In this document: piece after piece, positions 1 through 64,000 of the stretch
Position numbering within the stretch: the first letter of the stretch is position 1
Layout: every line of letters begins with the position of its first letter
Translations under genes and position numbers: made by a program
Notes under the pieces: generated by a model
Seen by the model: the letters and a program-made list of their open reading frames with translations, nothing else
What the model was told of the DNA's origin: nothing
The model's database searches: none
NCBI GenBank assembly: GCA_947502145.1
Contig: CANMYO010000001.1
Span: forward strand, 1-64,000
Source of the DNA: an uncultured Paracoccaceae bacterium
Lineage (GTDB): Bacteria > Pseudomonadota > Alphaproteobacteria > Rhodobacterales > Rhodobacteraceae
Reading direction: 5' to 3'
DNA length: 64,000 nucleotides

Positions 1-38
1 AGATCGCTCATATCACCGCTCGATTTTCGACCGATGAA

Positions 39-320
39 TCACGTCACCATACGAAAATCAATGGGTCCTGACCCTAGGATATCATTGTAGGCACTTCCAA
101 GTCTGGGCGTTGGGTCCCAGCCGATAATCCCCGCGATCCTCAAGTACTCGACCACGTCGAGGCGACGTTCGTGCCCTTCATATTTGGCTACAAAGGACTG
201 CGGTTTATCGAGTGCTGAAGCAACTTCTTGTTGCGTAACACCAGCGTCCAGCCGAGCGGCTTTTAGCGCATCAACCAATGCCCTGTAATGTTCATCGTAG
301 ATGCTTTTCGACACATGCAC
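39..320 (-). CDS. XRE-family HTH transcriptional regulator
   Basis: A 93-residue protein that is mostly one helix-turn-helix of the Cro/C1 (XRE) family. Residues about 14-60 carry the usual pattern, with LKAARLDAGVTQQEVASALDK followed by the recognition-helix segment PQSFVAKYE. Short stand-alone XRE proteins of this kind normally act as DNA-binding repressors, often of themselves and of a divergent neighbour. The start is a GTG at 320. The next gene begins on the other strand at 445, and a perfect 19-bp palindrome at 367-385 lies between them, which suggests this protein controls both. The C-terminal 30 residues have no recognised domain. The family call is secure; the target is inferred. Confidence 0.85.
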   Translation of the reverse strand: MHVSKSIYDEHYRALVDALKAARLDAGVTQQEVASALDKPQSFVAKYEGHERRLDVVEYLRIAGIIGWDPTPRLGSAYNDILGSGPIDFRMVT

Positions 321-366
321 ATTCCGTTTGACCCAAAGTAGTCAAGTCGGTATGCAAATTTAGGAT

Positions 367-385
367 ATATCCCAACTTGGGATAT
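367..385. promoter_or_regulatory. Perfect palindrome, likely operator of the XRE regulator
   Basis: ATATCCCAACTTGGGATAT has two perfect 9-bp arms around one central base. It lies in the 124-bp gap between the divergent XRE gene and the gene starting at 445. A second shorter palindrome, ATCATATGAT, overlaps its right edge at 384-393. The size and position fit an operator for a dimeric XRE repressor. Binding is inferred. Confidence 0.55.
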
Positions 386-444
386 CATATGATCCGAAGT
401 GGCACTTTGTGTCACATCATAAAGGAATTGAAAGGCAGGAATCT

Positions 445-744
445 TTGAAACATCTATTTGCAAACACTTCGGTTGCAGTTTTTGCGTTGGCATCCACGGC
501 AGTTGCTCAAACCATTCAAGGTGCGCATGTCGGTTGCGTTTCTGAAGCAGCGCTCGATGAGTTCATTGATGCCGCAGTTGCCAAAGACACTCGGCAGCTC
601 CAGGCGCTTTCCGGAAGCGTGTGCATCTCCATAGAAGGCATGCAGTTCTCAGTGGTGGAAAGGGGCTGGAGCAAGAGCCAAGTCCGCGTCTATGGGAACG
701 GTCAGTCCGCGCTACTCTGGACAGTGTCTGAGGCAATCAAATGA
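445..744 (+). CDS. Small secreted protein of unknown function
   Basis: About 99 residues from a TTG at 445, chosen because AGGA lies just upstream and the product then begins as a clean signal peptide (KHLFANTSVAVFALASTAVAQ) with cleavage likely after AVA. An upstream GTG at 409 in the same frame is possible but would put twelve polar residues in front of the signal. The mature part has two cysteines (VGCVSEA and SVCISIEG) that could form a disulphide. No family is recognised. The stop overlaps the start of the next gene by 4 bp, so the two are probably translated together. The divergent XRE gene and the palindrome at 367-385 lie upstream. Confidence 0.6.
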   Translation: MKHLFANTSVAVFALASTAVAQTIQGAHVGCVSEAALDEFIDAAVAKDTRQLQALSGSVCISIEGMQFSVVERGWSKSQVRVYGNGQSALLWTVSEAIK

Positions 745-1163
745 GTGCTCAAACTCAGCGATCTCCAGATATAAGCACCCTTGGAATTTTGCTTTCAGCT
801 TTGTGGCTGACCCTGACGCCCTTTGCGGCTTCGGCAGACGTAAGGTCAGATGCAACGTCTGCGCTTGAAATGTGGTCCCCAACTGCTGTCAATTTTTCCA
901 ATGGAATCTTGACCGTTAACTTACCTCAACATCGGATCACGGAAGAGATCTATATGGCAGCGCTTTCCTTCGGAATTTGCCTTGGAACATTGACCGGCAA
1001 GGACTTTTCAAATGTCGGAGAATTTGTGCTCCTAAATCAAAGGGGAACCCAAGGTTTCGTCTATGAGCGTGGGGCATCTGACTGCGCTGCAGTACTCGAC
1101 GAAGAGCTACGGAGTATCAAGGATCAACGGCTTCACATTCTCGGAGCAACCCATTGGCACTAG
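741..1163 (+). CDS. Secreted protein of unknown function
   Basis: A 140-residue protein whose ATG overlaps the stop of the preceding gene (ATGA), so the two form an operon. Residues about 13-32 are a hydrophobic stretch ending in FAASA, typical of a signal peptide for periplasmic export. The mature protein has two cysteines, in FGICLGT and ASDCAAV. No conserved domain is recognised. The shared features with its neighbour (export signal, paired cysteines, coupling) suggest two partner periplasmic proteins, but no function can be assigned. Confidence 0.6.
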   Translation: MSAQTQRSPDISTLGILLSALWLTLTPFAASADVRSDATSALEMWSPTAVNFSNGILTVNLPQHRITEEIYMAALSFGICLGTLTGKDFSNVGEFVLLNQRGTQGFVYERGASDCAAVLDEELRSIKDQRLHILGATHWH

Positions 1164-1190
1164 CATATTTGTAGGAACGATGGGCTCGAG

Positions 1191-1592
1191 ATGGAAGCCA
1201 AAGAACTCCTGCGATTAGTCAAAGAGTTGGACGATAGTCAGCCACTGCACAAGAAACTTGAACGCGAGCTGAAAATTGGCCCGGGGTTTGGCCGTGCTCG
1301 CTACAAAACCCAGAAACAACATTGGATAAGTTGGCTGACCTATTATCACACGTCAGGCCCTTACGGTCGATTGGTACGTGATAGCACGCCTGCGGAGGTC
1401 GTCTACAATCGCGTGATGTGCCCGCCGATGGTGTTCTGGTTGGCAGAGGCATCAGGCGTTTCGCACGGGCCGCTACATGATGCCTTTGAGGCGGCATTAG
1501 ATGCAAGGCCTCAATGTGCATGTCAGTCCGCCGCCGTTCGACGATCAATCCCGTGGTGCGATGTTGAAAGGAACCTAGCAACATTTCGGTAA
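1191..1592 (+). CDS. Hypothetical protein
   Basis: A 133-residue, mostly polar protein with no signal peptide or membrane segment. It begins with a charged helix (MEAKELLRLVKELDD) and has an aromatic-rich centre (HWISWLTYYHTSGPYGR) followed by a segment ending YNRVMCPPMVFWLAEASGV. The C-terminal third contains several cysteines (CACQ, WCD). I do not recognise the family. It lies 27 bp after the secreted pair and on the same strand, so it may belong to the same transcript. The reading frame is plausible because of its length and clear start, but it could be an accessory ORFan. Confidence 0.45.
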   Translation: MEAKELLRLVKELDDSQPLHKKLERELKIGPGFGRARYKTQKQHWISWLTYYHTSGPYGRLVRDSTPAEVVYNRVMCPPMVFWLAEASGVSHGPLHDAFEAALDARPQCACQSAAVRRSIPWCDVERNLATFR

Positions 1593-1747
1593 ATTTTGTG
1601 CCTCGGCCGGGTTCGGCCCAGACCTGCCGTTCACCCGACTTGGCAGTTTCTGCAGTGCGGCCTGTCAGAGCCGCCGTTCGCTGCAAGTGCAAATTTTCAG
1701 GGACGTTGGAGATGTAGGTCGCTGGACCACATGCCGTTTACAAGATT

Positions 1748-2635
1748 TCAGCTTTTCGACTTTGAGCGCTTATTGACCAGTATGACGCCGGCAAAGATGA
1801 GCGCGGTGGCAACATAATCCAAAAGGACGATAACTTCCCCAAGAAACAACGCGCCCAGAAAGAGAGCGACGACAGGCGGGACGTAGGTAAGCGCCGATGC
1901 ACGCACTGCACCAAGCTTGCCAATGACGTAGTAGTACAGGACGTAGGCCAACCCAGTTCCGAGGAAACCAAGTCCAAAAACAAGAACCGCGAATGAAGTC
2001 GGATCATTGGTAAGCGTACCAAGCCCGGTCATATCGGTCACCGCCAGCAAAATCAGGGTCGCAAACCCTAGCTGGTATGTTGTGAGTGCGGCAGGAGGTA
2101 GGTCGAGCGGTGTGACGAACTTGCGGGCATAGACAAAGGACACACCCAGGCTGAACGACCCGAGCACCATCCAAAGAACCCCCAAGAGATAGCTATCACC
2201 GAGCCCCCCCGATAGTGGCTTTGCGATCAAGGTCACGCCAATCAATCCGACAAGCAGACCCAAAACCCGATTGGTGGTGAGCTTTTCTTCCGGCAGGAAC
2301 AGCACCGCTGCAAGCAGCGAGAAGAGTGGAATTGATGCACTAACCGCGCCTGCCAATCCGGATTGCAACAGCGCCGTGCCTTCGGCGAAGCCGTAAAAAT
2401 AGAGCGCGGCAGCAAGGCAGGCCATCACGATGAAATGCAGGCTATGCTCTATATGCGACAGCTTTAACTGTCCCGTGATCAATGCGTAGGCAGCGACTGT
2501 CAAAAACCCTGCAACCACCCTCACCAACACGACCTGCATGGGCGTCACTGCGTCGGTTGACCACTTGATGAACACAAAATTGGTGCCCCAGATCAGCCCA
2601 AGGAGAAGCCAGGCCAACCCGGCGCGATTGATCAT
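1748..2635 (-). CDS. EamA/DMT-family transporter
   Basis: A 295-residue integral membrane protein of the drug/metabolite transporter superfamily. It has about ten hydrophobic segments in two repeated EamA halves, with the diagnostic start GLIWGTNFVFIKWSTDAV in the first half and the second half from about residue 150. Members export amino acids, metabolites or drugs from the cytoplasm. The start at 2635 (MINRAG) was preferred to 2674 because the longer form would overlap the marR gene just upstream. The marR stop lies 13 bp before it, so the two are one operon and the MarR protein probably controls this exporter. The substrate is unknown. Confidence 0.85.
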   Translation of the reverse strand: MINRAGLAWLLLGLIWGTNFVFIKWSTDAVTPMQVVLVRVVAGFLTVAAYALITGQLKLSHIEHSLHFIVMACLAAALYFYGFAEGTALLQSGLAGAVSASIPLFSLLAAVLFLPEEKLTTNRVLGLLVGLIGVTLIAKPLSGGLGDSYLLGVLWMVLGSFSLGVSFVYARKFVTPLDLPPAALTTYQLGFATLILLAVTDMTGLGTLTNDPTSFAVLVFGLGFLGTGLAYVLYYYVIGKLGAVRASALTYVPPVVALFLGALFLGEVIVLLDYVATALIFAGVILVNKRSKSKS

Positions 2636-2648
2636 GGAGTGTCTCACG

Positions 2649-3059
2649 TTAAGCTGACAGTTTTGCAATTGCATTCAAGGTGCGCTGAAATTCTGGGGCA
2701 TCGGTCAGCGCAACCTCGTTCAGAACGCGCTCTTGCGCCTTTGCCCAAAAGGGCATCACGCGCGCGACTGTACTGTGCCCCTCAACGGTGAGCTTCGCGA
2801 CTTTCGACTTCCCTTTAGGAGCGCTTTCGACACGAACGGCTCCGCTTTCAATCAGTGGTTCTATCGTGCGGTAGAGCGACGTGCGTTCCATCGCGAGATC
2901 ATCGGCCAGTCGCGATAAGGCGAGTGGTCCTTGGCGTTCCAGAGCCCTCAATATGGAGAGTTGCACGATGCTGACGCCCGTTTCAGACAATGCATCCTGG
3001 TAGTGTCGGAACAGAACACGATTTGCCTTTCTGACGGCAGTGAAGATGCATTGATCCAT
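2649..3059 (-). CDS. MarR-family transcriptional regulator
   Basis: A 136-residue winged-helix protein of the MarR family. The recognition helix is in the segment PLALSRLADDLAMERTSLYRTIEPLIESG (about residues 46-74), followed by the wing with KGKSKVAKLT. MarR proteins act as dimers and usually repress an adjacent efflux gene until a small ligand is bound. It is the first gene of an operon with the DMT exporter. A perfect 14-bp palindrome at 3087-3100, about 30 bp upstream of the start, is the obvious candidate operator. The family is clear; the ligand is not. Confidence 0.88.
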   Translation of the reverse strand: MDQCIFTAVRKANRVLFRHYQDALSETGVSIVQLSILRALERQGPLALSRLADDLAMERTSLYRTIEPLIESGAVRVESAPKGKSKVAKLTVEGHSTVARVMPFWAKAQERVLNEVALTDAPEFQRTLNAIAKLSA

Positions 3060-3086
3060 GGCTGATCCACAACGATGTGACTACAT

Positions 3087-3100
3087 GATGTAATTACATC
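3087..3100. promoter_or_regulatory. Palindrome upstream of marR, likely MarR operator
   Basis: GATGTAATTACATC is a perfect 14-bp inverted repeat 27 bp upstream of the marR start, in an AT-rich patch. A partial copy (GATGTGACTACATG) lies directly before it at 3074-3087, so two adjacent half-related sites may exist. This arrangement is usual for autoregulated MarR genes. Binding is inferred. Confidence 0.5.
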
Positions 3101-3289
3101 TAATGAAGTACACTTTGCAAGCTCCGTAAACTCCAGAAGGAGAAAGCCCAACGACTGTGTGCAGGTCAACGGCGCAACCGGGCTTCCAAGGACGGCCCAA
3201 ACCGGCCTTTGGTCCAGGGACCAAGATGCTGCGCTTGCATCCCGCTTTGCTGTCATTTGCCGCATCGAGAAAACCTAGGCTTCTCGACA

Positions 3290-6200
3290 TCACTCGAACC
3301 TTTGCTCGTCATCTCTGTCTCTTTGCGCCTCGCGGTCTCGCTCTTCGCGTTCCATCTTCCTTAGCTTTGGCACCACCTCCGCTAGGTATTCCGCCACCGA
3401 CGGAATGCCCTCCTCGGAGATTGCTTCAAGCGCCGTTATCCGCTGGCCAACTATGTTTGCGCGACTACCAGACCAGCTCATTGGAGCGATGTGACCAACG
3501 AATACCGAGAGCACCTCGACCGGGTTCGGCGAGGCCGTGATCAGCGCCAAACCTTGTTCCGTTAGATTATCATTTCCACCATCGCGACTACTTCCAAATG
3601 GCGAAATGGATCGGGCAACCAAACTCCAAGCCGAGGCGTCGCCCGCGTTTTCGCACCAAGCAACAAGATCGGTTGGTTCAATTTCCGAAAGTGGGTTCTC
3701 GAAGTGCGAGCTTCCTTCAAAGGCACGGAAACGCTTGTAATCCTTGATCTCACCTTGGAGAAGAGCACGTGTCAGGAATGGGTCGTACAAGAACTTGACT
3801 ATAGTGGCGACGGCAGAGTCGAACTGATAGTAGTGCATTGCGGCCCCGTCTTCCGGGTCGAACAGACTGTCAAGCAGCTCTCCAATCGCAGCTTCTTCAC
3901 AATCGTATCTGAGGCAGTGCCCGAGGACTTTGGTCAGTCGATAGTCACCATTCCCGCCCGGATCGTTGTCATGTTCAAGCAAGTGCTTTGCGGCCGCCCG
4001 AAGAGCTACGCTGCGCAAGCCTATTCCGAGCAACTCCTCAGTGTCCTCTTTATCGTGAAGTCTCATGGAGAGCCCTTCCAAAAGAGCCCGCTCGCCACCT
4101 TCCTTCGTCACCATTACACTTGCGACCTGTTCCGCTCTAGCCGAACCCCCATCTTGATATTCGTCCCGCCACAGCAGTACTTCGAACCCATGGGGATTGT
4201 CCGTATCGCGGAGCGCCGCCAAGCAGCGTTCGAAATCCTGATCGAAGAAGCTACCTTGCGGATGGAGCATCACGATGATTGGGCGGAGCAATTCGTCAGA
4301 GGCGGCTTCATCTAGCAGTGTAGCGGTCAAGGCCTGATCGGTAGTGGAAATTTCATTCAACGCACCACAGAGAACACCATAGTTAAAGTGCTTTGTATCG
4401 AGCGACTTGAGGCCGCCGACGAGTATTTCCCATGTAGATCGACAATCCGAAGAGCACCGTATCAGGCCTTCTCCAAATGGTAATAGATAGGGAGCCCAAC
4501 CCGGGTTGAACAAGCGATGGGCTTGCTCCTCAAGCATCCCATCAGACTGGCGACAGCGGCAACCCAAGATCCGCGCCTTTTCACCCAATCGCTTGCGAGA
4601 TGCTTCAAATTTTGAAGGCTCCTCAGGATCGAAGTCCTCGTCCAGCGACCACATATCGTTGCCCGGGTCAATGACGAGAGCTTCGATTTCAGAAAGCAAG
4701 TCTTGCGGAGCGAGTTTCTCTTCCAAAGACGCAAGGAGCGCCGCTCCATCTTCATCTCGTTTCTCTTCTGAAACCCGTCGATAGTCAAAGTACAGCGCAG
4801 ATCGCACCGCGTGCCATCCTTCAACCCAAGGCAGCTTGTCGTTCACGGCATTTGAAACATCGATTATTTCGGCACGAAGGTCGGGGTAACGCCAAAGCCC
4901 GCGAAAGTTTGCGGCGAGGAGCTTTCTGCCCAATTTCGAGATTGTTTCAGAGTTGGATTGGGAGGCGTCAAAAGCGATGCCGATGAAGATTCTAAACCAT
5001 TCAAGCCGCTCCTCGAAGCTTGGGCTGTACCCATAGTCCCGTGGTCGAGCCCCAAATTCGAACGAGTTGGTGCTTGACCAACGGCTGGCCTCAAGTGCCG
5101 AGTCCAAGAGTTCGGCCCCAATCTGGACGCGCGTCTCGTTGTCGGAGACCAGCGCAGCTCGAACGATTTCCGCCCTTTGGGCAGTAGTTGCATGAGTTCC
5201 AGATAGGTACGCTTGGAACAAACCCTTTAGCTTACCTCTAACGCTATCATGGTTGTTGTCCGGGTCTTCATGGTCCGCCACCACAAGCAATGCAGCAACA
5301 GCGCGTTCAAAGAACTCAGGGTAATATGCAAGTCCCACCAATATGCTAAGCGCGACCGACCTAAATGAGTCTCGTGGCTCAAATGATGCCAAGGTTTCAG
5401 GATTTGCAAATGAAGCCTCCACCAACTCGAGTGCGCGAGCCGGAGAAACAGGTGCAATGTGCATCAGGAGTTCTCGACCGTGCTCGTTCAAAGCTGACAA
5501 ATCGGACAGGAGGCCTCCCTCGGATACCCATCCGTCTACAATTTCTACCGCAATAGGGTGCTCGTGTAGGAAGCCAAGGCGGCGTCCAAAGGATTTCAAA
5601 AGGCGCGCGCTTGCCTTTCGCTCAAAGGTGTCTGTGAGTTGATCAAGTGGAATATTGCTTAGGGCCTCGGAAGCTAGCCGGTTGGCAACCGCGTGTGGCA
5701 GGACGGCTCGCCAGCGCGACCTCTTCTGCGCAACTTGCCGATCAACGAGAGTTTGAGTTGCGCGATGCATTCGGAGCCTAGACTGCTCACACAGCGCGCC
5801 CAGAAGCGCTAGTTCATCCACTCCTTCTTCGTCACTTTCGATTGAGAAAGAGTACACCAACGAAAGAGCTTCGGCTTGTTCTTTGAGACCAGAGTCAAGG
5901 TCGTGCCTTTGATAAAACAGACGATTGAAGAGTTCTTCGTCCGACAACCGACCAAGCGTCTCATCAATTGGCGCGGCATCAGCGATCGCGATTGCGAGCC
6001 GAGCGTTTCCCTCTGAAAACTCTGCAATCTTTGCGGCGTTCACATTGCCTAGTTCGGGAAACCTTCTAAGGAGCAACTTCTCCGCAATTTGCGGTCCGTA
6101 GGCCTCCAACTGTACCACTTCTGTAGTTTGTGGCTTATCCTCACGGATATCATACTCGACCGTAATCAGCCGGAGGGAATTCTCTTGCTTGGAGAGCCTC

Positions 6201-7135
6201 GACGCCAGCGAATTGTGTAGGTCAGAGGCGCAATTGTCCAAGACGACAGTGGCGGAAACGCGCTGCGCTATCATTGCGTCGACTAGGGCGCGAGCAGATG
6301 GTTCCGGTTCGTCACCGATATCTGCGTAGATCACTGAGGTACGGTCCAAAGGAGTGTCGCCTACCCCGTCCTCAAAAAGCGCCTGCACGAAGCGAGACTT
6401 ACCAACACCTGAAAGGCCGGTGATCCTGATTGATTTTCGTGAAGCGTCGGTTAGCCGCCGAACACCGTCGATGGCCTCGCCAAGCTGTAATGGCTGTCGG
6501 GAAGTTGAGGGAACGACCACTCTAACTCCATCGTCCAATAATAGGTCGTCGTTCGCGTCCGCTGGAGTGGCGCTCCACCTCCCAAACGGACGCCAGCCAG
6601 CAAGAGGTCTGCCGACAACCTCCCGAACCCAAATCTGGACTGCAGGGTGCTGGCGCAGCCATAGGTGGAGGCGAGAACAGTCGTAGTAGTCCACATGGAT
6701 CGCATCGGAATTATCCAGACCTTCTAAGGCTTCGGTCATGGCATCGATACGGCGCTGGTACATCGGTGGAGAGCAGTCCTCGGTCGAAGCAATGATGTAA
6801 GAGCCACCGTTTTCAACGAGTTCATGAATGACGGGTTTCGGCGTGCCTTCCGAAAGCATCTCACCCAAAATTTCGGCACGTGCCATGCTTTTGGCCTTGG
6901 CCTGAAACACGTTGTCGGCCCTCGGGATAAAATCTCCTTCAAAGCCCTCTCGGGTTACCGAAACCCTGACATCGACGCCTCCATCAGGCGCTGTCAACGA
7001 TCCTGACCATCTTACATCACGCAAAAAACCACCGCGCGCGGATAGTTCCGCTTCGCATAATCTGGCCACGAGTTCCTCGAGCTGACCGTCGTCTAGATGC
7101 CCGAGTTCGTCTTTGCTTGGTTCAAAAATCGGCAA
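3290..7135 (-). CDS. Avs-like protein: nuclease-like N terminus, STAND NTPase, helical repeats
   Basis: A 1281-residue protein in three parts. Residues about 15-90 look like an Mrr-type PD-(D/E)XK nuclease: an acidic helix (QLEELVARLCEAEL), then D55 in APDGGVDVRV, then FQAK with Q78 and K80. Residues about 235-400 are a P-loop NTPase with Walker A GLSGVGKSR (240-248) and Walker B VVLDN (297-301). The remaining 850 or so residues are almost all helical with no catalytic signature, as in the sensor arms of STAND proteins. Nuclease-STAND-sensor is the plan of antiviral Avs proteins, in which the arm recognises a phage protein and the complex then cuts DNA. It stands alone in an accessory segment beside tRNA-Phe. 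Assignment to any numbered Avs type is not possible by eye. A conflict-related restriction ATPase is the main alternative. Confidence 0.7.
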   Translation of the reverse strand: MPIFEPSKDELGHLDDGQLEELVARLCEAELSARGGFLRDVRWSGSLTAPDGGVDVRVSVTREGFEGDFIPRADNVFQAKAKSMARAEILGEMLSEGTPKPVIHELVENGGSYIIASTEDCSPPMYQRRIDAMTEALEGLDNSDAIHVDYYDCSRLHLWLRQHPAVQIWVREVVGRPLAGWRPFGRWSATPADANDDLLLDDGVRVVVPSTSRQPLQLGEAIDGVRRLTDASRKSIRITGLSGVGKSRFVQALFEDGVGDTPLDRTSVIYADIGDEPEPSARALVDAMIAQRVSATVVLDNCASDLHNSLASRLSKQENSLRLITVEYDIREDKPQTTEVVQLEAYGPQIAEKLLLRRFPELGNVNAAKIAEFSEGNARLAIAIADAAPIDETLGRLSDEELFNRLFYQRHDLDSGLKEQAEALSLVYSFSIESDEEGVDELALLGALCEQSRLRMHRATQTLVDRQVAQKRSRWRAVLPHAVANRLASEALSNIPLDQLTDTFERKASARLLKSFGRRLGFLHEHPIAVEIVDGWVSEGGLLSDLSALNEHGRELLMHIAPVSPARALELVEASFANPETLASFEPRDSFRSVALSILVGLAYYPEFFERAVAALLVVADHEDPDNNHDSVRGKLKGLFQAYLSGTHATTAQRAEIVRAALVSDNETRVQIGAELLDSALEASRWSSTNSFEFGARPRDYGYSPSFEERLEWFRIFIGIAFDASQSNSETISKLGRKLLAANFRGLWRYPDLRAEIIDVSNAVNDKLPWVEGWHAVRSALYFDYRRVSEEKRDEDGAALLASLEEKLAPQDLLSEIEALVIDPGNDMWSLDEDFDPEEPSKFEASRKRLGEKARILGCRCRQSDGMLEEQAHRLFNPGWAPYLLPFGEGLIRCSSDCRSTWEILVGGLKSLDTKHFNYGVLCGALNEISTTDQALTATLLDEAASDELLRPIIVMLHPQGSFFDQDFERCLAALRDTDNPHGFEVLLWRDEYQDGGSARAEQVASVMVTKEGGERALLEGLSMRLHDKEDTEELLGIGLRSVALRAAAKHLLEHDNDPGGNGDYRLTKVLGHCLRYDCEEAAIGELLDSLFDPEDGAAMHYYQFDSAVATIVKFLYDPFLTRALLQGEIKDYKRFRAFEGSSHFENPLSEIEPTDLVAWCENAGDASAWSLVARSISPFGSSRDGGNDNLTEQGLALITASPNPVEVLSVFVGHIAPMSWSGSRANIVGQRITALEAISEEGIPSVAEYLAEVVPKLRKMEREERDREAQRDRDDEQRFE

Positions 7136-7504
7136 TGCGAATCCAACTTTTCTCGCATGTCACTTGGACTTCGCAAAGAATACTAGCGAGCGAACATTTG
7201 AAGAACAAGGACTGCCCAGCCCAGCATCTAGGTAAACTACTTCAGTGAACCCTGACATCATAGCAACCCGCAAGGTGTCCTGAATTGGACTTGCACTTTG
7301 ATCAATCCGAGAAGGTCTGCTTACAGCCCGCACTATGTCTCAAGTCGCACCTGCAGCGAATGTCCGGTTCCCGCCCATTTCAGCAAAAGCCAAGAATTTG
7401 CTTCAAATGACTGCTAGCGTTGCCTAAGGGGTGGATCAACGGGTGGACAGATTTAGGTCAAACCCCGTTAAGGCGTTAATAATTATTAACTTTCTTAAGA
7501 ATAG
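7136..7504. other. Gene-free boundary between accessory segment and tRNA-Phe
   Basis: This 369-bp stretch has no convincing ORF. It contains the upstream region of the Avs-like gene and, next to the tRNA, a 16-bp perfect palindrome at 7475-7490. The right end is noticeably AT-rich compared with the genes to the right. No integrase gene or duplicated tRNA end was seen in it. Confidence 0.5.
7475..7490. repeat. 16-bp perfect AT-rich palindrome beside tRNA-Phe
   Basis: GTTAATAATTATTAAC reads the same on both strands and lies 14 bp beyond the encoded CCA end of tRNA-Phe. A six-base palindrome, CTTAAG, follows at 7494-7499. It has no GC stem or T-run, so it is not a standard terminator. It could be a protein-binding site or part of an old integration boundary. 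Confidence 0.45.
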
Positions 7505-7579
7505 TGGTGCCCGGGGGCGGAATCGAACCACCGACACGAGGATTTTCAATCCACTGCTCTACCCCTGAGCTACCCGGGC
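7505..7579 (-). tRNA. tRNA-Phe (GAA)
   Basis: On the minus strand the sequence folds as a complete cloverleaf: acceptor GCCCGGG paired with CCCGGGC, D arm GCTC-GAGC, anticodon loop TTGAAAA with anticodon GAA, T arm with GGTTCGATTCC, discriminator A and an encoded CCA at 7505-7507. One T-T mismatch is present in the anticodon stem. It follows yacG on the same strand, the normal Rhodobacteraceae order. The accessory region at 1-7504 begins at its 3' end. Confidence 0.97.
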
Positions 7580-7797
7580 ATGGGGACGGTGTGTTCCGTC
7601 GGGTAGCGGCGTTTTAGTGGTAGCGGCGGGGGGTGTCCAGCGCGAAATGCAGCCGTGATCGACGATCTTTTTACAGCTGTGCTTATCAGGTTATTGACGC
7701 ATCGAACGGCCAAAATGCAGCATGCACAACCCATGCACATCCTGCCAACAACCCATGCAGACGAAAGTGTGAACGCCGATTAACCAAGGGGCCAACG

Positions 7798-7968
7798 TCA
7801 GTGCGGACGGGGCGTTTCGGGATCGTTCAGATCTTCGTCTTCAACCGGTTCGGCGGGAACCGCGTAACCGCCATTCAGCCAGCGCGCCAAATCTACATCA
7901 GCACAGCGTTTTGAGCAAAACGGCTTGAACGCCGCAACGGTATCGCGGGCACAGATCGGACACGTCAT
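7798..7968 (-). CDS. yacG: DNA gyrase inhibitor YacG
   Basis: A 56-residue zinc-ribbon protein. It has the two cysteine pairs CPIC (residues 3-6) and FCSKRC (17-22) and then the family signature [16 protein letters not shown]. YacG binds the GyrB subunit of DNA gyrase and inhibits its supercoiling activity. The acidic C-terminal tail ([12 protein letters not shown]) is also typical. The ATG at 7968 overlaps the stop of the upstream RNase gene by 4 bp (ATGA), so it is translationally coupled to rng. The length matches the family. Confidence 0.95.
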
Positions 7969-8987
7969 CTGATGGCTCCGCGCGTGGGACGGCGTTCACG
8001 TTTGCGCTGCAATTCAAACAGCCCCATCGGAGACCACCCCACCAGCGAAGTTTCAATCGGGTCAGCCCGGAACGCCGCCCGCAGGGATTGTTCGACCTGC
8101 TTGCGATGCGCCTTGGACATCGGAGCAAAATCAACGGTGATCTGTCCGCCCAACCCGCGCAGTCGCAACGCGCGCGGCAAGGCGCGGGCCGCGGCGAGAT
8201 TGGCCTTGAGCGCGGCCGCAGGCGAGGTATCGCCGCCGGTATTCACATCCACCGCCACCAGCGCGCGGGTCGGTTCTACGAACATTGACCCTTCGGCGAT
8301 CCTGACCTGCGGCTGTGCGATCGCGTCAATCTGATCCAGGACGCCAAGCGCATCAAAGCTGCCGGCATCGGTGACAATTTCGGCCCGTCCGGTCCATTCC
8401 CGCCACGCCAGCAAATGCGGCCCATCGCCATCGGTCAGCGCCTCGGGCGACGCGCCGTCGCCATCGGCCAGCACCGCATCGGCAAGGTTGCACATGGCAT
8501 GAATGTCATCGGCGATCTCTTCGGCCCCTGCCCCGGCACAGGACGACCGCAGGATCAGCCCGTGATCACTGTCAAAATTTTCGTGAATAATCAGTCGCAA
8601 CCGGTCGATTTCATCATCATCCGCAATCTGACGCGAGATATTCGCCCCAGGCTTGCCGGGGGTCACGATCGCATAGCGACTTTTGAACAACACCCGATCC
8701 GTGACCGGTACCGCCTTGCCGCCATCCGCATAGCCAGTGACCTGCACAAGCAGTGGCTGGCCCGGACGCAGCCCCTTGCCATGACGCAGGAACGCCGTCC
8801 CTTCCGGCAGGCGCAGCATCATACCGCCCTGCCCCTTGAGCGGCCGGTCACAGATGCCCCGAAAGATTGCACCAGGGCGCGGTGCATTTTCGTCATCCAC
8901 CAGCAGGTCATCCAATTGGCCGTCAATCAGATAGGCGGCGGCCTCAACCCCGTTGAGGTGATCCAGAACAATGGTACGGCCCTTCAT
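7965..8987 (-). CDS. rng: Ribonuclease E/G family protein
   Basis: A 340-residue member of the RNase E/G family, shorter than E. coli RNase G (about 490). The C-terminal half contains the catalytic core, with the region [14 protein letters not shown] (first catalytic Asp in VDVNTG) and [15 protein letters not shown] (second Asp in VDF). RNase G/E endonucleases process rRNA and degrade mRNA in the cytoplasm. The N-terminal S1-like region seems reduced, which is common in Rhodobacteraceae copies located between maf and yacG. Its start overlaps the maf stop by 4 bp and its stop overlaps the yacG start by 4 bp, so these genes are one operon with infA upstream. Confidence 0.88.
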
Positions 8988-9589
8988 TGCGGCGCTCCGA
9001 ACAGGGGGAAACCGGCGGCGGTCAGCAGACCAGCGGTTTCCGGCAATGGCAGGCCCATTACCGCATGAAAACTACCGTTGAGCCAGGGAATAAAGGCGCT
9101 GGCGGGGCCCTGAATGCCATAGCCGCCAGCCTTGCCTTGCCAGTCACCGGTGGCGAGATACCAGTTGATTTCCGCATCAGACAAACGCTTCATCGCAACC
9201 GTGGTCTGCACATCATTCTGCCAGATCTGATCGCCGTGTTTTACCGCCAGTGCGGTGATGACCTTGTGACGGCGGCCAGATAATTTGTGAAGAAATTCAG
9301 CAGCTTCGCCCGCATCGCGTGGCTTGCCCATGATCCGGCGGCCCAGGGCAACGGTGGTATCTGCGCAAAGCACAACTTCATCCGCGGCGCAGGTTACGGC
9401 GGCGACCTTCTGGGCAGCAATCCGGTTGACGTAGGCCCGCGGCACTTCGCCCTTGCGTTCATCTTCGTCAATGTCCGGTGGGCGCACGTCGGCGGGTGTA
9501 ATCCCCAGTTGCGCCAGCAGTTCCAGCCGCCGGGGCGAGCCGGAGCCTAGCACCAGTTTCAATGTGGGATCGGGTGAATGGGTGGTCAT
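8984..9589 (-). CDS. maf: Maf-family nucleoside triphosphate pyrophosphatase
   Basis: A 201-residue protein with the Maf signature near the N terminus ([19 protein letters not shown]) and the central conserved segment [20 protein letters not shown]. Maf proteins hydrolyse non-canonical or canonical nucleoside triphosphates to monophosphates and pyrophosphate, as house-cleaning enzymes. The start at 9589 (MTTHSPD) was chosen because the reading frame upstream to 9688 encodes a segment unlike any Maf protein. Whether it is the dTTP/UTP (YhdE) or the m7GTP (YceF) subtype cannot be decided with confidence. It lies downstream of infA and is coupled to rng. Confidence 0.92.
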
Positions 9590-9714
9590 ATCGCGACAGC
9601 ACGTCCAAAGCCTGGGGCGCGGCATTGGCCAATGGTCAAATCGCGCCCGCGTGACAGGCGCAGCCTGCCATCTGGCACCGGGCTGCACCCCGTTGGGTCA
9701 AGCACGGCCTGACC

Positions 9715-9933
9715 CTATTTGAAGCGGTAGTTGATCCGACCCTTGGTCAAATCATAGGGGGTCATTTCGACCTGCACCTTGTCGCCTGCCAGAACCCGGA
9801 TGCGGTTCTTGCGCATCTTTCCTGCCGTATGCGCGATGATTTCATGGCCATTCTCAAGCTCGACCCGAAACGTCGCGTTTGGCAGCAGTTCCTTCACGAC
9901 ACCGGGGAATTCGAGAATATCTTCCTTGGCCAT
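9715..9933 (-). CDS. infA: Translation initiation factor IF-1
   Basis: A 72-residue single OB-fold protein that matches IF-1 along its whole length, from [19 protein letters not shown] to the C-terminal GRINYRFK. It binds the 30S ribosomal subunit at the A site and helps IF-2 and IF-3 position initiator tRNA. It is the first gene of the infA-maf-rng-yacG set, reading leftwards, with a 125-bp gap before maf. The size is exactly that of the family. Confidence 0.99.
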
Positions 9934-10050
9934 GTGGTCTCCTACTTATGTTTCCGCGCGTCTGTGCCGCGCGTCGCTTAAATGAGCCTGTCTTGCCAAA
10001 TAATCAAGCCCTAAGGCACAATTGGCCGATCAATGCCCGCAATGCGGGTG

Positions 10051-10509
10051 CTATTCCATTGCCGGGCCAAACCGGGTGGTCAGCCGTTCGACGATCTGGT
10101 CACGGGCCTGCCGATAAAGCAGCAGCCGGGCCTCGCGGTTGTCGCCCAGTCCCGTGGGATCGAGGATCGGCCAATATTCGACCTCAAGGTGGAAGAACTG
10201 GGTCAGGTCCAGCGCGCGACGCTGGCTGGCCGGTGACAGCGCCAGCACAAGGTCAAAGGACGACAGATCGTCGCCCCATTGTTCCATTTCGTCAAAGCTG
10301 CGCGACCGGTGACGCGACAGTTCGACCCCGATTTCCTGGCAAACGGCGATGGCAAAGCCGTCAATTTCAAGGTCATTCTTGACCCCCACCGACTGGATAT
10401 AGCTGCGCATGCCGTACAGCTTTTTCATGATCCCCTCGGCCATCGGCGAGCGGACGGAGTTATGGTCGCAGCAAAACAGCACCGATTGCGGAAGGGGCTG
10501 AAACGACAT
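10051..10509 (-). CDS. Low-molecular-weight phosphotyrosine phosphatase-like protein
   Basis: A 152-residue protein with the phosphate-binding loop near the N terminus, FCCDHNSVRSPMAEG, which fits the CX5R catalytic motif (nucleophilic Cys about residue 14 and Arg about 20). The DP pair expected to hold the general acid is present in WPILDPTG. Members dephosphorylate tyrosine-phosphorylated proteins; related arsenate reductases share the fold. It lies one base after the UPF0262 gene and downstream of hisD in the same direction, which is a conserved order in this family of bacteria. Confidence 0.85.
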   Translation of the reverse strand: MSFQPLPQSVLFCCDHNSVRSPMAEGIMKKLYGMRSYIQSVGVKNDLEIDGFAIAVCQEIGVELSRHRSRSFDEMEQWGDDLSSFDLVLALSPASQRRALDLTQFFHLEVEYWPILDPTGLGDNREARLLLYRQARDQIVERLTTRFGPAME

Positions 10510-10510
10510 C

Positions 10511-10990
10511 CTAGCCCCCGAAATGCAGAACGCAGATCAGCGTAAACAGGCGGCGGGCGGTGTCGATGTCAACCTCGGCCTTGCCTTCGAGGCGTTCCTG
10601 CAGCACCCGCGCGCCTTCGTTGTGAATCCCGCGGCGGGCCATGTCGATGGTCTCGATCTGGCTGGGCGGGAGCGACTTGACCGCGTCAAAATAGCTTTCG
10701 CAGATTTGGAAGTAGTCCTTGACCACCTGCCGGAACGGGCCCAGCGACAGGTGGAATGCGCCCGCTTCTTCGTGGTCCTGATCCTGCAGGTCAAACACCA
10801 GGCGGCGGTCGCGGATCGACAGCTGCAGCCGGAACGGGCCCGGCGGCACCGCGCGATCATCACGGGCGGTCAGCGCAAAGGAATTGTCTTCGAGCAGGTC
10901 AAAGATCGCGACCTTGCGTTCCTGTTCGATCTCGGGTGTGGGCGCCGGCAGGCCGGCGTCATCCAGATTGATTTCGATAATCCGTGTCAT
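10511..10990 (-). CDS. UPF0262 family protein
   Basis: A 159-residue protein of unknown function that resembles the UPF0262 family of Alphaproteobacteria in length, start (MTRIIEINLDD) and position. It has no signal peptide or membrane segment. The sequence contains the charged central part FDLQDQDHEEAGAFHLSLGP and a helical C terminus ending TLICVLHFGG. The ATG overlaps the hisD stop by 4 bp, so it is translated with hisD. No biochemical role is established. Confidence 0.85.
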   Translation of the reverse strand: MTRIIEINLDDAGLPAPTPEIEQERKVAIFDLLEDNSFALTARDDRAVPPGPFRLQLSIRDRRLVFDLQDQDHEEAGAFHLSLGPFRQVVKDYFQICESYFDAVKSLPPSQIETIDMARRGIHNEGARVLQERLEGKAEVDIDTARRLFTLICVLHFGG

Positions 10991-12297
10991 CGTTTTCCCC
11001 GGTTCAGGCGGTCAAGGCGGGCTTGCACCGAAAGCCCATGCGCCTCAAGGCTTTCAGAGGTGGCCAGTCGCGTCGCCGCAGGGCCAATGGCGGCCAGCGC
11101 ATCAGGCGTCATCCGCGACAGGGTGGTGCGTTTGACAAAGTCCATCACCGACAGACCGCTGGAAAACCGTGCGGATCGCGCGGTGGGCAGCACGTGATTG
11201 GGCCCACCGACATAGTCGCCGATCGCCTCTGGCGTCCAGCCGCCGATAAAGATCGCGCCGGCATGGGTCACCTGACTGGCCAGCGCTTCGGCATCGGCAG
11301 TGCAAAGTTCAAGATGTTCGGGCGCAATCCGGTCCGACAGGGCGGCGGCTTCGGCCATATCGCGCACCAGGATCACCGCGCCAAAGTCGCGCCAACTTGC
11401 GCCGGCAATCTCACGCCGCTCAAGCGTCATCAGCCGCTTTTCAACCGCCGCAACAACCGCATCACCAAAGGCCGCGTCATCAGTGATCAAAAGCGACTGC
11501 GCGCTTTCGTCATGTTCGGCCTGGCTCAGCAAATCAAGCGCGATCCAGTCAGGGTCGTTGTCCGCATCCGCAATCACCAATATTTCAGAGGGCCCGGCGA
11601 TCATATCGATGCCAACCTTGCCGAACACGCGGCGCTTTGCTGCGGCAACAAAGGCATTCCCCGGCCCGGTGATCTTGTCGACCGGCGCAATCGTCGCGGT
11701 GCCATAAGCCAGCGCCGCCACCGCCTGCGCCCCGCCGATGCGGTAGATTTCATCAACGCCGGCCAGTTGTGCCGCCAGCAGGACCAGCGGGTTCACCTTC
11801 CCGTCCGGTGTTGGCACCACCATTGCAAGGCGACCAACCCCCGCCACCTTGGCCGGAATTGCGTTCATCAACACCGAAGAGGGATAGGTCGCCAGACCGC
11901 CGGGGACATAAAGCCCCGCGGTCGCAACAGGAGTCCAACGCCAGCCCAACTCGGCCCCGACATCGTCAACCCAGTGGCAGTCTTCCGGTAATTGCCGCAG
12001 ATGATAGGCCCGGATCCGCGCAGCCGCCAATTCCAGCGCCGCGCGATCCGCTTCCCCGACGGCCGCGACCGCCGCGTCAATTTCATCTGCCGAGAACTGC
12101 ATCTGATCGGCGGTTATCTCAAGCCGGTCAAACCGCGCTGTCAGTTCCAGCACCGCCGCATCGCCACGGGTGCGCACATCGGCGATGATTCCCGCAACCA
12201 CATCATCAACATCCGGGCTGTCCTCGCGCTTTGCCGACAGCAAATCAGCGAAACGGACTTCAAAATCAGCATCGGTCGTGGACATGAATTGCGGCAT
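10987..12297 (-). CDS. hisD: Histidinol dehydrogenase
   Basis: A 436-residue enzyme, the usual length for HisD, which oxidises L-histidinol to L-histidine in two NAD-dependent steps. Visible landmarks are the substrate/zinc region GPSEILVIADADNDPDWIALDLLSQAEHD, the GPGNAFVAAAKR segment and the catalytic APEHLELC motif. The C terminus contains YVGGPNHVLPT and SVMDFVKRTT, both highly conserved. It is followed by UPF0262 and the phosphatase with overlapping or abutting ends. The other histidine genes are not in this window. Confidence 0.97.
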   Translation of the reverse strand: MPQFMSTTDADFEVRFADLLSAKREDSPDVDDVVAGIIADVRTRGDAAVLELTARFDRLEITADQMQFSADEIDAAVAAVGEADRAALELAAARIRAYHLRQLPEDCHWVDDVGAELGWRWTPVATAGLYVPGGLATYPSSVLMNAIPAKVAGVGRLAMVVPTPDGKVNPLVLLAAQLAGVDEIYRIGGAQAVAALAYGTATIAPVDKITGPGNAFVAAAKRRVFGKVGIDMIAGPSEILVIADADNDPDWIALDLLSQAEHDESAQSLLITDDAAFGDAVVAAVEKRLMTLERREIAGASWRDFGAVILVRDMAEAAALSDRIAPEHLELCTADAEALASQVTHAGAIFIGGWTPEAIGDYVGGPNHVLPTARSARFSSGLSVMDFVKRTTLSRMTPDALAAIGPAATRLATSESLEAHGLSVQARLDRLNRGKR

Positions 12298-12452
12298 ATG
12301 CAGGCTCCCTTGCCGCTACATACGCGCAGCCCGCGGCGGCTTCAATCAGTGACCGATCAATCGACGAAACCATCACAACATCTGTTGCGAACTGCCAGCG
12401 GTGCAACCTTGAAAGACCTGAAAATGCTGTGCGGCGCAGCCGCCCCTTTGGA

Positions 12453-12926
12453 TCAATCGTGCCGGGGCGCTTTGCGAGAGGGGGCGATGTAGGGGCGGGT
12501 GACGTCTTTCAGCAAAACCTCGAGCGTTTCCACGGCGACAGCGATCACACCGTCCCCGGCCAGTGTCAGCATCACCTCGCCCGTGCCATCCTCGCCCTGT
12601 ACAAATGTCACCGACAAAAGCGACAGAACCGTTTCCGTATCGGCCTGCGGCACGCCCTGGCTGCGCACGCCGGTTACATCTTCGATCACCATCACGCTTT
12701 GCACCCGCTCAAAGTCGCGGCGGCGGCGTTGTGCGCCGGGCGCATCTTCCCAGCGGAACCGGTTCAGCAGCAGGGCAAAACGGCGATCCTTGCGCGCAAA
12801 GCGCATCTCGCTGGCAGGCAGGACAGCGTCCTGGACCAGCGCGGACATAACCTGCAGGTCCTCGCCATCCCGCGCGATCAGGCGCAGCGGCTTTTCGCCA
12901 CCATCCTCGAACCTTGCATCACTCAC
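12453..12926 (-). CDS. DUF2948 family protein
   Basis: A 157-residue protein matching DUF2948, a family found mostly in Alphaproteobacteria next to murA. The N-terminal part [24 protein letters not shown] and the [13 protein letters not shown] segment are characteristic. No signal peptide or catalytic motif is visible and the function is unknown. Its ATG overlaps the murA stop by 4 bp, so it is translated with murA. Confidence 0.85.
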
Positions 12927-14191
12927 GATCCTGAGACCCTTTCAATCTGCGCGCCCACGGCCCCCAGCTTCTGTTCGACCTGCTCATAGCCGCGATCAAG
13001 GTGATAGACCCGGTTGACCATCGTCTCTCCCTCTGCGGCCAGCCCTGCCAGAATCAGCGACACCGAGGCGCGCAGATCCGTGGCCATCACCGGCGCGCCT
13101 TTCATACGCTCAACCCCATGGACTGTTGCTGTGCCGCCGTGCACTTCGATATTTGCCCCCATGCGGATCAGCTCGGGGGCGTGCATGAAGCGGTTTTCGA
13201 AAATCTTCTCTTCCAACACCGATGTGCCATCGGCAATGCACAGCATCGCCATCATCTGCGCCTGCAGGTCGGTTGGAAACCCTGGAAACGGCTCTGTGGT
13301 CACGTCAACCGCAGTGGGCCGCCCATTCGCCCGCTTTACCAGTAGCCCGTCCGGCGTCTCGCTGACATCAACACCGGCCTGCGTCAGCTTTTCGACGAAA
13401 GCCGTCACGAGGTCCAGACGACCGCCAATGCATTCCACCGCGCCACCGGTGAACACCGGGGCCAGCATATAGGTGCCCAGCTCGATCCGGTCGGTCACAA
13501 CGGGGTGGGTCGCAGCCCCCAGGCGATCAACGCCCTGAATGGTGATCGTTGAGGTGCCGTCGCCGTCGATCTGTGCGCCCATGGCACGCAGGCAGGTTGC
13601 AAGGTCAACGATTTCAGGCTCGCGCGCAGCGTTTTCAATGACGGTTGTGCCCTTTGCCAGCGTGGCGGCCATCAACACGTTTTCGGTTGCCCCGACCGAG
13701 GCAAAGCGCAGCGGCACCCGGGCCCCCTTCAGCCCACCACGGGCCACGGCATGCAAATAACCATCTTTCAGTTCGATCTCCGCACCCATCGCCTCAAGCG
13801 CGGTGACGTGGATGTCCATTGGGCGGGCGCCAATGGCGCAGCCACCGGGCAATGACACCGTGGCCTTGCCGTGCCGCGCCAGCAATGGGCCCAGCACAAG
13901 GTTGGAGGCCCGCATCTTGCGCACAATTTCATAATCCGCCGTGGTCGAGGTCATGTCATGGCTCGACATGACCTGCACTTTGCCATCCTGCATCGCCGTC
14001 ACTTCAACGCCCAGCGATTCCAGCAGTGCGGTCATGGTCTTGATGTCAGAGAGGCGCGGCGCGTTGGTGAGCGTCAGCGGTTCCTCTGACAGCAGCGTCG
14101 CTGGCATCAGTGCCAGTGCTGCATTTTTCGCGCCCGCAATATTAATCTTTCCGTTCAGGGGTTTACCCCCTGTCACGACGATGGAATCCAT
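12923..14191 (-). CDS. murA: UDP-N-acetylglucosamine 1-carboxyvinyltransferase
   Basis: A 422-residue enzyme that transfers enolpyruvate from PEP to UDP-GlcNAc, the first committed step of peptidoglycan synthesis in the cytoplasm. The conserved start [24 protein letters not shown] contains the substrate-binding KNA, and the loop [16 protein letters not shown] carries the active-site cysteine (GGCAIG) that is the target of fosfomycin. The C terminus with [23 protein letters not shown] is typical. The length is exactly that of the family. It is followed by DUF2948 with a 4-bp overlap and preceded by a 48-residue basic protein. Confidence 0.98.
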
Positions 14192-14197
14192 TCCTGC

Positions 14198-14344
14198 CTA
14201 CTCTTTCCTGTCTGTTCCGGCACCCTTGCGGGCGCGGGCCTGTGCCTTACGTTTGGCCATATTGGCCTTCAGCGCCGCCTTCAGGCGGTCTTCGCGGGTC
14301 TGTGGGGCCTTGCTGCCCTGTTTGGGTGACGCCTTATCTGTCAT
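14198..14344 (-). CDS. Small basic conserved protein upstream of murA
   Basis: A 48-residue, lysine- and arginine-rich protein (MTDKASPKQGSKAPQTRED, then LKAALKANMAKRKAQARARK). It starts with ATG at 14344 and ends with TAG 6 bp before the murA start, so it is probably in the murA transcript. Short basic proteins of this type precede murA in related genomes. No function is known. The composition suggests nucleic-acid or ribosome contact, but that is only a guess. Confidence 0.6.
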   Translation of the reverse strand: MTDKASPKQGSKAPQTREDRLKAALKANMAKRKAQARARKGAGTDRKE

Positions 14345-14429
14345 GGGCATCTGTTACCAGTCACGGCAAAAACCGTCCAGAGAGGGCTTGCACGATCGCC
14401 CCGCATCGTCTAATCCCCGCGCCACGGAT

Positions 14430-14504
14430 GCTGTGGTAGCTCAGTGGCAGAGCACACCCTTGGTAAGGGTGAGGTCGAGAGTTCAATCCTCTCTCACAGC
14501 ACCA
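14430..14504 (+). tRNA. tRNA-Thr (GGT)
   Basis: A complete cloverleaf: acceptor GCTGTGG paired with TCACAGC, D arm GCTC-GAGC, anticodon stem CACCC/GGGTG with loop TTGGTAA giving anticodon GGT, T arm around GGTTCAATCC-like sequence, and an encoded CCA at 14502-14504. It points away from the murA operon. A copy of its 3' end lies 114 bp downstream. Confidence 0.97.
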
Positions 14505-14660
14505 TCCCTTCGCAAATTGCCGGACAGGGTGCCCCTCGGGCCAGCGACGGGCTCTCGACGTTCGGGATTGCTGCGCAAGTCCCTGCGTGCGCGCGTTCAA
14601 TCCAATTTCACGGCACCATCCCTTCGCAAATTGCCGGAATGGGTGCCCCTCGGGCCAGTG
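14481..14660 (+). repeat. Direct repeat of the tRNA-Thr 3' end and flank, 114-bp spacing
   Basis: The T-arm and 3' end of tRNA-Thr plus about 40 bp of downstream sequence (14481-14546) recur with few changes at 14595-14660. Both copies contain GTTCAATCC, a CACNGCACCA end, and then ATCCCTTCGCAAATTGCCGG followed by GGGTGCCCCTCGGGCCAG. The second copy lacks the 5' part of a tRNA, so it is not a gene. It may be a decayed duplication or an old attachment site. Confidence 0.7.
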
Positions 14661-14681
14661 CGGTCAGCAGGGAGCGGAATT

Positions 14682-15122
14682 TTATCGGTTGGGACGGGGG
14701 CAGATTTTGGTGCGGGGGTCCAGCCGTACATATTCCTGCGCGCTGATCGTATGCACGCGATCGGTGGGCACAAATTGCCATTCCTCGAGGTATTTCCGCC
14801 GCACGCCTCCCCGCAGGTAACGCGCCATCTGCTGGTTTCCGATTGGCCCCACATTCACGTTTGACCCATGAAAGCCGATCTTGGCACCGTGCCCGAGGCA
14901 GGCATTGGGCAGCGTGGTAAAGATCACGCAGGCCGAATGGCATTTGTTGCGGATTTCCACACGTCCCCCCCAGGCCAGCAGCATGGCGCGGTCGGCCTCG
15001 GCGCTGATCAGCTGGCCACCACGATCACCGCGGATAATGTAGGGTTCAGTCGTCGGCGGGGGGCGGCGATCTGTGCAGGCCCCCAAGGCACAGGCGAGTG
15101 CGGTCCAGAGTAACATGCGCAT
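14682..15122 (-). CDS. Putative lipoprotein with ClpP/COG3904-like fold
   Basis: A 146-residue protein with a lipoprotein signal at the N terminus (MRMLLWTALACALGACTDRR, lipobox LGAC with Cys16). The segment GGRVEIRNKCHSACVIFTTLPNACLGHGAKIGFHG resembles the COG3904 group of ClpP/crotonase-like proteins, with a Ser in the CHSAC context where the nucleophile would be and a following FHG. It is shorter than typical members, so activity is doubtful. It abuts the DUF4166 gene upstream, with only one base between its start and that stop, and would be translated with it. Confidence 0.6.
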   Translation of the reverse strand: MRMLLWTALACALGACTDRRPPPTTEPYIIRGDRGGQLISAEADRAMLLAWGGRVEIRNKCHSACVIFTTLPNACLGHGAKIGFHGSNVNVGPIGNQQMARYLRGGVRRKYLEEWQFVPTDRVHTISAQEYVRLDPRTKICPRPNR

Positions 15123-16721
15123 TCACGCTCCTTTATCGTCGCGGTGCAGCCAGCCCTTGTAATGCACCACCATCTGCCCCGTTATCGGCGCGTGCAGGGC
15201 GACATCAAAGTGAAATCGCCCGTTTTGCGCGGTCTCTTGCGCATGCGATTGCGGCAGCGCCCATTTTGGCAGCGGTATAGCCCAGAAGCGCCCGCCTGTG
15301 ACGGGGAAATCCAGCCGATCGGCATCCGCGGTCAGCCCAAGGTCAAAGGTGAATGGGCCAAAGCGTTCGGTCATCCCGCCCGCCCCCTGCCGCAGCTCTG
15401 ACCGGAAAGTCTGCGAACCAAACATGCGCAGCCATCTTTCGCCCCCGTGATGAGGGGTCTTGATGACCGTGACGGGCGTCTGCGCGGCGGCTTTGGGAAA
15501 CCGAAACAGCGCCGCGATCAGCCGGGGATAAAGCCCCGGCCCGCGCGTAATCTGGGCCTGTCCGGTCCAGCGGCGTGGCGCGACGGTCTGGTGGCTGGCC
15601 TGAACGGCGGGTGGCAACTTGGCAAAATCCGCGCCCAGCACCCGTTCAAACAGCGGCATCGGGCGGGTCGTGTCGCAGCGCACCGTGGCGGCAAGATCGC
15701 CCAGCGCCGCGGTGATCTGATCGCGCGACACCTCGGCCAATGCGGTGCGCGCACCGGCAGGCATATCGGCAAGGTGGCGCAGGATCGTGCGGGCTGCGAT
15801 GCCGGGAATATAGGGGCCCTCGCCCCGCCGCACCAACAAGCGCCAGACATGCCGGTGCCAGACACCCTGACGCCGGACCGTGACGGCCACGGACATGCCC
15901 CCCGCGTCAGAGCCAAACCGGGCCATCGCCCGAGCGGCCCAGAACACCGCTGTGCGGGGGATCGGCAGACCCAACCGCGCCCGCGCCCAACTGAGGGCGG
16001 CAAGCCCGGTGTTCATCACCCCGAGTTCCATCCCCGCATGAAACGTCACCGTGCGCGCCTTGAAAAACGCAGGAAACAGGGCCTGATCGGGCACACGAAT
16101 GGCATAGCCGGTGCGATACTGGCCGTCGTTCAATGCGAACCTGCGCGGATCGCTCCAACTGCGCACCTTGGCGGCGTGGCCATCAATCTGAACCGTGAAG
16201 TGTTGCCCGGCCTGATGCAGAATGCTTTCCACAACGGCGCGCCCGCGCGGGGCCTTATTGCCGGGCAGGATCGCGATGTTGATGCTGTCGACCTGATCCG
16301 CGCCAGCCACAAGATCTGCAACAATCGCAGAGCTGAGCGCAGGCACGCTGGAGACACCTGACAACACGGTCACGCCCGCAGCGCTGGCGGCTGAATCCAG
16401 CGCCGATACGCCAGAGCAGAATGCGGAATCATCCGCAAGATCAAGGTAATGACAGCCGTTTTGAATGCATGCGCGCGGCAGGCGATAAGGATCATCACCA
16501 TAGGCGTGAAACGGCCCGGCCGCATCAACAACAACATCCGGGTCAATCGCCCAGAGCGGTGACAGGTCGCCGCTGCGATCAAGCTGCAAGGGCCGCGCAT
16601 TCGCGACATTCAGCGCCGACAACCGCCGCGCTGCCACCCAGACCTGATGGCCATCCCGCAGCAACAAGTCTGCCAGCCGTGACCCAAACACGCCGCCGCC
16701 ACCGATGACGACAATCTTCAT
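15123..16721 (-). CDS. NAD(P)-binding saccharopine-dehydrogenase-like protein with DUF4166
   Basis: A 532-residue two-part protein. The N terminus is a Rossmann fold of the saccharopine-dehydrogenase type (MKIVVIGGGGVFGSRLADLLLRDGH, then DPDVVVDAAGPF). The C-terminal 190 residues (from about ADFAKLPPAVQASHQ, with GGERWLRMFGSQTFRSEL) resemble DUF4166. Such fusions are presumed oxidoreductases acting on lipid-like substrates, but the reaction is not known. The start at 16721 was chosen because it begins directly with the GXGXXG strand and overlaps the DUF393 stop by 4 bp, so the two are coupled. Confidence 0.8.
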   Translation of the reverse strand: MKIVVIGGGGVFGSRLADLLLRDGHQVWVAARRLSALNVANARPLQLDRSGDLSPLWAIDPDVVVDAAGPFHAYGDDPYRLPRACIQNGCHYLDLADDSAFCSGVSALDSAASAAGVTVLSGVSSVPALSSAIVADLVAGADQVDSINIAILPGNKAPRGRAVVESILHQAGQHFTVQIDGHAAKVRSWSDPRRFALNDGQYRTGYAIRVPDQALFPAFFKARTVTFHAGMELGVMNTGLAALSWARARLGLPIPRTAVFWAARAMARFGSDAGGMSVAVTVRRQGVWHRHVWRLLVRRGEGPYIPGIAARTILRHLADMPAGARTALAEVSRDQITAALGDLAATVRCDTTRPMPLFERVLGADFAKLPPAVQASHQTVAPRRWTGQAQITRGPGLYPRLIAALFRFPKAAAQTPVTVIKTPHHGGERWLRMFGSQTFRSELRQGAGGMTERFGPFTFDLGLTADADRLDFPVTGGRFWAIPLPKWALPQSHAQETAQNGRFHFDVALHAPITGQMVVHYKGWLHRDDKGA

Positions 16722-17122
16722 GAGATGAGCCGTGCGCGCAGGCCCGGATCGGCGATGGCACAAAGATCGCCACGTCCAAACAGGCGGTAGCGATTACGGG
16801 CTACCCGCAGATAGAGCCAGCCACGCACCGGCCCCGGCAACAGCCGCAACAAGGACAGCAATCGCCCCCACCCACCGGACCTTTCCCCAACCCGGATCAT
16901 TGCGTCAAAGTCTGTCCATCTGTGGCCATCTTCGATGAATAGCCATGTGGCGGGGTCGGACGGATCAATCCCGGCCTCCTGCAAAAGCTGCTGTCCGCGT
17001 TCGGTCTGGATCGGGCAGATCCGGATATCGCCGGAGCGGTCAAGACGGTGGATCATCCGCGCGCCGAAGCTGCATAATGCGCAAGTTGCATCCATCACGG
17101 CAATTGGGGGTTGGGTTGGCAT
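16718..17122 (-). CDS. DUF393 (DCC) thiol-disulfide oxidoreductase-like protein
   Basis: A 134-residue protein of the DCC family, named for the N-terminal motif DxxCxxC, seen here as DATCALCSFGARMIHRLD. The rest follows the family pattern, including DIRICPIQTERGQQLL and a C-terminal half rich in Leu and Arg (LLRLLPGPVRGWLYLRVARNRYRLFGR). Members are thought to have a thioredoxin-like fold. The start at 17122 (MPTQPP) was chosen because upstream sequence to 17239 does not fit the family. It is the first gene of a three-gene set with the DUF4166 protein and the lipoprotein. Confidence 0.85.
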   Translation of the reverse strand: MPTQPPIAVMDATCALCSFGARMIHRLDRSGDIRICPIQTERGQQLLQEAGIDPSDPATWLFIEDGHRWTDFDAMIRVGERSGGWGRLLSLLRLLPGPVRGWLYLRVARNRYRLFGRGDLCAIADPGLRARLIS

Positions 17123-17298
17123 GAGCGGTCCTTTGATCCTATTGCTAATAGGCGATCTGGGCGGTTGCAACGACAACGGGTGGCCCATTGCGCCATTCAC
17201 ATTCAGACCAAAATGCAGCCGCAAAATACCCCAAAGCACACTCTAGACCGGGCATCGCGCAGGATGTTAAGGCGCGTGTGAACAAGTGGACGACCGTT

Positions 17299-17877
17299 AT
17301 GGCCATAAGATCATTGGTTTTATTTGCCCTGCTGGGTTTTGGCATCATTGCAGCAACGCTTTATGCCTGGGGGCAGCCGCCGATTTGTACCTGTGGTGAG
17401 ATCAGGCTTTGGGTCGGGTCGGTGTTTGACAGCGGCAATTCGCAGCACATCGCGGATTGGTACACGTTAAGCCACATCTTGCATGGCGTGCTTGTCGCCA
17501 TTGTCGGGCGTTACCTGGTGCCAAGGATGGGATTTGCACCGCTTTTCCTGATTGCGCTGGTTACCGGCGTCGCCTGGGAGGTCGTGGAACACACCGATTG
17601 GGTGCTGGACGCCTTTCGCGCCACAACCATCAACCAGGGCTACACCGGCGACAGCGTTTTGAATGCGGTGTCAGACTATGTCTGGATGATCCTTGGGTTC
17701 CTGGCGGCCTATCACATGCGCACGATCAGCGTTTTGGCGATGATTGCGGCACTTGAGCTTTCTGCCGCGCTGATCGCGCGCGACAGCCTGGCGCTGACAA
17801 CGCTGATGCTGATTTACCCACTCGACGCGGTGGAAAACTGGCAGCAGGAGCTGAACCCCAACCGGGTCGCGCCCTAG
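17299..17877 (+). CDS. DUF2585 (UPF0314) membrane protein
   Basis: About 192 residues from the ATG at 17299, with four to five hydrophobic segments. The conserved part is WVGSVFDSGNSQHIADWYTLSHILHGVLVAIVGRYLVP, with WEVVEHTDWVLDAFRATTINQGYTGDSVLNAVSDY further on, both diagnostic of DUF2585. It is an inner-membrane protein of unknown function common in Alphaproteobacteria. A GTG at 17278 is a possible earlier start. Its stop overlaps the stop of the convergent acyl-CoA synthetase gene by 4 bp. Confidence 0.85.
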   Translation: MAIRSLVLFALLGFGIIAATLYAWGQPPICTCGEIRLWVGSVFDSGNSQHIADWYTLSHILHGVLVAIVGRYLVPRMGFAPLFLIALVTGVAWEVVEHTDWVLDAFRATTINQGYTGDSVLNAVSDYVWMILGFLAAYHMRTISVLAMIAALELSAALIARDSLALTTLMLIYPLDAVENWQQELNPNRVAP

Positions 17878-19772
17878 TCGGCCCGATCCCAGGGGGTTGA
17901 AAAGGCCGACAACACGGATTTGATCGCGATGTCGTCCGCCTCGCCGGTGACATGGGCCACCAGACCGCGTTTTTTGTCTTCTGACACGCTGTCGACGGTT
18001 GCCGCGATGCCGGCTTCGGCCAATGCCGCGTCAAAGACCCGCTTGATCGCCATTTTGCGCAGGTCCGGTTTGAAGATCTTGCCAACCGCAGTCTTGGGCA
18101 GTTCGTCCATGATCTCAAGCACTTTGGGATGCGCGGCACGTTCGTGAATTTCTTCCTTGGCGTAGGCCAGCAAGTCTTCGACGGTGGTGGTGGCCCCATC
18201 CACAAGTTCGACATAGGCGCAGGGCAATTCGCCCGCGTGGGCGTCAGGCTGACCAATTGCGCCGGCAAAGGCGACATCGGGATGCCCTGCCAAGGCTTCT
18301 TCAATTTCCGCCGGGTCGATGTTGTGACCGCCCCGGATGATCAGATCCTTTGCGCGTCCGGTGATCCAGAGATAGCCATCCTTGTCGATGCGCCCCAAAT
18401 CACCGGTGCGCAGAAACTGGCGGTTGGTTTTGATCGGGCTATCCTCGCCGGGGTAGAACAGATCCTTGTTCTTGGCATGTTCGGTGTAGGTCTTGCCGTC
18501 ATAGACGCCGGGGTTGCTGACGCAGATTTCGCCGATCTGGTCGACGTCGCAGTCGACCTGTGTGGCCACGTCGACGATGCGGACATCTGTATAGGGAAAT
18601 GGCATCCCGATCGAGCCGACACGCTTTTCCCCGTCCGGCGGGTTGATCGCCACCAGACAGGTGGCTTCAGTCAGGCCGTAGCCTTCGCAGATGGTGACGC
18701 CTGCGGCCTTTTCAAAGCGGCGATAAAGTTCCAACGGCAGCGGTGCCGATCCGCAAAAGGCCAGTTTCAGCGTCGATATGTCAGCATTGACCGGGCGCTG
18801 CATCAAGGCAGAAAACGCGGTGGGGACGCCAATCACAAAGGTGACCCTGTGACGTTCGATGAGCTTCCAGAAGTTATCAAATACCCCCTCGCCCCGGTAC
18901 CCCTGCGGGGTGGGAAAGACCACATGCGCGCCAGAGCCAAGCGATGCCCCAAGCGACACGATCGCGGCAAAGACATGGAACATCGGTAGTGGGCAGATCT
19001 GCACGTCGTTTTCAGTGAACAGCAAGCGATCGCCAAGCCAGGCGTTGTAGATGATCCCGGAATAGAGATGCTGGGCCACCTTGGGCATGCCCGTGGTGCC
19101 GCCGGTGTGAAAATATGCGGCGACGCGGTCGCCTTCACTATCGGCAAAGGCAAGGGTTTTGGGCTGTTTGCTGACCGCTTCCGAGAAGCTGTGGACGCGG
19201 GCCTTGTGGGTCACCGGGTTTTTCGGGCGGATCAGCGGCACGATGAACTTTTTCAGCCCGGTCAGGTAGCGGTGCAGATCAACCTCGACCACATGTTCGA
19301 CGTTGGGTGCAAGCGCGACAGCCTCTGCCGCCTTCTGGGCGACGTCGGTTTTGGGGAAACTGCGCAGGGTGACCAGAACCTTGGCATTGGTTTCCCGCAG
19401 GATCGAGCCGATCTGCTCTGGCTCAAGCAGGGGGTTCACTGGATTGACGATGCCGGCAATCTGCCCGCCAAGATAGGTCAGGATGGTTTCGGTCGCATTG
19501 GGCAGCATATAGGCCACAACATCGGTTTCGCCGACGCCAAGGCTGCGGAACAGGTTGGCCGTCTGCGTGGCCTGATCGCGCAGGTCGTTCCAGCTGAGGG
19601 TTTCGACCGGATCATTGTCGCCCGATTGCAGTTGAAACGTCACCGCCGGGCGGCTGCCATGTTTGTCAGCGGTGCGGCTGAGCATCTGGAACATGGTTTG
19701 CGGCAGATCGCGCGCCTCCCACGTGGATTCAGCCTCAATAGCGTTGCGATCGGCCATGTTTGCATAGGTCAT
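17874..19772 (-). CDS. Acyl-CoA synthetase (AMP-forming)
   Basis: A 632-residue member of the ANL adenylate-forming superfamily, which activates a fatty or other carboxylic acid with ATP and joins it to CoA. The AMP-binding motif is AYFHTGGTTGMPKVAQHL, the acidic motif is GYGLTEAT, and the C-terminal hinge is TGDLGRIDKDGYLWITGRAKDLIIRGGHNI, with the catalytic Lys expected in the final PKTAVGKIFKPDLR. The start at 19772 (MTYANMADRN) has a GGGAGG ribosome site 6 bp upstream, so the longer frame to 19964 was rejected. Substrate chain length cannot be told from sequence. Confidence 0.92.
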   Translation of the reverse strand: MTYANMADRNAIEAESTWEARDLPQTMFQMLSRTADKHGSRPAVTFQLQSGDNDPVETLSWNDLRDQATQTANLFRSLGVGETDVVAYMLPNATETILTYLGGQIAGIVNPVNPLLEPEQIGSILRETNAKVLVTLRSFPKTDVAQKAAEAVALAPNVEHVVEVDLHRYLTGLKKFIVPLIRPKNPVTHKARVHSFSEAVSKQPKTLAFADSEGDRVAAYFHTGGTTGMPKVAQHLYSGIIYNAWLGDRLLFTENDVQICPLPMFHVFAAIVSLGASLGSGAHVVFPTPQGYRGEGVFDNFWKLIERHRVTFVIGVPTAFSALMQRPVNADISTLKLAFCGSAPLPLELYRRFEKAAGVTICEGYGLTEATCLVAINPPDGEKRVGSIGMPFPYTDVRIVDVATQVDCDVDQIGEICVSNPGVYDGKTYTEHAKNKDLFYPGEDSPIKTNRQFLRTGDLGRIDKDGYLWITGRAKDLIIRGGHNIDPAEIEEALAGHPDVAFAGAIGQPDAHAGELPCAYVELVDGATTTVEDLLAYAKEEIHERAAHPKVLEIMDELPKTAVGKIFKPDLRKMAIKRVFDAALAEAGIAATVDSVSEDKKRGLVAHVTGEADDIAIKSVLSAFSTPWDRAD

Positions 19773-19884
19773 GCCGGTCCTCCCAAATATGTTATCGCCC
19801 CACCTTATCTTCCGGTGGGTTCTCTCCCGATTAATACGATGTGAAATATGGGCGGGTTTCGCAAGTCTGACGCGGCGTTGAACC

Positions 19885-21678
19885 CTATTCGGCGGCCATG
19901 CCGGCGGTAAATTGCAACCGCGCCAGACGGGCGTAAAGCCCGCCTTCGGCCACAAGGCTGTCATGGGTGCCGGTGGCGATGATCTTGCCCGATTCGAACA
20001 CGATGATGCGGTCGGCCTTTTTCACTGTCGCCAGCCGGTGCGCAACGATCAGCGTCGTGCGGTCCTGCGCCAATGCCTCGACCGCGACCTGCACGGCGGC
20101 CTCGCTTTCGGCATCCAGCGCCGAGGTTGCTTCGTCCAGCAGCAGGACCGGTGCGTCGCGCAGGATTGCGCGGGCAATGGCGATGCGCTGTTTTTGTCCG
20201 CCCGAGAGCATCACGCCACGTTCGCCGACGTCGCTGTCGTAGCCATCCGGCAGGGCCACAAGAAAATCATGCGCAGCCGCTGCTTTTGCTGCCGCCTCGA
20301 CCTCTGCGTCGGTCGCATCGGGACGGCCAAAGCGGATGTTCTCGCGCGCGGTATCAGCAAAGATCACCGGGTCCTGCGGCACCAGCGCAATCTGTTTGCG
20401 AAACGCCTTGCGATCAAGCGTGGTGAGATCGTGACCGTCAAGACGGATGCTGCCTGACTGCGGATCGTAAAACCGCAACAGCAGTTGGATAATCGTTGTC
20501 TTGCCCGCCCCTGACGGCCCGACAAGGGCGACGGTTTCGCCCGGCTTCACCTCAAGCGAGACCCCATCAAGGGCTGCAATGCCGGGGCGCGCGGGGTAGG
20601 AAAAGTGGACATCCTCAAACCGGATTTGCCCGGCCATTTTTGCCGGCAGGGCCGCAGGCGTGGCCGGGTCCTGCACCGAATCCGTTGCGCCAAGCAGTTC
20701 CACCAGCCGTTCGGTTGCCCCGGCGGCCCGTTGCATTTCGCCCCAGATTTCGGTCAGCGCAGCCACCGCACCGGCAACCATAATTGTGTAGATCATGAAC
20801 TGCACCAAAGCGCCGACGGTGATCGTGCCATCGCGCACGTCATTGGCCCCCATCCACAGGAATCCAACGACCCCTGAAAACGCAATAAAGATCACGATTG
20901 CGGTCAGGATTGCCCGTGCCGCAATCCGCCGACGGGCGGCATCAAACGACTTTTCCGTGACCTCGCTGAACTTTGTCCGCGACAGATCCTCGTGCGTGAA
21001 GGCCTGCACGGTCTGCGCGCTGAGCAGCTGTTCGGAGGCATCTCCCGATGAGGCTGCGATCCAATCCTGATTCTCACGGCTAAGCGTACGCACCCGGCGG
21101 CCCAGCACAATGATCGGCAGGACAATGACCGGGATTGGCCAAAGCACCAGCAGCGACATCTTGACCGAGGTCCACAGCATAAGCGCGATTCCACCCAGCA
21201 AAATCAAGCAGTTGCGCAGTGCGATGGACACCGATGAGCCAATTACGGAGAGAATCAGCGTGGTATCGGTGGTGATGCGGGACAGCACCTCTCCGGTCAT
21301 GATCTTTTCGTAGAACGCCGGTGACATGCCAATCATCCGGTCAAAGACCGCCACGCGAATGTCAGCCACCACACGTTCCCCCAAACGGGTCACGAAGTAA
21401 TAGCGAAACGCTGTCCCCACAGCGAGAAGGGCCGCAACGCCAATGGCCGCAATGAAATAGCTTTGCAACAGATCAAGTTGGTCGGTGTTGAAATTGTCAA
21501 CGACACGGCGCACCGCAAGCGGCAAAACCAGCGACACACAGGCGGTCAACACAAGGGTGCCCAGCGCCAGAAACAGCATGACCTTGTAGGGCGACACGAA
21601 TGGCCAAAGCTGCCCCAGTGCGCCGACCTTTTTTGAGGCCGCGCGTTCCGCGTCGAGGGCTCCGGGCGTGTCAGCCAT
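19885..21678 (-). CDS. ABC exporter half-transporter, MsbA/ABCB type
   Basis: A 597-residue protein with an N-terminal six-helix membrane domain (about residues 25-310) fused to an ATP-binding domain. The nucleotide-binding part has Walker A VGPSGAGKTT, the Q-loop VPQDPVIF, the signature LSGGQKQRIAIARAIL, Walker B PVLLLDEATSALD and the H-loop AHRLATV. Such proteins work as homodimers and export lipids, peptides or drugs. The length is standard. It stands in the same direction as the acyl-CoA synthetase but with a 112-bp gap. The substrate is not evident. Confidence 0.92.
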   Translation of the reverse strand: MADTPGALDAERAASKKVGALGQLWPFVSPYKVMLFLALGTLVLTACVSLVLPLAVRRVVDNFNTDQLDLLQSYFIAAIGVAALLAVGTAFRYYFVTRLGERVVADIRVAVFDRMIGMSPAFYEKIMTGEVLSRITTDTTLILSVIGSSVSIALRNCLILLGGIALMLWTSVKMSLLVLWPIPVIVLPIIVLGRRVRTLSRENQDWIAASSGDASEQLLSAQTVQAFTHEDLSRTKFSEVTEKSFDAARRRIAARAILTAIVIFIAFSGVVGFLWMGANDVRDGTITVGALVQFMIYTIMVAGAVAALTEIWGEMQRAAGATERLVELLGATDSVQDPATPAALPAKMAGQIRFEDVHFSYPARPGIAALDGVSLEVKPGETVALVGPSGAGKTTIIQLLLRFYDPQSGSIRLDGHDLTTLDRKAFRKQIALVPQDPVIFADTARENIRFGRPDATDAEVEAAAKAAAAHDFLVALPDGYDSDVGERGVMLSGGQKQRIAIARAILRDAPVLLLDEATSALDAESEAAVQVAVEALAQDRTTLIVAHRLATVKKADRIIVFESGKIIATGTHDSLVAEGGLYARLARLQFTAGMAAE

Positions 21679-21777
21679 GGGATCGTCCTTTTTGTCTTGT
21701 CATGCCCACATAAAACTGCGGGCAGCCAGTCACAAGGTCCGACCGGGCCAAGGCCGGGAACTTTGAATTTTCGGGAA

Positions 21778-21851
21778 TGGAGCGGGCGACGGGAATCGAA
21801 CCCGTATCATCAGCTTGGAAGGCTGAGGTCTTACCATTACACAACGCCCGC
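21778..21851 (-). tRNA. tRNA-Gly (TCC)
   Basis: On the minus strand a full cloverleaf is seen: acceptor GCGGGCG paired with CGCCCGC, D arm with AATGGTAAGAC, anticodon loop CTTCCAA with anticodon TCC, T arm GGGTTCGATTCCC, discriminator T and an encoded CCA at 21778-21780. It is flanked by the ABC exporter and the mannosidase locus. Confidence 0.96.
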
Positions 21852-21978
21852 GCTCTGCGCTGTCATTAGGCCAAGGCGAAAAGATGGTCAAGAAGTACCG
21901 GGCATCCGTCTGCAGGGTCGGGCCTTACTGCGGTGTCGGGCGCAATGGTCTGCATCGTGGATGCCCCCTGCCCTTCTC

Positions 21979-24900
21979 CTATGCGGACAGGGGCCCCTCG
22001 CTACGCGGGGATGTGGATTGCGTGACCAGCAGGTTCAGAATTTCGAACCCACCAAGGTGAAACCTGCCAGCGGGATCGAGATTCTTGGCTTGGCCAACCG
22101 GGACTTCGAAAAAGTCGACGGGCTGGACCTGCATGTGGCCGTCGCGCAGGCGCAGCGCAAACTCGGTTGCGGTGCCCGCGCATTCGAACAGTCGCAACAC
22201 GTATCCTGTTCCGGACCGGGCAGGCATAATCGTTTCGATAATCACGTTGGCAGCGGACACAGATGCAAAGGAGGTGGGGACCGTCGCATTGTCCCTGTCG
22301 GAACGCGCAGGCAGGACGCGCAATGGGGAATTCAGATCATAGGCCGCATGATTGCGCCGTCCAATATCGTTGTCGGGATTGACGAACAGGCTGTAACAGA
22401 AGGCGTGGTGCCCCTGATCCGACTGAGGATCAGGGGATGTGGCGGATTTGATCAGTGTCAGGCGCAGCGTGTTGCCGCGCACATCATAGCCGTATTTGCA
22501 GTCGTTCATCAGCGCGACGGAAAGCTGGTCATCGGAGAGCTCGGCCCACTTCTGGGCGGGAACCTCAAAACGGGCGGCGCTAAAGGCCGTATCACGGTCC
22601 GTCGGGCGGCGGATGGTGCCCCATTGGATATCAAAGGTGGCCTGCGGTGCGGAAAACGACAGGGGAAAGGCGGCTTTCAAGAGGATATGCGTTTCATGCC
22701 AGTCGACGCGGGTGTCGAAATCAAGCCGGCCACTGCCCGCGATCAGGGAAATGTCCTGCACAATGCGGCTGCGACGCCATTCATAGGTCACGCGCAGGCT
22801 GGCCCGGATTGGACCTTTTTCGACAATCTCAACAGTGGATGGCGCGCCAAGTAGCGATTCGCGGTCTTCATAGTGCGGATCTATGTCCCAGGCATCCCAG
22901 GCGATCGGGCGATCTTCGAAGGCCACCAGGGCGTTCCCGATGTCCCCGACAGCAAGGATTTCACGCTGCGATGATTTGTCCACAACAGAGACCAGCACCC
23001 CCTGTTCAAAGACCGCGGAGATGACCTTGTTTTCCAGCGTGACGCAGCCGTCTTGCGCATTCAACCGCACGCTGTCGTCTGGCAAACGGGCGTTGGCAAC
23101 CGAGGTGACCGCATAGGGCAACAGGTTCTCTAAATAGAGGAGTGTGCCGCTTTCCGTTTTTTGCCCCGCCACGGGGAGGGCGCTGTCCACGCAGACAACC
23201 CGGTCACCTTGGGTTGGTGCGGTGTTCACAACGGCCGGTTGATCAAGCGCCAGACGGTGTGCGGCCAGTGCTGCGGCGGCCTCGGTCATTTCGGCGATGC
23301 GCGCGTAGTCTTTCCTGGCGTCGACAAAGACCTCTGGCACCGATGTGCCGGTGATGATGTCGTGGAACTGGTTCAGGCAGAGCAGTTTCCAGGTCGGGGT
23401 CAGATCGGGTGACTGGCCCGCCATGGCGGCCATGGCTTCGGCTTCGTGCAGGGCCTGTTCGGCGCGGCGGTTGGCGCGCTTGATCCAGCCTTGCGATGTA
23501 TAGACGCCGCGATGGCCCTCCAGATAGTGCTCGCCCTGCCAGACCGGCCAGTCCTTTGCACTGTCCTGCAAGGCGGCCAGCGCCTGTTTGACCGTGCTGA
23601 AGCGGACCCGCGGCATGCCTGGGAAATCGGCAAAGGCCTTTGCCTTGGCGATCAGCGCATCCGTGGGCCCGCCGCCGCCGTCGCCATAGCCAAAACAGAT
23701 CGGCAGCGCGGTCGCGGCCCCTGCCCCGGCGTGGGTCACTGTGCCCATCACCTCGCGGGCGGTCAGGTCACTTTTGTAGTTGGTCGGGAACGGCAGGTAT
23801 TGCACGTCGCGCGGTGTGGTCAGGATATGAGCCTTGACCTGGCTGCCGTCGATTCCTTCCCAGATATGCGTGGCCCAGGGCACGCGGTTATATTGGTTCC
23901 AGTTCAGTTTATTGGTGATAAACCAGTCAAGACCGGCCTGTTTCATCAGCTGCGGGATCTGGCCGGGAAAGCCAAAGGAATCGGGCAACCAGAGGACCGG
24001 CGTGTCCACCGGGCCAAAGACCGCGCGGTAGTAGTCACGGCCCAGCGTGAGCTGGCGCACAAGCGCTTCGGGCCCCGGCAGGTTCAGGTCGGGTTCGACC
24101 CACATGCCGCCCATCGGTTCCCAGCATCCGTCAGCGACGCGCGCCTTGATGCGATCAAACAGGGCCGGATAATTCTCGGCCGTCATCTCGTAAAGCGCGG
24201 GTTGCGAATGGGAAAACCGAAAGTCGGGCGTGTCCTCCATAAGGCGCAGGACATTGGTATAGGTGCGCGCATTCTTCAGCCGCATCTGCGAGATCGGCCA
24301 GAGGTAGGCGATGTCCATATGGGCATGGCCGATGGCATGCAATGTAGTGTCATGGGGCGCGTCAATCTGCGAAAGCCGCGCCCGCAACGTCGCCAGCGCG
24401 CCGGGAACAGAGGCATAGAATGCGCGTCCCAACGGGTCACGGGTGTCAAGGCAGGTGACCGCATCGTCCAGCCCGTCGAGAATTTGTGCATAGGGGCCAC
24501 TGTCGGGGTCGATGACGGACAGGCTGTCAAGCGCCACATGCGCCAGATCGACAAAATCCAATGTGTCGCGGTCCATCTCGACAACACTGCACTGCCCGAG
24601 GTGGAGTTTGGCGGTGCTTTGCGGATCCGGCGGCCAGCCCGCGTGCCCGGTCCAGCCGTGCAGCGACAGCACGTGTTGGCGCCCGTCGGCCAGTTCCGGC
24701 CCCAGCGGCAAGGTGTGGTGGTAGCGATCCGCGGAGCCGATTGGCACCTGATCAACGTAGATCATCGCCTCGGGGTGATTGAAGATATCGCCAAGCACGC
24801 CCAGCGACAGGTGCAGCGCGATGCTTTGCGCATCCCAATCCACAGGCACAGCAAAAGCCGATTTCATCACGAAGTTCAGATCGGCCCGGCCCCAGTAGCC

Positions 24901-25089
24901 CCCGGGCGGAATCCTGTCCCAGCCCGACGGGTCGGCGCAGATCGGGGCATCAAAGCGCACCCCCTCAAGTGGCAGAAACCGAAACGGGTCAAGCGGCGAC
25001 GTGCGCCGATGCACCAAAGGGCCAATGAGCTTGAGACGCGCGGCGATCTTTTCGCGGGTGAACCGATACTTGTGATTGCCTGCGCTCAC
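21979..25089 (-). CDS. Alpha-mannosidase, glycoside hydrolase family 38
   Basis: A 1036-residue GH38 alpha-mannosidase, a zinc enzyme that removes alpha-linked mannose from the end of glycans. The catalytic barrel (about residues 250-520) has the zinc motif AIGHAHMDIAYLWP and, further on, WLPDSFGFPGQIPQLM, whose Asp is the usual nucleophile. The C-terminal half contains the beta-rich domains typical of the family. No signal peptide is seen, so it acts in the cytoplasm. It is the last gene of the AraC-linked operon, 4 bp after the ABC ATPase, which implies that the transporter brings in a mannose-containing oligosaccharide or glycoside. Confidence 0.92.
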   Translation of the reverse strand: MSAGNHKYRFTREKIAARLKLIGPLVHRRTSPLDPFRFLPLEGVRFDAPICADPSGWDRIPPGGYWGRADLNFVMKSAFAVPVDWDAQSIALHLSLGVLGDIFNHPEAMIYVDQVPIGSADRYHHTLPLGPELADGRQHVLSLHGWTGHAGWPPDPQSTAKLHLGQCSVVEMDRDTLDFVDLAHVALDSLSVIDPDSGPYAQILDGLDDAVTCLDTRDPLGRAFYASVPGALATLRARLSQIDAPHDTTLHAIGHAHMDIAYLWPISQMRLKNARTYTNVLRLMEDTPDFRFSHSQPALYEMTAENYPALFDRIKARVADGCWEPMGGMWVEPDLNLPGPEALVRQLTLGRDYYRAVFGPVDTPVLWLPDSFGFPGQIPQLMKQAGLDWFITNKLNWNQYNRVPWATHIWEGIDGSQVKAHILTTPRDVQYLPFPTNYKSDLTAREVMGTVTHAGAGAATALPICFGYGDGGGGPTDALIAKAKAFADFPGMPRVRFSTVKQALAALQDSAKDWPVWQGEHYLEGHRGVYTSQGWIKRANRRAEQALHEAEAMAAMAGQSPDLTPTWKLLCLNQFHDIITGTSVPEVFVDARKDYARIAEMTEAAAALAAHRLALDQPAVVNTAPTQGDRVVCVDSALPVAGQKTESGTLLYLENLLPYAVTSVANARLPDDSVRLNAQDGCVTLENKVISAVFEQGVLVSVVDKSSQREILAVGDIGNALVAFEDRPIAWDAWDIDPHYEDRESLLGAPSTVEIVEKGPIRASLRVTYEWRRSRIVQDISLIAGSGRLDFDTRVDWHETHILLKAAFPLSFSAPQATFDIQWGTIRRPTDRDTAFSAARFEVPAQKWAELSDDQLSVALMNDCKYGYDVRGNTLRLTLIKSATSPDPQSDQGHHAFCYSLFVNPDNDIGRRNHAAYDLNSPLRVLPARSDRDNATVPTSFASVSAANVIIETIMPARSGTGYVLRLFECAGTATEFALRLRDGHMQVQPVDFFEVPVGQAKNLDPAGRFHLGGFEILNLLVTQSTSPRSEGPLSA

Positions 25090-25093
25090 CGCG

Positions 25094-26842
25094 TCATGCC
25101 CTCACCAGATCAAAGCCTTCCACATCGCCGCGATAAACGGCCCCCACTTTCATCGCCTGGGCCTCTTGCTCTGACGGGTCCCAATTGGCACCACCGTGGC
25201 CCCATGCGCGTTGCAGGTCGGGCCAGGGGATCGAGTCGATCAATAGTTGGGTGTAGGGGTGCTGCGGGTCACCGATCACGGCCTTGGGCGGTCCGGCCTC
25301 GACCACATGGCCCTTGAACAGCACCATGACGTAATCGCTTACGTGGTAGGCGGTGGCGAGGTCGTGCGTGATGTAAAGGATCGAGATGCCGTATTTGTCC
25401 TTCAGGTCATAGATATTCGACAGGATCGACGCGCGCAGGCTGGCATCAACCATCGACACCGGTTCATCCGCGATCAACAGTTTCGGCGACAGCATCAGTG
25501 CGCGTGCCACGATCAGGCGCTGCCGCTGCCCCCCGGACAATTGGTGCGGATAACGCGAAAGCACCAGGTCAGGGTCGAGCCCTACGGCGACGCAGGCCTC
25601 TTCCATCGCCTGCTGTGTATGTTTGTCGCCCTGCGACAGTCCAAATTGCTTAAACGGAAATTTCAGTGCGTGGTTCACCCGGTAGAACGGATTGAAACAA
25701 GCATAGGGGTCCTGAAAGACCGCCTGCACGTTCTTGCGAAATTCCAGTGATTGCGTGCCGGACATGCGCTGCAGGTCGTGCCCCTCAAACAGCACATGAC
25801 CGGTTGTCGGCGGATTGAACCCCAGCATGATCGACCCCATGGTCGATTTCCCTGACCCGGATTGGCCGACGATGGAAATGATCTGTGGCGTATCACCCTG
25901 AAGCGTGAAGGACATCGGGTGCAAGGCGGTGACCGCGCCGTACTTCTTGGACACGCCTTCAAAGCGCAAGAGCGGCTGGGTGGAGTCCCGCCTGGGCGCA
26001 TTGGCCTGCTTGTCCGGGTTCAGAAAGCTGTCGCCCCCCACCAGCGGCACCGAGGAAATCAGGTCTTGCGTATAAGGATGCTTTGGCGATTCAATGATCT
26101 GCTTAACCGTGCCATGTTCGACCAGCTCACCGTCTTTGAGCACCGCGAGTTCATCAACCGATTGCGCCATTAGGCCCATGTCGTGCCCGATCAGGATCAG
26201 GCCGGAGCCGATCTTGGCCTGAATTTCATTCAGCGTCTGCATCACCTGCCGCTGTGTCACCACGTCAAGCGCTGACGTCGGTTCATCCGCGATGATCAGC
26301 TCTGGTGTCAGGATGATGCCAAGCGCGATGCAGACCCGTTGTTTCATGCCGCCCGACAACTCATGCGGATAAAGCTGTCCGACGTGAAGCGGCAGGCCGA
26401 CGCTGCTGATCGCCGCATCAGAGCGTGATTTCAGGTCGGCGCGCGGTGTGCCTGGTTCATGGGCAAGAATTGCATCCCAAAGCTGCGGTTCGATCCGCAT
26501 GATCGGGTTGAGCGAATTCATTGCCCCCTGCGGAATATACGCCACGCGGCTGAGCCGGGTTTTGCGCATCTCTTCTTCGTTGAGCGCCAGAATATCGGTG
26601 CCACCAAGGTCGATTGTCCCTGTGGACACGCGGCCCGGTTCCGCCAGCATCTGCATCACCGACAGCGCGGTCGTGGTTTTGCCTGATCCGCTTTCGCCGA
26701 TGAAACCGACGCGGCGGCCCTTGTGGATGGTCAGGTTCAGGTTCTTGACCGCCTGCACCACCCCGCGCGGGGTTGGAAATTCGATGGAAATATCCGCCAT
26801 CGTAAGGACGGGTTTCTTGGGGGTCACATCATCCAGCATCAC
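25094..26842 (-). CDS. Fused dipeptide/oligosaccharide ABC transporter ATPase (two ATP-binding domains)
   Basis: A 582-residue protein carrying two complete ABC ATPase domains, equivalent to DppD and DppF in one chain. Domain 1 has Walker A GESGSGKTT, signature LSGGMKQRVCIALG and Walker B LIIADEPTSALD. Domain 2 has Walker A GQSGSGKST, signature LSGGQRQRLIVARAL and Walker B LLIADEPVSMVD. It powers import through the two permeases encoded just upstream. The ATG overlaps the permease stop by 4 bp. Fused ATPases of this type serve peptide/nickel/oligosaccharide importers; the alpha-mannosidase next to it points to a sugar substrate. Confidence 0.93.
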   Translation of the reverse strand: MMLDDVTPKKPVLTMADISIEFPTPRGVVQAVKNLNLTIHKGRRVGFIGESGSGKTTTALSVMQMLAEPGRVSTGTIDLGGTDILALNEEEMRKTRLSRVAYIPQGAMNSLNPIMRIEPQLWDAILAHEPGTPRADLKSRSDAAISSVGLPLHVGQLYPHELSGGMKQRVCIALGIILTPELIIADEPTSALDVVTQRQVMQTLNEIQAKIGSGLILIGHDMGLMAQSVDELAVLKDGELVEHGTVKQIIESPKHPYTQDLISSVPLVGGDSFLNPDKQANAPRRDSTQPLLRFEGVSKKYGAVTALHPMSFTLQGDTPQIISIVGQSGSGKSTMGSIMLGFNPPTTGHVLFEGHDLQRMSGTQSLEFRKNVQAVFQDPYACFNPFYRVNHALKFPFKQFGLSQGDKHTQQAMEEACVAVGLDPDLVLSRYPHQLSGGQRQRLIVARALMLSPKLLIADEPVSMVDASLRASILSNIYDLKDKYGISILYITHDLATAYHVSDYVMVLFKGHVVEAGPPKAVIGDPQHPYTQLLIDSIPWPDLQRAWGHGGANWDPSEQEAQAMKVGAVYRGDVEGFDLVRA

Positions 26843-27774
26843 GACAACTTTCTCAGACGGGGGTTGGAGACTTCATCAAGACCAAGGTTGATCAGCAGAA
26901 GGCCAATGAACATCACCGCCAACAGCAGCGTCGGGATGCCCCACCACCACCAGAGGTTCTGGATCAGTGCGCCTGCGTTGATCGCCTCGTAGATCGTGCG
27001 GCCCAGCGTCGGGATGCGTTGCGGGCCAAGGCCCAGCACCTCTAGCCCGACGGCGGTGACGATCGAGGTGGTGACATTGGCGATGAACGATCCAAACAGG
27101 TAAGGCACCAGGTTCGGCATCATTTCGCGGAACATGATGTGGCCGGTGGATGCCCCCGAGAGGCGCGCCATCTGCACATAGCCCGACTGTTTCATCGATA
27201 ACACTTGTGCACGGATCAACCGGGTCGGTGACTGCCATACGAAGCCCGCGATCAGCAGCGCCATCAACGTCAGCGACACGTCTCCGAAGGACGATTGGAA
27301 TACCACGAGGATCAACAGCGGCGGAATGGTGATCATCACATCGGATATCACCCGGATGACGTCATCGACCCGCCCGCCGACAAAACCGGCGGTGAAGCCG
27401 AGGAAAATACCGGTGCTCATCCCGATCAGCGATGCCAGAAGCCCGACAAACAGCGAATTGGGAGCACCGATGATGATCAGCGCGAGGATGTCCCGGCCTG
27501 ACCCGTCCGTGCCAAGCGGATAGTCCCAGACACCTTCTTGCCGGCGCAGGTTTTCAAAGCCGACGGGTGGCAGTTTCAGCGTCGCTGAGCCGGTGAAAAC
27601 CAGATCAAGGTTCCAGAGGATGCGCCCGATGATACCAAGAAGGATGATCCCCAGCAGCAGGCCAATGCCCCAGATAAGCTTGGGGTTGCGCCAGGGGTTG
27701 TCAAAGCGGCGGATGCGGCGGGCCTGGCGCTTTTCTGCGCGGGTCAGCGGGGTGTTGGTTGCCTCGGTCATCAT
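26839..27774 (-). CDS. ABC transporter permease, DppC/OppC type
   Basis: A 311-residue inner-membrane protein with a cytoplasmic N-terminal tail, a first membrane helix (LIWGIGLLLGIILLGIIGRI) and a C-terminal five-helix permease core. The EAA loop that contacts the ATPase is near SGYVQMARLSGASTGHIMFREMMPN. It resembles the DppC/OppC branch and pairs with the DppB-type permease. The start overlaps the stop of the upstream permease by 4 bp, and its stop overlaps the ATPase start by 4 bp. Substrate is inferred from the mannosidase. Confidence 0.92.
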   Translation of the reverse strand: MMTEATNTPLTRAEKRQARRIRRFDNPWRNPKLIWGIGLLLGIILLGIIGRILWNLDLVFTGSATLKLPPVGFENLRRQEGVWDYPLGTDGSGRDILALIIIGAPNSLFVGLLASLIGMSTGIFLGFTAGFVGGRVDDVIRVISDVMITIPPLLILVVFQSSFGDVSLTLMALLIAGFVWQSPTRLIRAQVLSMKQSGYVQMARLSGASTGHIMFREMMPNLVPYLFGSFIANVTTSIVTAVGLEVLGLGPQRIPTLGRTIYEAINAGALIQNLWWWWGIPTLLLAVMFIGLLLINLGLDEVSNPRLRKLS

Positions 27775-28781
27775 GCCACCTCGTGCCGCACGCGCGGATC
27801 AATGAAAGGGTAGATCAGGTCGACAATGAAAACGCTGAGCGCTGTCAGCAGGATGATCACGTAGCTGACCCCCTGAATGACCGGGAAATCCTGATCGAGG
27901 ATCGCGTCATATAACAGTTTGCCCATGCCGTTGTAGGCAAAGATGCGTTCCACCAGCACCTGTCCGGCAATCAGCAGCCCGATCTTGAGCGCGAAGGCCG
28001 TAATCTGCGGCAGGATCGCGTTGCGGATCATATATTTATACAGGATGTAACGCGGCTTCAGCCCCTTTGCCTTGGCCAGTGTCGTGTGATCTTCGCCCTG
28101 AACGGTGATCATCAATCCGCGCATCCCCAGCGCCCAGAAGCCGAAAGTGACGACAACGATGGACAGCGCAGGCAGGAAGCCGTGCTGAAGGACCGAGCTG
28201 GCAAAGGTCCAGGTCCAGCCGGGTTCGACCGTCAGCCCATAGGCGCCGGTCAGCGGGAACCACTGCAGTTTGGCAGCAAAGATCCACATCAACAGCAGGC
28301 CCGAGAGGATCGGAGGGATCGAGGTAAAGACCATCGCCGCGGGGATTGCGACCTTCCAGAGCCGCGGCGTCTTTTCCCAGACCATCAGCGCGCCCAGAAG
28401 GTTGCCGACGATGAATGTGATGATTAGCGAGATCAGCATCAGCCCCAGTGTCCAAGGCAAGGCATTGGCGATGAGGGCAGACACAGGGGTTGGAAAGGCT
28501 GCGGTAGACAGCCCGAAATCAAGAAGAAGAACACCCTTTATGTATTTGATATACTGAACAATCATCGGTTGATCGATGCCCATTTGGGCACGCAATGTCG
28601 CAAGAATTTCGTCGGCATTTTCAACCGTGCCAGCCCCTGCGGCCATTCGCCCCAGCGCAATTTCGGCCGGATCAACCGGAGACAGCCGCGGAATGATCCA
28701 GATCAGCGTGGCCGCAATCAGGATGGTCAGGACCAAGGTGATGAGGCGGTTGATGATATACTCTTTTGGAATGCGGCTCAT
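27771..28781 (-). CDS. ABC transporter permease, DppB/OppB type
   Basis: A 336-residue inner-membrane permease with an N-terminal helix (LITLVLTILIAATLIWIIPRLSPVDP), a periplasmic domain of about 70 residues and a C-terminal core of five helices. The EAA loop lies near AKAKGLKPRYILYKYMIRNAILPQ. It is the DppB/OppB partner of the following permease. The ATG at 28781 overlaps the stop of a 75-residue ORF by 4 bp. All the transport genes and the mannosidase downstream read in one direction without gaps, so they are one transcript. Confidence 0.93.
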   Translation of the reverse strand: MSRIPKEYIINRLITLVLTILIAATLIWIIPRLSPVDPAEIALGRMAAGAGTVENADEILATLRAQMGIDQPMIVQYIKYIKGVLLLDFGLSTAAFPTPVSALIANALPWTLGLMLISLIITFIVGNLLGALMVWEKTPRLWKVAIPAAMVFTSIPPILSGLLLMWIFAAKLQWFPLTGAYGLTVEPGWTWTFASSVLQHGFLPALSIVVVTFGFWALGMRGLMITVQGEDHTTLAKAKGLKPRYILYKYMIRNAILPQITAFALKIGLLIAGQVLVERIFAYNGMGKLLYDAILDQDFPVIQGVSYVIILLTALSVFIVDLIYPFIDPRVRHEVA

Positions 28782-29005
28782 GAGTTGATCCTCACCTGGG
28801 AAGGGGTCCGGATTTCGCGCAACGGATGCGGCGCGGTCGCGTTGATCACTTTGAAGGGTGCGACGCGGTCGCAGGGGATACCTGCGGGTGCGGCCCGGCG
28901 CACATCGCCCTGCGACAGCAGCCAGTCATGCATTTCCCCGTTGGCCCCGCCTGCGGTTGCGGGGCGGGCGATGGGGTCAACGGGATTTGGAACTGCGACT
29001 GTCAC
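28778..29005 (-). CDS. Unknown 75-residue protein locked between dioxygenase and permease genes
   Basis: A short reading frame from a GTG at 29005 that overlaps the dioxygenase stop (GTGA) and whose stop overlaps the permease ATG (ATGA). Double coupling of this kind strongly suggests a translated gene rather than a shadow. The product starts VTVAVPNPVDPIARPATAGG, has a centre MHDWLLSQGDVRRAAPAG and ends LREIRTPSQVRINS. It has no membrane segment and no recognised domain. It may be a small accessory protein, or a leftover of a larger gene kept to preserve coupling. The frame also extends upstream to 29047, inside the dioxygenase gene. Confidence 0.5.
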   Translation of the reverse strand: MTVAVPNPVDPIARPATAGGANGEMHDWLLSQGDVRRAAPAGIPCDRVAPFKVINATAPHPLREIRTPSQVRINS

Positions 29006-29772
29006 GCCGCCTCTCCTGCAGCGGCGCGGCTGATATGGTGGTTCCACCCTCGCAAGACCATGCGTTCGTCGGGATGCCTGTTGCCGTCTTCGATACGGTC
29101 AGCACCGGAATAGAGTTGGCACAACACGGTCTTGCGCAGGTCATCCGAGCGGTTGGGCATTGATCCGTGCAGCGTGAAATAATGGAAAAACACAACGTCG
29201 CCGGGTTCGGCTTCGATGATGGTCGCATTTTCGATCGGGTATTGATCAAGCACGTCGTTCTTGCGCCGCCCGTCCGCGCCCGCAATTCGACCCAGCCGGT
29301 GCGAACCGGGGTACACCCGCAGGCATCCCATTGCGTCCGTCGCCTTGCTGACATGCACGATCCCCGCGATCATGCTGTCGTGCAGAGTGGGAAAATAGGG
29401 CCAGTCCTGGTGCATCGGAAAGGGCGATCCCGCCTCGGCCGGCTTTTGAAAAAGCTTGGAGTGATGCAGGATGATGTCGGGGCCGATCAGCGTCTCAACG
29501 ACATCCAGAAACCATTCATTGAGGAATGCATTGAGCCAGACCCGGCTATATTTCTGGACGTTGTGGGTATGCAGAATCCGATCACCGCTTTGCGCGATTT
29601 TCGTCGCCTCACCACCGTCCCATGTCGCGTCCACATCTTCGCCGCTGCTGACAAGCTGATGCACGATGCGGTCAAATGCGGTTTCCAATGCGGCCACCTC
29701 GTCAGGCGAAAAGACCCCTTTTGCAAGGTAATAGCCGTTCTCGTCGAAATACGCCTTCACATCGGATGACAT
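29002..29772 (-). CDS. Phytanoyl-CoA dioxygenase (PhyH) family protein
   Basis: A 256-residue Fe(II)/2-oxoglutarate-dependent oxygenase of the PhyH family. The jelly-roll metal site is visible as HQDWPYFP (His and Asp, about residue 118) and the distal His in FFHYFTLHGSMPNRSDDLRKT, followed by the 2-oxoglutarate-binding Arg. Members hydroxylate diverse small molecules, often in natural-product or sugar catabolism. The start at 29772 has GAGGAG about 8 bp upstream. The gene follows the substrate-binding protein and precedes the permeases, so it belongs to the importer operon. Its substrate is unknown. It may act on the imported compound or an aglycone. Confidence 0.85.
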   Translation of the reverse strand: MSSDVKAYFDENGYYLAKGVFSPDEVAALETAFDRIVHQLVSSGEDVDATWDGGEATKIAQSGDRILHTHNVQKYSRVWLNAFLNEWFLDVVETLIGPDIILHHSKLFQKPAEAGSPFPMHQDWPYFPTLHDSMIAGIVHVSKATDAMGCLRVYPGSHRLGRIAGADGRRKNDVLDQYPIENATIIEAEPGDVVFFHYFTLHGSMPNRSDDLRKTVLCQLYSGADRIEDGNRHPDERMVLRGWNHHISRAAAGEAA

Positions 29773-29841
29773 GACAGTTCTCCTCTGGTGTTTGTCAAAG
29801 TCCCGACCCTGAGCCGGGACTTTCATAACCAATCAGTGCGC

Positions 29842-29870
29842 CGTTACCCCGAAACCCGTACGGGGTAACG
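29842..29870. terminator. Intergenic stem-loop after the ABC binding-protein gene
   Basis: CGTTACCCCG and CGGGGTAACG form a perfect 10-bp stem with a 9-base loop, 8 bp beyond the stop of the substrate-binding protein gene on the minus strand. No T-run follows, so it is unlikely to be a full terminator. It is more likely to stabilise the 3' end of the binding-protein mRNA or reduce read-through into the dioxygenase and permease genes. Confidence 0.5.
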
Positions 29871-29877
29871 CCCGGCC

Positions 29878-31614
29878 TTAACCGCCAGATTTTTCCAGAT
29901 TGTGGATGATCTGATGCGTGTGGTTCCACCAGAAGAACGGGTGGTTGTAGTTGTTGTCAGCACTGGGCCAACCCGTCCAATAGGTGTTGCTGAACGGGAT
30001 GAGCTTGGCCGATTGCACCAGCGGGACAAATGGCATCTCGGCGTCAAGATACTGGTAGGCCTCTGCCACCATGCCCGGCACTTCGGGGTCGCCAAGTGGC
30101 TTGCCGGCCATTGCATCGACAATTTCAGAGTACTTGGCCGCGCCCTCGCTGTTCCAACGCGCGGTATTATTGAAGCCGGGAGACCGTTCGCCAACCGGCA
30201 CCACGTCTTTGACCGTATAGCGCCCCATTGACGCCCAGGGTTCATTGACTGACCCGCATGACAGCCAGCTATAGGACATTTCAAAGGTTCCAAATGGCAG
30301 GACCTCGCCCCAGAACACGCCGTTTTCGACCGGCACTGCCTTTGCCTTGATTCCTGCGCGGCTCAACTGCTCGACGATCACGTCGATGGTGCGCGTGTAT
30401 TCGGTTGAGGCCGAGTTCACGTGGATGTCCACGCTCAGCTCTTCACCGTCCTTTTCGTAGACACCCGCCGCACCCATGGTCCAGCCTTCCGCCTCGATCA
30501 TTGCCTTGCCGGCTTCGGCATCCCCAGTCGCAGGCAGGGTGAGCCCGGCCTCTTCGATGGCCGAGATAAACGGGTCCATGGACCCATATTCCGCGAACAT
30601 CGTTCTGGACGGCACGGTCGAACCTTCTGCCGCAACGGTCACGATCTGGTTGCGGTCAATGATCGTGGCGACGGCCTTGCGCATGTTGGCATTATCCCAG
30701 GGCGCAATCGTGGTGTTGATTTCCAGCTGTCGCGCGCAAGGATCCGCCGCAGCATAGGGATAATCGTCATACCAGGCGATGACGTTGGGGTTCTGCGCGG
30801 CAATCGCCTCAAACGTGCCGACGCTGACGTTTTGCGCCGCGTCCATCTGGTTTGTCGCGATCAACTGCGCGCGGCTTTCTTCGCCACCGCTTTCAAGGAA
30901 CACGACGCGCTGCGGCGCTGGCAGGTCCTGAAATCCGGCCTTTGCGCCCCACCAATTGTCGTTGCGATCCCAGATTGCCCGGCTCGTCGTGGCGCTGGTG
31001 AACGTGTAGGGCCCGGTGCCAATCGGGTTGGGAAATGTAAATGTCGCCGGATCTTCGGCGGCCCATATGTGTTCCGGCATGATCAGGAACGATCCAAAGA
31101 TGCGCACGCCGAAATTCTCGACGATAAAGCGCGGATTGGGATCGTTCAGGGTGAATTTGACCGTGAGGTCGTCCACCTGTTCCACGCTTGCAACCTGCGC
31201 ACGAATTGTCGCCGCCTCGCGCGAGGAAATCTCTTCGTTCGTCATCGCCATGTTCACGGTAAATAAGACGTCATCGGCGTCAAACGCCTCTCCGTCGGAC
31301 CATTCCACCCCGTCGCGCAGCGTTATGGTGAATTCCGTCGACATGTCATTCTGCGTGAACCCGGTCGCCAGCCAGGGGTCGAGGTCACCGGTCGCGTAGT
31401 TGAGAATGAACAGCGGTTCCCACATTGTCTGATGGGCGCCGTGCATCCGTTTGGTGCCGGGGGTGAACCAGTTGAAGTTTTCCGGGTCCTTGATGGTCCG
31501 GTCGAGATCAAAGATCACGGTGTCTTCGCGCGCCACATCCTGCGCGACGGCCATCCCGGTCGCGGCGGTCAGCGCCAGCACCGAGGCGGTCATCCAGTTT
31601 AGTGAACGGGTCAT
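29878..31614 (-). CDS. ABC transporter substrate-binding protein, peptide/oligosaccharide (family 5) type
   Basis: A 578-residue periplasmic binding protein with a signal peptide (MTRSLNWMTASVLALTAATGMAVAQ, cleavage after AVA). The mature part has family-5 landmarks, for example MWEPLFILNYATGDLDPWLATGF and TITLRDGVEWSDGEAFDADDVLFT. It captures the substrate for the DppB/DppC-type permeases encoded downstream. Family 5 binds peptides, nickel and also plant and mannan oligosaccharides; the mannosidase in the operon favours the latter. A strong stem-loop follows the gene, consistent with higher expression than the downstream permeases. Confidence 0.92.
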   Translation of the reverse strand: MTRSLNWMTASVLALTAATGMAVAQDVAREDTVIFDLDRTIKDPENFNWFTPGTKRMHGAHQTMWEPLFILNYATGDLDPWLATGFTQNDMSTEFTITLRDGVEWSDGEAFDADDVLFTVNMAMTNEEISSREAATIRAQVASVEQVDDLTVKFTLNDPNPRFIVENFGVRIFGSFLIMPEHIWAAEDPATFTFPNPIGTGPYTFTSATTSRAIWDRNDNWWGAKAGFQDLPAPQRVVFLESGGEESRAQLIATNQMDAAQNVSVGTFEAIAAQNPNVIAWYDDYPYAAADPCARQLEINTTIAPWDNANMRKAVATIIDRNQIVTVAAEGSTVPSRTMFAEYGSMDPFISAIEEAGLTLPATGDAEAGKAMIEAEGWTMGAAGVYEKDGEELSVDIHVNSASTEYTRTIDVIVEQLSRAGIKAKAVPVENGVFWGEVLPFGTFEMSYSWLSCGSVNEPWASMGRYTVKDVVPVGERSPGFNNTARWNSEGAAKYSEIVDAMAGKPLGDPEVPGMVAEAYQYLDAEMPFVPLVQSAKLIPFSNTYWTGWPSADNNYNHPFFWWNHTHQIIHNLEKSGG

Positions 31615-31662
31615 GTGTTTCCTCCCTACGTTTGAGGCGTTTTGCCCCTTGTCGTCATTCGT

Positions 31663-32343
31663 TTATCGAACGTAATCCATCACCATAACGCGGGTGCGTT
31701 CGGGGATGTTCTCTTTGGTGATGTCGCAGGTGTGCCCGAGGGCAAAGTCGACATCTTCATCTTTGAAATTGCTCAGAAAACTTTCAATCCACATCGTATT
31801 GCGCGGCTTGTAAGTGAGCGTGCGAAAGTGCATCGGAATGACCAGCTTGGGGCGCATGCGATGGATCATCTGCATCAGGTCCGGCAATTCCAGCGTCAGA
31901 TAGCCCCCCGCCAGCGCAAACAGGATGTCGGTGTCTGCGAAAAACGCCTGCTGGGCATCGGTGAGCGGGTTGCCAACATCCCCCATATGCGCGCATTTGA
32001 TGCCATCAAGCGTAAAGCGATACATGCCATTCTGCCCCGGCACCTCATGCTCGGGGTGGTGATCCCATTCCGCGGCTTCGATTGCGGATATCGCAAGGCC
32101 CGCTGCGGTGGCCTGCCCGCCGCTTTGTGCGACCTTGAGGGCGTTCACGACGGTCGGATTTCCCGAAATCAGGTCAGCCCGGCAATGGGCGCTGTCGTCA
32201 TCGGATGAGATGATCACGATATCGCTGGACTCGCGGATGGGCGCATAGCCGACCCCTTCTGGCGTGTAGGGGTCGGTTATGACGCTTGGCCCTTCGTCAG
32301 GGAGAAGGCGAAAGGCCGCGTGTCCGAACCAGGTGATCTTCAA
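31663..32343 (-). CDS. MBL-fold (UPF0173-like) protein with altered metal motif
   Basis: A 226-residue protein with the metallo-beta-lactamase fold pattern. It starts MKITWFGHAAFRLLPDEGPSVITDPY, and has later metal-region motifs KCAHMGDVGN and LVIPMHFRT. The central motif normally written HxHxDH is not intact: the equivalent stretch reads IISSDDDSAHCRAD, so only the last His and several Asp residues are present. It may bind metal differently or have lost hydrolase activity. It lies between the two dioxygenase-containing parts of the operon and would be transcribed with them. No substrate can be assigned. Confidence 0.8.
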   Translation of the reverse strand: MKITWFGHAAFRLLPDEGPSVITDPYTPEGVGYAPIRESSDIVIISSDDDSAHCRADLISGNPTVVNALKVAQSGGQATAAGLAISAIEAAEWDHHPEHEVPGQNGMYRFTLDGIKCAHMGDVGNPLTDAQQAFFADTDILFALAGGYLTLELPDLMQMIHRMRPKLVIPMHFRTLTYKPRNTMWIESFLSNFKDEDVDFALGHTCDITKENIPERTRVMVMDYVR

Positions 32344-32358
32344 CTGCGTATCACTCCG

Positions 32359-33183
32359 TCAATTGTTGCCCACCACATGGGGGCTGGTTGTCAATTTGAT
32401 GTCGTCATTCGTAGGGCGCGGGTGCGTGACCCATGCGCCCGCATTGCCACGGCACAGCACCGCTTCGACGCCGGTCGCCCATGCCGTATCAGTGATCCGG
32501 ACCTCGGGTGGACAATAGCGCAGCGTCAGCCCGCAGCGCCGCCGATCGCTGCTATTGGGCAGTGAGCCATGCACCAGCATATCCGCATGCAGAGAAATCT
32601 GTCCGGCCTTCAGTGAATTGGTGAAAGGCCTACCCAATGCCGCGGCATTGGCTGTGCCCATATGAAAGACCGAGCCCGCGCCCCTTTCCGACGTCGGCAG
32701 CGCGCCTTTGTCATGGGTGCCGGGAATGAAGCGCATGGCAGCGTTTTCCGCATCCGCATCGTCAATCGCCAGCCAGACGGTGACGGTGCGCGCGGGGGTC
32801 AGGCTCCAGAAACTTGCATCCTGATGCCAAGGCACCCGCTTTGGATCGCCCGCGGCCTTGGACAGAACCGCAGAGGCCCAGCAAATCACATCGGGGCCAA
32901 TCAGGTCGGCCACCAGATCAACGATCCGCGCGTCCGTCGCGATATCATAAAGCCCCGCCAAACGCGCCTGATAGCAGTTGATGCCGTAGGCCCCTTCGGT
33001 GCCAAGATCGGTCATCAAGCGATCTATGTAGGCGCGGACCCCGGCCATTTCCGAAGCCGGGAAGATATCGAAGGGTTGCACATACCCCGCCGCGTTATAC
33101 TGCGCGATGTCTTCCGACGTCAGGCGGGCCGGACGCGGGTTTGTGACGGGTTTGAACCTGAGATCGGGCTTCGAATCGAGCAT
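32359..33183 (-). CDS. Phytanoyl-CoA dioxygenase (PhyH) family protein
   Basis: A 274-residue Fe(II)/2-oxoglutarate-type oxygenase, the second of two in this locus. The facial triad is visible in WHQDASFWSLTP (His and Asp) and HADMLVHGSLPNSSDRRRCGLTLRY (distal His and the co-substrate Arg). The start at 33183 has GAGAGGA just upstream; the frame continues to 33741 only because it runs antisense through the AraC gene. It is the first gene of the minus-strand operon, with the AraC regulator divergent 130 bp away. The two oxygenases are clearly different in sequence, so they may act on different positions or substrates. Confidence 0.87.
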   Translation of the reverse strand: MLDSKPDLRFKPVTNPRPARLTSEDIAQYNAAGYVQPFDIFPASEMAGVRAYIDRLMTDLGTEGAYGINCYQARLAGLYDIATDARIVDLVADLIGPDVICWASAVLSKAAGDPKRVPWHQDASFWSLTPARTVTVWLAIDDADAENAAMRFIPGTHDKGALPTSERGAGSVFHMGTANAAALGRPFTNSLKAGQISLHADMLVHGSLPNSSDRRRCGLTLRYCPPEVRITDTAWATGVEAVLCRGNAGAWVTHPRPTNDDIKLTTSPHVVGNN

Positions 33184-33312
33184 CTGTCCTCTCCAATTGC
33201 TTACAAGGCTAGAACTGGGCTGGCGCGGTCGCAGCGACGGGTCTTGACATTTTTCTGCACAATTTTGATTTTCTCCTTGCTTGAAGGGCCGATTATTCCG
33301 CAATCTTGGCAC

Positions 33313-34155
33313 ATGGAAAATGAAACCTTTCGGATTTCCAGCTACATCGACCCGGGCGAATCCTTTCACTTTGCCCGCAAGCACCTGGCCAAGCGGTTTC
33401 CGAACAAGGCCCATGATCACGACTACTTTGAGGTCTTTCTGATCGAGAACGGTCGCACCAGGCATTGGGTCAATGGCGTGACCCAATGGCTTGAGCCCGG
33501 CCAGCTGATGTTCATTCGCCCCGGCGACCGCCATGCGTTCAAGGCGGATCGGGAACAGGGTTGTCAGATCATTAACGTCATGTTCCGCGTCGAAACCGCG
33601 GCACATCTGATTGACCGCTATGGCGATACGATCAGAGGACGCTATTTCGCATCCGCCGACGGTCTGCCCGAGCTTCACAATCTGGGCCCGGCCCGGTTTG
33701 AACGGGCGGTGAATGTCGCGCAGCAGCTGAAAACCGCGCACCGGACATTGGCCCGGATCGAGGAATACCTGCTGACACTCATCAATCGGGTCGCGGATAT
33801 CTCAAGCCAGGTCAATGCGCGCGCGCCGCAATGGTTTGTCACCGCCTGTAGCGCCGTGCAGGCGCCGGAGGTTTTTCGCGGCGGCGCGGCTGCATTCATT
33901 GCGGCCTGCGGTCGCAGCCATGAACACGTCTGCCGCACCACCAATCAGCGCCTTGGCATGACCCCCACGCAATACGTCAACCAGATCAGGATCGAGCACG
34001 CGGCGCATCTGCTGCGGTCTGACGACATTCCGATCGAATCCCTCGCGTTGCAGTGCGGCTTTGAGCACACCGGCTATTTCTATCGGCTGTTCCGCGACAG
34101 GTACGGCACCACGCCCCGGCGCTACCGCGTTTTGCATCAACGCAACCCGTTCTGA
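33313..34155 (+). CDS. AraC-family transcriptional regulator with cupin sensor domain
   Basis: A 280-residue regulator. The N-terminal half is a cupin-like ligand domain, starting MENETFRISSYIDPGESFHFARK and with HDHDYFEVFLIENGRTRHWVNG and FIRPGDRHAF. The C-terminal 100 residues are the double helix-turn-helix of AraC/XylS proteins, ending QCGFEHTGYFYRLFRDRYGTTPRRYR. Such proteins usually activate sugar catabolic genes when ligand binds. It is divergent from the oxygenase-importer-mannosidase operon, which is its most likely target. A possible promoter with TTGACA at 33244-33249 lies in the gap. Confidence 0.9.
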   Translation: MENETFRISSYIDPGESFHFARKHLAKRFPNKAHDHDYFEVFLIENGRTRHWVNGVTQWLEPGQLMFIRPGDRHAFKADREQGCQIINVMFRVETAAHLIDRYGDTIRGRYFASADGLPELHNLGPARFERAVNVAQQLKTAHRTLARIEEYLLTLINRVADISSQVNARAPQWFVTACSAVQAPEVFRGGAAAFIAACGRSHEHVCRTTNQRLGMTPTQYVNQIRIEHAAHLLRSDDIPIESLALQCGFEHTGYFYRLFRDRYGTTPRRYRVLHQRNPF

Positions 34156-34239
34156 GCCACCCCCGCAGGCGGGCCGCCCCTGCCACGGAGGGGTTTCATG
34201 ATGCGTGCTGCCTGCAAAACCTGTGCGTGAAAACAAGAA

Positions 34240-34268
34240 TTGAACATTGTTCAAATTCATGCTATTCC
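34240..34268 (+). promoter_or_regulatory. Possible promoter with overlapping palindromic operator for the biosynthetic operon
   Basis: TTGAACATTGTTCAA (34240-34254) is an inverted repeat with 6-bp arms around ATT. Its left arm doubles as a -35-like TTGAAC, and 17 bp later TATTCC (34263-34268) could serve as a weak -10. The ribosome site GGAAAG (34281-34286) and the TTG start of the P450 gene (34294) follow at sensible distances. The layout suggests repression by a dimeric regulator. No gene for such a regulator is in the operon, and the promoter is predicted only. Confidence 0.4.
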
Positions 34269-34293
34269 CTGCGGTGAGCTGGAAAGTATTATC

Positions 34294-35670
34294 TTGACCG
34301 TTTTAGATTCCACTACTGCACCGCTTGCCCGGCCAGACCGCCCTGATCTTGGGCACATCCCCGGGCCGCGCAGAATTCCCTTGATCGGGAAAACGATCAG
34401 TTTCGGGCTTGACCCTTATGGCACCTATTTTGATCAGGTCGCCCGCTTTGGCGACGTCTTTCGCCTGACTGTATTCGGCGAAACATGGGTCGTCCTTGCC
34501 GGGCCGGACGCGCTTGCGCATGTTTATCTGAACCGCGAGAATATCTTTTCGGCGCAGAACGGGCTGCGGGCCTTTGCGCCGCTGTTTTCGGGCGGATTGC
34601 TGCACCGGGACGACCTTGACCACCGCGCCCACCGCCGTGTGATGCAGGCTGCATTCCGCGCCCCGGCCTTGCAGAACTACCTTGATCTGATGAATGGTGA
34701 AATTGCCCGGTTGCTGGACGATTGGCCAACTGGCGCCAAGATCAAGTTCGCGGCGCGCGTCAAGGACCTTACCCTGCGCCTTGGGGCGCATGTTTTCATG
34801 GGGATCACGGATGCTACCGAGGTTGCCCGCATCAATGCCGCCTTTGTCCAGGAGGTCGCGGCGACAGGCGCGCTGATCCGCAAACCGCTCCCATTTACCA
34901 AGATGGGGCGCGGCGTTGCGGCCCGTGCGGCCCTTGCGGATGATTTCAGGCGCTTGATTAACACGCGCAAAGCCACGGGCGGCACGGATTTCTTTTCGGA
35001 GTTGTGCGTCGCGCAGGACGAAGACGGGCATGGCTGGTCCGATCAGGACATTACTGATCATTTCAACTTTCTGCTGGTGGCCGCCCATGATGCCGTCACA
35101 GGGGCATTGACGGCGATGATCTGGGCGCTTGCGCAGGACAAGGACCTGCAAGACCGCGTTTACTGCGAGATCATCGGGCTGGGTGGCGGGCCGCTGCGCT
35201 ATGACGATCTTGGCAAGCTGAACCTGACGGACAGGGTTTATCGCGAGGCGCTGCGCCGTTTCGCGCCCTCTGCCTTCACCGCCCGTACGGTGATGGCGGA
35301 TACAGAGTGGCGGGGTCACCGGCTGCCACGCGGCACGAATGTTGTCATTTGCCCTGGTCCGGTGATGATGACACCTGAAATTTTCCCCGATCCTGACCGG
35401 TTTGATCCGGATCGCTTCACCGCTGCGCGGGATGAAGACAGCAGACATAAATTCGCGTGGTCGCCCTTTGGCGGCGGTGCGCATAAATGCATCGGCCTGC
35501 ATTTCTCGGCGATACAAGTGAAAGCCTTTGTGGTCCAGTTCCTGCAGCGCTTTGCGGTCGAGATGGACCCCGCTGACCGCCCGACGTGGCGGGATATTCC
35601 CACGCCGATTCCGACCAACGGCTTGCCAGTGACGCTTTGCCCGCGCCAAGGTGCCGCAAAAACGCCATGA
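34294..35670 (+). CDS. Cytochrome P450
   Basis: A 458-residue P450 monooxygenase without a membrane anchor. The heme-binding loop is FGGGAHKCIGLHF (Cys ligand about residue 407), the K-helix ExxR is REALRRF, and the oxygen-activating I-helix reads LLVAAHDAVTGAL, with His-Asp in place of the more common Gly-Glu/Asp. The proline-rich start HIPGPRRIPLIGKT is normal. It uses electrons from ferredoxin partners not encoded nearby. The TTG at 34294 was chosen because GGAAAG lies 7 bp upstream; an earlier TTG at 34240 falls inside the palindrome. It opens the eight-gene operon. The overall look is closest to P450s that act on isoprenoid or sterol-like substrates, but this is an impression. Confidence 0.88.
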   Translation: MTVLDSTTAPLARPDRPDLGHIPGPRRIPLIGKTISFGLDPYGTYFDQVARFGDVFRLTVFGETWVVLAGPDALAHVYLNRENIFSAQNGLRAFAPLFSGGLLHRDDLDHRAHRRVMQAAFRAPALQNYLDLMNGEIARLLDDWPTGAKIKFAARVKDLTLRLGAHVFMGITDATEVARINAAFVQEVAATGALIRKPLPFTKMGRGVAARAALADDFRRLINTRKATGGTDFFSELCVAQDEDGHGWSDQDITDHFNFLLVAAHDAVTGALTAMIWALAQDKDLQDRVYCEIIGLGGGPLRYDDLGKLNLTDRVYREALRRFAPSAFTARTVMADTEWRGHRLPRGTNVVICPGPVMMTPEIFPDPDRFDPDRFTAARDEDSRHKFAWSPFGGGAHKCIGLHFSAIQVKAFVVQFLQRFAVEMDPADRPTWRDIPTPIPTNGLPVTLCPRQGAAKTP

Positions 35671-35734
35671 CCGGGTCGTGTTTCATCTGCATGCGGTGGC
35701 TGGACGTACCTACGCAATTGAACGGATCAGGCCT

Positions 35735-37000
35735 GTGACCATTCCCACCCATGTTCAAACGATGCTGAAACGGATGCGCGCGAAATTCACGCCGGAAAAG
35801 CTGCGGGCGCAGATGGCAGCGAGGGACGCCCCGTTTCGCACCTTGCGCCCCGTGCGCAAGGCCACTGCAAAAAGTGTGCTCAACTATTGGGAACGGCTGA
35901 TCGGACCGGCGACGACCGCTGATCGCGATCTAATCGCTGATCCCGATAGCCTGCGCGCCGCCGAAGATTATTCGGGCAACATTGAAAACTACATCGGCAC
36001 GGTCAAGGTGCCGGTAGGCGTCATCGGGCCCCTGCGCGTCAATGGCATCAACGCCACGGGCGATTATCACGTCCCGCTTGCGACAACCGAAGCAGCGCTT
36101 GTTGCCTCCTACGGGCGCGGCGCGTTTGCTGCGACCAAGGCGGGCGGGATCAGCACGGCAGTCCTTTATGAAGGCGTCATTCGCACGCCCGCGTTCACGT
36201 TTGATGGCATCCTGAACGCGGGGCTGTTTGTCGAATGGGTCGCCAACAATGTCGAAACCTTGCGTGTTGCCGCAGAAGCCACCACGCGACATGGGAAACT
36301 GACGTCGATTGAGCCGGTGATCGACAATGACGTCGTATTTCTGATTTGCCGCTACACCACGGGTGACGCATCGGGGCAGAACATGGTGACGATTGCGACC
36401 CATGCCCTGTGCGAGAAGATCGTTGCGGATTGCACGGTGCCGATCAAACGCTGGTATATCGAAGGCAACTTTTCGGGTGACAAGAAGGCCTCTGCGTTGG
36501 GGCTGATGACGGGCCGGGGCCGCAAGGTCAGCGCATCGGTCGTGTTACCTGCCGCGATTGTCGGCAAAATCCTGGGCACCACAGCGCATGACATGCTGGC
36601 CTACGGGCGCATCGCGGATCTGGGGGCCAAGCTGTCGGGCCAGATGGGCGCGCAGGCGCATTATGCCAATGCGCTTGCCGCGCTTTACATCGCCACGGGT
36701 CAGGATGCTGCCTGTGTCGCTGAAAGTGCGATGGGTTTCACCCGGATGGAGGCCCGGGGCGATGATCTGTTCTGTTCAGTCACGATGCCCAATATTCTTG
36801 TTGGATCAGTTGGCGGCGGCACCAGCCTTGCCAGCCAAAGCGCGGGGCTGAACATTCTCGGGCTTAAGGGTGCGGGCAACGGGGCCGCGTTGGCCGAAGT
36901 GACCGCGGCCCTGTGTCTGTGCGGCGAGATTTCGATCGTTGCGGCCATTGCTGCGGGGGATTTCACCCGCGCCCATGAAAACCTGGCACGGTTGCGATGA
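35735..37000 (+). CDS. Hydroxymethylglutaryl-CoA reductase, class I-like
   Basis: A protein of about 421 residues matching the catalytic part of HMG-CoA reductase, which makes mevalonate from HMG-CoA with NADPH. All four catalytic residues are visible: Glu in PLATTEAALVAS (about 119), Lys in GNFSGDKKAS (about 250), Asp in IATGQDAA (about 324) and His in DFTRAHENLAR (about 414). The NADPH-binding GDASGQNM and VTMPNILVGSVGGGTSL are also present, which places it with class I rather than class II. The start is uncertain: GTG at 35735 has AGG just upstream, while a GTG at 35651 would overlap the P450 end. Free-living Rhodobacteraceae generally use the MEP pathway, so a lone reductase here is odd. 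Its stop overlaps the next start by 4 bp. Confidence 0.88.
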   Translation: MTIPTHVQTMLKRMRAKFTPEKLRAQMAARDAPFRTLRPVRKATAKSVLNYWERLIGPATTADRDLIADPDSLRAAEDYSGNIENYIGTVKVPVGVIGPLRVNGINATGDYHVPLATTEAALVASYGRGAFAATKAGGISTAVLYEGVIRTPAFTFDGILNAGLFVEWVANNVETLRVAAEATTRHGKLTSIEPVIDNDVVFLICRYTTGDASGQNMVTIATHALCEKIVADCTVPIKRWYIEGNFSGDKKASALGLMTGRGRKVSASVVLPAAIVGKILGTTAHDMLAYGRIADLGAKLSGQMGAQAHYANALAALYIATGQDAACVAESAMGFTRMEARGDDLFCSVTMPNILVGSVGGGTSLASQSAGLNILGLKGAGNGAALAEVTAALCLCGEISIVAAIAAGDFTRAHENLARLR

Positions 37001-37908
37001 CCCTCGCGCAGCGCCTTTGGAGCTATCAGGCCGAACGGTTCCCGCTGGTCAAGACCGCGCCGCTTCTGGCGTGCTTTTCCGCAGCTTCCATTACCGTGTC
37101 GGCGGTCATGGCAGATCGTCCGGTTCCGGGCCTGACCGCCTATCTTATCGGGTTCTTGCTGGTGTTCATGTTGTTCTTTCAGCTGCGCGTCGCGGATGAG
37201 GTAAAGGACGCCGCGGATGATGCCAAATACCGCCCCGAACGCCCGATCCCACGCGGGCTTGTGACACTTCGGCTGATTGTGTCGCTTGGGATCGTGACGG
37301 TGCCACTGTGTTTCATTGCGGCGCTGATCCACGGTGCGGGGCTGGTCTGGTTGCTTGGGCTCACCTGGGTCTGGCTGGCCGCGATGACGGTCGAATTCGG
37401 CGTCCCTGCATGGCTGAAGGCCCGCCCGGTCCTTTACTTGCTGTCGCATATGGCCATCATGCCGCTGATCGACCTTTTGCTGACCGGGATCGAATGGTTG
37501 CCCCACGGCTCTGCCGCACCGGCACTGTGGCTGTTCATCGCCCTGTCATTTTCAAACGGCTGTGTGTTGGAGATCGGGCGCAAACTATGGGCACCCGAAA
37601 ATGAACGCACCGGTGTTGATACCTATTCCGGCCTGTGGGGGCCACATCGCGCTGCGGGCGTCTGGACAGTATTTGTCGCCATCTCTGCCCTGCTTTTGGT
37701 CGGTGTTGGCATTGCAACGGGATTTACGGTGGCCTTTGTGGTGATTGCGGCCGCTGGACTGGCAATCTGTCATGCCGCGGCGCGCGGATATGTCACCGCC
37801 CCCACCCCCAAAGCCCAGGAGCGGATGGATATGCTTGCGGGGCTTTGGGTTTTTGGCTGCTATGCGACAGCCGGTTTCCTGCCGCTCGCGCTGGGAGGGA
37901 TGCCATGA
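36997..37908 (+). CDS. UbiA-family prenyltransferase
   Basis: A 303-residue membrane protein with eight or so helices, of the UbiA superfamily, which transfers prenyl groups from prenyl diphosphates to aromatic or other acceptors. The first aspartate-rich motif is RVADEVKDAADDAKYRPERPIPRG, between the second and third helices. The second is less typical, EIGRKLWAPENERTGVDTYSGLWG, without the full DxxxD pattern of UbiA itself, so the acceptor or product may be unusual. Its ATG overlaps the HMG-CoA reductase stop by 4 bp and its stop overlaps the next start by 4 bp. It gives the operon an isoprenoid character. Confidence 0.75.
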   Translation: MTLAQRLWSYQAERFPLVKTAPLLACFSAASITVSAVMADRPVPGLTAYLIGFLLVFMLFFQLRVADEVKDAADDAKYRPERPIPRGLVTLRLIVSLGIVTVPLCFIAALIHGAGLVWLLGLTWVWLAAMTVEFGVPAWLKARPVLYLLSHMAIMPLIDLLLTGIEWLPHGSAAPALWLFIALSFSNGCVLEIGRKLWAPENERTGVDTYSGLWGPHRAAGVWTVFVAISALLLVGVGIATGFTVAFVVIAAAGLAICHAAARGYVTAPTPKAQERMDMLAGLWVFGCYATAGFLPLALGGMP

Positions 37909-40304
37909 TCCTGTTTGACAATACCGACCCGGAACAGGCTGGTGGCAAAGGCGCTACGCTTGCCCGGCTGGCCGAACAGGGCTTTCATCCGCCCGCCTCA
38001 TTTGTGATCAGCGCTGATGCGTTTGAGGACGGCACAGCACGGGACGGGCTGGACGCGGCTGTCAGCAAGGCGCTGAAATCCATCGGACCGGGCCCTTATG
38101 CCGTGCGCTCTTCTGGCCATGCCGAAGACGGCGCAGAGCATAGCCACGCAGGCCAGTTTGACACATACCTGAACGTTGCTGCTGATGCTGTCATGGCGGC
38201 CGCGGCAAAGGTCTGGGCCTCTGGCTTTGGCGAAACCGTCACGACCTACCGCGCTGTGGCATCCGGTGGCGATGCGGCGGCCCCTGCCATTGTTGTCCAG
38301 CAGATGATCGACGCCCGCGTATCCGGTGTCGCCTTTAGCGCGGACCCTGTCAGCGGATGGCGCGACCGCGTGGTGATTTCGGCGGTTGAAGGTCTGGGCG
38401 ATGCATTGGTCAGCGGCGAAGTTGACGGCCAGAGCTGGATTGTCGCGGAGACGGTGTTGGCCCCGCAGGACCCGATCCTGACGCAGGAAGAGGTCGCCCG
38501 TATCGCCGAAATGGCGCGCAAGGCGGAAACGACATTTGGCTGCCCGCAGGACATCGAATGGGCGATTGATGCGACGGGCCTGCACATTCTGCAAGCGCGC
38601 CCGATCACGACCAGACTGAAGGATCTGCCCGCGAATGACACGGCGCTGACGATATTTGACAATTCCAACATCGTGGAAAGCTATCCGGGGCTGGTGTCGC
38701 CGCTGACCTATAGTTTCGCGGTGCATGTCTATGCCCGCGTCTACCAATCCTTTGTCCGGCTTTTGGGGGTCAATGAAGCAACAATCGCAGCCAACTCCGC
38801 TGTCTTTGACAATATGCTGGGCCGGGTGGATGGGCGAGTCTATTACAACCTCGTCAATTGGTATCGCGCGCTGGCACTGTTGCCCGGTTTTTCGCTCAAC
38901 CGGGACTATATGGAAACCATGATGGGTGTCGACACGCCGATGCCCGCCGAGATCACGGACCATATCGGCCCCCCACCGGCCAAAGGGATCGCCAAGGTCA
39001 CAGAATACGCCAGACTTGTCGGTGTTGGCGTCCGGTTGATCTTTGAGGCGCTGCGCCTGCCCCGCACCCGGCGCAATTTCTATGTCCGTCTGAATGCCGC
39101 GCTGGACAGCGATCTGGATCTGAGCGCCGCCAATCCCACGCAGCTGGCCGCCGAATACCGCCGGATCGAGGCGACCCTGCTGGATCGCTGGGATGCGCCT
39201 TTGGTCAATGATTTCCTGTGCATGATCGCCTTTGGGGCCTCGCGCAACCTGCTACAGAGATGGCTTGGCGATGATGGGTTGTTGCTGCACAACGATGTGA
39301 TGATCGGGCAAGGCGATATCGTGTCCGCAGAGCCCGCCCAGCGCATCGCACGCATGGGGCGGATTGCGGCTGAACACGGGATAGCGCGCGAGCAGATGGG
39401 GACGCATCATGCGCTGGAAGCCGAACTTGCCAGCTATCTCGCCAAATTTGGTGACCGCTGCACCGAGGAGCTAAAGCTGGAGTCGATCCCCTTGACCGAG
39501 GACCCCGCGCAGCTTTTGTCCGCGATTGCGGCAAACGCCCAACGCCCGCCCGCGCAGCATACGGCCGCACCGGACCCGGATTGGGCCAGGCTTTTCCACG
39601 GCAGACCAATCAGGGCGCGACTCGCGAAATGGAGCGTCGGCTGGGCAAAATCCCGGGTGCGGGACCGCGAAAACCTGCGGTTTGAACGCACCCGGCTGTT
39701 TGGGCGTGCGCGGCAGGTCTTTCTCGCGATGGGGCGGGAATTTGCCGCGCGCGATCTTTGTGACCAGCCACGTGACATATTTTATCTGACCGTCGCGGAC
39801 ATCATCGGCGCAATCGAAGGATACGGTTTGTCACCCAACCTGCGCGGATTGATCAACTTGCGCAAAGGCGAGGATGACGCCTCTGCCAGCCGCGAAGACC
39901 CGCCCGAACGGATCGAGGTGCGCGGCCCCGCCATCTTGCCCGGCACCTCACATCAAGCCGATGAAGAGATTTGCGAAACGGGGAGGTCGCGGACCGCAAC
40001 GGGATGTTCAGCAGGCGAGGTTACCGCGACGGCGCGGATCATCCGCGACCCGCGGACCGAAAGCCTTGCGCCGGGCGAAATCCTTGTTGCCCGGCACACC
40101 GACCCGGGCTGGATCGCGGTGTTTTCCAGCGCCAGCGCCATCGTGGTCGAACGTGGATCGTTGCTGTCGCATTCCGCCATTGTCGCGCGCGAATTGGGCA
40201 TCCCATGTGTCGTTGGCCTGACCGGGGCGACGCGATGGGTTGAAGATGGCGAAATGCTGCATGTTGATGGTGCGACCGGCGTAGTGAGGAAACATGACGC
40301 ATAG
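37905..40304 (+). CDS. PEP-synthase / rifampin-phosphotransferase-like phosphotransferase
   Basis: A 799-residue protein starting at the ATG at 37905, which overlaps the UbiA stop. Residues about 1-250 are the ATP-grasp part of the PEP synthase/PPDK family (GGKGATLARLAEQGF, YAVRSSGHAEDG, DIEWAID with LHILQARPIT). The C-terminal 80 or so residues are the swivelling phosphohistidine domain, with the catalytic His in SLLSHSAIVARELGIPCVVG (about residue 756). No PEP/pyruvate barrel is recognisable; the middle is a helical domain as in rifampin phosphotransferases. Those enzymes split ATP into AMP and phosphate and pass the beta-phosphate to a hydroxyl. A role in phosphorylating a pathway alcohol is plausible. 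The substrate is unknown. Confidence 0.78.
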   Translation: MILFDNTDPEQAGGKGATLARLAEQGFHPPASFVISADAFEDGTARDGLDAAVSKALKSIGPGPYAVRSSGHAEDGAEHSHAGQFDTYLNVAADAVMAAAAKVWASGFGETVTTYRAVASGGDAAAPAIVVQQMIDARVSGVAFSADPVSGWRDRVVISAVEGLGDALVSGEVDGQSWIVAETVLAPQDPILTQEEVARIAEMARKAETTFGCPQDIEWAIDATGLHILQARPITTRLKDLPANDTALTIFDNSNIVESYPGLVSPLTYSFAVHVYARVYQSFVRLLGVNEATIAANSAVFDNMLGRVDGRVYYNLVNWYRALALLPGFSLNRDYMETMMGVDTPMPAEITDHIGPPPAKGIAKVTEYARLVGVGVRLIFEALRLPRTRRNFYVRLNAALDSDLDLSAANPTQLAAEYRRIEATLLDRWDAPLVNDFLCMIAFGASRNLLQRWLGDDGLLLHNDVMIGQGDIVSAEPAQRIARMGRIAAEHGIAREQMGTHHALEAELASYLAKFGDRCTEELKLESIPLTEDPAQLLSAIAANAQRPPAQHTAAPDPDWARLFHGRPIRARLAKWSVGWAKSRVRDRENLRFERTRLFGRARQVFLAMGREFAARDLCDQPRDIFYLTVADIIGAIEGYGLSPNLRGLINLRKGEDDASASREDPPERIEVRGPAILPGTSHQADEEICETGRSRTATGCSAGEVTATARIIRDPRTESLAPGEILVARHTDPGWIAVFSSASAIVVERGSLLSHSAIVARELGIPCVVGLTGATRWVEDGEMLHVDGATGVVRKHDA

Positions 40305-41397
40305 CTCTGAGATTGCCGGAAAGGCGCGTTTTGATCAGATCCGTTATGCGCAATTGTGGGAGGATGCGGATGTGCTTTGCGCGGCGCTGCCACAGGCGCC
40401 GGGCAAGACGCTGGTTTCAATCTGCTCGGCAGGTGACAACGCCCTGGCAATGCTGACGCTGGACCCGGCGCGGGTTGTTGTTGTCGATCTTTCCCCGGCG
40501 CAGATTGCCTGCTTGCACCTGCGCATTGGCGCCTACCGCGCCTTGTCACATCCTGAATTTTTGGAACTGATGGGGTCGCGGCCAAGCACCCGGCGCGCCG
40601 ATCTGCTGGCACGTGCCGCGACCGATCTTTCCCCTGACATCCGCGCGTTCTGGCAAGACCGGCGTGATGAGGTGATCGCGCATGGTGCTGGTGGCGTTGG
40701 CAAATTCGAACGTTATTTTCGCATCTTCCGGACGAAATTGCTGCCGCTGGTTCACAGCCGGAAAACCCGCGACGACATTTTCGTGTCACGTCCCAAAGCC
40801 GCGCGGCAGGAGTTTCTGGACAAGCGGTTCAACACTTGGCGCTGGCGGCTATTGCTGAATGTCTTCTTCTCGCGCTTCATGATGGGTCGCATGGGGCGGG
40901 ACAAGGCGTTCTTTGACCACGTGGAGGGGTCCGTCGCGCAACATGTGGCCCGGCGGATCAAACATGCGGCTGTCACCTGTGACCCGGCACTGAACCCCTA
41001 TCTGCACTGGATCATGAAAGGCACCCATGGTGACGCCCTGCCCCTGCCCTGGCGTGCGGAGCACTATGAGACGATCCGCGACCGGCTGGATCGGCTAGAC
41101 ATTCGCCTCGGCGCGTTGGAGGCCTTTGTTGATGACGGTGACACCGCGGATGGTTTCAACCTGTCTGACATTTTCGAATACATGTCGCCCGAGGTATTCG
41201 CGCAGGTTTATGGTCAGGTGCTGCAGGCGGCAAATCCGCAGGCGCGTCTGGTCTATTGGAACATGATGGCGCCTCGCAGGGTGCCACCGGCATTTGCCGC
41301 AAAGATAACAACGCTGACGGAGGAGGAGGATCGGTTGAAAGCTGTGGACAAGGCCTTCTTTTATTCCGATTTCGTGATCGAGGAATTCAAAGGGTGA
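40294..41397 (+). CDS. DUF3419 / BtaA-like S-adenosylmethionine 3-amino-3-carboxypropyl transferase
   Basis: A 367-residue protein of the DUF3419 family, best known from BtaA, which moves the 3-amino-3-carboxypropyl group of S-adenosylmethionine to diacylglycerol in betaine-lipid synthesis. The SAM-binding region is visible as LVSICSAGDNALAMLTLDPARVVVVDLSPAQIACL (about residues 42-76), preceded by the family start IRYAQLWEDADVL. Further on, NLSDIFEYMSPEVF and LVYWNMMAPRR are typical. There is no BtaB-type N-methyltransferase beside it, so betaine lipid is not the obvious product. It starts 11 bp inside the end of the phosphotransferase gene and its stop overlaps the next start. Confidence 0.82.
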   Translation: MTHSSEIAGKARFDQIRYAQLWEDADVLCAALPQAPGKTLVSICSAGDNALAMLTLDPARVVVVDLSPAQIACLHLRIGAYRALSHPEFLELMGSRPSTRRADLLARAATDLSPDIRAFWQDRRDEVIAHGAGGVGKFERYFRIFRTKLLPLVHSRKTRDDIFVSRPKAARQEFLDKRFNTWRWRLLLNVFFSRFMMGRMGRDKAFFDHVEGSVAQHVARRIKHAAVTCDPALNPYLHWIMKGTHGDALPLPWRAEHYETIRDRLDRLDIRLGALEAFVDDGDTADGFNLSDIFEYMSPEVFAQVYGQVLQAANPQARLVYWNMMAPRRVPPAFAAKITTLTEEEDRLKAVDKAFFYSDFVIEEFKG

Positions 41398-42710
41398 GCG
41401 CCCCGGTCCAGATCGCCATCGCATTTGCCTCTGTTGCGATATTGCTCGGGCTGATGGCAATGGTCAGACGGCTTGCCAGCGCGCATGAGATTTCGGCCGA
41501 GGTGCAACGCAAGCTGGTGCATATCGGCACGGGCCTTTATGCGCTGACCCTGCCCTGGCTGTTCACGGATCGCTGGCCGGTTTTCATGCTGGTCGGGCTG
41601 ACACTGGTTGTCATGGCTGTCTTGCGCCTGCCCGCACTGGCCCAAGGGGGGATCGGTGAGACGCTGCACGGCGTTGAACGGCAATCCTACGGGGACATCC
41701 TTTTGGCGCTTGCGGTTGGCACCGTGTTTCTGCTGGCTGAGGGAAATGCCATTCTTTACATCCTGCCTATTGCGACGCTGACCCTTGCGGATGCAGCGGC
41801 GGCGCTGACCGGCAGCCGCTATGGGCGGAAGTTCTTCACCATTGAGGACGGGCAAAAGTCGATCGAAGGCTCAACCGCCTTTTTCGTGATCACGCTGGTG
41901 ATTGCGATGGTCTGCCTGCTTCTTTTGTCGAATGTTTCGCGGCCCAATGTGGTCTTGCTGGCGGTGATGGTCGCTGCCTTCGGGACATTGGTCGAAGCGG
42001 ACAGCTGGCGGGGGTTTGACAACTTCTTTTTGCCCGCGGGGCTGCTGATCTTTCTACAGAGCCACATGGACAGCCCCTGGCAGGATCTGGTGGTGCTGAT
42101 GGGCATGTTCACGATTGCAATCGTGTTGTTCCTGCGCGTCGCCCCGCAGTTTGGGATCACAAAACACGCCGCCCGTGTCTACACGGTTTCAACCTTTCTG
42201 CTGATTTCTGTCACCGCCTTTCAGAACACCATTCTTCCCCTGCTGGTCTTTGTCAGCCATGCCATTGCACACCGCCTGAACCCCTGCAAAGCGCCATATC
42301 CCGCGCTGGACATCGTGGCCGGTGTCGCGCTTGCCAGTTTTGGATGGCTGGTCATCGGGCTGGTCACCGATGCAAATGCATTGATGTATTATGGTCTCAT
42401 GTCCGTTGGCCTTTGCGTTGGACTGGCTGCCGTTGGTTTGGGTCGTCTTGCGATCCGGATACGCGTCGGGGCCGCGCTGATCGTGGGTGTGGGGCTTTTG
42501 GGCCTTTACCGTATGCTGATGCGATATAATCCCGACACCGTTTGGTGGTCGGGCGATATGGGTCTGACGGGCGCGATTGTGATTGGCGTGATGATCATCG
42601 CAGGCGCAATCTGGCCTGCTGCATTTGAGACACGCCGCGCGGCGAAACTGACGCTTCTTGCACTGCTGGTGCCGGGGCTTGGCTATGGCATGAAGGTGAT
42701 GGGCGCATGA
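41394..42710 (+). CDS. Phytol/dolichol kinase-like membrane protein
   Basis: A 438-residue, very hydrophobic protein with about a dozen membrane segments, starting at a GTG that overlaps the previous stop (GTGA). The N-terminal 230 residues carry the signatures of CTP-dependent polyprenol kinases: EVQRKLVHIGTGLYALTLPWLF and TLADAAAALTGSRYGRKFFTIEDGQKSIEGSTAFF. Such kinases phosphorylate phytol, farnesol or dolichol in the membrane. The C-terminal 200 residues are additional membrane helices not needed for that activity and are not recognised. With UbiA in the same operon, it could supply or salvage a prenyl phosphate. The reaction is inferred. Confidence 0.7.
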   Translation: MSAPVQIAIAFASVAILLGLMAMVRRLASAHEISAEVQRKLVHIGTGLYALTLPWLFTDRWPVFMLVGLTLVVMAVLRLPALAQGGIGETLHGVERQSYGDILLALAVGTVFLLAEGNAILYILPIATLTLADAAAALTGSRYGRKFFTIEDGQKSIEGSTAFFVITLVIAMVCLLLLSNVSRPNVVLLAVMVAAFGTLVEADSWRGFDNFFLPAGLLIFLQSHMDSPWQDLVVLMGMFTIAIVLFLRVAPQFGITKHAARVYTVSTFLLISVTAFQNTILPLLVFVSHAIAHRLNPCKAPYPALDIVAGVALASFGWLVIGLVTDANALMYYGLMSVGLCVGLAAVGLGRLAIRIRVGAALIVGVGLLGLYRMLMRYNPDTVWWSGDMGLTGAIVIGVMIIAGAIWPAAFETRRAAKLTLLALLVPGLGYGMKVMGA

Positions 42711-43549
42711 CGACCGAGACACTCAAGACCGATGACGGGCAACTTACAATCTGGTTCGACGGGCCCGCGTGGGAAAATCATGAACAGGTTGCGACGGTCG
42801 GCAGGTGCAGGTTCACCTCAGCCGAGGGCGGCGCGCGCCTGCTGGCAGAGGCGGCTGCGAAGGCAAAATCCAAAGGTGCCAGCGCCTTGATCGGTCCGAT
42901 GGAGGGCGACACGTGGCACGCCTACCGGCTGATTTCCGAGCGCGGCGCGCAGGCCCCCTTTTTGATGGAACCCAATAGCGCCGATCATGACGAAGCCGCA
43001 TTCAAGGCGGCTGGTTTTACAGTAATCTCGTCCTATTTTTCGGCGTTGGCCCCCTTGTCGGACCTGCCCGGCGCCGCGCCCAAGGACACGGACGTTTTCA
43101 CCATCGCGCCATGGGACGGCACCGACCCCGATGCACTTTTCACGCAGGTCCATGAACTGTCCTGTGCCGCCTTTGCAGGGAACCCGTTCTACAAACATAT
43201 CAGCCTTGACGAATTCCTTGCGATGTATCGCCCTGTTGTCCCACTTTTGAAGCCATCGCTGATCCTGTTTGCGCGGGATCAGGCCGGCGCGTTGGTCGGG
43301 TTCCTGTTTGGCATCCCGAACTATGCCGCAGGCCCCACGCCAAGCGCAGTCATCCTGAAGACATATGCGTCATCGCAAAAAGGCGCCGGGCACTGGTTGT
43401 CGCATCAGTTCTATATCAACGCCAAGGCGATGGGTTTTGAAACCGTCATCCATGCGCTGATGCATGACGACAACCTGTCAGCCGTGCGCTCTGGCTTGAA
43501 CGGGGCGGATGTCTTTCGCCGTTACGCGCTGATGGGGCGGACCTTGTGA
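42707..43549 (+). CDS. GNAT-family N-acyltransferase-like protein
   Basis: A 280-residue protein resembling the GNAT acyltransferase fold. The central part includes KGASALIGPMEGDTWHAYRLISERG and the C-terminal half includes LILFARDQAGALVGFLFGIPN and then LSHQFYINAKAMGFETVIHALMHDDNLSAVRSG, where strands 4-5 and the acyl-CoA-binding region would be. GNAT enzymes acylate amines with acyl-CoA. It is coupled by 4-bp overlaps to the genes on both sides, the kinase-like protein and the acyl ligase. An N-acylation step using the product of that ligase is attractive but unproven. Confidence 0.7.
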   Translation: MTTETLKTDDGQLTIWFDGPAWENHEQVATVGRCRFTSAEGGARLLAEAAAKAKSKGASALIGPMEGDTWHAYRLISERGAQAPFLMEPNSADHDEAAFKAAGFTVISSYFSALAPLSDLPGAAPKDTDVFTIAPWDGTDPDALFTQVHELSCAAFAGNPFYKHISLDEFLAMYRPVVPLLKPSLILFARDQAGALVGFLFGIPNYAAGPTPSAVILKTYASSQKGAGHWLSHQFYINAKAMGFETVIHALMHDDNLSAVRSGLNGADVFRRYALMGRTL

Positions 43550-44937
43550 CAACACTTACCGCTGCTTTTGCGCAGGCGGCGCGTGATCATGGTGACCGCA
43601 CCGCGCTGATTGACGGGGATGGCACAGCCTACCGGTTTTCGCAGTTACAGGACCTGGCCGAGACCTACGCCGCGCGATGGTATGCCAAGGGCGTGTGCCC
43701 CGGCGACAGAGTCCTGATTGCAATGGGGATCGGGGCTGACCTTTATGCCGCGCTTGCCGCACTTTGGTCATTGGGCGCGACCGTCGTTCTGCCCGAACCC
43801 GCAATGGGGTTGGCCGGTGTCAGGACAGCAATCCGGCAGACGCAACCCAGGTTCCTTTGCGCGGCGGGTCCTTACCGATGGCTGCGGCTGCTGCCCGGCC
43901 TTTGGGGCGCGGGGTTGCTTGTGCCCGGGCAGGTCCGCCCTGCGCCATTTCAGAAACCTGCGGTCGACCCTGACAGTACCGCGTTGATTTCATTCACCTC
44001 CGGGACGACGGGCACCCCGAAGGCCATCCCACGCAGCCATGCGTTCATGATGGCGCAATGGAAAGCGATTGCCCCATTGCTGGAGAGCAAATCCGCCGAA
44101 ATTGATCTGGTGACATTCCCGGTCTTCGTTCTGATCAATCTCGCCGAGGGGCGGACCTCGGTGCTGCCGAACTGGAACATGTCGAAACTGTCCACCCTTG
44201 CGCCAGAGGCGCTTGTTGCATGGATCGCGGCCAATGAATGCACCCGCGCCCTGCTGCCCCCTGCCCTTTGCGAAAAACTGGTGGCAGCGCAGGACACTGC
44301 AACACTGAACCAGATCTTTACCGGCGGTGGCCCGGTGTACCCGGATGTGATCCACACCCTGCGACAGATCGCGGGGCATCTGAACATCACAACTGTCTAC
44401 GGCTCGACCGAGGCAGAGCCCATCGCCCATGCCCAGACCACCGAAGACGGCTATGGCCTGTTCGCCGGGCATCCGGTGGCGGCGGTGCAGTTGCGGATTG
44501 TTGACACGGAAATTCAGGTGGCAGGCGATCACGTAAACCCCGGGTATCTTGATCCGGCGCGGGATGCGGAAACCAAGGTGCGGGAGGGCAACATGATCTG
44601 GCATCGGACCGGCGATGCCGGGCGGCTGGATGATCAGGGGCGGCTGTGGTTGCTGGGGCGCGTTGGGGATCAGGTCGCAACGGACAAGGGGGTACTGTAT
44701 CCCTTTGCCATCGAAACCGCCGCGCGGATGTGGCCGGGCGTCAAACGTGCAGCGCTGATCGCCCTTGATGGCGCGCCGGTGCTGGTCATCGCGGGTGACG
44801 CAGGGCAGATTGATCTGTGGCGCAGAGAGGCGGCTGATTTCGGGATCACTGATGTGCGACATTTCGCGGCGATCCCGCTGGATCGACGCCATCACTCCAA
44901 AGTGGATCGAAATGCCTTACGCAAACAACTGTCCTGA
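43546..44937 (+). CDS. AMP-forming acyl ligase / acyl-CoA synthetase-like
   Basis: A 463-residue ANL-superfamily enzyme starting at GTG within the end of the GNAT gene. The P-loop is LISFTSGTTGTPKAIPRSH, the aromatic motif is TVYGSTEAEPIA, and the hinge is TGDAGRLDDQGRLWLLGRVGDQV. The C-terminal domain is short but ends with the Lys region HHSKVDRNALRKQL. It adenylates a carboxylic acid and may pass it to CoA or another acceptor. It is the last gene of the operon. It is distinct from the acyl-CoA synthetase at 17874-19772. Substrate unknown. Confidence 0.82.
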   Translation: MTTLTAAFAQAARDHGDRTALIDGDGTAYRFSQLQDLAETYAARWYAKGVCPGDRVLIAMGIGADLYAALAALWSLGATVVLPEPAMGLAGVRTAIRQTQPRFLCAAGPYRWLRLLPGLWGAGLLVPGQVRPAPFQKPAVDPDSTALISFTSGTTGTPKAIPRSHAFMMAQWKAIAPLLESKSAEIDLVTFPVFVLINLAEGRTSVLPNWNMSKLSTLAPEALVAWIAANECTRALLPPALCEKLVAAQDTATLNQIFTGGGPVYPDVIHTLRQIAGHLNITTVYGSTEAEPIAHAQTTEDGYGLFAGHPVAAVQLRIVDTEIQVAGDHVNPGYLDPARDAETKVREGNMIWHRTGDAGRLDDQGRLWLLGRVGDQVATDKGVLYPFAIETAARMWPGVKRAALIALDGAPVLVIAGDAGQIDLWRREAADFGITDVRHFAAIPLDRRHHSKVDRNALRKQLS

Positions 44938-45028
44938 CCGCCGCGTTTTTGCGGGTGCGCGCGCCGCTGCAGAATGCGCACCGCAGGCGTCGTCGCAGAG
45001 CCGCGGGCACGCCGGTATCTGCCTGTAA

Positions 45029-45346
45029 CTCGTGGTCCCTTTGACAGAAGGCGTTATTGGCGCTTTGGCTTTGGCGGCCAACCTCGCCAGTGTGGTGCTT
45101 CTGGTCAGCTACAAGGATGGCGATGCCAAGGACTGCTCAGTTTGGCTTTGCTCGCGCAATGATGCCATTGGCAATGTCGCCGTCATGATTGCCGCCTTGG
45201 GTGTCTGGGGAACTACAACCGGCTGGCCGGACCTGATCGTGGCCGCGATCATGGCAAGCCTGTTCCTGTCATCGGCGTTCCTGATCAAGCGCCAGGCGCT
45301 TGCGGAACGGTGTGCGGTGACTGCCCATCAACACGCAAAAGCGTGA
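45029..45346 (+). pseudogene. Truncated cation diffusion facilitator (CzcD-like) remnant
   Basis: About 105 residues that match the C-terminal membrane part of small CDF transporters: EGVIGALALAANLASVVLLVSYKDGDAKDCSVWLCSRNDAIGNVAVMIAALGVWGTTTGWPDLIVAAIMA. The N-terminal helices that complete the family are missing, and the sequence before 45029 shows no trace of them in any frame. It is therefore a remnant of a gene for metal efflux rather than a working transporter. It stands between the biosynthetic operon and the copper ATPase, and may have belonged to the metal-resistance set. Confidence 0.65.
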
Positions 45347-45441
45347 TGGTGACGGCGCTGACCAGTCCAGCGTGAGGCGCAGGAACTGGCAAAGGTCCGT
45401 GACATATGGTCATGCGGCTGCAAGGGGGCGTGGATCATGCC

Positions 45442-47961
45442 CTATGCGGCGGGCGCCTCGCGCGGGGCAGTTGCGGCGTCGGCGGGGCGCGGCCCGGCCC
45501 GAGAATCCGCCGGCGTCCAGCGCCGCAGCCGCAGCGCGTTGCCGAGCACAAAGACCGAGCTGAGCGCCATCGCGCCAGCCGCAAATACCGGCGATAGCAG
45601 AATGCCAAACGCAGGGTAAAGCGCCCCAGCCGCGACCGGGATCAGCGCCGTGTTATAGGCAAAGGCCCAGAACAGGTTCTGACGGATGTTGCGTATCGTG
45701 GCGCTGGACAACGCGATGGCCCTTGGCACGCCCGAGAGCGACCCCGACATCAGGACCACATCAGCGGCCTCGATCGCGACATCGGTGCCCGTCCCAATTG
45801 CCAGACCCACATCAGCCTCGGCCAGTGCGGGCGCGTCATTGATCCCGTCACCGACAAACGCAAGGCTGCCGTAGCGGGATTTCAATTGGCGAACGGCATC
45901 AATTTTGCCCTCTGGCAGGACCTCTGCAACAACTTCGTCAATGCCAAGGCGGCGGGCGATGGCGTCAGCCGTCTGCTGATTATCGCCGGTGATCATGGCC
46001 ACCTTCAGCCCAAGCCCGTGCAGTGCCGCAATCGATGCGGGGGTGGCGTCCTTGATCGGGTCGGCCACCGCAATGATCGCGGCCAGACGACCATCAATGG
46101 CGGCATAAAGCGGGGATTTCCCCTCGCCCGCCAGCCGGTTGGCCGTTTGCGAAAACCGGGTCACGTCATGGCCAAGGGTGGCCATGTACCGATCAGCGCC
46201 AATTTCGATCGACACGTCCGCCGCCGTCGCGCGGACGCCCATGCCGGTCAGGCTTTCGAACGCAGAAACCTGCGGCACCTCCAGCCCCTCATCCTTTGCC
46301 GCCGCGACAATGGCGCGGGCGATGGGATGCTCGGACTTCGACTCAACAGCGGCGATTTGTGCAAGCACTGCGGCACGGTCAAAGCCGTCGACAACCGTCA
46401 GATCGGTCAAGCGCGGCGCGCCTTCGGTCAAGGTGCCGGTCTTGTCAAAAGCAACCACACCGACATCTGACAGCGCCTGCAACGCCTCGCCTTTGCGAAA
46501 CAGAATGCCAATCTCGGCGCCGCGCCCTGTGCCGACCATGATCGACGTTGGCGTCGCAAGTCCCATCGCACAGGGACAGGCGATGATCAAAACCGCAACC
46601 GCGTTCACAAGGCCAAAGGTCAGGGCCGGGTCCGGACCCAAGAGCAGCCAGACACCAAAGGTCAGCAGTGCAAGCGTCATGACCGCAGGGACAAAATACA
46701 TCGTCACCTTATCCACAAGCGCCTGAATCGGCAGTTTGCCCCCTTGGGCGTCTTCGACCATGCGGATGATCTGGGCGAGCATCGTATCACCACCAACAGC
46801 CGATGCCCGAAACACAAGATGCCCGGTCTGGTTTACCGTGCCGCCGACCACGGTCGCACCGGTGTGCTTGGGCACAGGCACCGGTTCACCGGTAATCATG
46901 CTTTCGTCGATATAACTGCGTCCCTCAAGCACCTCGCCATCGACGGGCAAACGCTCGCCCGGTCTGACCTCAACCACGTCCCCGATCATCAGGTGCGCGG
47001 CGTCAACCTCGACGGTTTCATCCCCGCGCCGAACGCGCGCGGTTTTTGGCGCAAGACGCATCAGCCGTTGAATGGCCTGGGATGTGCGGCCCTTGGCGCG
47101 CGCTTCCAGCCAACGCCCGACAAGGATCAGGGTCACGATGACGGCTGCGGCTTCGAAATAGACGTTAACCGTTCCCGCTGGCAGCAGATCCGGCGCAAAG
47201 GTTGCAACAAGGGAAAACAGGTAGGCCGCGGCGGTGCCAACAGCGACGAGACTGTTCATATCCGGCGCGCCCTTCAACAGCGCGGGCACACCCTGCGCAT
47301 AAAAGGCGCGCCCGGGGCCAATCAGGACGGCAGTCGTCAGGGCCCATTGCATGATCCAACTGGCCTGCATGCCAATGGTGGTCATGACAAGGTGGTGCAT
47401 TGCCGGGACCAGATGGCTGCCCATTTCCAGCACAAAGACTGGCAATGTCAGCAAGCCCGCGACGGCGACGCGGCGCTTGAGCTGGCGCGCCTCTTCGTCC
47501 CTTTTGGCGACCTGATCGACTGGCGCGGTTTCAGGCATCAGCGCATGGGCTGTCTTACCTTTGCTGGCGACCGCTGCGATAAGATCCTCGATCCGCGCAG
47601 TGCCGGCAATCACCGCCTTTTCGGTCGCGAGGTTCACATTGGCGCTTGTCACGCCGGGCACGGCGCGCAGCGCCCGCTCGACCCCGCTGACGCAGCCCGC
47701 ACAGGTCATCCCCTCTACCGCGAGCGTCACGGAGGCCTGGGGCACATCGTAGCCAAGATCCTTGATAACCTTCACAAGCGTCGCCGGATCGACCGCCGCG
47801 TCCACCTGAATGTCCGCGCGCTCAGCGGCAAGGTTCACATTGGCCGCCATAACACCGGGCACGCCATTCAGCGCACGTTCTACGCGGCCGACGCAAGAGA
47901 CGCAGCTCATGCCCTCGACGGGCAATGTTAGTGACTTTGGAAACGCGGGTGCGGCAGTCAT
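45442..47961 (-). CDS. copA: Copper-translocating P-type ATPase
   Basis: An 839-residue P1B-type ATPase that pumps Cu(I) out of the cytoplasm. It has two N-terminal heavy-metal domains with GMSCVSC and GMTCAGC, the membrane metal site [14 protein letters not shown], the phosphorylated Asp in [13 protein letters not shown], the HP motif SEHPIARAI and the hinge [21 protein letters not shown] together with CxxC domains points to copper or silver. The start at 47961 has AGAAGG upstream; the frame extends a few codons to 47985. A CueR-type promoter with palindrome lies directly upstream and cueR is divergent. Confidence 0.95.
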
Positions 47962-48001
47962 GGCGCGAAACCTTCTATCATTCAAATTGCAGCTGCCCCC
48001 C

Positions 48002-48032
48002 TACATAAGGCTTCCAGTCACTGGAAGGTCAA
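48002..48032 (-). promoter_or_regulatory. copA promoter with CueR-type operator (19-bp spacer)
   Basis: On the minus strand TTGACC (48027-48032) and TATGTA (48002-48007) are separated by 19 bp, the long spacer typical of MerR-family promoters. The spacer contains the perfect inverted repeat CTTCCAGTCACTGGAAG (48011-48027 on the plus strand), close to known CueR/HmrR boxes. CueR with Cu(I) would twist the DNA and turn on copA. Confidence 0.8.
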
Positions 48033-48100
48033 GCGTAAATCTGCTATCAATCCTGCAATACCAGGAATCGGCATAACCAGACTTGGAAGGTCACAGGCTC

Positions 48101-48511
48101 ATGAATATCGGAGACGTGTCGCGCGCCAGCGGGCTACCGGCAAAGACGATCAGATACTATGAAGACATCGGTCTTGTGCGGCCCGTGCGGGGCGACAACG
48201 GCTATCGCGATTTCAGCGCGCAGGACGCGCATAGGCTTGCCTTTCTCGGGCGGTCCCGGTCGCTTGGCTTTTCGATTGAGGAGTGCCGGAGGCTGATGTC
48301 GCTTTATGAAGATCGCGACCGCTCAAGCGGGGATGTGAAAGCCGTGGCCGCTGAGCATCTGGATCGCATTTCAGAAAAGATCGTTGAACTTCAGTCGCTG
48401 AAGGCCACGCTTGAAACGCTGGTCACGCGATGTCATGGCGACGAACGGCCCGATTGCCCGATCCTTGACGATCTGGCCGGGCAACAGGATGAAACTGCGC
48501 CCCATCGGTAG
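48101..48511 (+). CDS. cueR: CueR/HmrR-type copper-responsive MerR regulator
   Basis: A 136-residue MerR-family activator. The N terminus (MNIGDVSRASGLPAKTIRYYEDIGLV) is the winged helix-turn-helix, followed by a long dimerisation helix. The C-terminal metal loop is CHGDERPDCPI, two cysteines seven residues apart as in Cu(I) sensors. The start at 48101 was preferred to a TTG at 48083. It is divergent from copA, with the CueR-type operator between them, so it senses copper and induces copA. Confidence 0.93.
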   Translation: MNIGDVSRASGLPAKTIRYYEDIGLVRPVRGDNGYRDFSAQDAHRLAFLGRSRSLGFSIEECRRLMSLYEDRDRSSGDVKAVAAEHLDRISEKIVELQSLKATLETLVTRCHGDERPDCPILDDLAGQQDETAPHR

Positions 48512-49106
48512 GACGGCAGATTCTGAACACCGAATTTGCATTTACCCTTTGGATAGGGATGTCCCGGCGACACCATGCGTTCAGGGCGGGTGATCGCGGG
48601 CCCGGACATGACATCCCGGTCACTTGCGACATGGTCATCCCATGCGGGATTTCGTCCCAATCACTGATGATGTCGCGCTGCGCCACAAAGGCATCGGCGT
48701 TTTCGTGGGTGATGACAATGGCGGCCGTGTCGGCCGCAAGGATGCCAAGGGAGAGCAATGAACGGCGCGGGTCTTGTCGGCGTAAGAGATGTACAGTGCG
48801 GCGCAATCGGTCCGTTCCGCGCGGCGAAGGTCGCCCTGATCGCGCAATATGTCCCCCTTGATCCGAGTCAGCTCTGATATCATTCAGGTGCTGCCGGTGG
48901 CTGCGGACAAAGCGATACGTTCATCAATGGTGTCCTAGGCCAGTTCATGATTTTCCGCCCTTCGGTCGACCATCGCAACCCAGCTGTCAGCGTTGCGCAT
49001 GCAAGGGATTTTCGTTCGCGCACTGTTTCGCGGAAAAGGACGTGCCCGGCCTGAACGACTCTGACCAACACCGCCAGATTATCGCGTGACATCTGGTGCG
49101 CCTGCG
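48512..49106. other. Region without an intact gene; possible decayed ORF on minus strand
   Basis: No convincing gene is present. On the minus strand, two frames read one after the other (about 48883-48760, then about 48770-48640) give a protein-like run that includes KGDILRDQGDLRRAE and then LGILAADTAAIVITHENADAFVAQRDIISDWDEIPHG. This looks faintly like a broken regulatory-domain gene, but it is interrupted by a frame change and no family can be named. The rest shows nothing. Confidence 0.35.
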
Positions 49107-50000
49107 TCACTGCAACCCATTTGCAAATTTTTTGCGTCGCTCACGGATCTTGGCGTCGGATTCAACCGTGCCATCGTGGAATGACCCAAACCATTTGTCC
49201 CACGGTAGTTCGAGAGATCCGTAGTTACATTCGAAATAGCGGTGGTGCATCTGGTGGTGGAAGGTGCCAAGTTTCAGGCGGTTCTTGTCCTTGACCAACA
49301 TGCCTTCGAAGCCGGTGTGCGTCGTCGCCGCGGTCAGCGCGTAATATTGCAGATGGAACAGGATATGGACCGGATGCGCAGCCACGATGAAGTGGATCAG
49401 GACCGATCCCAGAAAGATCAAATGCTCAACCGGATGCATCGCCATGCCGGACCAGGGGCCCACATTTATGTTGCGATGATGCAGGGCGTGCACATGTTTG
49501 TAGAGGAAAGGAAGGTGCAGAAAACGGTGAATCCAGTAAAAATAGAAACTTTCCCAAACCGGGATCAGCAGAAACAGCGCAACGAACCAGACCGGATGCG
49601 CAGCCCAGGTCAGCAGCGGCGCATAGCCATTGGACAGCGCCCAGAACATCAAGACCTCATACCCGGTCCACACGGTGACTCCGCTGGCGATCGTCCAGAA
49701 CATGTTGTCCCTGATTTGCCCGCCAAGGGTGAACTGCCGCCCGTTTTTCATCAGCGGGCGAGAATCGTACCTGAGCCTCTGCCCCTGTTTGGTGAAGGTG
49801 TAAAAGTAGAGGTGCAATCCACCGGCCACCGCTGACATCAGGATGACATTACGGATGAACATCTCTGCGATCCAGCCTATGGCGAAGGTCTGCGTCTCGG
49901 CGAGTGGTGGCTGGAAATAAAAGAAGGATACCAGCGCGATGGCGACGATGATCAGACGTTCGGTGATAAAAAACCACGCGTTCCAGATCCATGCGAGCAT
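49107..50000 (-). CDS. Sterol desaturase / fatty acid hydroxylase family protein (5' end frameshifted)
   Basis: A 297-residue di-iron membrane oxygenase of the sterol desaturase superfamily. The three histidine clusters are present: WIHRFLH, HALHHRN and HHQMHHRYFECNYG, along with several membrane helices. Members hydroxylate or desaturate lipids and carotenoid- or sterol-like compounds. The first methionine (50000) is probably not the true start: homologous sequence WNYTPDVPLQVSRF continues upstream in another frame as far as 50131. The gene is therefore either disrupted or misread by one base. Confidence 0.8.
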   Translation of the reverse strand: MLAWIWNAWFFITERLIIVAIALVSFFYFQPPLAETQTFAIGWIAEMFIRNVILMSAVAGGLHLYFYTFTKQGQRLRYDSRPLMKNGRQFTLGGQIRDNMFWTIASGVTVWTGYEVLMFWALSNGYAPLLTWAAHPVWFVALFLLIPVWESFYFYWIHRFLHLPFLYKHVHALHHRNINVGPWSGMAMHPVEHLIFLGSVLIHFIVAAHPVHILFHLQYYALTAATTHTGFEGMLVKDKNRLKLGTFHHQMHHRYFECNYGSLELPWDKWFGSFHDGTVESDAKIRERRKKFANGLQ

Positions 50001-50131
50001 GGCCGCAGGCCGCGGCGGCCAGCTGAAAAACGGGAGACCTGAAGCGGAACGTCAGGGGTGTAGTTCCACCCCTTGAGCTGTGCGTCGGACATGGCTGACC
50101 TCGTGAATGTGGCGATGCCGAAGTCTGTCAT
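50001..50131 (-). pseudogene. Out-of-frame N-terminal part of the sterol-desaturase-like gene
   Basis: On the minus strand, from the ATG at 50131 (AGGTG ribosome site upstream), the frame reads MTDFGIATFTRSAMSDAQLK then GWNYTPDVPLQVSRF and would join the main gene as FSWPRPAAMLAWIW if the A-run at 50026-50030 had one more base. As given, the frame leaves the gene after SRF. This is either a real frameshift that removes about 43 residues or a homopolymer sequencing error. Confidence 0.7.
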
Positions 50132-50617
50132 GGTTCCGTTCACCTGAAAAATGGTTTTAGCAGCGCAATTACCGCTGAAGATCAGAGGATTGGGGTGATG
50201 TGCCGTCGCTCGCCGCGGGTCTGCGGTCAGAAAGCAAAGGGTGCCAGGCGTACTAACGCGATATTGCGGCAAATAGGTGCAGATCACGCCAATCCCTGAC
50301 CTGGCAAGGCATTTTGCAGCGCGGCATGGGGACTAAACCGATACAAGCAGAACTTTCCCTTGCGTAATTTGTTCTCAGCAACATGATGGCGGTCAAAGAG
50401 TAATGCTTTTGTCCAAGCCCTGTCCTTGTGCTTTGACCGGCGTTTCGGGAGGACAGCGCCAACCCCAGACCAAAACGCCCCTTTTGCAGCTTCACCTGGC
50501 GCATTTTTGTGCAAGACATGATCCCGGCGGGTGTTTGCGACAGCGAATTTGGTGTTCGAATGCTGATGTCGGCCTGCCCCGACCAGTGCTGCGCAATCCT
50601 TAACCAGTGGAAGCAAG
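50132..50617. other. Intergenic region between the desaturase and chaC
   Basis: 486 bp between divergent genes with no convincing ORF, RNA or repeat. It should contain promoters for both directions, but I cannot pick out clear -35/-10 pairs. Confidence 0.5.
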
Positions 50618-51367
50618 ATGAGCCAAACACCTGACCCTTTCACCCACCATCCCGAGCTGCGGGACCGGATCACCAGCAGCGAAAACTCGTTCTTTCGCCA
50701 CCTCAATGTTGATGATCTGCTCAGACAATACCCCGAGTTGGAGCCATTTCGGTCATGGATGCACAGTGACGAAACGCGCGAGGCGATCCGGGCGCAGGCG
50801 ATGGCGCGCCATACCGGTGATCTTTGGGTTTTCGCTTATGGGTCTTTGATGTGGGACCCGGCCTTGCGGTTTCAGGAGGTGCGACGGGTGCATGCCGCGG
50901 GCTATGCCCGCAGGTTGATCCTGAAGGATGACAAGGGCGGACGCGGCACGCAGGAGGCGCCCGGCCTGATGGCCGCCCTTGACGCCGGCCCGCATTGCGA
51001 AGGGCTGGCGTTCCGGATCAGTGAACAGGATGTCGCAGCCGAGACGGAAATCCTGTTCCGTCGCGAATTGATCGGCCCCGGATATGTTCCGAAATTCATA
51101 CCGGTCACATCTGGTGAGACGGTCATTCAGGCGATCACATTCCTTGCCGATCATGACAGCCCGGACATGTTGCCGGATATTGACAGATCAGAGCAAGTCC
51201 ACCTGATCGCGACCGGCGGCGGAATTTTGGGAACAAGCCACGACTATCTGTTCAAAATCGTGCAACAGCTGGCGCATCTTGGCATTGAGGATCCAGATTG
51301 CGCGGCGCTGCTGCAAGACGTTGAAGACTACAGATCACGCAACCAGATCGAGGTCGCTGCCCCATGA
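50618..51367 (+). CDS. chaC: Gamma-glutamylcyclotransferase, ChaC type
   Basis: A 249-residue protein of the ChaC family, which cleaves the gamma-glutamyl bond of glutathione to give 5-oxoproline and Cys-Gly. The conserved YGSLMW motif (LWVFAYGSLMWDPALRF) binds the substrate, and the catalytic Glu is expected in the region CEGLAFRI. It acts in the cytoplasm. The stop overlaps the ATG of the dipeptidase gene by 4 bp. The pair would degrade glutathione fully to its amino acids. The length is normal. Confidence 0.9.
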   Translation: MSQTPDPFTHHPELRDRITSSENSFFRHLNVDDLLRQYPELEPFRSWMHSDETREAIRAQAMARHTGDLWVFAYGSLMWDPALRFQEVRRVHAAGYARRLILKDDKGGRGTQEAPGLMAALDAGPHCEGLAFRISEQDVAAETEILFRRELIGPGYVPKFIPVTSGETVIQAITFLADHDSPDMLPDIDRSEQVHLIATGGGILGTSHDYLFKIVQQLAHLGIEDPDCAALLQDVEDYRSRNQIEVAAP

Positions 51368-52428
51368 ATACGCCGGTTCCCTTTTTTGACGGCCACAACG
51401 ATTTCCTGTTGCGGTTGATGAAAACGCCAGCCCCGCGTGATGAGATCTGGATGGGGGATGGCGGTGCAGGACATCTGGACATGGCCCGGATGAAATCCGC
51501 CGGGTTCGCCGGGGGATTGTTCGCGATATTTGTCCCGCCTCTGGGGGCTGACAAGCCGCCAGACTTTCGCGCCGCGATGGCCAATCCCCCCTATCACATG
51601 CCGTCACCGCCACAGATGACCCATGCAGAGGCGCAGCCAGATGCCCTGGCCATGGCAGGCCTTATGCATTGGATGGAACGCGCGGCGCCGGATGATTTCA
51701 GCGTCTGCCGCTCCGTCGCTGAGATCCGCGCCGCGATGGCCAACAATCGCATTGCCGGTGTGATGCACATGGAGGGGGCCGAGGCGATAGGCCCGGACCT
51801 TGATGCGCTGTACCTGTTCCACGACATCGGCCTACGGTCGCTTGGCCCGGTCTGGAGCCGTGACACGATCTTTGGTTTTGGCGTTCCGATGTCGTTTCCA
51901 GGCACGCCGGACATTGGGCCGGGATTGACGCAGACCGGCAAAGATCTGGTCCGGCTTTGTGATCGGCTTGGCATCATGATCGACCTGTCCCACCTCAACG
52001 AAAAAGGCTTTGACGATGTGGCTGCGGTCTCGACCGCGCCACTGGTCGCAACGCATTCGAACGTGCACGCGCTTTGCAACAGCCCGCGCAACCTGACCGA
52101 CCGGCAATTGCACATGATCCGGGAACGCGATGGCATGGTCGGGCTGAATTTTGCAACGTTCTTTCTGAACGGGACCGGTACGGCTGATGCCACCATGTGG
52201 TGGGATGTTCTGCTGCGCCACCTTGATTATCTGATCGCTGAGCTGGGCGAAGACCACGTTGGCCTGGGATCAGATTTTGACGGCTGTGTGTTGCCGGATC
52301 TGATTGGCGATGTGACCGGCGTTGCAGCATTTTTTGCCGCGATGCAGGCGCATGGCTATGATGCGGCACTGATCGACAAACTGGCAAAGGACAACTGGCT
52401 GGCCTGCCTTGAACGCTGTCTGAAATGA
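51364..52428 (+). CDS. Membrane dipeptidase-like, peptidase family M19
   Basis: A 354-residue zinc dipeptidase of family M19. Zinc ligands are visible in FFDGHNDFLLRL (His-x-Asp), HMEGAEAIG (bridging Glu), ATHSNVHAL (His) and the Asp in GLGSDFDG. No signal peptide is seen, so it is cytoplasmic like most bacterial members. Its ATG overlaps the chaC stop, which strongly suggests a joint role: ChaC yields Cys-Gly, and this enzyme would split it. Confidence 0.92.
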   Translation: MNTPVPFFDGHNDFLLRLMKTPAPRDEIWMGDGGAGHLDMARMKSAGFAGGLFAIFVPPLGADKPPDFRAAMANPPYHMPSPPQMTHAEAQPDALAMAGLMHWMERAAPDDFSVCRSVAEIRAAMANNRIAGVMHMEGAEAIGPDLDALYLFHDIGLRSLGPVWSRDTIFGFGVPMSFPGTPDIGPGLTQTGKDLVRLCDRLGIMIDLSHLNEKGFDDVAAVSTAPLVATHSNVHALCNSPRNLTDRQLHMIRERDGMVGLNFATFFLNGTGTADATMWWDVLLRHLDYLIAELGEDHVGLGSDFDGCVLPDLIGDVTGVAAFFAAMQAHGYDAALIDKLAKDNWLACLERCLK

Positions 52429-52467
52429 CCTGACGCGCCGGTGACAATCGTCACGGGGTATGCGGTT

Positions 52468-53184
52468 TCAATGGCGTGCCTGCACGGGGCGGACATCATC
52501 TTCAAATGCCACGTGCCGGGGCCGGAATTGCCTGCCCTCAAGGCAGGCCGGCGCGCTGATCCGGTCCATACGAAAATGGCGGAAATCCTCGCGCGCGGGG
52601 TCCCAGGCGACAAGATACCACAGCGGCGGCAAGATCAGCATTGCCTGCGGTTCCACGTCTCGGCGGGTATTGGCACCGGTTGCGTCGCAATAGTCAAATC
52701 GCAGATGCCATCTTTGAAGAAACGCGGTTTCAAAGGCCGGCAGCAGCGCGGGGTCCATCCGTCTGATGTTGGAGGTGTCAATTTGCGGCGCGAGCTTTCC
52801 GACGTAAAGACAATCCAGAAAGCGCCGCAAATCCCGCACCTTGTCTGACGGCAGCGCCTTTTCAATCTTGGCAAGACCGGTATCCGCGAAACTGGCAAAC
52901 GGCAAAGATCCCGCCGCCCGCATCGAGGCGACGCTGATCAGTAGCGCGAATACCTCGGTCACGGACAGTCGGGGCGCGGTCTGGATCGACTGCGGATCCA
53001 GTTGCAGCCCCCCACCCCGCCCCGGTTCAGAATGAATGACGTAATCCTGGTCACGCAAAGCGCTGATGTCGCGCAAGACCGTGCGCCGCGACGCCCCCAA
53101 AGCGGTGGCAAGCTGCGAAATCGTCGATGTTCCGTTGCGCCGCAAATGGCGCACGATGGCATCCTGTCTGTTACGTGCATTCAT
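52468..53184 (-). CDS. YafY-type transcriptional regulator (HTH plus WYL domain)
   Basis: A 238-residue regulator with an N-terminal helix-turn-helix (RQDAIVRHLRRNGTSTISQLATALGASRRTVLRDISAL) and a C-terminal WYL domain with WHLRFDYCDATGANTRRDVEPQAMLILPPLWYLVAWDP. WYL domains bind ligands or nucleic acid. It is divergent from the epoxide hydrolase gene at 53356, with about 170 bp between them, so that gene is a likely target. It converges on the dipeptidase gene with a short gap. Confidence 0.88.
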   Translation of the reverse strand: MNARNRQDAIVRHLRRNGTSTISQLATALGASRRTVLRDISALRDQDYVIHSEPGRGGGLQLDPQSIQTAPRLSVTEVFALLISVASMRAAGSLPFASFADTGLAKIEKALPSDKVRDLRRFLDCLYVGKLAPQIDTSNIRRMDPALLPAFETAFLQRWHLRFDYCDATGANTRRDVEPQAMLILPPLWYLVAWDPAREDFRHFRMDRISAPACLEGRQFRPRHVAFEDDVRPVQARH

Positions 53185-53355
53185 TTTTGATGCTTACCAA
53201 ATAAAGGTGACAAATTTTGGCACCTTTGCACCCTAGTCCGTCATCAGCGGCGGCGACAAGCACCTCCTGGGCTTGCGGCGCTGAATAGGAACCCCATCGG
53301 GCAGGACGGTCAGCGCAACGCTGCCTGCGCCCGAAAAAGCATCAGAGGACGAAAC

Positions 53356-54300
53356 ATGCTTGACCTTACCCCCTTTCCCGAACCCACGCGCATTTCCGTG
53401 AACGGTGTGGAACTGGAAGTTTTTGAAGCCGGACAGGAAAACACAGGACACCCGATCGTGCTGTGTCATGGCTGGCCCGAGCACGCTTATTCCTGGCGTC
53501 ATCAGATGCCTGCGCTGGCCGCCGCAGGCTACCATGTGATTGTTCCCAACCAACGCGGTTATGGCAATTCTTCCCGTCCGACGGATGTCGCGGCCTATGA
53601 TATCGCACAATTGACCGGTGACCTTGTCGCGCTGCTGGATCACTTTGGTTATGCCGATGCGACGTTTGTTGGCCACGACTGGGGCGCAAACGTCGTTTGG
53701 GGGCTCGCGCAGTTGCATCCGGCACGGGTCAGGCAGTTGATCGCCCTGAGCCTGCCCCATCAGGATCGCGGAGATGTTCCCTGGCTCGAGATGATCGAAA
53801 CCCTCATGGGCCCGGATCATTACATGGTGCATTTCAACCGCCATCCCGGCGTGGCTGATGCGGTACTGGATGAAAATCGCCTGCGTTTCCTGCGCAACCT
53901 TTATCGCAAGGATGTCGCCCCGCAAGTGCCGGAACCGGGCATGATGATGATCAACCTCGCGCAGGCAGAGACCGCTGCGGGTGTACCCCTTTTGCGTGAT
54001 GAGGAGTTATCCGTATTTGACGCCGCCTTTGCAGCGTCCGGCTTTAACGGCAGCATCAACTGGTATCGCAATCTGGATCGAAACTGGCATCTTCTGGCGG
54101 ATGCCGACCCGATCATTCCGCATCGTGCACTGATGATCTATGGCGAGCGCGATATCGTGCCAAAATCCCCAACGCTGAAAGACTCCGTGCCCAACGTTGA
54201 GGTTGTCAGCCTTGAGTCCGGCCATTGGGTGCAACAGGAACAACCCCAAGAGACCACGCGCGTCATTTTGGACTGGCTTGGCCGCACGCCGCCGCGCTGA
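53356..54300 (+). CDS. Alpha/beta hydrolase, epoxide hydrolase type
   Basis: A 314-residue alpha/beta hydrolase. The oxyanion-hole motif is LCHGWPEHAYSWRHQMP, the nucleophilic Asp is in FVGHDWGANVVWG, and the catalytic His is in LESGHWVQQEQP. An Asp nucleophile together with the HGWP motif marks epoxide hydrolases rather than esterases. It would open an epoxide to a diol in the cytoplasm. The divergent YafY-type regulator probably controls it. Confidence 0.9.
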   Translation: MLDLTPFPEPTRISVNGVELEVFEAGQENTGHPIVLCHGWPEHAYSWRHQMPALAAAGYHVIVPNQRGYGNSSRPTDVAAYDIAQLTGDLVALLDHFGYADATFVGHDWGANVVWGLAQLHPARVRQLIALSLPHQDRGDVPWLEMIETLMGPDHYMVHFNRHPGVADAVLDENRLRFLRNLYRKDVAPQVPEPGMMMINLAQAETAAGVPLLRDEELSVFDAAFAASGFNGSINWYRNLDRNWHLLADADPIIPHRALMIYGERDIVPKSPTLKDSVPNVEVVSLESGHWVQQEQPQETTRVILDWLGRTPPR

Positions 54301-54353
54301 TCTGAAACGCTGCGCGCCTCGGGATTTGGTCTTGGGGTGCGTGGCGCAGGTCC

Positions 54354-54369
54354 GCCCGCCTTCGCGGGC
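54354..54369 (+). terminator. GC-rich stem-loop after the epoxide hydrolase gene
   Basis: GCCCGC-CTTC-GCGGGC forms a perfect 6-bp stem with a stable tetraloop, 53 bp beyond the hydrolase stop. No T-run follows, so it is a weak candidate for a terminator or an mRNA 3' stabiliser. Confidence 0.35.
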
Positions 54370-54542
54370 CCGGATACGATGGCTGGCATGTTGCGCATCC
54401 CAGCGACGGCACGCGCGCATTTCTACATCCGACTTTCATGGCAGAAGTGTCTATGATTGCCCGAAATTGAACAGAGGTGAACAAGCGGGGCCGGTCGCCC
54501 CCGATGTCAGGATCGCTGCGCCGGGCCGAATGGAGAATATCA

Positions 54543-54811
54543 ATGAACTCGCGTTACCAGCTTGTCGTGATTGGCGGTGGCGTTGTCGGCATGTCGGTCC
54601 TCAATCACCTTGTGAAATGGGTTGGAAAATCATGTGCTTGCTTGAACGCAGCGTGCTAATCGCCGGGGGTGTTCACGCGCTGAATGCGGACCCCAATATT
54701 GCAAGTTTGCAAGCTGACACGAACGACATGTCAAACGAAATTGGAAATGAGTCAGGTCAGGTCGTCACCAAATCTGCATTTCACAGTCCATCCTTTGCTT
54801 GGACGGATTAA
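54543..54811 (+). pseudogene. Decayed N-terminal fragment of a dimethylglycine/sarcosine dehydrogenase-like gene
   Basis: From the ATG at 54543, with GGAG upstream, the sequence reads as the FAD-binding start of dimethylglycine dehydrogenase-type enzymes: MNSRYQLVVIGGGVVGMSVL. One base appears to be missing at about 54619, after which the next frame continues MGWKIMCLLERSVLIAGG, then VHALNADPNIASLQADT and SNEIGNESGQV. A short deletion after the IAGG also removes the usual segment with the FAD-linking His. Nothing of the remaining 700 or so residues follows. It is a dead remnant that marks a rearranged junction between the core-like genes and the right-hand accessory genes. Confidence 0.75.
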
Positions 54812-55270
54812 GACCACCTCGGTCGCCGATTTCAGGGGGCAACGTTACGTCGTTTCACAGGGAGATGTGGCGCGGCCCATAGTTTTTCGTTGTCGGGCCG
54901 CCAAGTCATCAAAATTGCAAAGTTGCGTTAATCTTGGAAACACAAATAGCGCCTTTTGTGTCTCAATTCCTTCCATTCGTCTTTGCGACGAATACTTTTA
55001 GCTACTGTAGCGAAAGGCAGAGGTAATCCCAGTTTCTTAATGCCGCACCACTAGTGAGCTGCTGTCTGCACCAAAAGCGCATACTCCAGATCATACTAAC
55101 CCTTGGCGCCAACCTGTGGGCCCCCTTAGCAAGATGATCGCATCTATTTCACCGCAATAAATCCTGCTCAAACAGCTTGCGCAACTTCCGAACGGTGCTT
55201 CGAAGTCTCCAAGTGAAGCAAATTGCACAAGTTGCTTGCCAATTCCGAGCATATCCATACTAGATGAGGC
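54812..55270. other. Gene-free region upstream of a GntR regulator
   Basis: 459 bp, AT-rich compared with its left neighbours. No ORF with a recognisable product, tRNA or repeat is seen. It separates the decayed dehydrogenase fragment from the GntR gene and presumably contains the promoter of that gene. Confidence 0.5.
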
Positions 55271-55972
55271 ATGGTTTCTAACGAACGAAATGAGGCCTCA
55301 AAGCCATCTCTGACCGAGCAGAGCTACGAGACCCTGAGAAATGCGATATTGTCCAATCAACTGGCTCCAGAAGGGGTTTGGTCTGATAGAGAGTTTTGTG
55401 AACGGTTTGAACTTAGTCGCACGCCTGTACGCGAAGCTCTGCTGCGCCTCCAATCAGAGGGACTTGTCGAAATACTTCCACGGCGCGGCACTCGCATACT
55501 CCCGCTTAATGCAAGCGACGTCCGCGAAATCCATCAGGTCATCAAAGCTTTGGAATTGGAAGCGGCCCTGACCATTGCGCAATCAGCTGACAATGCTGAT
55601 GCACTTAATGCTGTCTCCCAAACAGTCGTTGCGATGGAAGACGCACTGGAGAAGAATGACTTAGATCTTTGGGTGTCCGCGGACGCTCAATTTCACGATG
55701 AAGTCGTCAGCCATTGTGAAAATCGACGAATTGTAAAAACGTATCGCTCATTGCGCGGGCTCACCGACAGAGCCCGCTATTTCACGCTGCGCCTGCGCCC
55801 GTTACCAATGCAATCCACAAAGGAGCATCGGCAAATGTATGAGGCGATGCGGGACAAGAGACTGTCAGACCTAGAAGCGCTGTATCGATGTCACTGGGAC
55901 AGGACCACCGAGGAAATCGCAAGACTCATCCAAGAACATTCTCAAAGTCGCCCATTGTCCCCGCTTCGCTAA
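55271..55972 (+). CDS. GntR-family regulator, FCD subfamily
   Basis: A 233-residue regulator. The winged helix-turn-helix is residues about 15-80 (SDREFCERFELSRTPVREALLRLQSEGLV, RRGTRILPLN), followed by an all-helical FCD ligand domain with metal-site histidines in AQFHDEVVSHCEN. FCD proteins bind organic acids or sugar acids. It is strikingly similar to the regulator at 60636-61343: both have SLTEQ-YE-LR-AILSN-LAP and identical RTPVREALLRLQ and RRGTRILPL runs. It converges on the second GntR gene with 8 bp between the stops. Confidence 0.92.
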   Translation: MVSNERNEASKPSLTEQSYETLRNAILSNQLAPEGVWSDREFCERFELSRTPVREALLRLQSEGLVEILPRRGTRILPLNASDVREIHQVIKALELEAALTIAQSADNADALNAVSQTVVAMEDALEKNDLDLWVSADAQFHDEVVSHCENRRIVKTYRSLRGLTDRARYFTLRLRPLPMQSTKEHRQMYEAMRDKRLSDLEALYRCHWDRTTEEIARLIQEHSQSRPLSPLR

Positions 55973-55980
55973 ATCGGGCT

Positions 55981-56619
55981 TCAGCGGTTCCTCAGCAAAA
56001 CAATGGTTTTTCGAATATGTGAGATCATCGCCTGCTCTGCCGCGTCCTGGTCACGCGCTTCTAGTGCATCAATGATAGCTATGTGTTCCGCGTAGGTTTC
56101 TTTTGAGGATCGCAAAATCCCTTGAGACAAGGACATACGCATTACAGAATGGATCGAGTCCAAAAGTTGCCCAAAACGCTGCTCGGGCATAAGGTCTGAC
56201 AGATATGTATGAAATTCGATATCGGCTTCGCGATAGGCTGGATCGTCGTCCTTCTCGACCTGATCTTCAACGGAAGCCATCAGCGAGCGCAGGAAAATCG
56301 TGTGTTTACGCTCAATTGTCGGCGCCAACAGCCTGCAAACCAGACCTTCCAACACAGCGCGCAACTCGAACAAGTCGGCAATTTGCTGCGGTCCGAACTC
56401 GGAAACGACGGCTTCGCTACGGCTGGACATGGTTACGAAATTATCGCGACCAAGCTTGGCGATGGCGCTTCGTAGCGGGGTGCGGCTGACACCCAATTTG
56501 GCGGCCAGATCCTCTTGAACGAGCTTTTGGCCGGCCTTCAAGTCACCGACCAGAATCATGTCCCGGATTTCCCTATAAACGCGTTCTTCTAGTGATTCAC
56601 CAGCCTGCCTTTGGGACAT
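55981..56619 (-). CDS. GntR-family regulator, FCD subfamily
   Basis: A 212-residue regulator starting at MSQRQ (56619). The helix-turn-helix reads LVQEDLAAKLGVSRTPLRSAIAKLGRDNFV, and the FCD domain follows with IEFHTYLSDLMPEQRF and EHIAIIDALEARD. It is only distantly related to the other two GntR genes here. It lies at the end of the TRAP/isomerase set, after a 147-bp gap that contains a TGTATACA palindrome, so it probably has its own promoter and regulates itself. Confidence 0.9.
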   Translation of the reverse strand: MSQRQAGESLEERVYREIRDMILVGDLKAGQKLVQEDLAAKLGVSRTPLRSAIAKLGRDNFVTMSSRSEAVVSEFGPQQIADLFELRAVLEGLVCRLLAPTIERKHTIFLRSLMASVEDQVEKDDDPAYREADIEFHTYLSDLMPEQRFGQLLDSIHSVMRMSLSQGILRSSKETYAEHIAIIDALEARDQDAAEQAMISHIRKTIVLLRNR

Positions 56620-56662
56620 TACCCACACCCACCTTCTCAGTGCCTTTTTTCAATATATTCAA

Positions 56663-56670
56663 TGTATACA
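56663..56670. promoter_or_regulatory. TGTATACA palindrome, possible GntR operator
   Basis: TGTATACA lies 43 bp upstream of the GntR start at 56619, in a very AT-rich stretch. This core is common in operators of FCD-type GntR regulators. Assignment to this regulator is inferred from position. Confidence 0.45.
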
Positions 56671-56766
56671 CTGATTGCACAGAATTATTTCAATTACCCA
56701 TTGCCAATGACAGGCATAGATCTGAAATAGGGCACCCGCTTCAGCAGATGCCCCTATTTCCATGAC

Positions 56767-57726
56767 CTATAGTAGCGCCTTGATCAGATCGCGATAATCC
56801 TGGGCCGGGTTGCCGTTCGATATGATCGCCTCAAGCTTATCTGTCCCGATTTTGTCGAGCAGTTTCTCAAGGTCGTCCATGATCTCGAAGGTGTTGGCAA
56901 TGGCTTCGTCGTTATCGTTGGTTCGTGTAAAGACATCGTACGCAACCCAGCCATCATAGCCGATACGACGCAAGTAGTAGAGCGTTTCAAGCGTCTGCCA
57001 GAGGTGAACAGATGCTGGCAACATGTCCCAGTCGGCGCCACGGTCGTTGTCGTTGAAATGGACATAGAACAAACGTCCGGCGTCATGTGCCATTGCCATT
57101 TCAGCCGCGGGGCACTCGCCTGCGATCAGCGCGTGACCGACATCCATGGTGACGCCCAAATTCTTTGCACCGACCCGGTCGCAGAAATGCAGCGTTTTAC
57201 CCATTGATGGGTGGATGATGTGATTACGGGATTCAAAGGCCTTATATTCGATAGACACTTTGATGTCTTCGCGATGGGATGTCGCCTCTTGGAATGATTC
57301 AATCGCCCAGCGCCATTGTTTCTGATGATCGACGTGGAACGCGTAATCCCAACCATCAATCAGAGGGCAAACGGTGATCATGCCCGCACCCAGATCGGCC
57401 GCCATATCCATCGCGGTTTTGATGTATTGCACAGTCTCGGCGCGAATACCTGGGTCGCGATGGGTGAAAGAGCCTTCTTTGAACTTGCCTTCAGTCTTGA
57501 TGTTCACGTTGACCGCAGAAACGGCAAGGCCCGAGTCCTTCACAGCCTGAATATGTTCACCATCCGCACCAAGGTCCTGCGGAAAGACCGGCTCGATTCC
57601 TCCTGTGCGTGGGATGGACTTGGCAACTTCCAGACGATCCAGAAAGGTCCGCGCGGGTTTGAATTGATGAAACCGGTCGCGATAGCCGCCGATTGTGCCC
57701 ATAAGAATTGAATTACGATACGCCAT
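56767..57726 (-). CDS. Sugar phosphate isomerase/epimerase (TIM-barrel)
   Basis: A 319-residue TIM-barrel protein of the xylose-isomerase-like/AP endonuclease 2 family. Metal-site residues are visible in IKVSIEYKAFE (Glu), GVTMDVGHALIAGE (Asp and His), and FYVHFNDNDRG (His and Asp). Members isomerise or epimerise sugars and their phosphates. It is downstream of the TRAP genes with an 86-bp gap, suggesting it acts on the imported sugar or acid. A second member of the same superfamily is at 63559-64000. Confidence 0.87.
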   Translation of the reverse strand: MAYRNSILMGTIGGYRDRFHQFKPARTFLDRLEVAKSIPRTGGIEPVFPQDLGADGEHIQAVKDSGLAVSAVNVNIKTEGKFKEGSFTHRDPGIRAETVQYIKTAMDMAADLGAGMITVCPLIDGWDYAFHVDHQKQWRWAIESFQEATSHREDIKVSIEYKAFESRNHIIHPSMGKTLHFCDRVGAKNLGVTMDVGHALIAGECPAAEMAMAHDAGRLFYVHFNDNDRGADWDMLPASVHLWQTLETLYYLRRIGYDGWVAYDVFTRTNDNDEAIANTFEIMDDLEKLLDKIGTDKLEAIISNGNPAQDYRDLIKALL

Positions 57727-57812
57727 ATGCGCCTCCAGAGTTTGCGACCAAATCGGGTCGAATTTGATTTGAACTGCACCCCGGGGAATGCCCCGAGGCG
57801 CAGCGACAAGAT

Positions 57813-59102
57813 TTATGAACCGTGGGTCATGCTGGGGATCAGCAAAACGATTTCAGGGAAAAGTGTAATCAGCGCCAAAACCACAAGCTGCACCGCGAGG
57901 AACGGCATGATGGCTCGGCAGATCTGACCGATTGAAATCCCGGCGATCCCTGCGGCAATGTAAAGCGACAGTCCGACCGGGGGTGTGACCGTACCGATCA
58001 TCAGGTTCACAGTCATCATCACCCCGAAGAACACAGGGTCGATGCCGAAGGCCAGGACCACAGGCAGTAGGACCGGGGTGAATACGATGATTGCTGAACC
58101 GCCATCCAAAAAGCAGCCTGCCACAAGCAACAGCACATTGATCACGATCAACAAAATCAATGCGGAGGTGATGTGCTCTGAAAACCAGTTTGACAGCGCC
58201 AGAGGCAGTTGCTCGATGGTGAGTACATAGCCTACCAGATTGGCCACACCGACAATGACCATTACGACGGCTGTGTTTAGTCCAGCAGAGTAGATGATCT
58301 GTGGCAGGTCAGAGAACTGAAGCTCTTTGTACCAAAAGAGCCCCACGATCAGCGCGTAGACTGTAGCAACGACAGCCGCTTCGGTCGCTGTAAAGATACC
58401 CCCGAGAATACCACCAACAATGATCAATGGCATGACTAGCGCCGCTGCTGCCGAAATGAAGGATTTGAACAGACCTTGATAGGAAAACGGCTCTGTTTCG
58501 ACTTCCCACTGCCCGCGTTTCGCGCGCATGTAGATCAGCACCATCATCCCTATTGTCATCATGAGGCCAGGAAGAATGCCGCCCATGAAGAGCGCACCAA
58601 TTGAGACGCCGGAGATCACGCCATAAAGAACCATCGGGATGGACGGAGGAATGATCGGGCCAATCACACCGGCAGCGGCAACGGTGGCAGCCGCAAAGGA
58701 TGGGTCAAAGCCTCGGCGCTTCATCATTGGGATCAACGTTGATCCAATCGCCGTCGTGTCGGCCACGGCAGAGCCTGAAATACCCGCAAAGATTGTCGAA
58801 GCAATCACCGCCACATGCGCCAGGCCGCCTGTGATCCAGCCCACCAGGTATGATGAGAAATTCACCAGCCGTCTGGAAATACCGCCATGCTCCATTAAGG
58901 CTCCAGCGGCCATGAAGAAGGGAATTGCCAACATTGGAAAGCTATCAAGCCCAGCATAAAGACGCTGCACCACCAGCTGCGGCGACATCAGATCAATCGA
59001 CATCAAGACCGCAATCGCAGCACCGGCCAGGCTGAAAAGAATTGGCGTACCAATCAGCAAGAGCAGAAAGAAAACGCCAAACAGCAGAAACAGGGAAGTC
59101 AT
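57813..59102 (-). CDS. dctM: TRAP transporter large permease (DctM)
   Basis: A 429-residue membrane protein with about twelve hydrophobic segments, the large subunit of a tripartite ATP-independent transporter. Landmarks include FFMAAGALMEHGGISRRLV, GISGSAVADTTAIGSTLIPMM and GVIGPIIPPSIPMVLYG. It uses the sodium gradient to carry substrate across the inner membrane. The start at 59102 (MTSLFLL) overlaps the dctQ stop by 4 bp. Confidence 0.95.
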   Translation of the reverse strand: MTSLFLLFGVFFLLLLIGTPILFSLAGAAIAVLMSIDLMSPQLVVQRLYAGLDSFPMLAIPFFMAAGALMEHGGISRRLVNFSSYLVGWITGGLAHVAVIASTIFAGISGSAVADTTAIGSTLIPMMKRRGFDPSFAAATVAAAGVIGPIIPPSIPMVLYGVISGVSIGALFMGGILPGLMMTIGMMVLIYMRAKRGQWEVETEPFSYQGLFKSFISAAAALVMPLIIVGGILGGIFTATEAAVVATVYALIVGLFWYKELQFSDLPQIIYSAGLNTAVVMVIVGVANLVGYVLTIEQLPLALSNWFSEHITSALILLIVINVLLLVAGCFLDGGSAIIVFTPVLLPVVLAFGIDPVFFGVMMTVNLMIGTVTPPVGLSLYIAAGIAGISIGQICRAIMPFLAVQLVVLALITLFPEIVLLIPSMTHGS

Positions 59103-59617
59103 GCGGTTTCTCCGACAAATACCAACCGCAATCGCAGCATCAGCACCACGAACAGCCAAACTAGCATCAAAAGGGATGACGCGAAGATGACACCAAAAAT
59201 CAGCCCCATCGGAATTTGTAGCGCCGGGGTGCGCTGATCCCATTCACGCATAAGGGTTATCCAGCTGCCCTCGACCATATAACGCGCACAGATCAGGCCG
59301 ATCAAAGTTGCGAAGGCCGCCGTCAGATGCCGCAATCGATCTGGCAACAGGTCAGTCATGATATTCACTGTCAGATGTTCTTCACGGCGCGCCAGAACAG
59401 CAGCGCCCAGAAAGACCACGCAGATGAATGAAAGACGTGCAACTTCTTCGGTCCAGCTAAGAGATGTCGGCAGCAGATAGCGGGAGCCGATTTGAAGCGT
59501 CACGGCGACAATCATATTGACCATCGCAAAGATAATGGCCCACTTCATGAAAGTCAGAATTCCAATCTCGGCGCGCTGAAGCGCACCGAGAAGACCGAAG
59601 GTATTCGGCTCGTTCAT
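59099..59617 (-). CDS. dctQ: TRAP transporter small permease (DctQ)
   Basis: A 172-residue membrane protein with four helices, the small subunit of the TRAP transporter. The pattern SLSWTEEVARLSFICVVFLGAAVLARREEHLTVNI, between the second and third helices, is diagnostic. It starts one base after the dctP stop and overlaps dctM by 4 bp, so the three subunits are made together. Confidence 0.93.
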   Translation of the reverse strand: MNEPNTFGLLGALQRAEIGILTFMKWAIIFAMVNMIVAVTLQIGSRYLLPTSLSWTEEVARLSFICVVFLGAAVLARREEHLTVNIMTDLLPDRLRHLTAAFATLIGLICARYMVEGSWITLMREWDQRTPALQIPMGLIFGVIFASSLLMLVWLFVVLMLRLRLVFVGETA

Positions 59618-59618
59618 A

Positions 59619-60608
59619 TCAGCGAACCGAGTCGATCATGTCGAGCCAGCGCTGCGCGTCCTCGCCAAACTCGCTGATGGCTTCGTCACGCAGTGGTGCT
59701 GTCAAAGCTTGGAATGCAGCACGGTCCGGGTAGGTCACCTGCATACCCTGCGCTTCAAGTTCTGCCAGAAGACCTGCGTCATCCGCAGCCACTTTGGCCC
59801 GTTGAACCACCGCTGCATCTGCAACCGCGCCGCGGATGATTTCTTGATGCTCTTCGCTCAGATCATCCCAAAGGTCCCCCGAATACATGACCATATGTGT
59901 CAGGTGCAGGTGGCCCGTCATGGCGAGGTGATCATTCACTTCAGAAAACTTCGCGTTATAGATGTTGGACAGCGGGTTTTCCTGACCGTCAACAACGTGC
60001 TGTTCCATTGCAGTGTAGAGCTCGCTAAACGCCATTGGTGTTGCATTCGCCCCCATCAGCTCAACCGACTTGAGGTGATAGTTGGAACGTGGCGTCCGGA
60101 TCTTCAGACCCTTCATGTCGTCAGGGCCGTTCACTGGACGCGCTGAGTTGGTCAGGTGACGCATGCCTGCCTCAAAGAAGCCCAGCAGTTCAACGCCGTG
60201 TTCATTTACCTTATCCGCAACTTCATCACCCAGAGGGCCATCGAAGGCGCGGAAGGAATGTTCGCGATCGTCAAACAGGTAACCGATTTCCAGCGCGCCC
60301 ATTACAGGCACCCAAGACCCAAAGAAACCTGTTGTCACCCATGTCATTTCCAGCGTGCCACCGCGGAGCTGCTCGACCATTTCGCGTTGGTTGCCAAGTT
60401 GGCTGTCGGTGAAAACGCGCACGTCGATTGCCCCCCCGGAGCGCTCTTCTACAAGGCGTTCAATTTCACGTGCGCCTACGTTTTCGGGGTGATCGCCTGA
60501 GACAACCGTACCGATTTTCAGCACGAGATCTGCAGCGACAGCCGGCACGGCCATTAGCGAGATCATTGCAGTCGCCAGAAGCGACGATTTCAAAGTGAGC
60601 TTCTTCAT
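59619..60608 (-). CDS. dctP: TRAP transporter substrate-binding protein (DctP)
   Basis: A 329-residue periplasmic protein with a clear signal peptide (MKKLTLKSSLLATAMISLMA, then VPAVAA). The mature protein has the DctP pattern: LKIGTVVSGDHPENVGAREIERLVEERSGG and LKIRTPRSNYHLKSVELMGANATPMAFSELYTAMEQHVVDGQENPLSN, whose Arg usually binds a carboxylate of the ligand. It selects the substrate for the DctQM pair. GGAGG lies just upstream of the start, and the GntR gene ends only 27 bp before it, so GntR and TRAP genes form one transcript. The kinase and isomerases nearby suggest a sugar acid or polyol. Confidence 0.94.
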   Translation of the reverse strand: MKKLTLKSSLLATAMISLMAVPAVAADLVLKIGTVVSGDHPENVGAREIERLVEERSGGAIDVRVFTDSQLGNQREMVEQLRGGTLEMTWVTTGFFGSWVPVMGALEIGYLFDDREHSFRAFDGPLGDEVADKVNEHGVELLGFFEAGMRHLTNSARPVNGPDDMKGLKIRTPRSNYHLKSVELMGANATPMAFSELYTAMEQHVVDGQENPLSNIYNAKFSEVNDHLAMTGHLHLTHMVMYSGDLWDDLSEEHQEIIRGAVADAAVVQRAKVAADDAGLLAELEAQGMQVTYPDRAAFQALTAPLRDEAISEFGEDAQRWLDMIDSVR

Positions 60609-60635
60609 TTTTTCCTCCCTAAGGAATTTGAACTC

Positions 60636-61343
60636 TCAAGCGCTGACCGATGGGCCAGAAACATTGTTGCCTTGAGAATGCTCGGTTATGAGTGCCAACA
60701 TTTCTTCAGTGGTGCGGTCCCAGTGTTGGCGATAAAGGACCTCTAGCTGGCGCGAATCTGCAACCAGCAATGCTTCGTACATTTGGCGATGTTCTTCTGT
60801 GGACTGCCGCGGCAGCGCCCTAAGACGAAGAGCAAAATAGCGCGCCCTGTCGGTCAGACCGCGTTGTGCGTGATACATGTCGCGAATGCGCCCATTCCCA
60901 CAAAAATCTACGACCGTGTAGTGAAATCGCGTATCCGCTTTCGCCCAGAATTCTCGATCTTCAGCCTCAATTGCCGATTGCATGTCAGATACACACTGCG
61001 CAAGCACGCTAAGCACTTCACTGCGATCCTCCATTCTTGCGATCTGCAATACAGCTTCAAGCTCAAGAGCCTTTGTCACTTGATGAATTTCTTTAACGTC
61101 CTTGGCGCTCAGTGGCAGAATGCGGGTGCCACGGCGCGGGACAATCTGGACAAGGCTTTCCGTTTGTAACCGCAACAATGCTTCACGCACCGGCGTACGG
61201 CTTACGTCAAAAGCCTCGCAAAGCTCCCTATCAGACCAGAAGCTATCCGGCGCCAATTCGTTGGACAGGATCGCCCCCCGCAGCTTTTCGTAACACTGCT
61301 CTGTGAGCGATTGCCGGGTGTCATTTTGCGACTCATATCTCAT
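60636..61343 (-). CDS. GntR-family regulator, FCD subfamily
   Basis: A 235-residue regulator with the winged helix-turn-helix at residues about 15-80 (SDRELCEAFDVSRTPVREALLRLQTESLV) and an FCD ligand domain with TRFHYTVVDFCGN. It leads the TRAP operon, 27 bp before dctP, and is the likely controller of it. It is a close relative of the regulator at 55271-55972, sharing long identical runs. Upstream at 61344-61400 the DNA is very AT-rich and contains a TTTGATATATTAATT stretch that could hold operator sites. Confidence 0.92.
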   Translation of the reverse strand: MRYESQNDTRQSLTEQCYEKLRGAILSNELAPDSFWSDRELCEAFDVSRTPVREALLRLQTESLVQIVPRRGTRILPLSAKDVKEIHQVTKALELEAVLQIARMEDRSEVLSVLAQCVSDMQSAIEAEDREFWAKADTRFHYTVVDFCGNGRIRDMYHAQRGLTDRARYFALRLRALPRQSTEEHRQMYEALLVADSRQLEVLYRQHWDRTTEEMLALITEHSQGNNVSGPSVSA

Positions 61344-61535
61344 ACATCATTTGATATATTAATTACGATTTCATTTCAAACATTAGTTCATATTTTTCCC
61401 TGCCCCCCTTCCTTCCTCAGAAGCAGGTCGAATTCTAGAGACATTTTTACCTTCAAAAACAAAATGTTAGCTAGGACCATCAGCGGGAAACCAACGATTT
61501 TGCGCTGCAGATGAAGGGTCAAAGTCGATCAAGAG

Positions 61536-62021
61536 TCAGAGGATTGATTGCCCTGTGGTGACCCAATCTTTTTCAGATTGCGACAGCCTCTTGTCTGTCA
61601 ACGGGTGAGTCACACGCCTCTTGATCACCAACGGGGGGGCGGTTGCTATCTCGGCTCCGGCAAGGGCGGCATCTTTGAAGTGATTGGCCGCGAAACACAG
61701 GGTGGCATTTGTCTTCTTGCCCGCCGCTGAAAAATGGCGAAAGGCTCGCAATCCCTTTGAAAACAGCGGAAGTTTGATCACAACATTCGTTATGATCTGG
61801 GCGAGCTTTTCACCCTCAGCGATCATACCGGCGGCATCGGTTGCCGCGACTTCGGCAAAACCCCGGTCCGATATTTCAGAGCAAATCTCTTTAATCACCT
61901 TTAAGAACCTGCGCCCGGATCTCGCGACGAGCGATGGCTTTGTCGTCGCTCCGTCCATCAGCTCAATGCGTTTTAGGTGACGAATATCGTCGATGTCTGC
62001 CGTGTCAGCAAAAACGCCATA
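61536..62021 (-). pseudogene. Transaldolase / fructose-6-phosphate aldolase-like gene with an internal deletion
   Basis: The frame starts near YGVFADTADIDDIRHLK and follows the small transaldolase (TalC/FSA) family through NVVIKLPL, which holds the Schiff-base Lys, to KKTNATLCFAAN. It then jumps directly to HFKDAALAGAEIATAPP and ends normally with HPLTDKRLSQSEKDWVTTGQSI. About 60 residues of the barrel are missing, including the usual SPFVGRLDD and AASIR strands. A conserved Asn in the TTNPS motif is also changed to Lys (TTKPS). The gene is therefore almost certainly inactive. It lies 34 bp after the xylulokinase gene in the same direction, where an active copy would fit the pentose pathway. 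Confidence 0.8.
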
Positions 62022-62055
62022 GGAATATCCTTGTTTGAACTCCGATCCGGCGTTG

Positions 62056-63519
62056 TTAAGTTTGCATTGATTTGTGCGCCGGATAGGCCCTGCGATAGGC
62101 ACCGTAGGCGGCTTCGTAATCGTCGCGCAGGCGTACATCTGGGTTGACCACAGCCCGAATGGCAGGTGGCGTCATGACATCGGACGGGTCAACCTTGGTC
62201 GTGGCGCAGATCGCAAGTCGCGCAGCACCCAAGGCCGCGCCAAACTCGCTGCCACTTGGCAAGGCCAGTGGCACGTTCAAGATAGTCGCCAGTAACTGGC
62301 ACCAATAAGGTGATGCGGTCCCGCCACCGAAGGCCAAAAGCTGTTCAAATTCAGTTCCCGTTTCACGGAGCGCTTCCAAGCAATCGCGAAGTGCAAAACA
62401 CACCCCTTCAAGGATAGCCTGCGTCATATCCCGCCTTTCGGTATCTACGCCAAGCCCGACGAAGCCACCTCTGATGTGGCTATCATTGTGCGGTGTTCGC
62501 TCTCCCGAGAGGTAAGGCAGAAATGTCGTGCCGCTTGACCCTTGCAACTCCGTACCGAGTTCGCTGGTCAGCTCTGCTGGCGTGGCCCCTGTGATGCCGG
62601 AAAACCAATTCAAACAATCTGTTGCCGCCAGAATGACCCCCATCTGGTACCAGCGTTCGGGCACCGCATGACAGAAGGTATGCACCGCCGTTTCCGGTCT
62701 CGGAGCAAAGTTTTCCTTTGCGGCCAGCAATACGCCCGAAGTCCCAAGTGACACAAATCCGCTGCCTTCTGAGAGCAGCCCTGCGCCGCAAGCCGTGGCC
62801 GCATTGTCCCCTGCCCCACCTGCGACGATCACAGGGTCTTCAAGCCGCCATTCCTGCATGCGCTTTGCACACAAGAGTTCCGCCTCGGCGGACCCTTCGA
62901 CAACGCGCGGCATATGGTCCTTGGACAGACCGCCCAGGTTCAGCAGCTTCTCTGACCAATCCCGGCGCGCCACATCAAGCCAGGCTGTGCCGGCGGCGTC
63001 GGACATATCGGTGACCGCCTCACCCGTCAGCCAGAAATTGAGGAAAGCCGCAGGCAACAGGACTTTTGCGGTACGCCAAAAGTTCTCTGGCTCGTGTTTG
63101 GCAATCCATTGGAGCTTGGGGGCGGTGAAGCCGGGGAAAACGATATTGCCAGATAGGCGCCGCGCGTCTTCCGACGCATCTAGTTCTGCGGCTTCTGCAT
63201 GGCTGCGGGTGTCGTTCCAGAGAATACAGGGGCGGATCACCTCACCTGCCTTGTCAATCAGAACGGCCCCATGCATGTGGCCAGAGACGCCGACCCCTGC
63301 AAGGTTGCCCCATTCGGCGGGAAACCTTTGACGCAGATCGGCCGCGACTTCCTGACAGGCCGTGATCCAATCGTTTGGATCCTGCTCGCTCCATCCCGAA
63401 TGCGGCCGGGCCACATCGTAATGGGCTTCCGCAGATCCGATGACATCACCGGTTGCATCAACTAGCAGCCCGCGCAGCCCCGAAGTCCCGAGGTCCAAAC
63501 CTAGAAATGTTGATGCCAT
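62056..63519 (-). CDS. xylB: Xylulokinase
   Basis: A 487-residue carbohydrate kinase of the FGGY family, most like xylulokinase. It starts FLGLDLGTSGLRGLLVDATG (phosphate-binding) and has GVGVSGHMHGAVLID with the catalytic-site segment, GAGDNAATACGAG with the catalytic Asp, and the FGGY signature region LAFGGGTASPYWCQLLATILNVP. It phosphorylates D-xylulose with ATP in the cytoplasm, giving an intermediate of the pentose phosphate pathway. It is downstream of a TIM-barrel isomerase and upstream of the broken transaldolase, so the locus handles a pentose or pentitol. Confidence 0.92.
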   Translation of the reverse strand: MASTFLGLDLGTSGLRGLLVDATGDVIGSAEAHYDVARPHSGWSEQDPNDWITACQEVAADLRQRFPAEWGNLAGVGVSGHMHGAVLIDKAGEVIRPCILWNDTRSHAEAAELDASEDARRLSGNIVFPGFTAPKLQWIAKHEPENFWRTAKVLLPAAFLNFWLTGEAVTDMSDAAGTAWLDVARRDWSEKLLNLGGLSKDHMPRVVEGSAEAELLCAKRMQEWRLEDPVIVAGGAGDNAATACGAGLLSEGSGFVSLGTSGVLLAAKENFAPRPETAVHTFCHAVPERWYQMGVILAATDCLNWFSGITGATPAELTSELGTELQGSSGTTFLPYLSGERTPHNDSHIRGGFVGLGVDTERRDMTQAILEGVCFALRDCLEALRETGTEFEQLLAFGGGTASPYWCQLLATILNVPLALPSGSEFGAALGAARLAICATTKVDPSDVMTPPAIRAVVNPDVRLRDDYEAAYGAYRRAYPAHKSMQT

Positions 63520-63558
63520 AACGGGATTTCCTTTCGATCAAATCCGTCGCGCTCTGCT

Positions 63559-64000
63559 CTAGAGACCAAGAGTTTCACGTGCGAATGTCACGCTTGCCGT
63601 AAGCCATTCTAGTTCCTTGGCGCGCGCGGCATCCATATCTTCTTCCTGCGGCAGCCAGTGCTCCATGATGACATTGATGTCTCGTCCTTCAGGCATGGCT
63701 GCAAGCACGGCGTCACAATCCGTCCGCCCCTGACCCAGTGGGGTGCCGAGAATACGGAATCCAACGCCATAGGGATCAGGTACGATGTCATAGTCTTTCA
63801 GATGCAAATTGATCGTATGGGCAGCCAATGTCCCGACGGTTTCCATCGGCCATTCCCCCGCGCAGATCGAATTTGCCACGTCAAGACAGACGCCAACGAT
63901 CGGGCTGTTGATCTCGTCCAGCAGTTCCACCAAACGCGGCGCAGGATAATTGAAGTGATTTTCAATTGCGATACGAACGCCAGCGCTTTCGGCAAGTGGC
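63559..64000 (-). CDS. Sugar phosphate isomerase/epimerase, N terminus beyond window
   Basis: The C-terminal 146 residues of a TIM-barrel isomerase/epimerase; the reading frame is open to the window end at 64000 and the true start lies further right. The visible part has VRIAIENHFNY (metal Glu), VGVCLDVANSICAGEW (Asp), INLHLKDYD (His and Asp) and NVIMEHWLP (Glu), matching the divalent metal site of the family. It would convert the imported sugar, or a derivative, to the ketose that xylulokinase phosphorylates. It precedes xylB by 39 bp in the same direction. Confidence 0.85.
   Translation of the reverse strand, partial: PLAESAGVRIAIENHFNYPAPRLVELLDEINSPIVGVCLDVANSICAGEWPMETVGTLAAHTINLHLKDYDIVPDPYGVGFRILGTPLGQGRTDCDAVLAAMPEGRDINVIMEHWLPQEEDMDAARAKELEWLTASVTFARETLGL

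Follow-up and report, generated by a model that had tools for sequence, protein, structure and literature searches.

A contiguous set of seven genes (g2-g8) in the 64,000-nt stretch of DNA that we analysed (the window) almost certainly forms a biosynthetic cassette. We consider it evenly balanced whether this cassette encodes a novel pathway of aminolipid type in which the reductase has been repurposed; the product would be an undescribed amino compound associated with membranes, and probably an isoprenoid aminolipid. Open reading frames in the window place eight genes on a single strand between positions 34240 and 44937 (Table 1), just as a sequence-only reading had described. Its count of overlaps at six of the seven junctions, mostly of 4 bp, was also confirmed: g2/g3, g3/g4, g5/g6, g6/g7, and g7/g8 overlap by 4 bp each and g4/g5 by 11 bp. 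The sole gap, of 64 bp, lies between g1 and g2, on the assumption that the GTG at 35735, which is common to the relatives, is the start of g2. The start of g1 is uncertain, with TTG codons at 34240 and near 34294 as the candidates.

Table 1. Positions in the window of the cassette genes, the optional P450 gene, and the upstream regulator gene.
Feature	Position	Strand	Evidence
AraC-family regulator, 280 aa from Met at 33313	33313..34155	+	HTH_18, AraC_binding
g1 cytochrome P450, optional tailoring gene	34240..35670	+	PF00067 E 2e-57
g2 class I HMG-CoA reductase homologue, carboxylate pocket altered	35735..37000	+	PF00368 E 4.6e-104
g3 UbiA-superfamily membrane prenyltransferase	36997..37908	+	PF01040 E 9.6e-11
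g4 PPDK_N + phospho-His swivel domain protein	37905..40304	+	PF01326 E 1.2e-48, PF00391 (PEP-utilizers) E 2.7e-25
g5 DUF3419/BtaA-like	40294..41397	+	PF11899 E 2.2e-57
g6 integral membrane protein, lipid-kinase-like N-half	41394..42710	+	motifs only
g7 tandem GNAT acyltransferase	42707..43549	+	predicted fold, Foldseek
g8 AMP-forming ligase	43546..44937	+	PF00501 (AMP-binding) E 1e-39

Loci for comparison were fetched through the g5 protein, so that loci without g5 could not appear; of the 180 loci found to encode a g5 relative, the best 80 were compared. All seven genes occur in 73 of these best 80 of 180, and each of the 7 incomplete loci is interrupted at a contig end. Those cassette genes that are present lie collinear on a single strand in each of the 80 loci, more than chance would give. 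The same families were thus found in the same order in other genomes, and scattered or unlinked homologues, which the sequence-only reading had named as evidence against a single pathway, were found in none of the 80 loci. Its view of one translationally coupled, co-inherited unit also held, as the order is kept across genera. Across 62 loci, the pairwise distances of one cassette gene correlate with those of another (Spearman 0.72-0.92, calculated without a neutral control), but this may simply reflect species descent. Among 394 genomes sampled from the family to which the window belongs, 22 have a full-length cassette-type g5. The class sample gave at least 2 of 385 (the window's own genome and G208) and the phylum sample at least 1 of 398 (the own genome). 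A full-text literature search aimed at the operon and its parts returned no description, going by search results rather than whole papers, and the operon is not the one described in the consulted part of the lipocone paper (PMC12419801).

The P450 gene g1 is not part of this conserved core. The window-type P450 (79-85% identity) accompanies the cassette in only 5 of the 80 loci, upstream in L007, L008, and L010 and downstream in L052 and L054, although loci shortened upstream may conceal a P450; L011 retains an 85-residue remnant. We therefore rejected it as a core gene and regard it as optional, which reduces the eight-gene unit proposed from sequence to one of seven. Another P450 and a sulfotransferase adjoin the cassette in 14 of 80 loci, and we infer that in some strains the product is decorated by a P450, alone or together with a sulfotransferase. 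The AraC-family gene upstream of g1 had no relative in 86 loci (tblastn, E 1e-20) and lies outside the conserved cassette; it is possibly a local regulator.

We read g2 as a repurposed acyl-CoA reductase. HMG-CoA reductase (HMGR) is the enzyme famous from cholesterol synthesis, and in its canonical form a Ser and a Lys hold the HMG carboxylate. The NADPH-type model fits g2 best (TIGR00533, 307.8 bits, below the cut-off of 441.8). The residue counts given here and below are based on stop-free sequences whose coverage of the window protein is 85% or more, with shorter ones left out. The catalytic residues E84, K250, D324, and H414 are kept in all 73 aligned cassette reductases (the window's and 72 others), as are the equivalents of Arg590 and Lys692, while E243 and A294 replace the equivalents of Ser684 and Lys735 in 73 of 73. 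The Ser/Lys pair is present in both solved chains and in five of seven non-cassette HMGRs compared; as it is also missing in the other two (L092 and L093), the pocket change alone is no proof of a new substrate. Profile searches of the own genome gave no match to HMG-CoA synthase (PF01154) or mevalonate-diphosphate decarboxylase (MVD, TIGR01240), and Dxr of the MEP route is present. Both enzymes were likewise without a match in 35 of 36 cassette genomes, a chosen subset of the 80 that consists mostly of isolates; the exception, Shimia sp. R10_1 (G780, locus L035), has matches to both on contig C3. Together, the presence of Dxr, the two undetected enzymes, and the altered pocket indicate that the reductase is not an isoprenoid-supply step, contrary to the sequence-only placement of it on the isoprenoid side. 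We are highly confident that it does not feed isoprenoid synthesis, and lean towards the view that it does not use HMG-CoA at all.

The g3 protein scores 41.9 bits for PF01040 against a cut-off of 34.2, and D67, E68, D71, and D75 as well as E192, R195, and K196 are invariant in 74 of 74 sequences. Of these, D67, D71, and D75 make up the Asp-rich motif expected of the UbiA superfamily. The g4 protein (799 aa) combines an ATP-binding PPDK_N domain, a middle region without a Pfam match, and a phospho-His swivel domain whose His756 is found in 75 of 77 sequences. This is the layout of rifampin phosphotransferase (RPH), an enzyme with three domains according to the consulted part of PMC4844700. NCBIfam scores for g4 were all below cut-off, namely 244 against 999 for Rph (NF041857), 259 against 1300 for PigC, and 640 against 883 for the PEP synthase PRK06241. 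The last of these identities was rejected, as the Pfam scan of all 799 aa found no C-terminal PEP/pyruvate barrel domain.

The g5 protein is a DUF3419 member (195.4 bits against a cut-off of 28.2) and presumed from its sequence to be a SAM-dependent 3-amino-3-carboxypropyl transferase. W22, E23, D24, G47, and N49 occur in 83 of 83 sequences and are common to three aligned BtaA-type proteins, with which g5 shares the WED, GxN, and VDL motifs. In a tree, however, the g5 clade stands apart from these three on long branches, and identity to BtaA-type matches in the family sample is 24-31%, so we rejected g5 as an ordinary BtaA. Its acceptor is probably not diacylglycerol, the acceptor of BtaA. There were 0 matches to g5 among solved structures. 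A Pfam scan of the eight window genes found no methyltransferase family, whereas a methyltransferase adjoins the BtaA-type loci L005 and L006 (by eye) and L111 (annotated). Since the cassette has a GNAT instead, the N-acylated homoserine-type head group suggested by the sequence-only reading is plausible, and we keep it as a predicted feature of the product. A DUF3419 protein encoded on a Deefgea plasmid has a different gene context.

The g6 protein had no Pfam or NCBIfam match over cut-off, and Foldseek against the PDB gave none with E <= 0.001 for its AF2 model (pLDDT 86.3, about 20 helices). A profile of its N-half finds proteins of about 210-290 residues in 9 other genomes; none of 26 g6 members matched PF01148 at E 0.1, and among four single-domain relatives scanned, one did (E 0.011, 16 bits, below the cut-off of 24). 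The motifs E..RK..H, D.A.A..G, KS.EG, and DN..P presumably correspond to those of the SEC59/DGK1/VTE5 CTP-dependent lipid kinases, and the polyprenol-kinase-like character assigned from sequence is one of motifs. The g7 protein also had no Pfam match over cut-off, but its AF2 model (pLDDT 91.5) is predicted to be a tandem GNAT fold, and a Foldseek search of the PDB gave 239 matches at E <= 0.001, with GNATs ranking first. The best was mycothiol synthase 1ozp (E 1.1e-11), with tandem GNATs 7q3a and 2wpx also matched, and PF00583 was matched by 6 of the 27 members in the alignment, with a best E of 0.0061; the earlier GNAT assignment thus stands. For g8, the nearest NCBIfam model is PRK09274 of the fatty-acid CoA ligase family (NF006754, 264.5 bits, below the cut-off of 478), and Glu289 and Lys452, which we take to be AMP-forming ligase motif residues, are present in 77 of 77 sequences.

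The membrane enzymes g3 and g6 point to a lipid product, and a route can be proposed. UbiA (g3) would build a membrane alcohol from an MEP-derived prenyl diphosphate, and the phospho-His dikinase (g4) would charge it. The g5 protein would then transfer the 3-amino-3-carboxypropyl group of SAM onto the alcohol to give a homoserine-ether head, whose amine would be N-acylated by the GNAT (g7) in place of BtaB trimethylation. In a fourth step, the ligase (g8) would activate the head-group carboxylate, g2, no longer shaped for the HMG carboxylate, would reduce the thioester to an alcohol, and the lipid-kinase-like g6 may phosphorylate that alcohol. Optional P450 hydroxylation and then sulfation would follow. 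To our knowledge, there is no precedent for the reduction of a lipid-linked CoA thioester by a soluble enzyme.

A distant variant locus (L095) bears on the fourth step. It keeps the dikinase g4 (40% identity), g5 (47%), and, as weak matches, UbiA (30%) and GNAT (22%), with no match to g2, g6, or g8, and carries a phosphatidylserine-decarboxylase-type gene with a 4-bp overlap. This locus comes from a single draft genome, of 90% completeness and 5% contamination, and the gene is absent from one other genome of its order. The decarboxylase is perhaps an alternative handling of the amino-acid head group's carboxylate, in which case decarboxylation would take the place of the fourth step. Steps two to four exactly as proposed are rather doubtful. 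That the cassette defines a new class of bacterial isoprenoid aminolipids, with an N-acylated, SAM-derived aminocarboxypropyl ether head whose carboxylate is activated and reduced by a neofunctionalised HMGR (or decarboxylated in the sister pathway) and with strain-specific hydroxylation and sulfation, is a tentative proposal.

Other pathways could be built from the same families. Mevalonate might serve as a building block, with g2 making it from leucine-derived HMG-CoA, g8 forming mevalonyl-CoA, and g7 mevalonylating a g5-made amine. The precedent is the fungal mevalonyl-CoA ligase SidI and anhydromevalonyl-CoA transferase SidF of fusarinine-type siderophores, as described in the consulted part of PMC3709128. 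In favour of this reading, reductase, AMP ligase, and GNAT share an operon and the catalytic tetrad is intact, and it would explain why an HMGR is present without HMG-CoA synthase. We nevertheless consider it unlikely, as the carboxylate-holding pair is missing throughout and no enoyl-hydratase family occurs among the eight window genes, leaving SidH without a counterpart. Improbable, too, is salvage or breakdown of a prenyl or amino lipid, in which g6 and g4 would recharge prenols and the ligase would activate released acids. VTE5-type kinases do act in phytol salvage. A PPDK-like two-component kinase opens a catabolic pathway (PMC12167813, in the part consulted). However, the seven conserved genes include no transporter, hydrolase, or beta-oxidation gene, and transferases of aminocarboxypropyl and acyl groups serve synthesis, not degradation.

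The family and motifs of g5 would also fit a betaine-lipid (DGTS-like) variant under phosphate control, with g5 as an ordinary BtaA acting on diacylglycerol. The divergence of its clade and the missing methyltransferase make this very improbable, and one genome (G842) carries both protein types. A mevalonate-type route, in which HMGR and kinase supply isoprenoid precursors as the sequence-only reading had it, is suggested by the family names and by the Shimia genome. It is exceedingly improbable and was rejected, given Dxr in the own genome and the two mevalonate enzymes undetected there and in 35 of the 36 cassette genomes searched.

If the aminolipid-type reading is right, an undescribed amino-compound pathway is scattered across marine and soil Alphaproteobacteria, and BtaA-like, dikinase, and UbiA proteins of no known role gain a testable joint function. 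It would also place a member of the HMGR family outside mevalonate metabolism, in bacteria without the mevalonate pathway.

Several parts of the cassette resemble known systems but depart from them. Its reductase has the fold family, NADPH-type model, and catalytic Glu/Lys/Asp/His of mevalonate-pathway class I HMGRs, but Glu and Ala stand where these have the carboxylate-holding Ser and Lys, and 35 of 36 cassette genomes lack a detectable mevalonate pathway. The g5 protein shares the BtaA family and SAM-site-like motifs with BtaA/BtaB betaine lipid (DGTS) synthesis, but at low identity and without a BtaB-type methyltransferase. The dikinase g4 shares the PPDK_N and swivel His domains of rifampin phosphotransferase, PigC, and PEP synthase, but its middle domain is without a family and its scores fall under their cut-offs, while g6 differs from SEC59/DGK1/VTE5 kinases in having no Pfam match and an extra C-terminal half without an assigned family. 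As in the SidI/SidF step (PMC3709128, in part), an acyl-AMP ligase could supply a GNAT, and an HMGR is nearby, but the cassette has no SidH-type hydratase or NRPS and instead has UbiA and BtaA-like enzymes. The ebo cluster, according to the consulted part of PMC9235831, is likewise a bacterial operon of no assigned role with a UbiA enzyme, but g3 reaches only 23 bits against the EboC cut-off of 250, and the EboA, B, D, and E types described there are not among the window families.

The sequence-only reading of an eight-gene operon (g1-g8: P450, HMG-CoA reductase (HMGR) homologue, UbiA, dikinase, BtaA-like, lipid-kinase-like, GNAT and AMP ligase) was correct in its anatomy, as ORFs, families and overlapping junctions were confirmed from the sequence and Pfam, which placed six of the eight ORFs and gave no match above cut-off for g6 and g7. 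In the sequence, overlaps of 4 bp join g2/g3, g3/g4, g5/g6, g6/g7 and g7/g8, and the g4/g5 overlap measures 11 bp; g1 and g2 are separated by 64 bp, provided that the GTG at 35735, the start site of its relatives, is also that of g2. Scanning genome contigs with g5 yielded 180 relatives, and the loci of the 80 best were retained. All seven genes g2-g8 occur in 73 of these 80; in every one of the 80, whichever of the genes are present lie collinearly on a single strand, and the seven incomplete loci (L034, L042, L045, L056, L072, L079 and L080) all reach a contig end. What the window holds is a seven-gene cassette that is conserved and translationally coupled, whose tailoring genes vary and whose HMGR is an orphan with an altered pocket. 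Two other window features were recorded: a copper-type P-ATPase and MerR-family regulator (families by eye) directly 3' of the cassette and unrelated to it, and an ORF of 1281 residues with GC3 below that of its neighbours.

Coordinates and locations of the features discussed
Feature	Record	Position	Strand	Content
Operon	window	34240-44937	+	eight ORFs
P-ATPase, regulator	window	45442-48511		
Long ORF	window	3290-7135	-	
Sister operon	L095 (G208)	6810-13658		dikinase, BtaA-like, UbiA, GNAT, phosphatidylserine-decarboxylase-type gene; junctions overlap
Mevalonate-route matches	G780 contig C3	about 342-4497		
DUF3419 locus	L112, Deefgea piscis plasmid NZ_CP054144.1	25848-28491		
P450 + sulfotransferase pair beside cassette	L013, L016-L020, L022-L024, L026, L028, L030, L059, L067			

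The proposed eight-gene set did not hold for its P450, which is an accessory gene, because the window's type occurs in only 5 of the 80 loci (5' of the cassette in L007, L008 and L010, 3' in L052 and L054; L011 has a remnant) and a different P450 with an adjoining sulfotransferase flanks the cassette in 14, on the 5' side and divergent in 13 of them and on the 3' side in L019. This pair is a strain-specific tailoring module, and given these variable neighbours the product probably carries hydroxylated and sulfated positions in certain strains.

The cassette is a unit inherited together, with a patchy distribution. Across 62 loci, the seven genes show correlated pairwise distances (Spearman 0.72-0.92, without a neutral control). 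Going by the titles of their records, its hosts are mainly Rhodobacteraceae-type genera, with further ones in Bosea, Devosia, Rhizobium, Chelativorans, Hyphomicrobium and Dongia, and one Granulosicoccaceae MAG carries it on a single, possibly mis-binned contig (L085). In the stretch examined, a plasmid copy in Roseinatronobacter sp. S2 runs from UbiA through AMP ligase; the reductase position would span the record's start. The 394 genomes examined from the window's family include 22 in which cassette-type g5 is full-length (61-100% identity) and a further one in which it is partial and lies at a contig end; in 21, the only matches are BtaA-type (24-31% identity). G842 carries both types. None of five genomes from the window's own genus has cassette-type g5.

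Class I HMGR is rare among sampled genomes of the class: at E 1e-20 it occurs in 8 of 385, one of them the window's. The window's genome (99.99% complete) encodes the MEP-route marker Dxr and has no matches to HMG-CoA synthase or mevalonate-PP decarboxylase models, and both enzymes are missing from 35 of 36 cassette genomes searched. The sole genome with both is Shimia sp. R10_1 (L035, G780), where the matches lie ~3 kb apart on contig C3. In all 73 g2 sequences compared, the window's and those of 72 loci, the catalytic residues E84, K250, D324 and H414 are invariant, and so are the equivalents of Arg590 and Lys692; Ser684 and Lys735, which hold the HMG carboxylate in canonical HMGRs, are replaced in all 73 by Glu243 and Ala294, assignments that agree with residue spacing in chain 8ecg. 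From this combination we conclude that g2 should still be able to reduce a CoA thioester with NADPH and would not be built for the usual HMG hold. In the alignment, both solved chains and five of seven non-cassette alphaproteobacterial HMGRs have the Ser and Lys. Absence of the pair is not confined to cassette reductases, since the non-cassette HMGRs of L092 and L093 have neither residue; no further cassette gene is seen in the surroundings of these two, with L096 and L097 included.

Among the other enzymes, the UbiA protein g3 has an Asp-rich motif that is invariant, g8 is an AMP ligase (nearest model PRK09274, scoring under that model's cut-off), and structure prediction gives g7 the fold of a tandem GNAT, closest to mycothiol synthase. 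g6 is a predicted polytopic membrane protein whose motifs resemble those of dolichol/phytol kinases; a profile of its N-half recovers ~210-290-residue proteins in 9 other genomes (289 searched), and one of four such relatives scanned reaches PF01148, under cut-off. The DUF3419 protein g5 forms a clade separate from three BtaA-type proteins (L005, L006 and L111) in a tree whose branches are long and whose inner nodes are weakly supported. A methyltransferase adjoins all three BtaA-type genes (annotated as such at L111, recognised by eye at L005 and L006). No methyltransferase is found in the cassette, where the GNAT may stand in that place. Elsewhere, in L112, a DUF3419 gene adjoins speD, which encodes SAM decarboxylase, and the gene of an iron-containing redox enzyme, with IS elements on either side, possibly another SAM-derived small-molecule locus.

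A sister arrangement, known from one draft genome (G208) and apparently itself undescribed, bears on the chemistry. Its dikinase, BtaA-like, UbiA and GNAT proteins are 40%, 47%, 30% and 22% identical to those of the cassette, and a phosphatidylserine-decarboxylase-family gene (PF02666, E 8.4e-47) follows with a 4-bp overlap. At E 1e-4 the locus shows no counterpart of g2, g6 or g8; at E 1e-20 no HMGR is found in the genome. For the cassette we infer an aminolipid product and an order of steps. If the shared core builds an amino-acid head group, the sister lineage would decarboxylate it, and the cassette lineage would activate it with g8 and then reduce it with g2; this comparison with a single genome is the main argument for the proposed mechanism. 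The closest rival is a mevalonyl transfer like that of the fungal siderophore enzymes SidI (mevalonyl-CoA ligase) and SidF (transferase), as outlined in PMC3709128. The cassette is a biosynthetic operon assembled from known enzyme families, in a gene composition of which we found no description in the literature searched for the operon. In its dikinase g4, PPDK_N is joined by the swivel domain with its phospho-His (His756, kept in 75 of 77 sequences), with no PEP barrel found, a layout that matches rifampin phosphotransferase as presented in PMC4844700.
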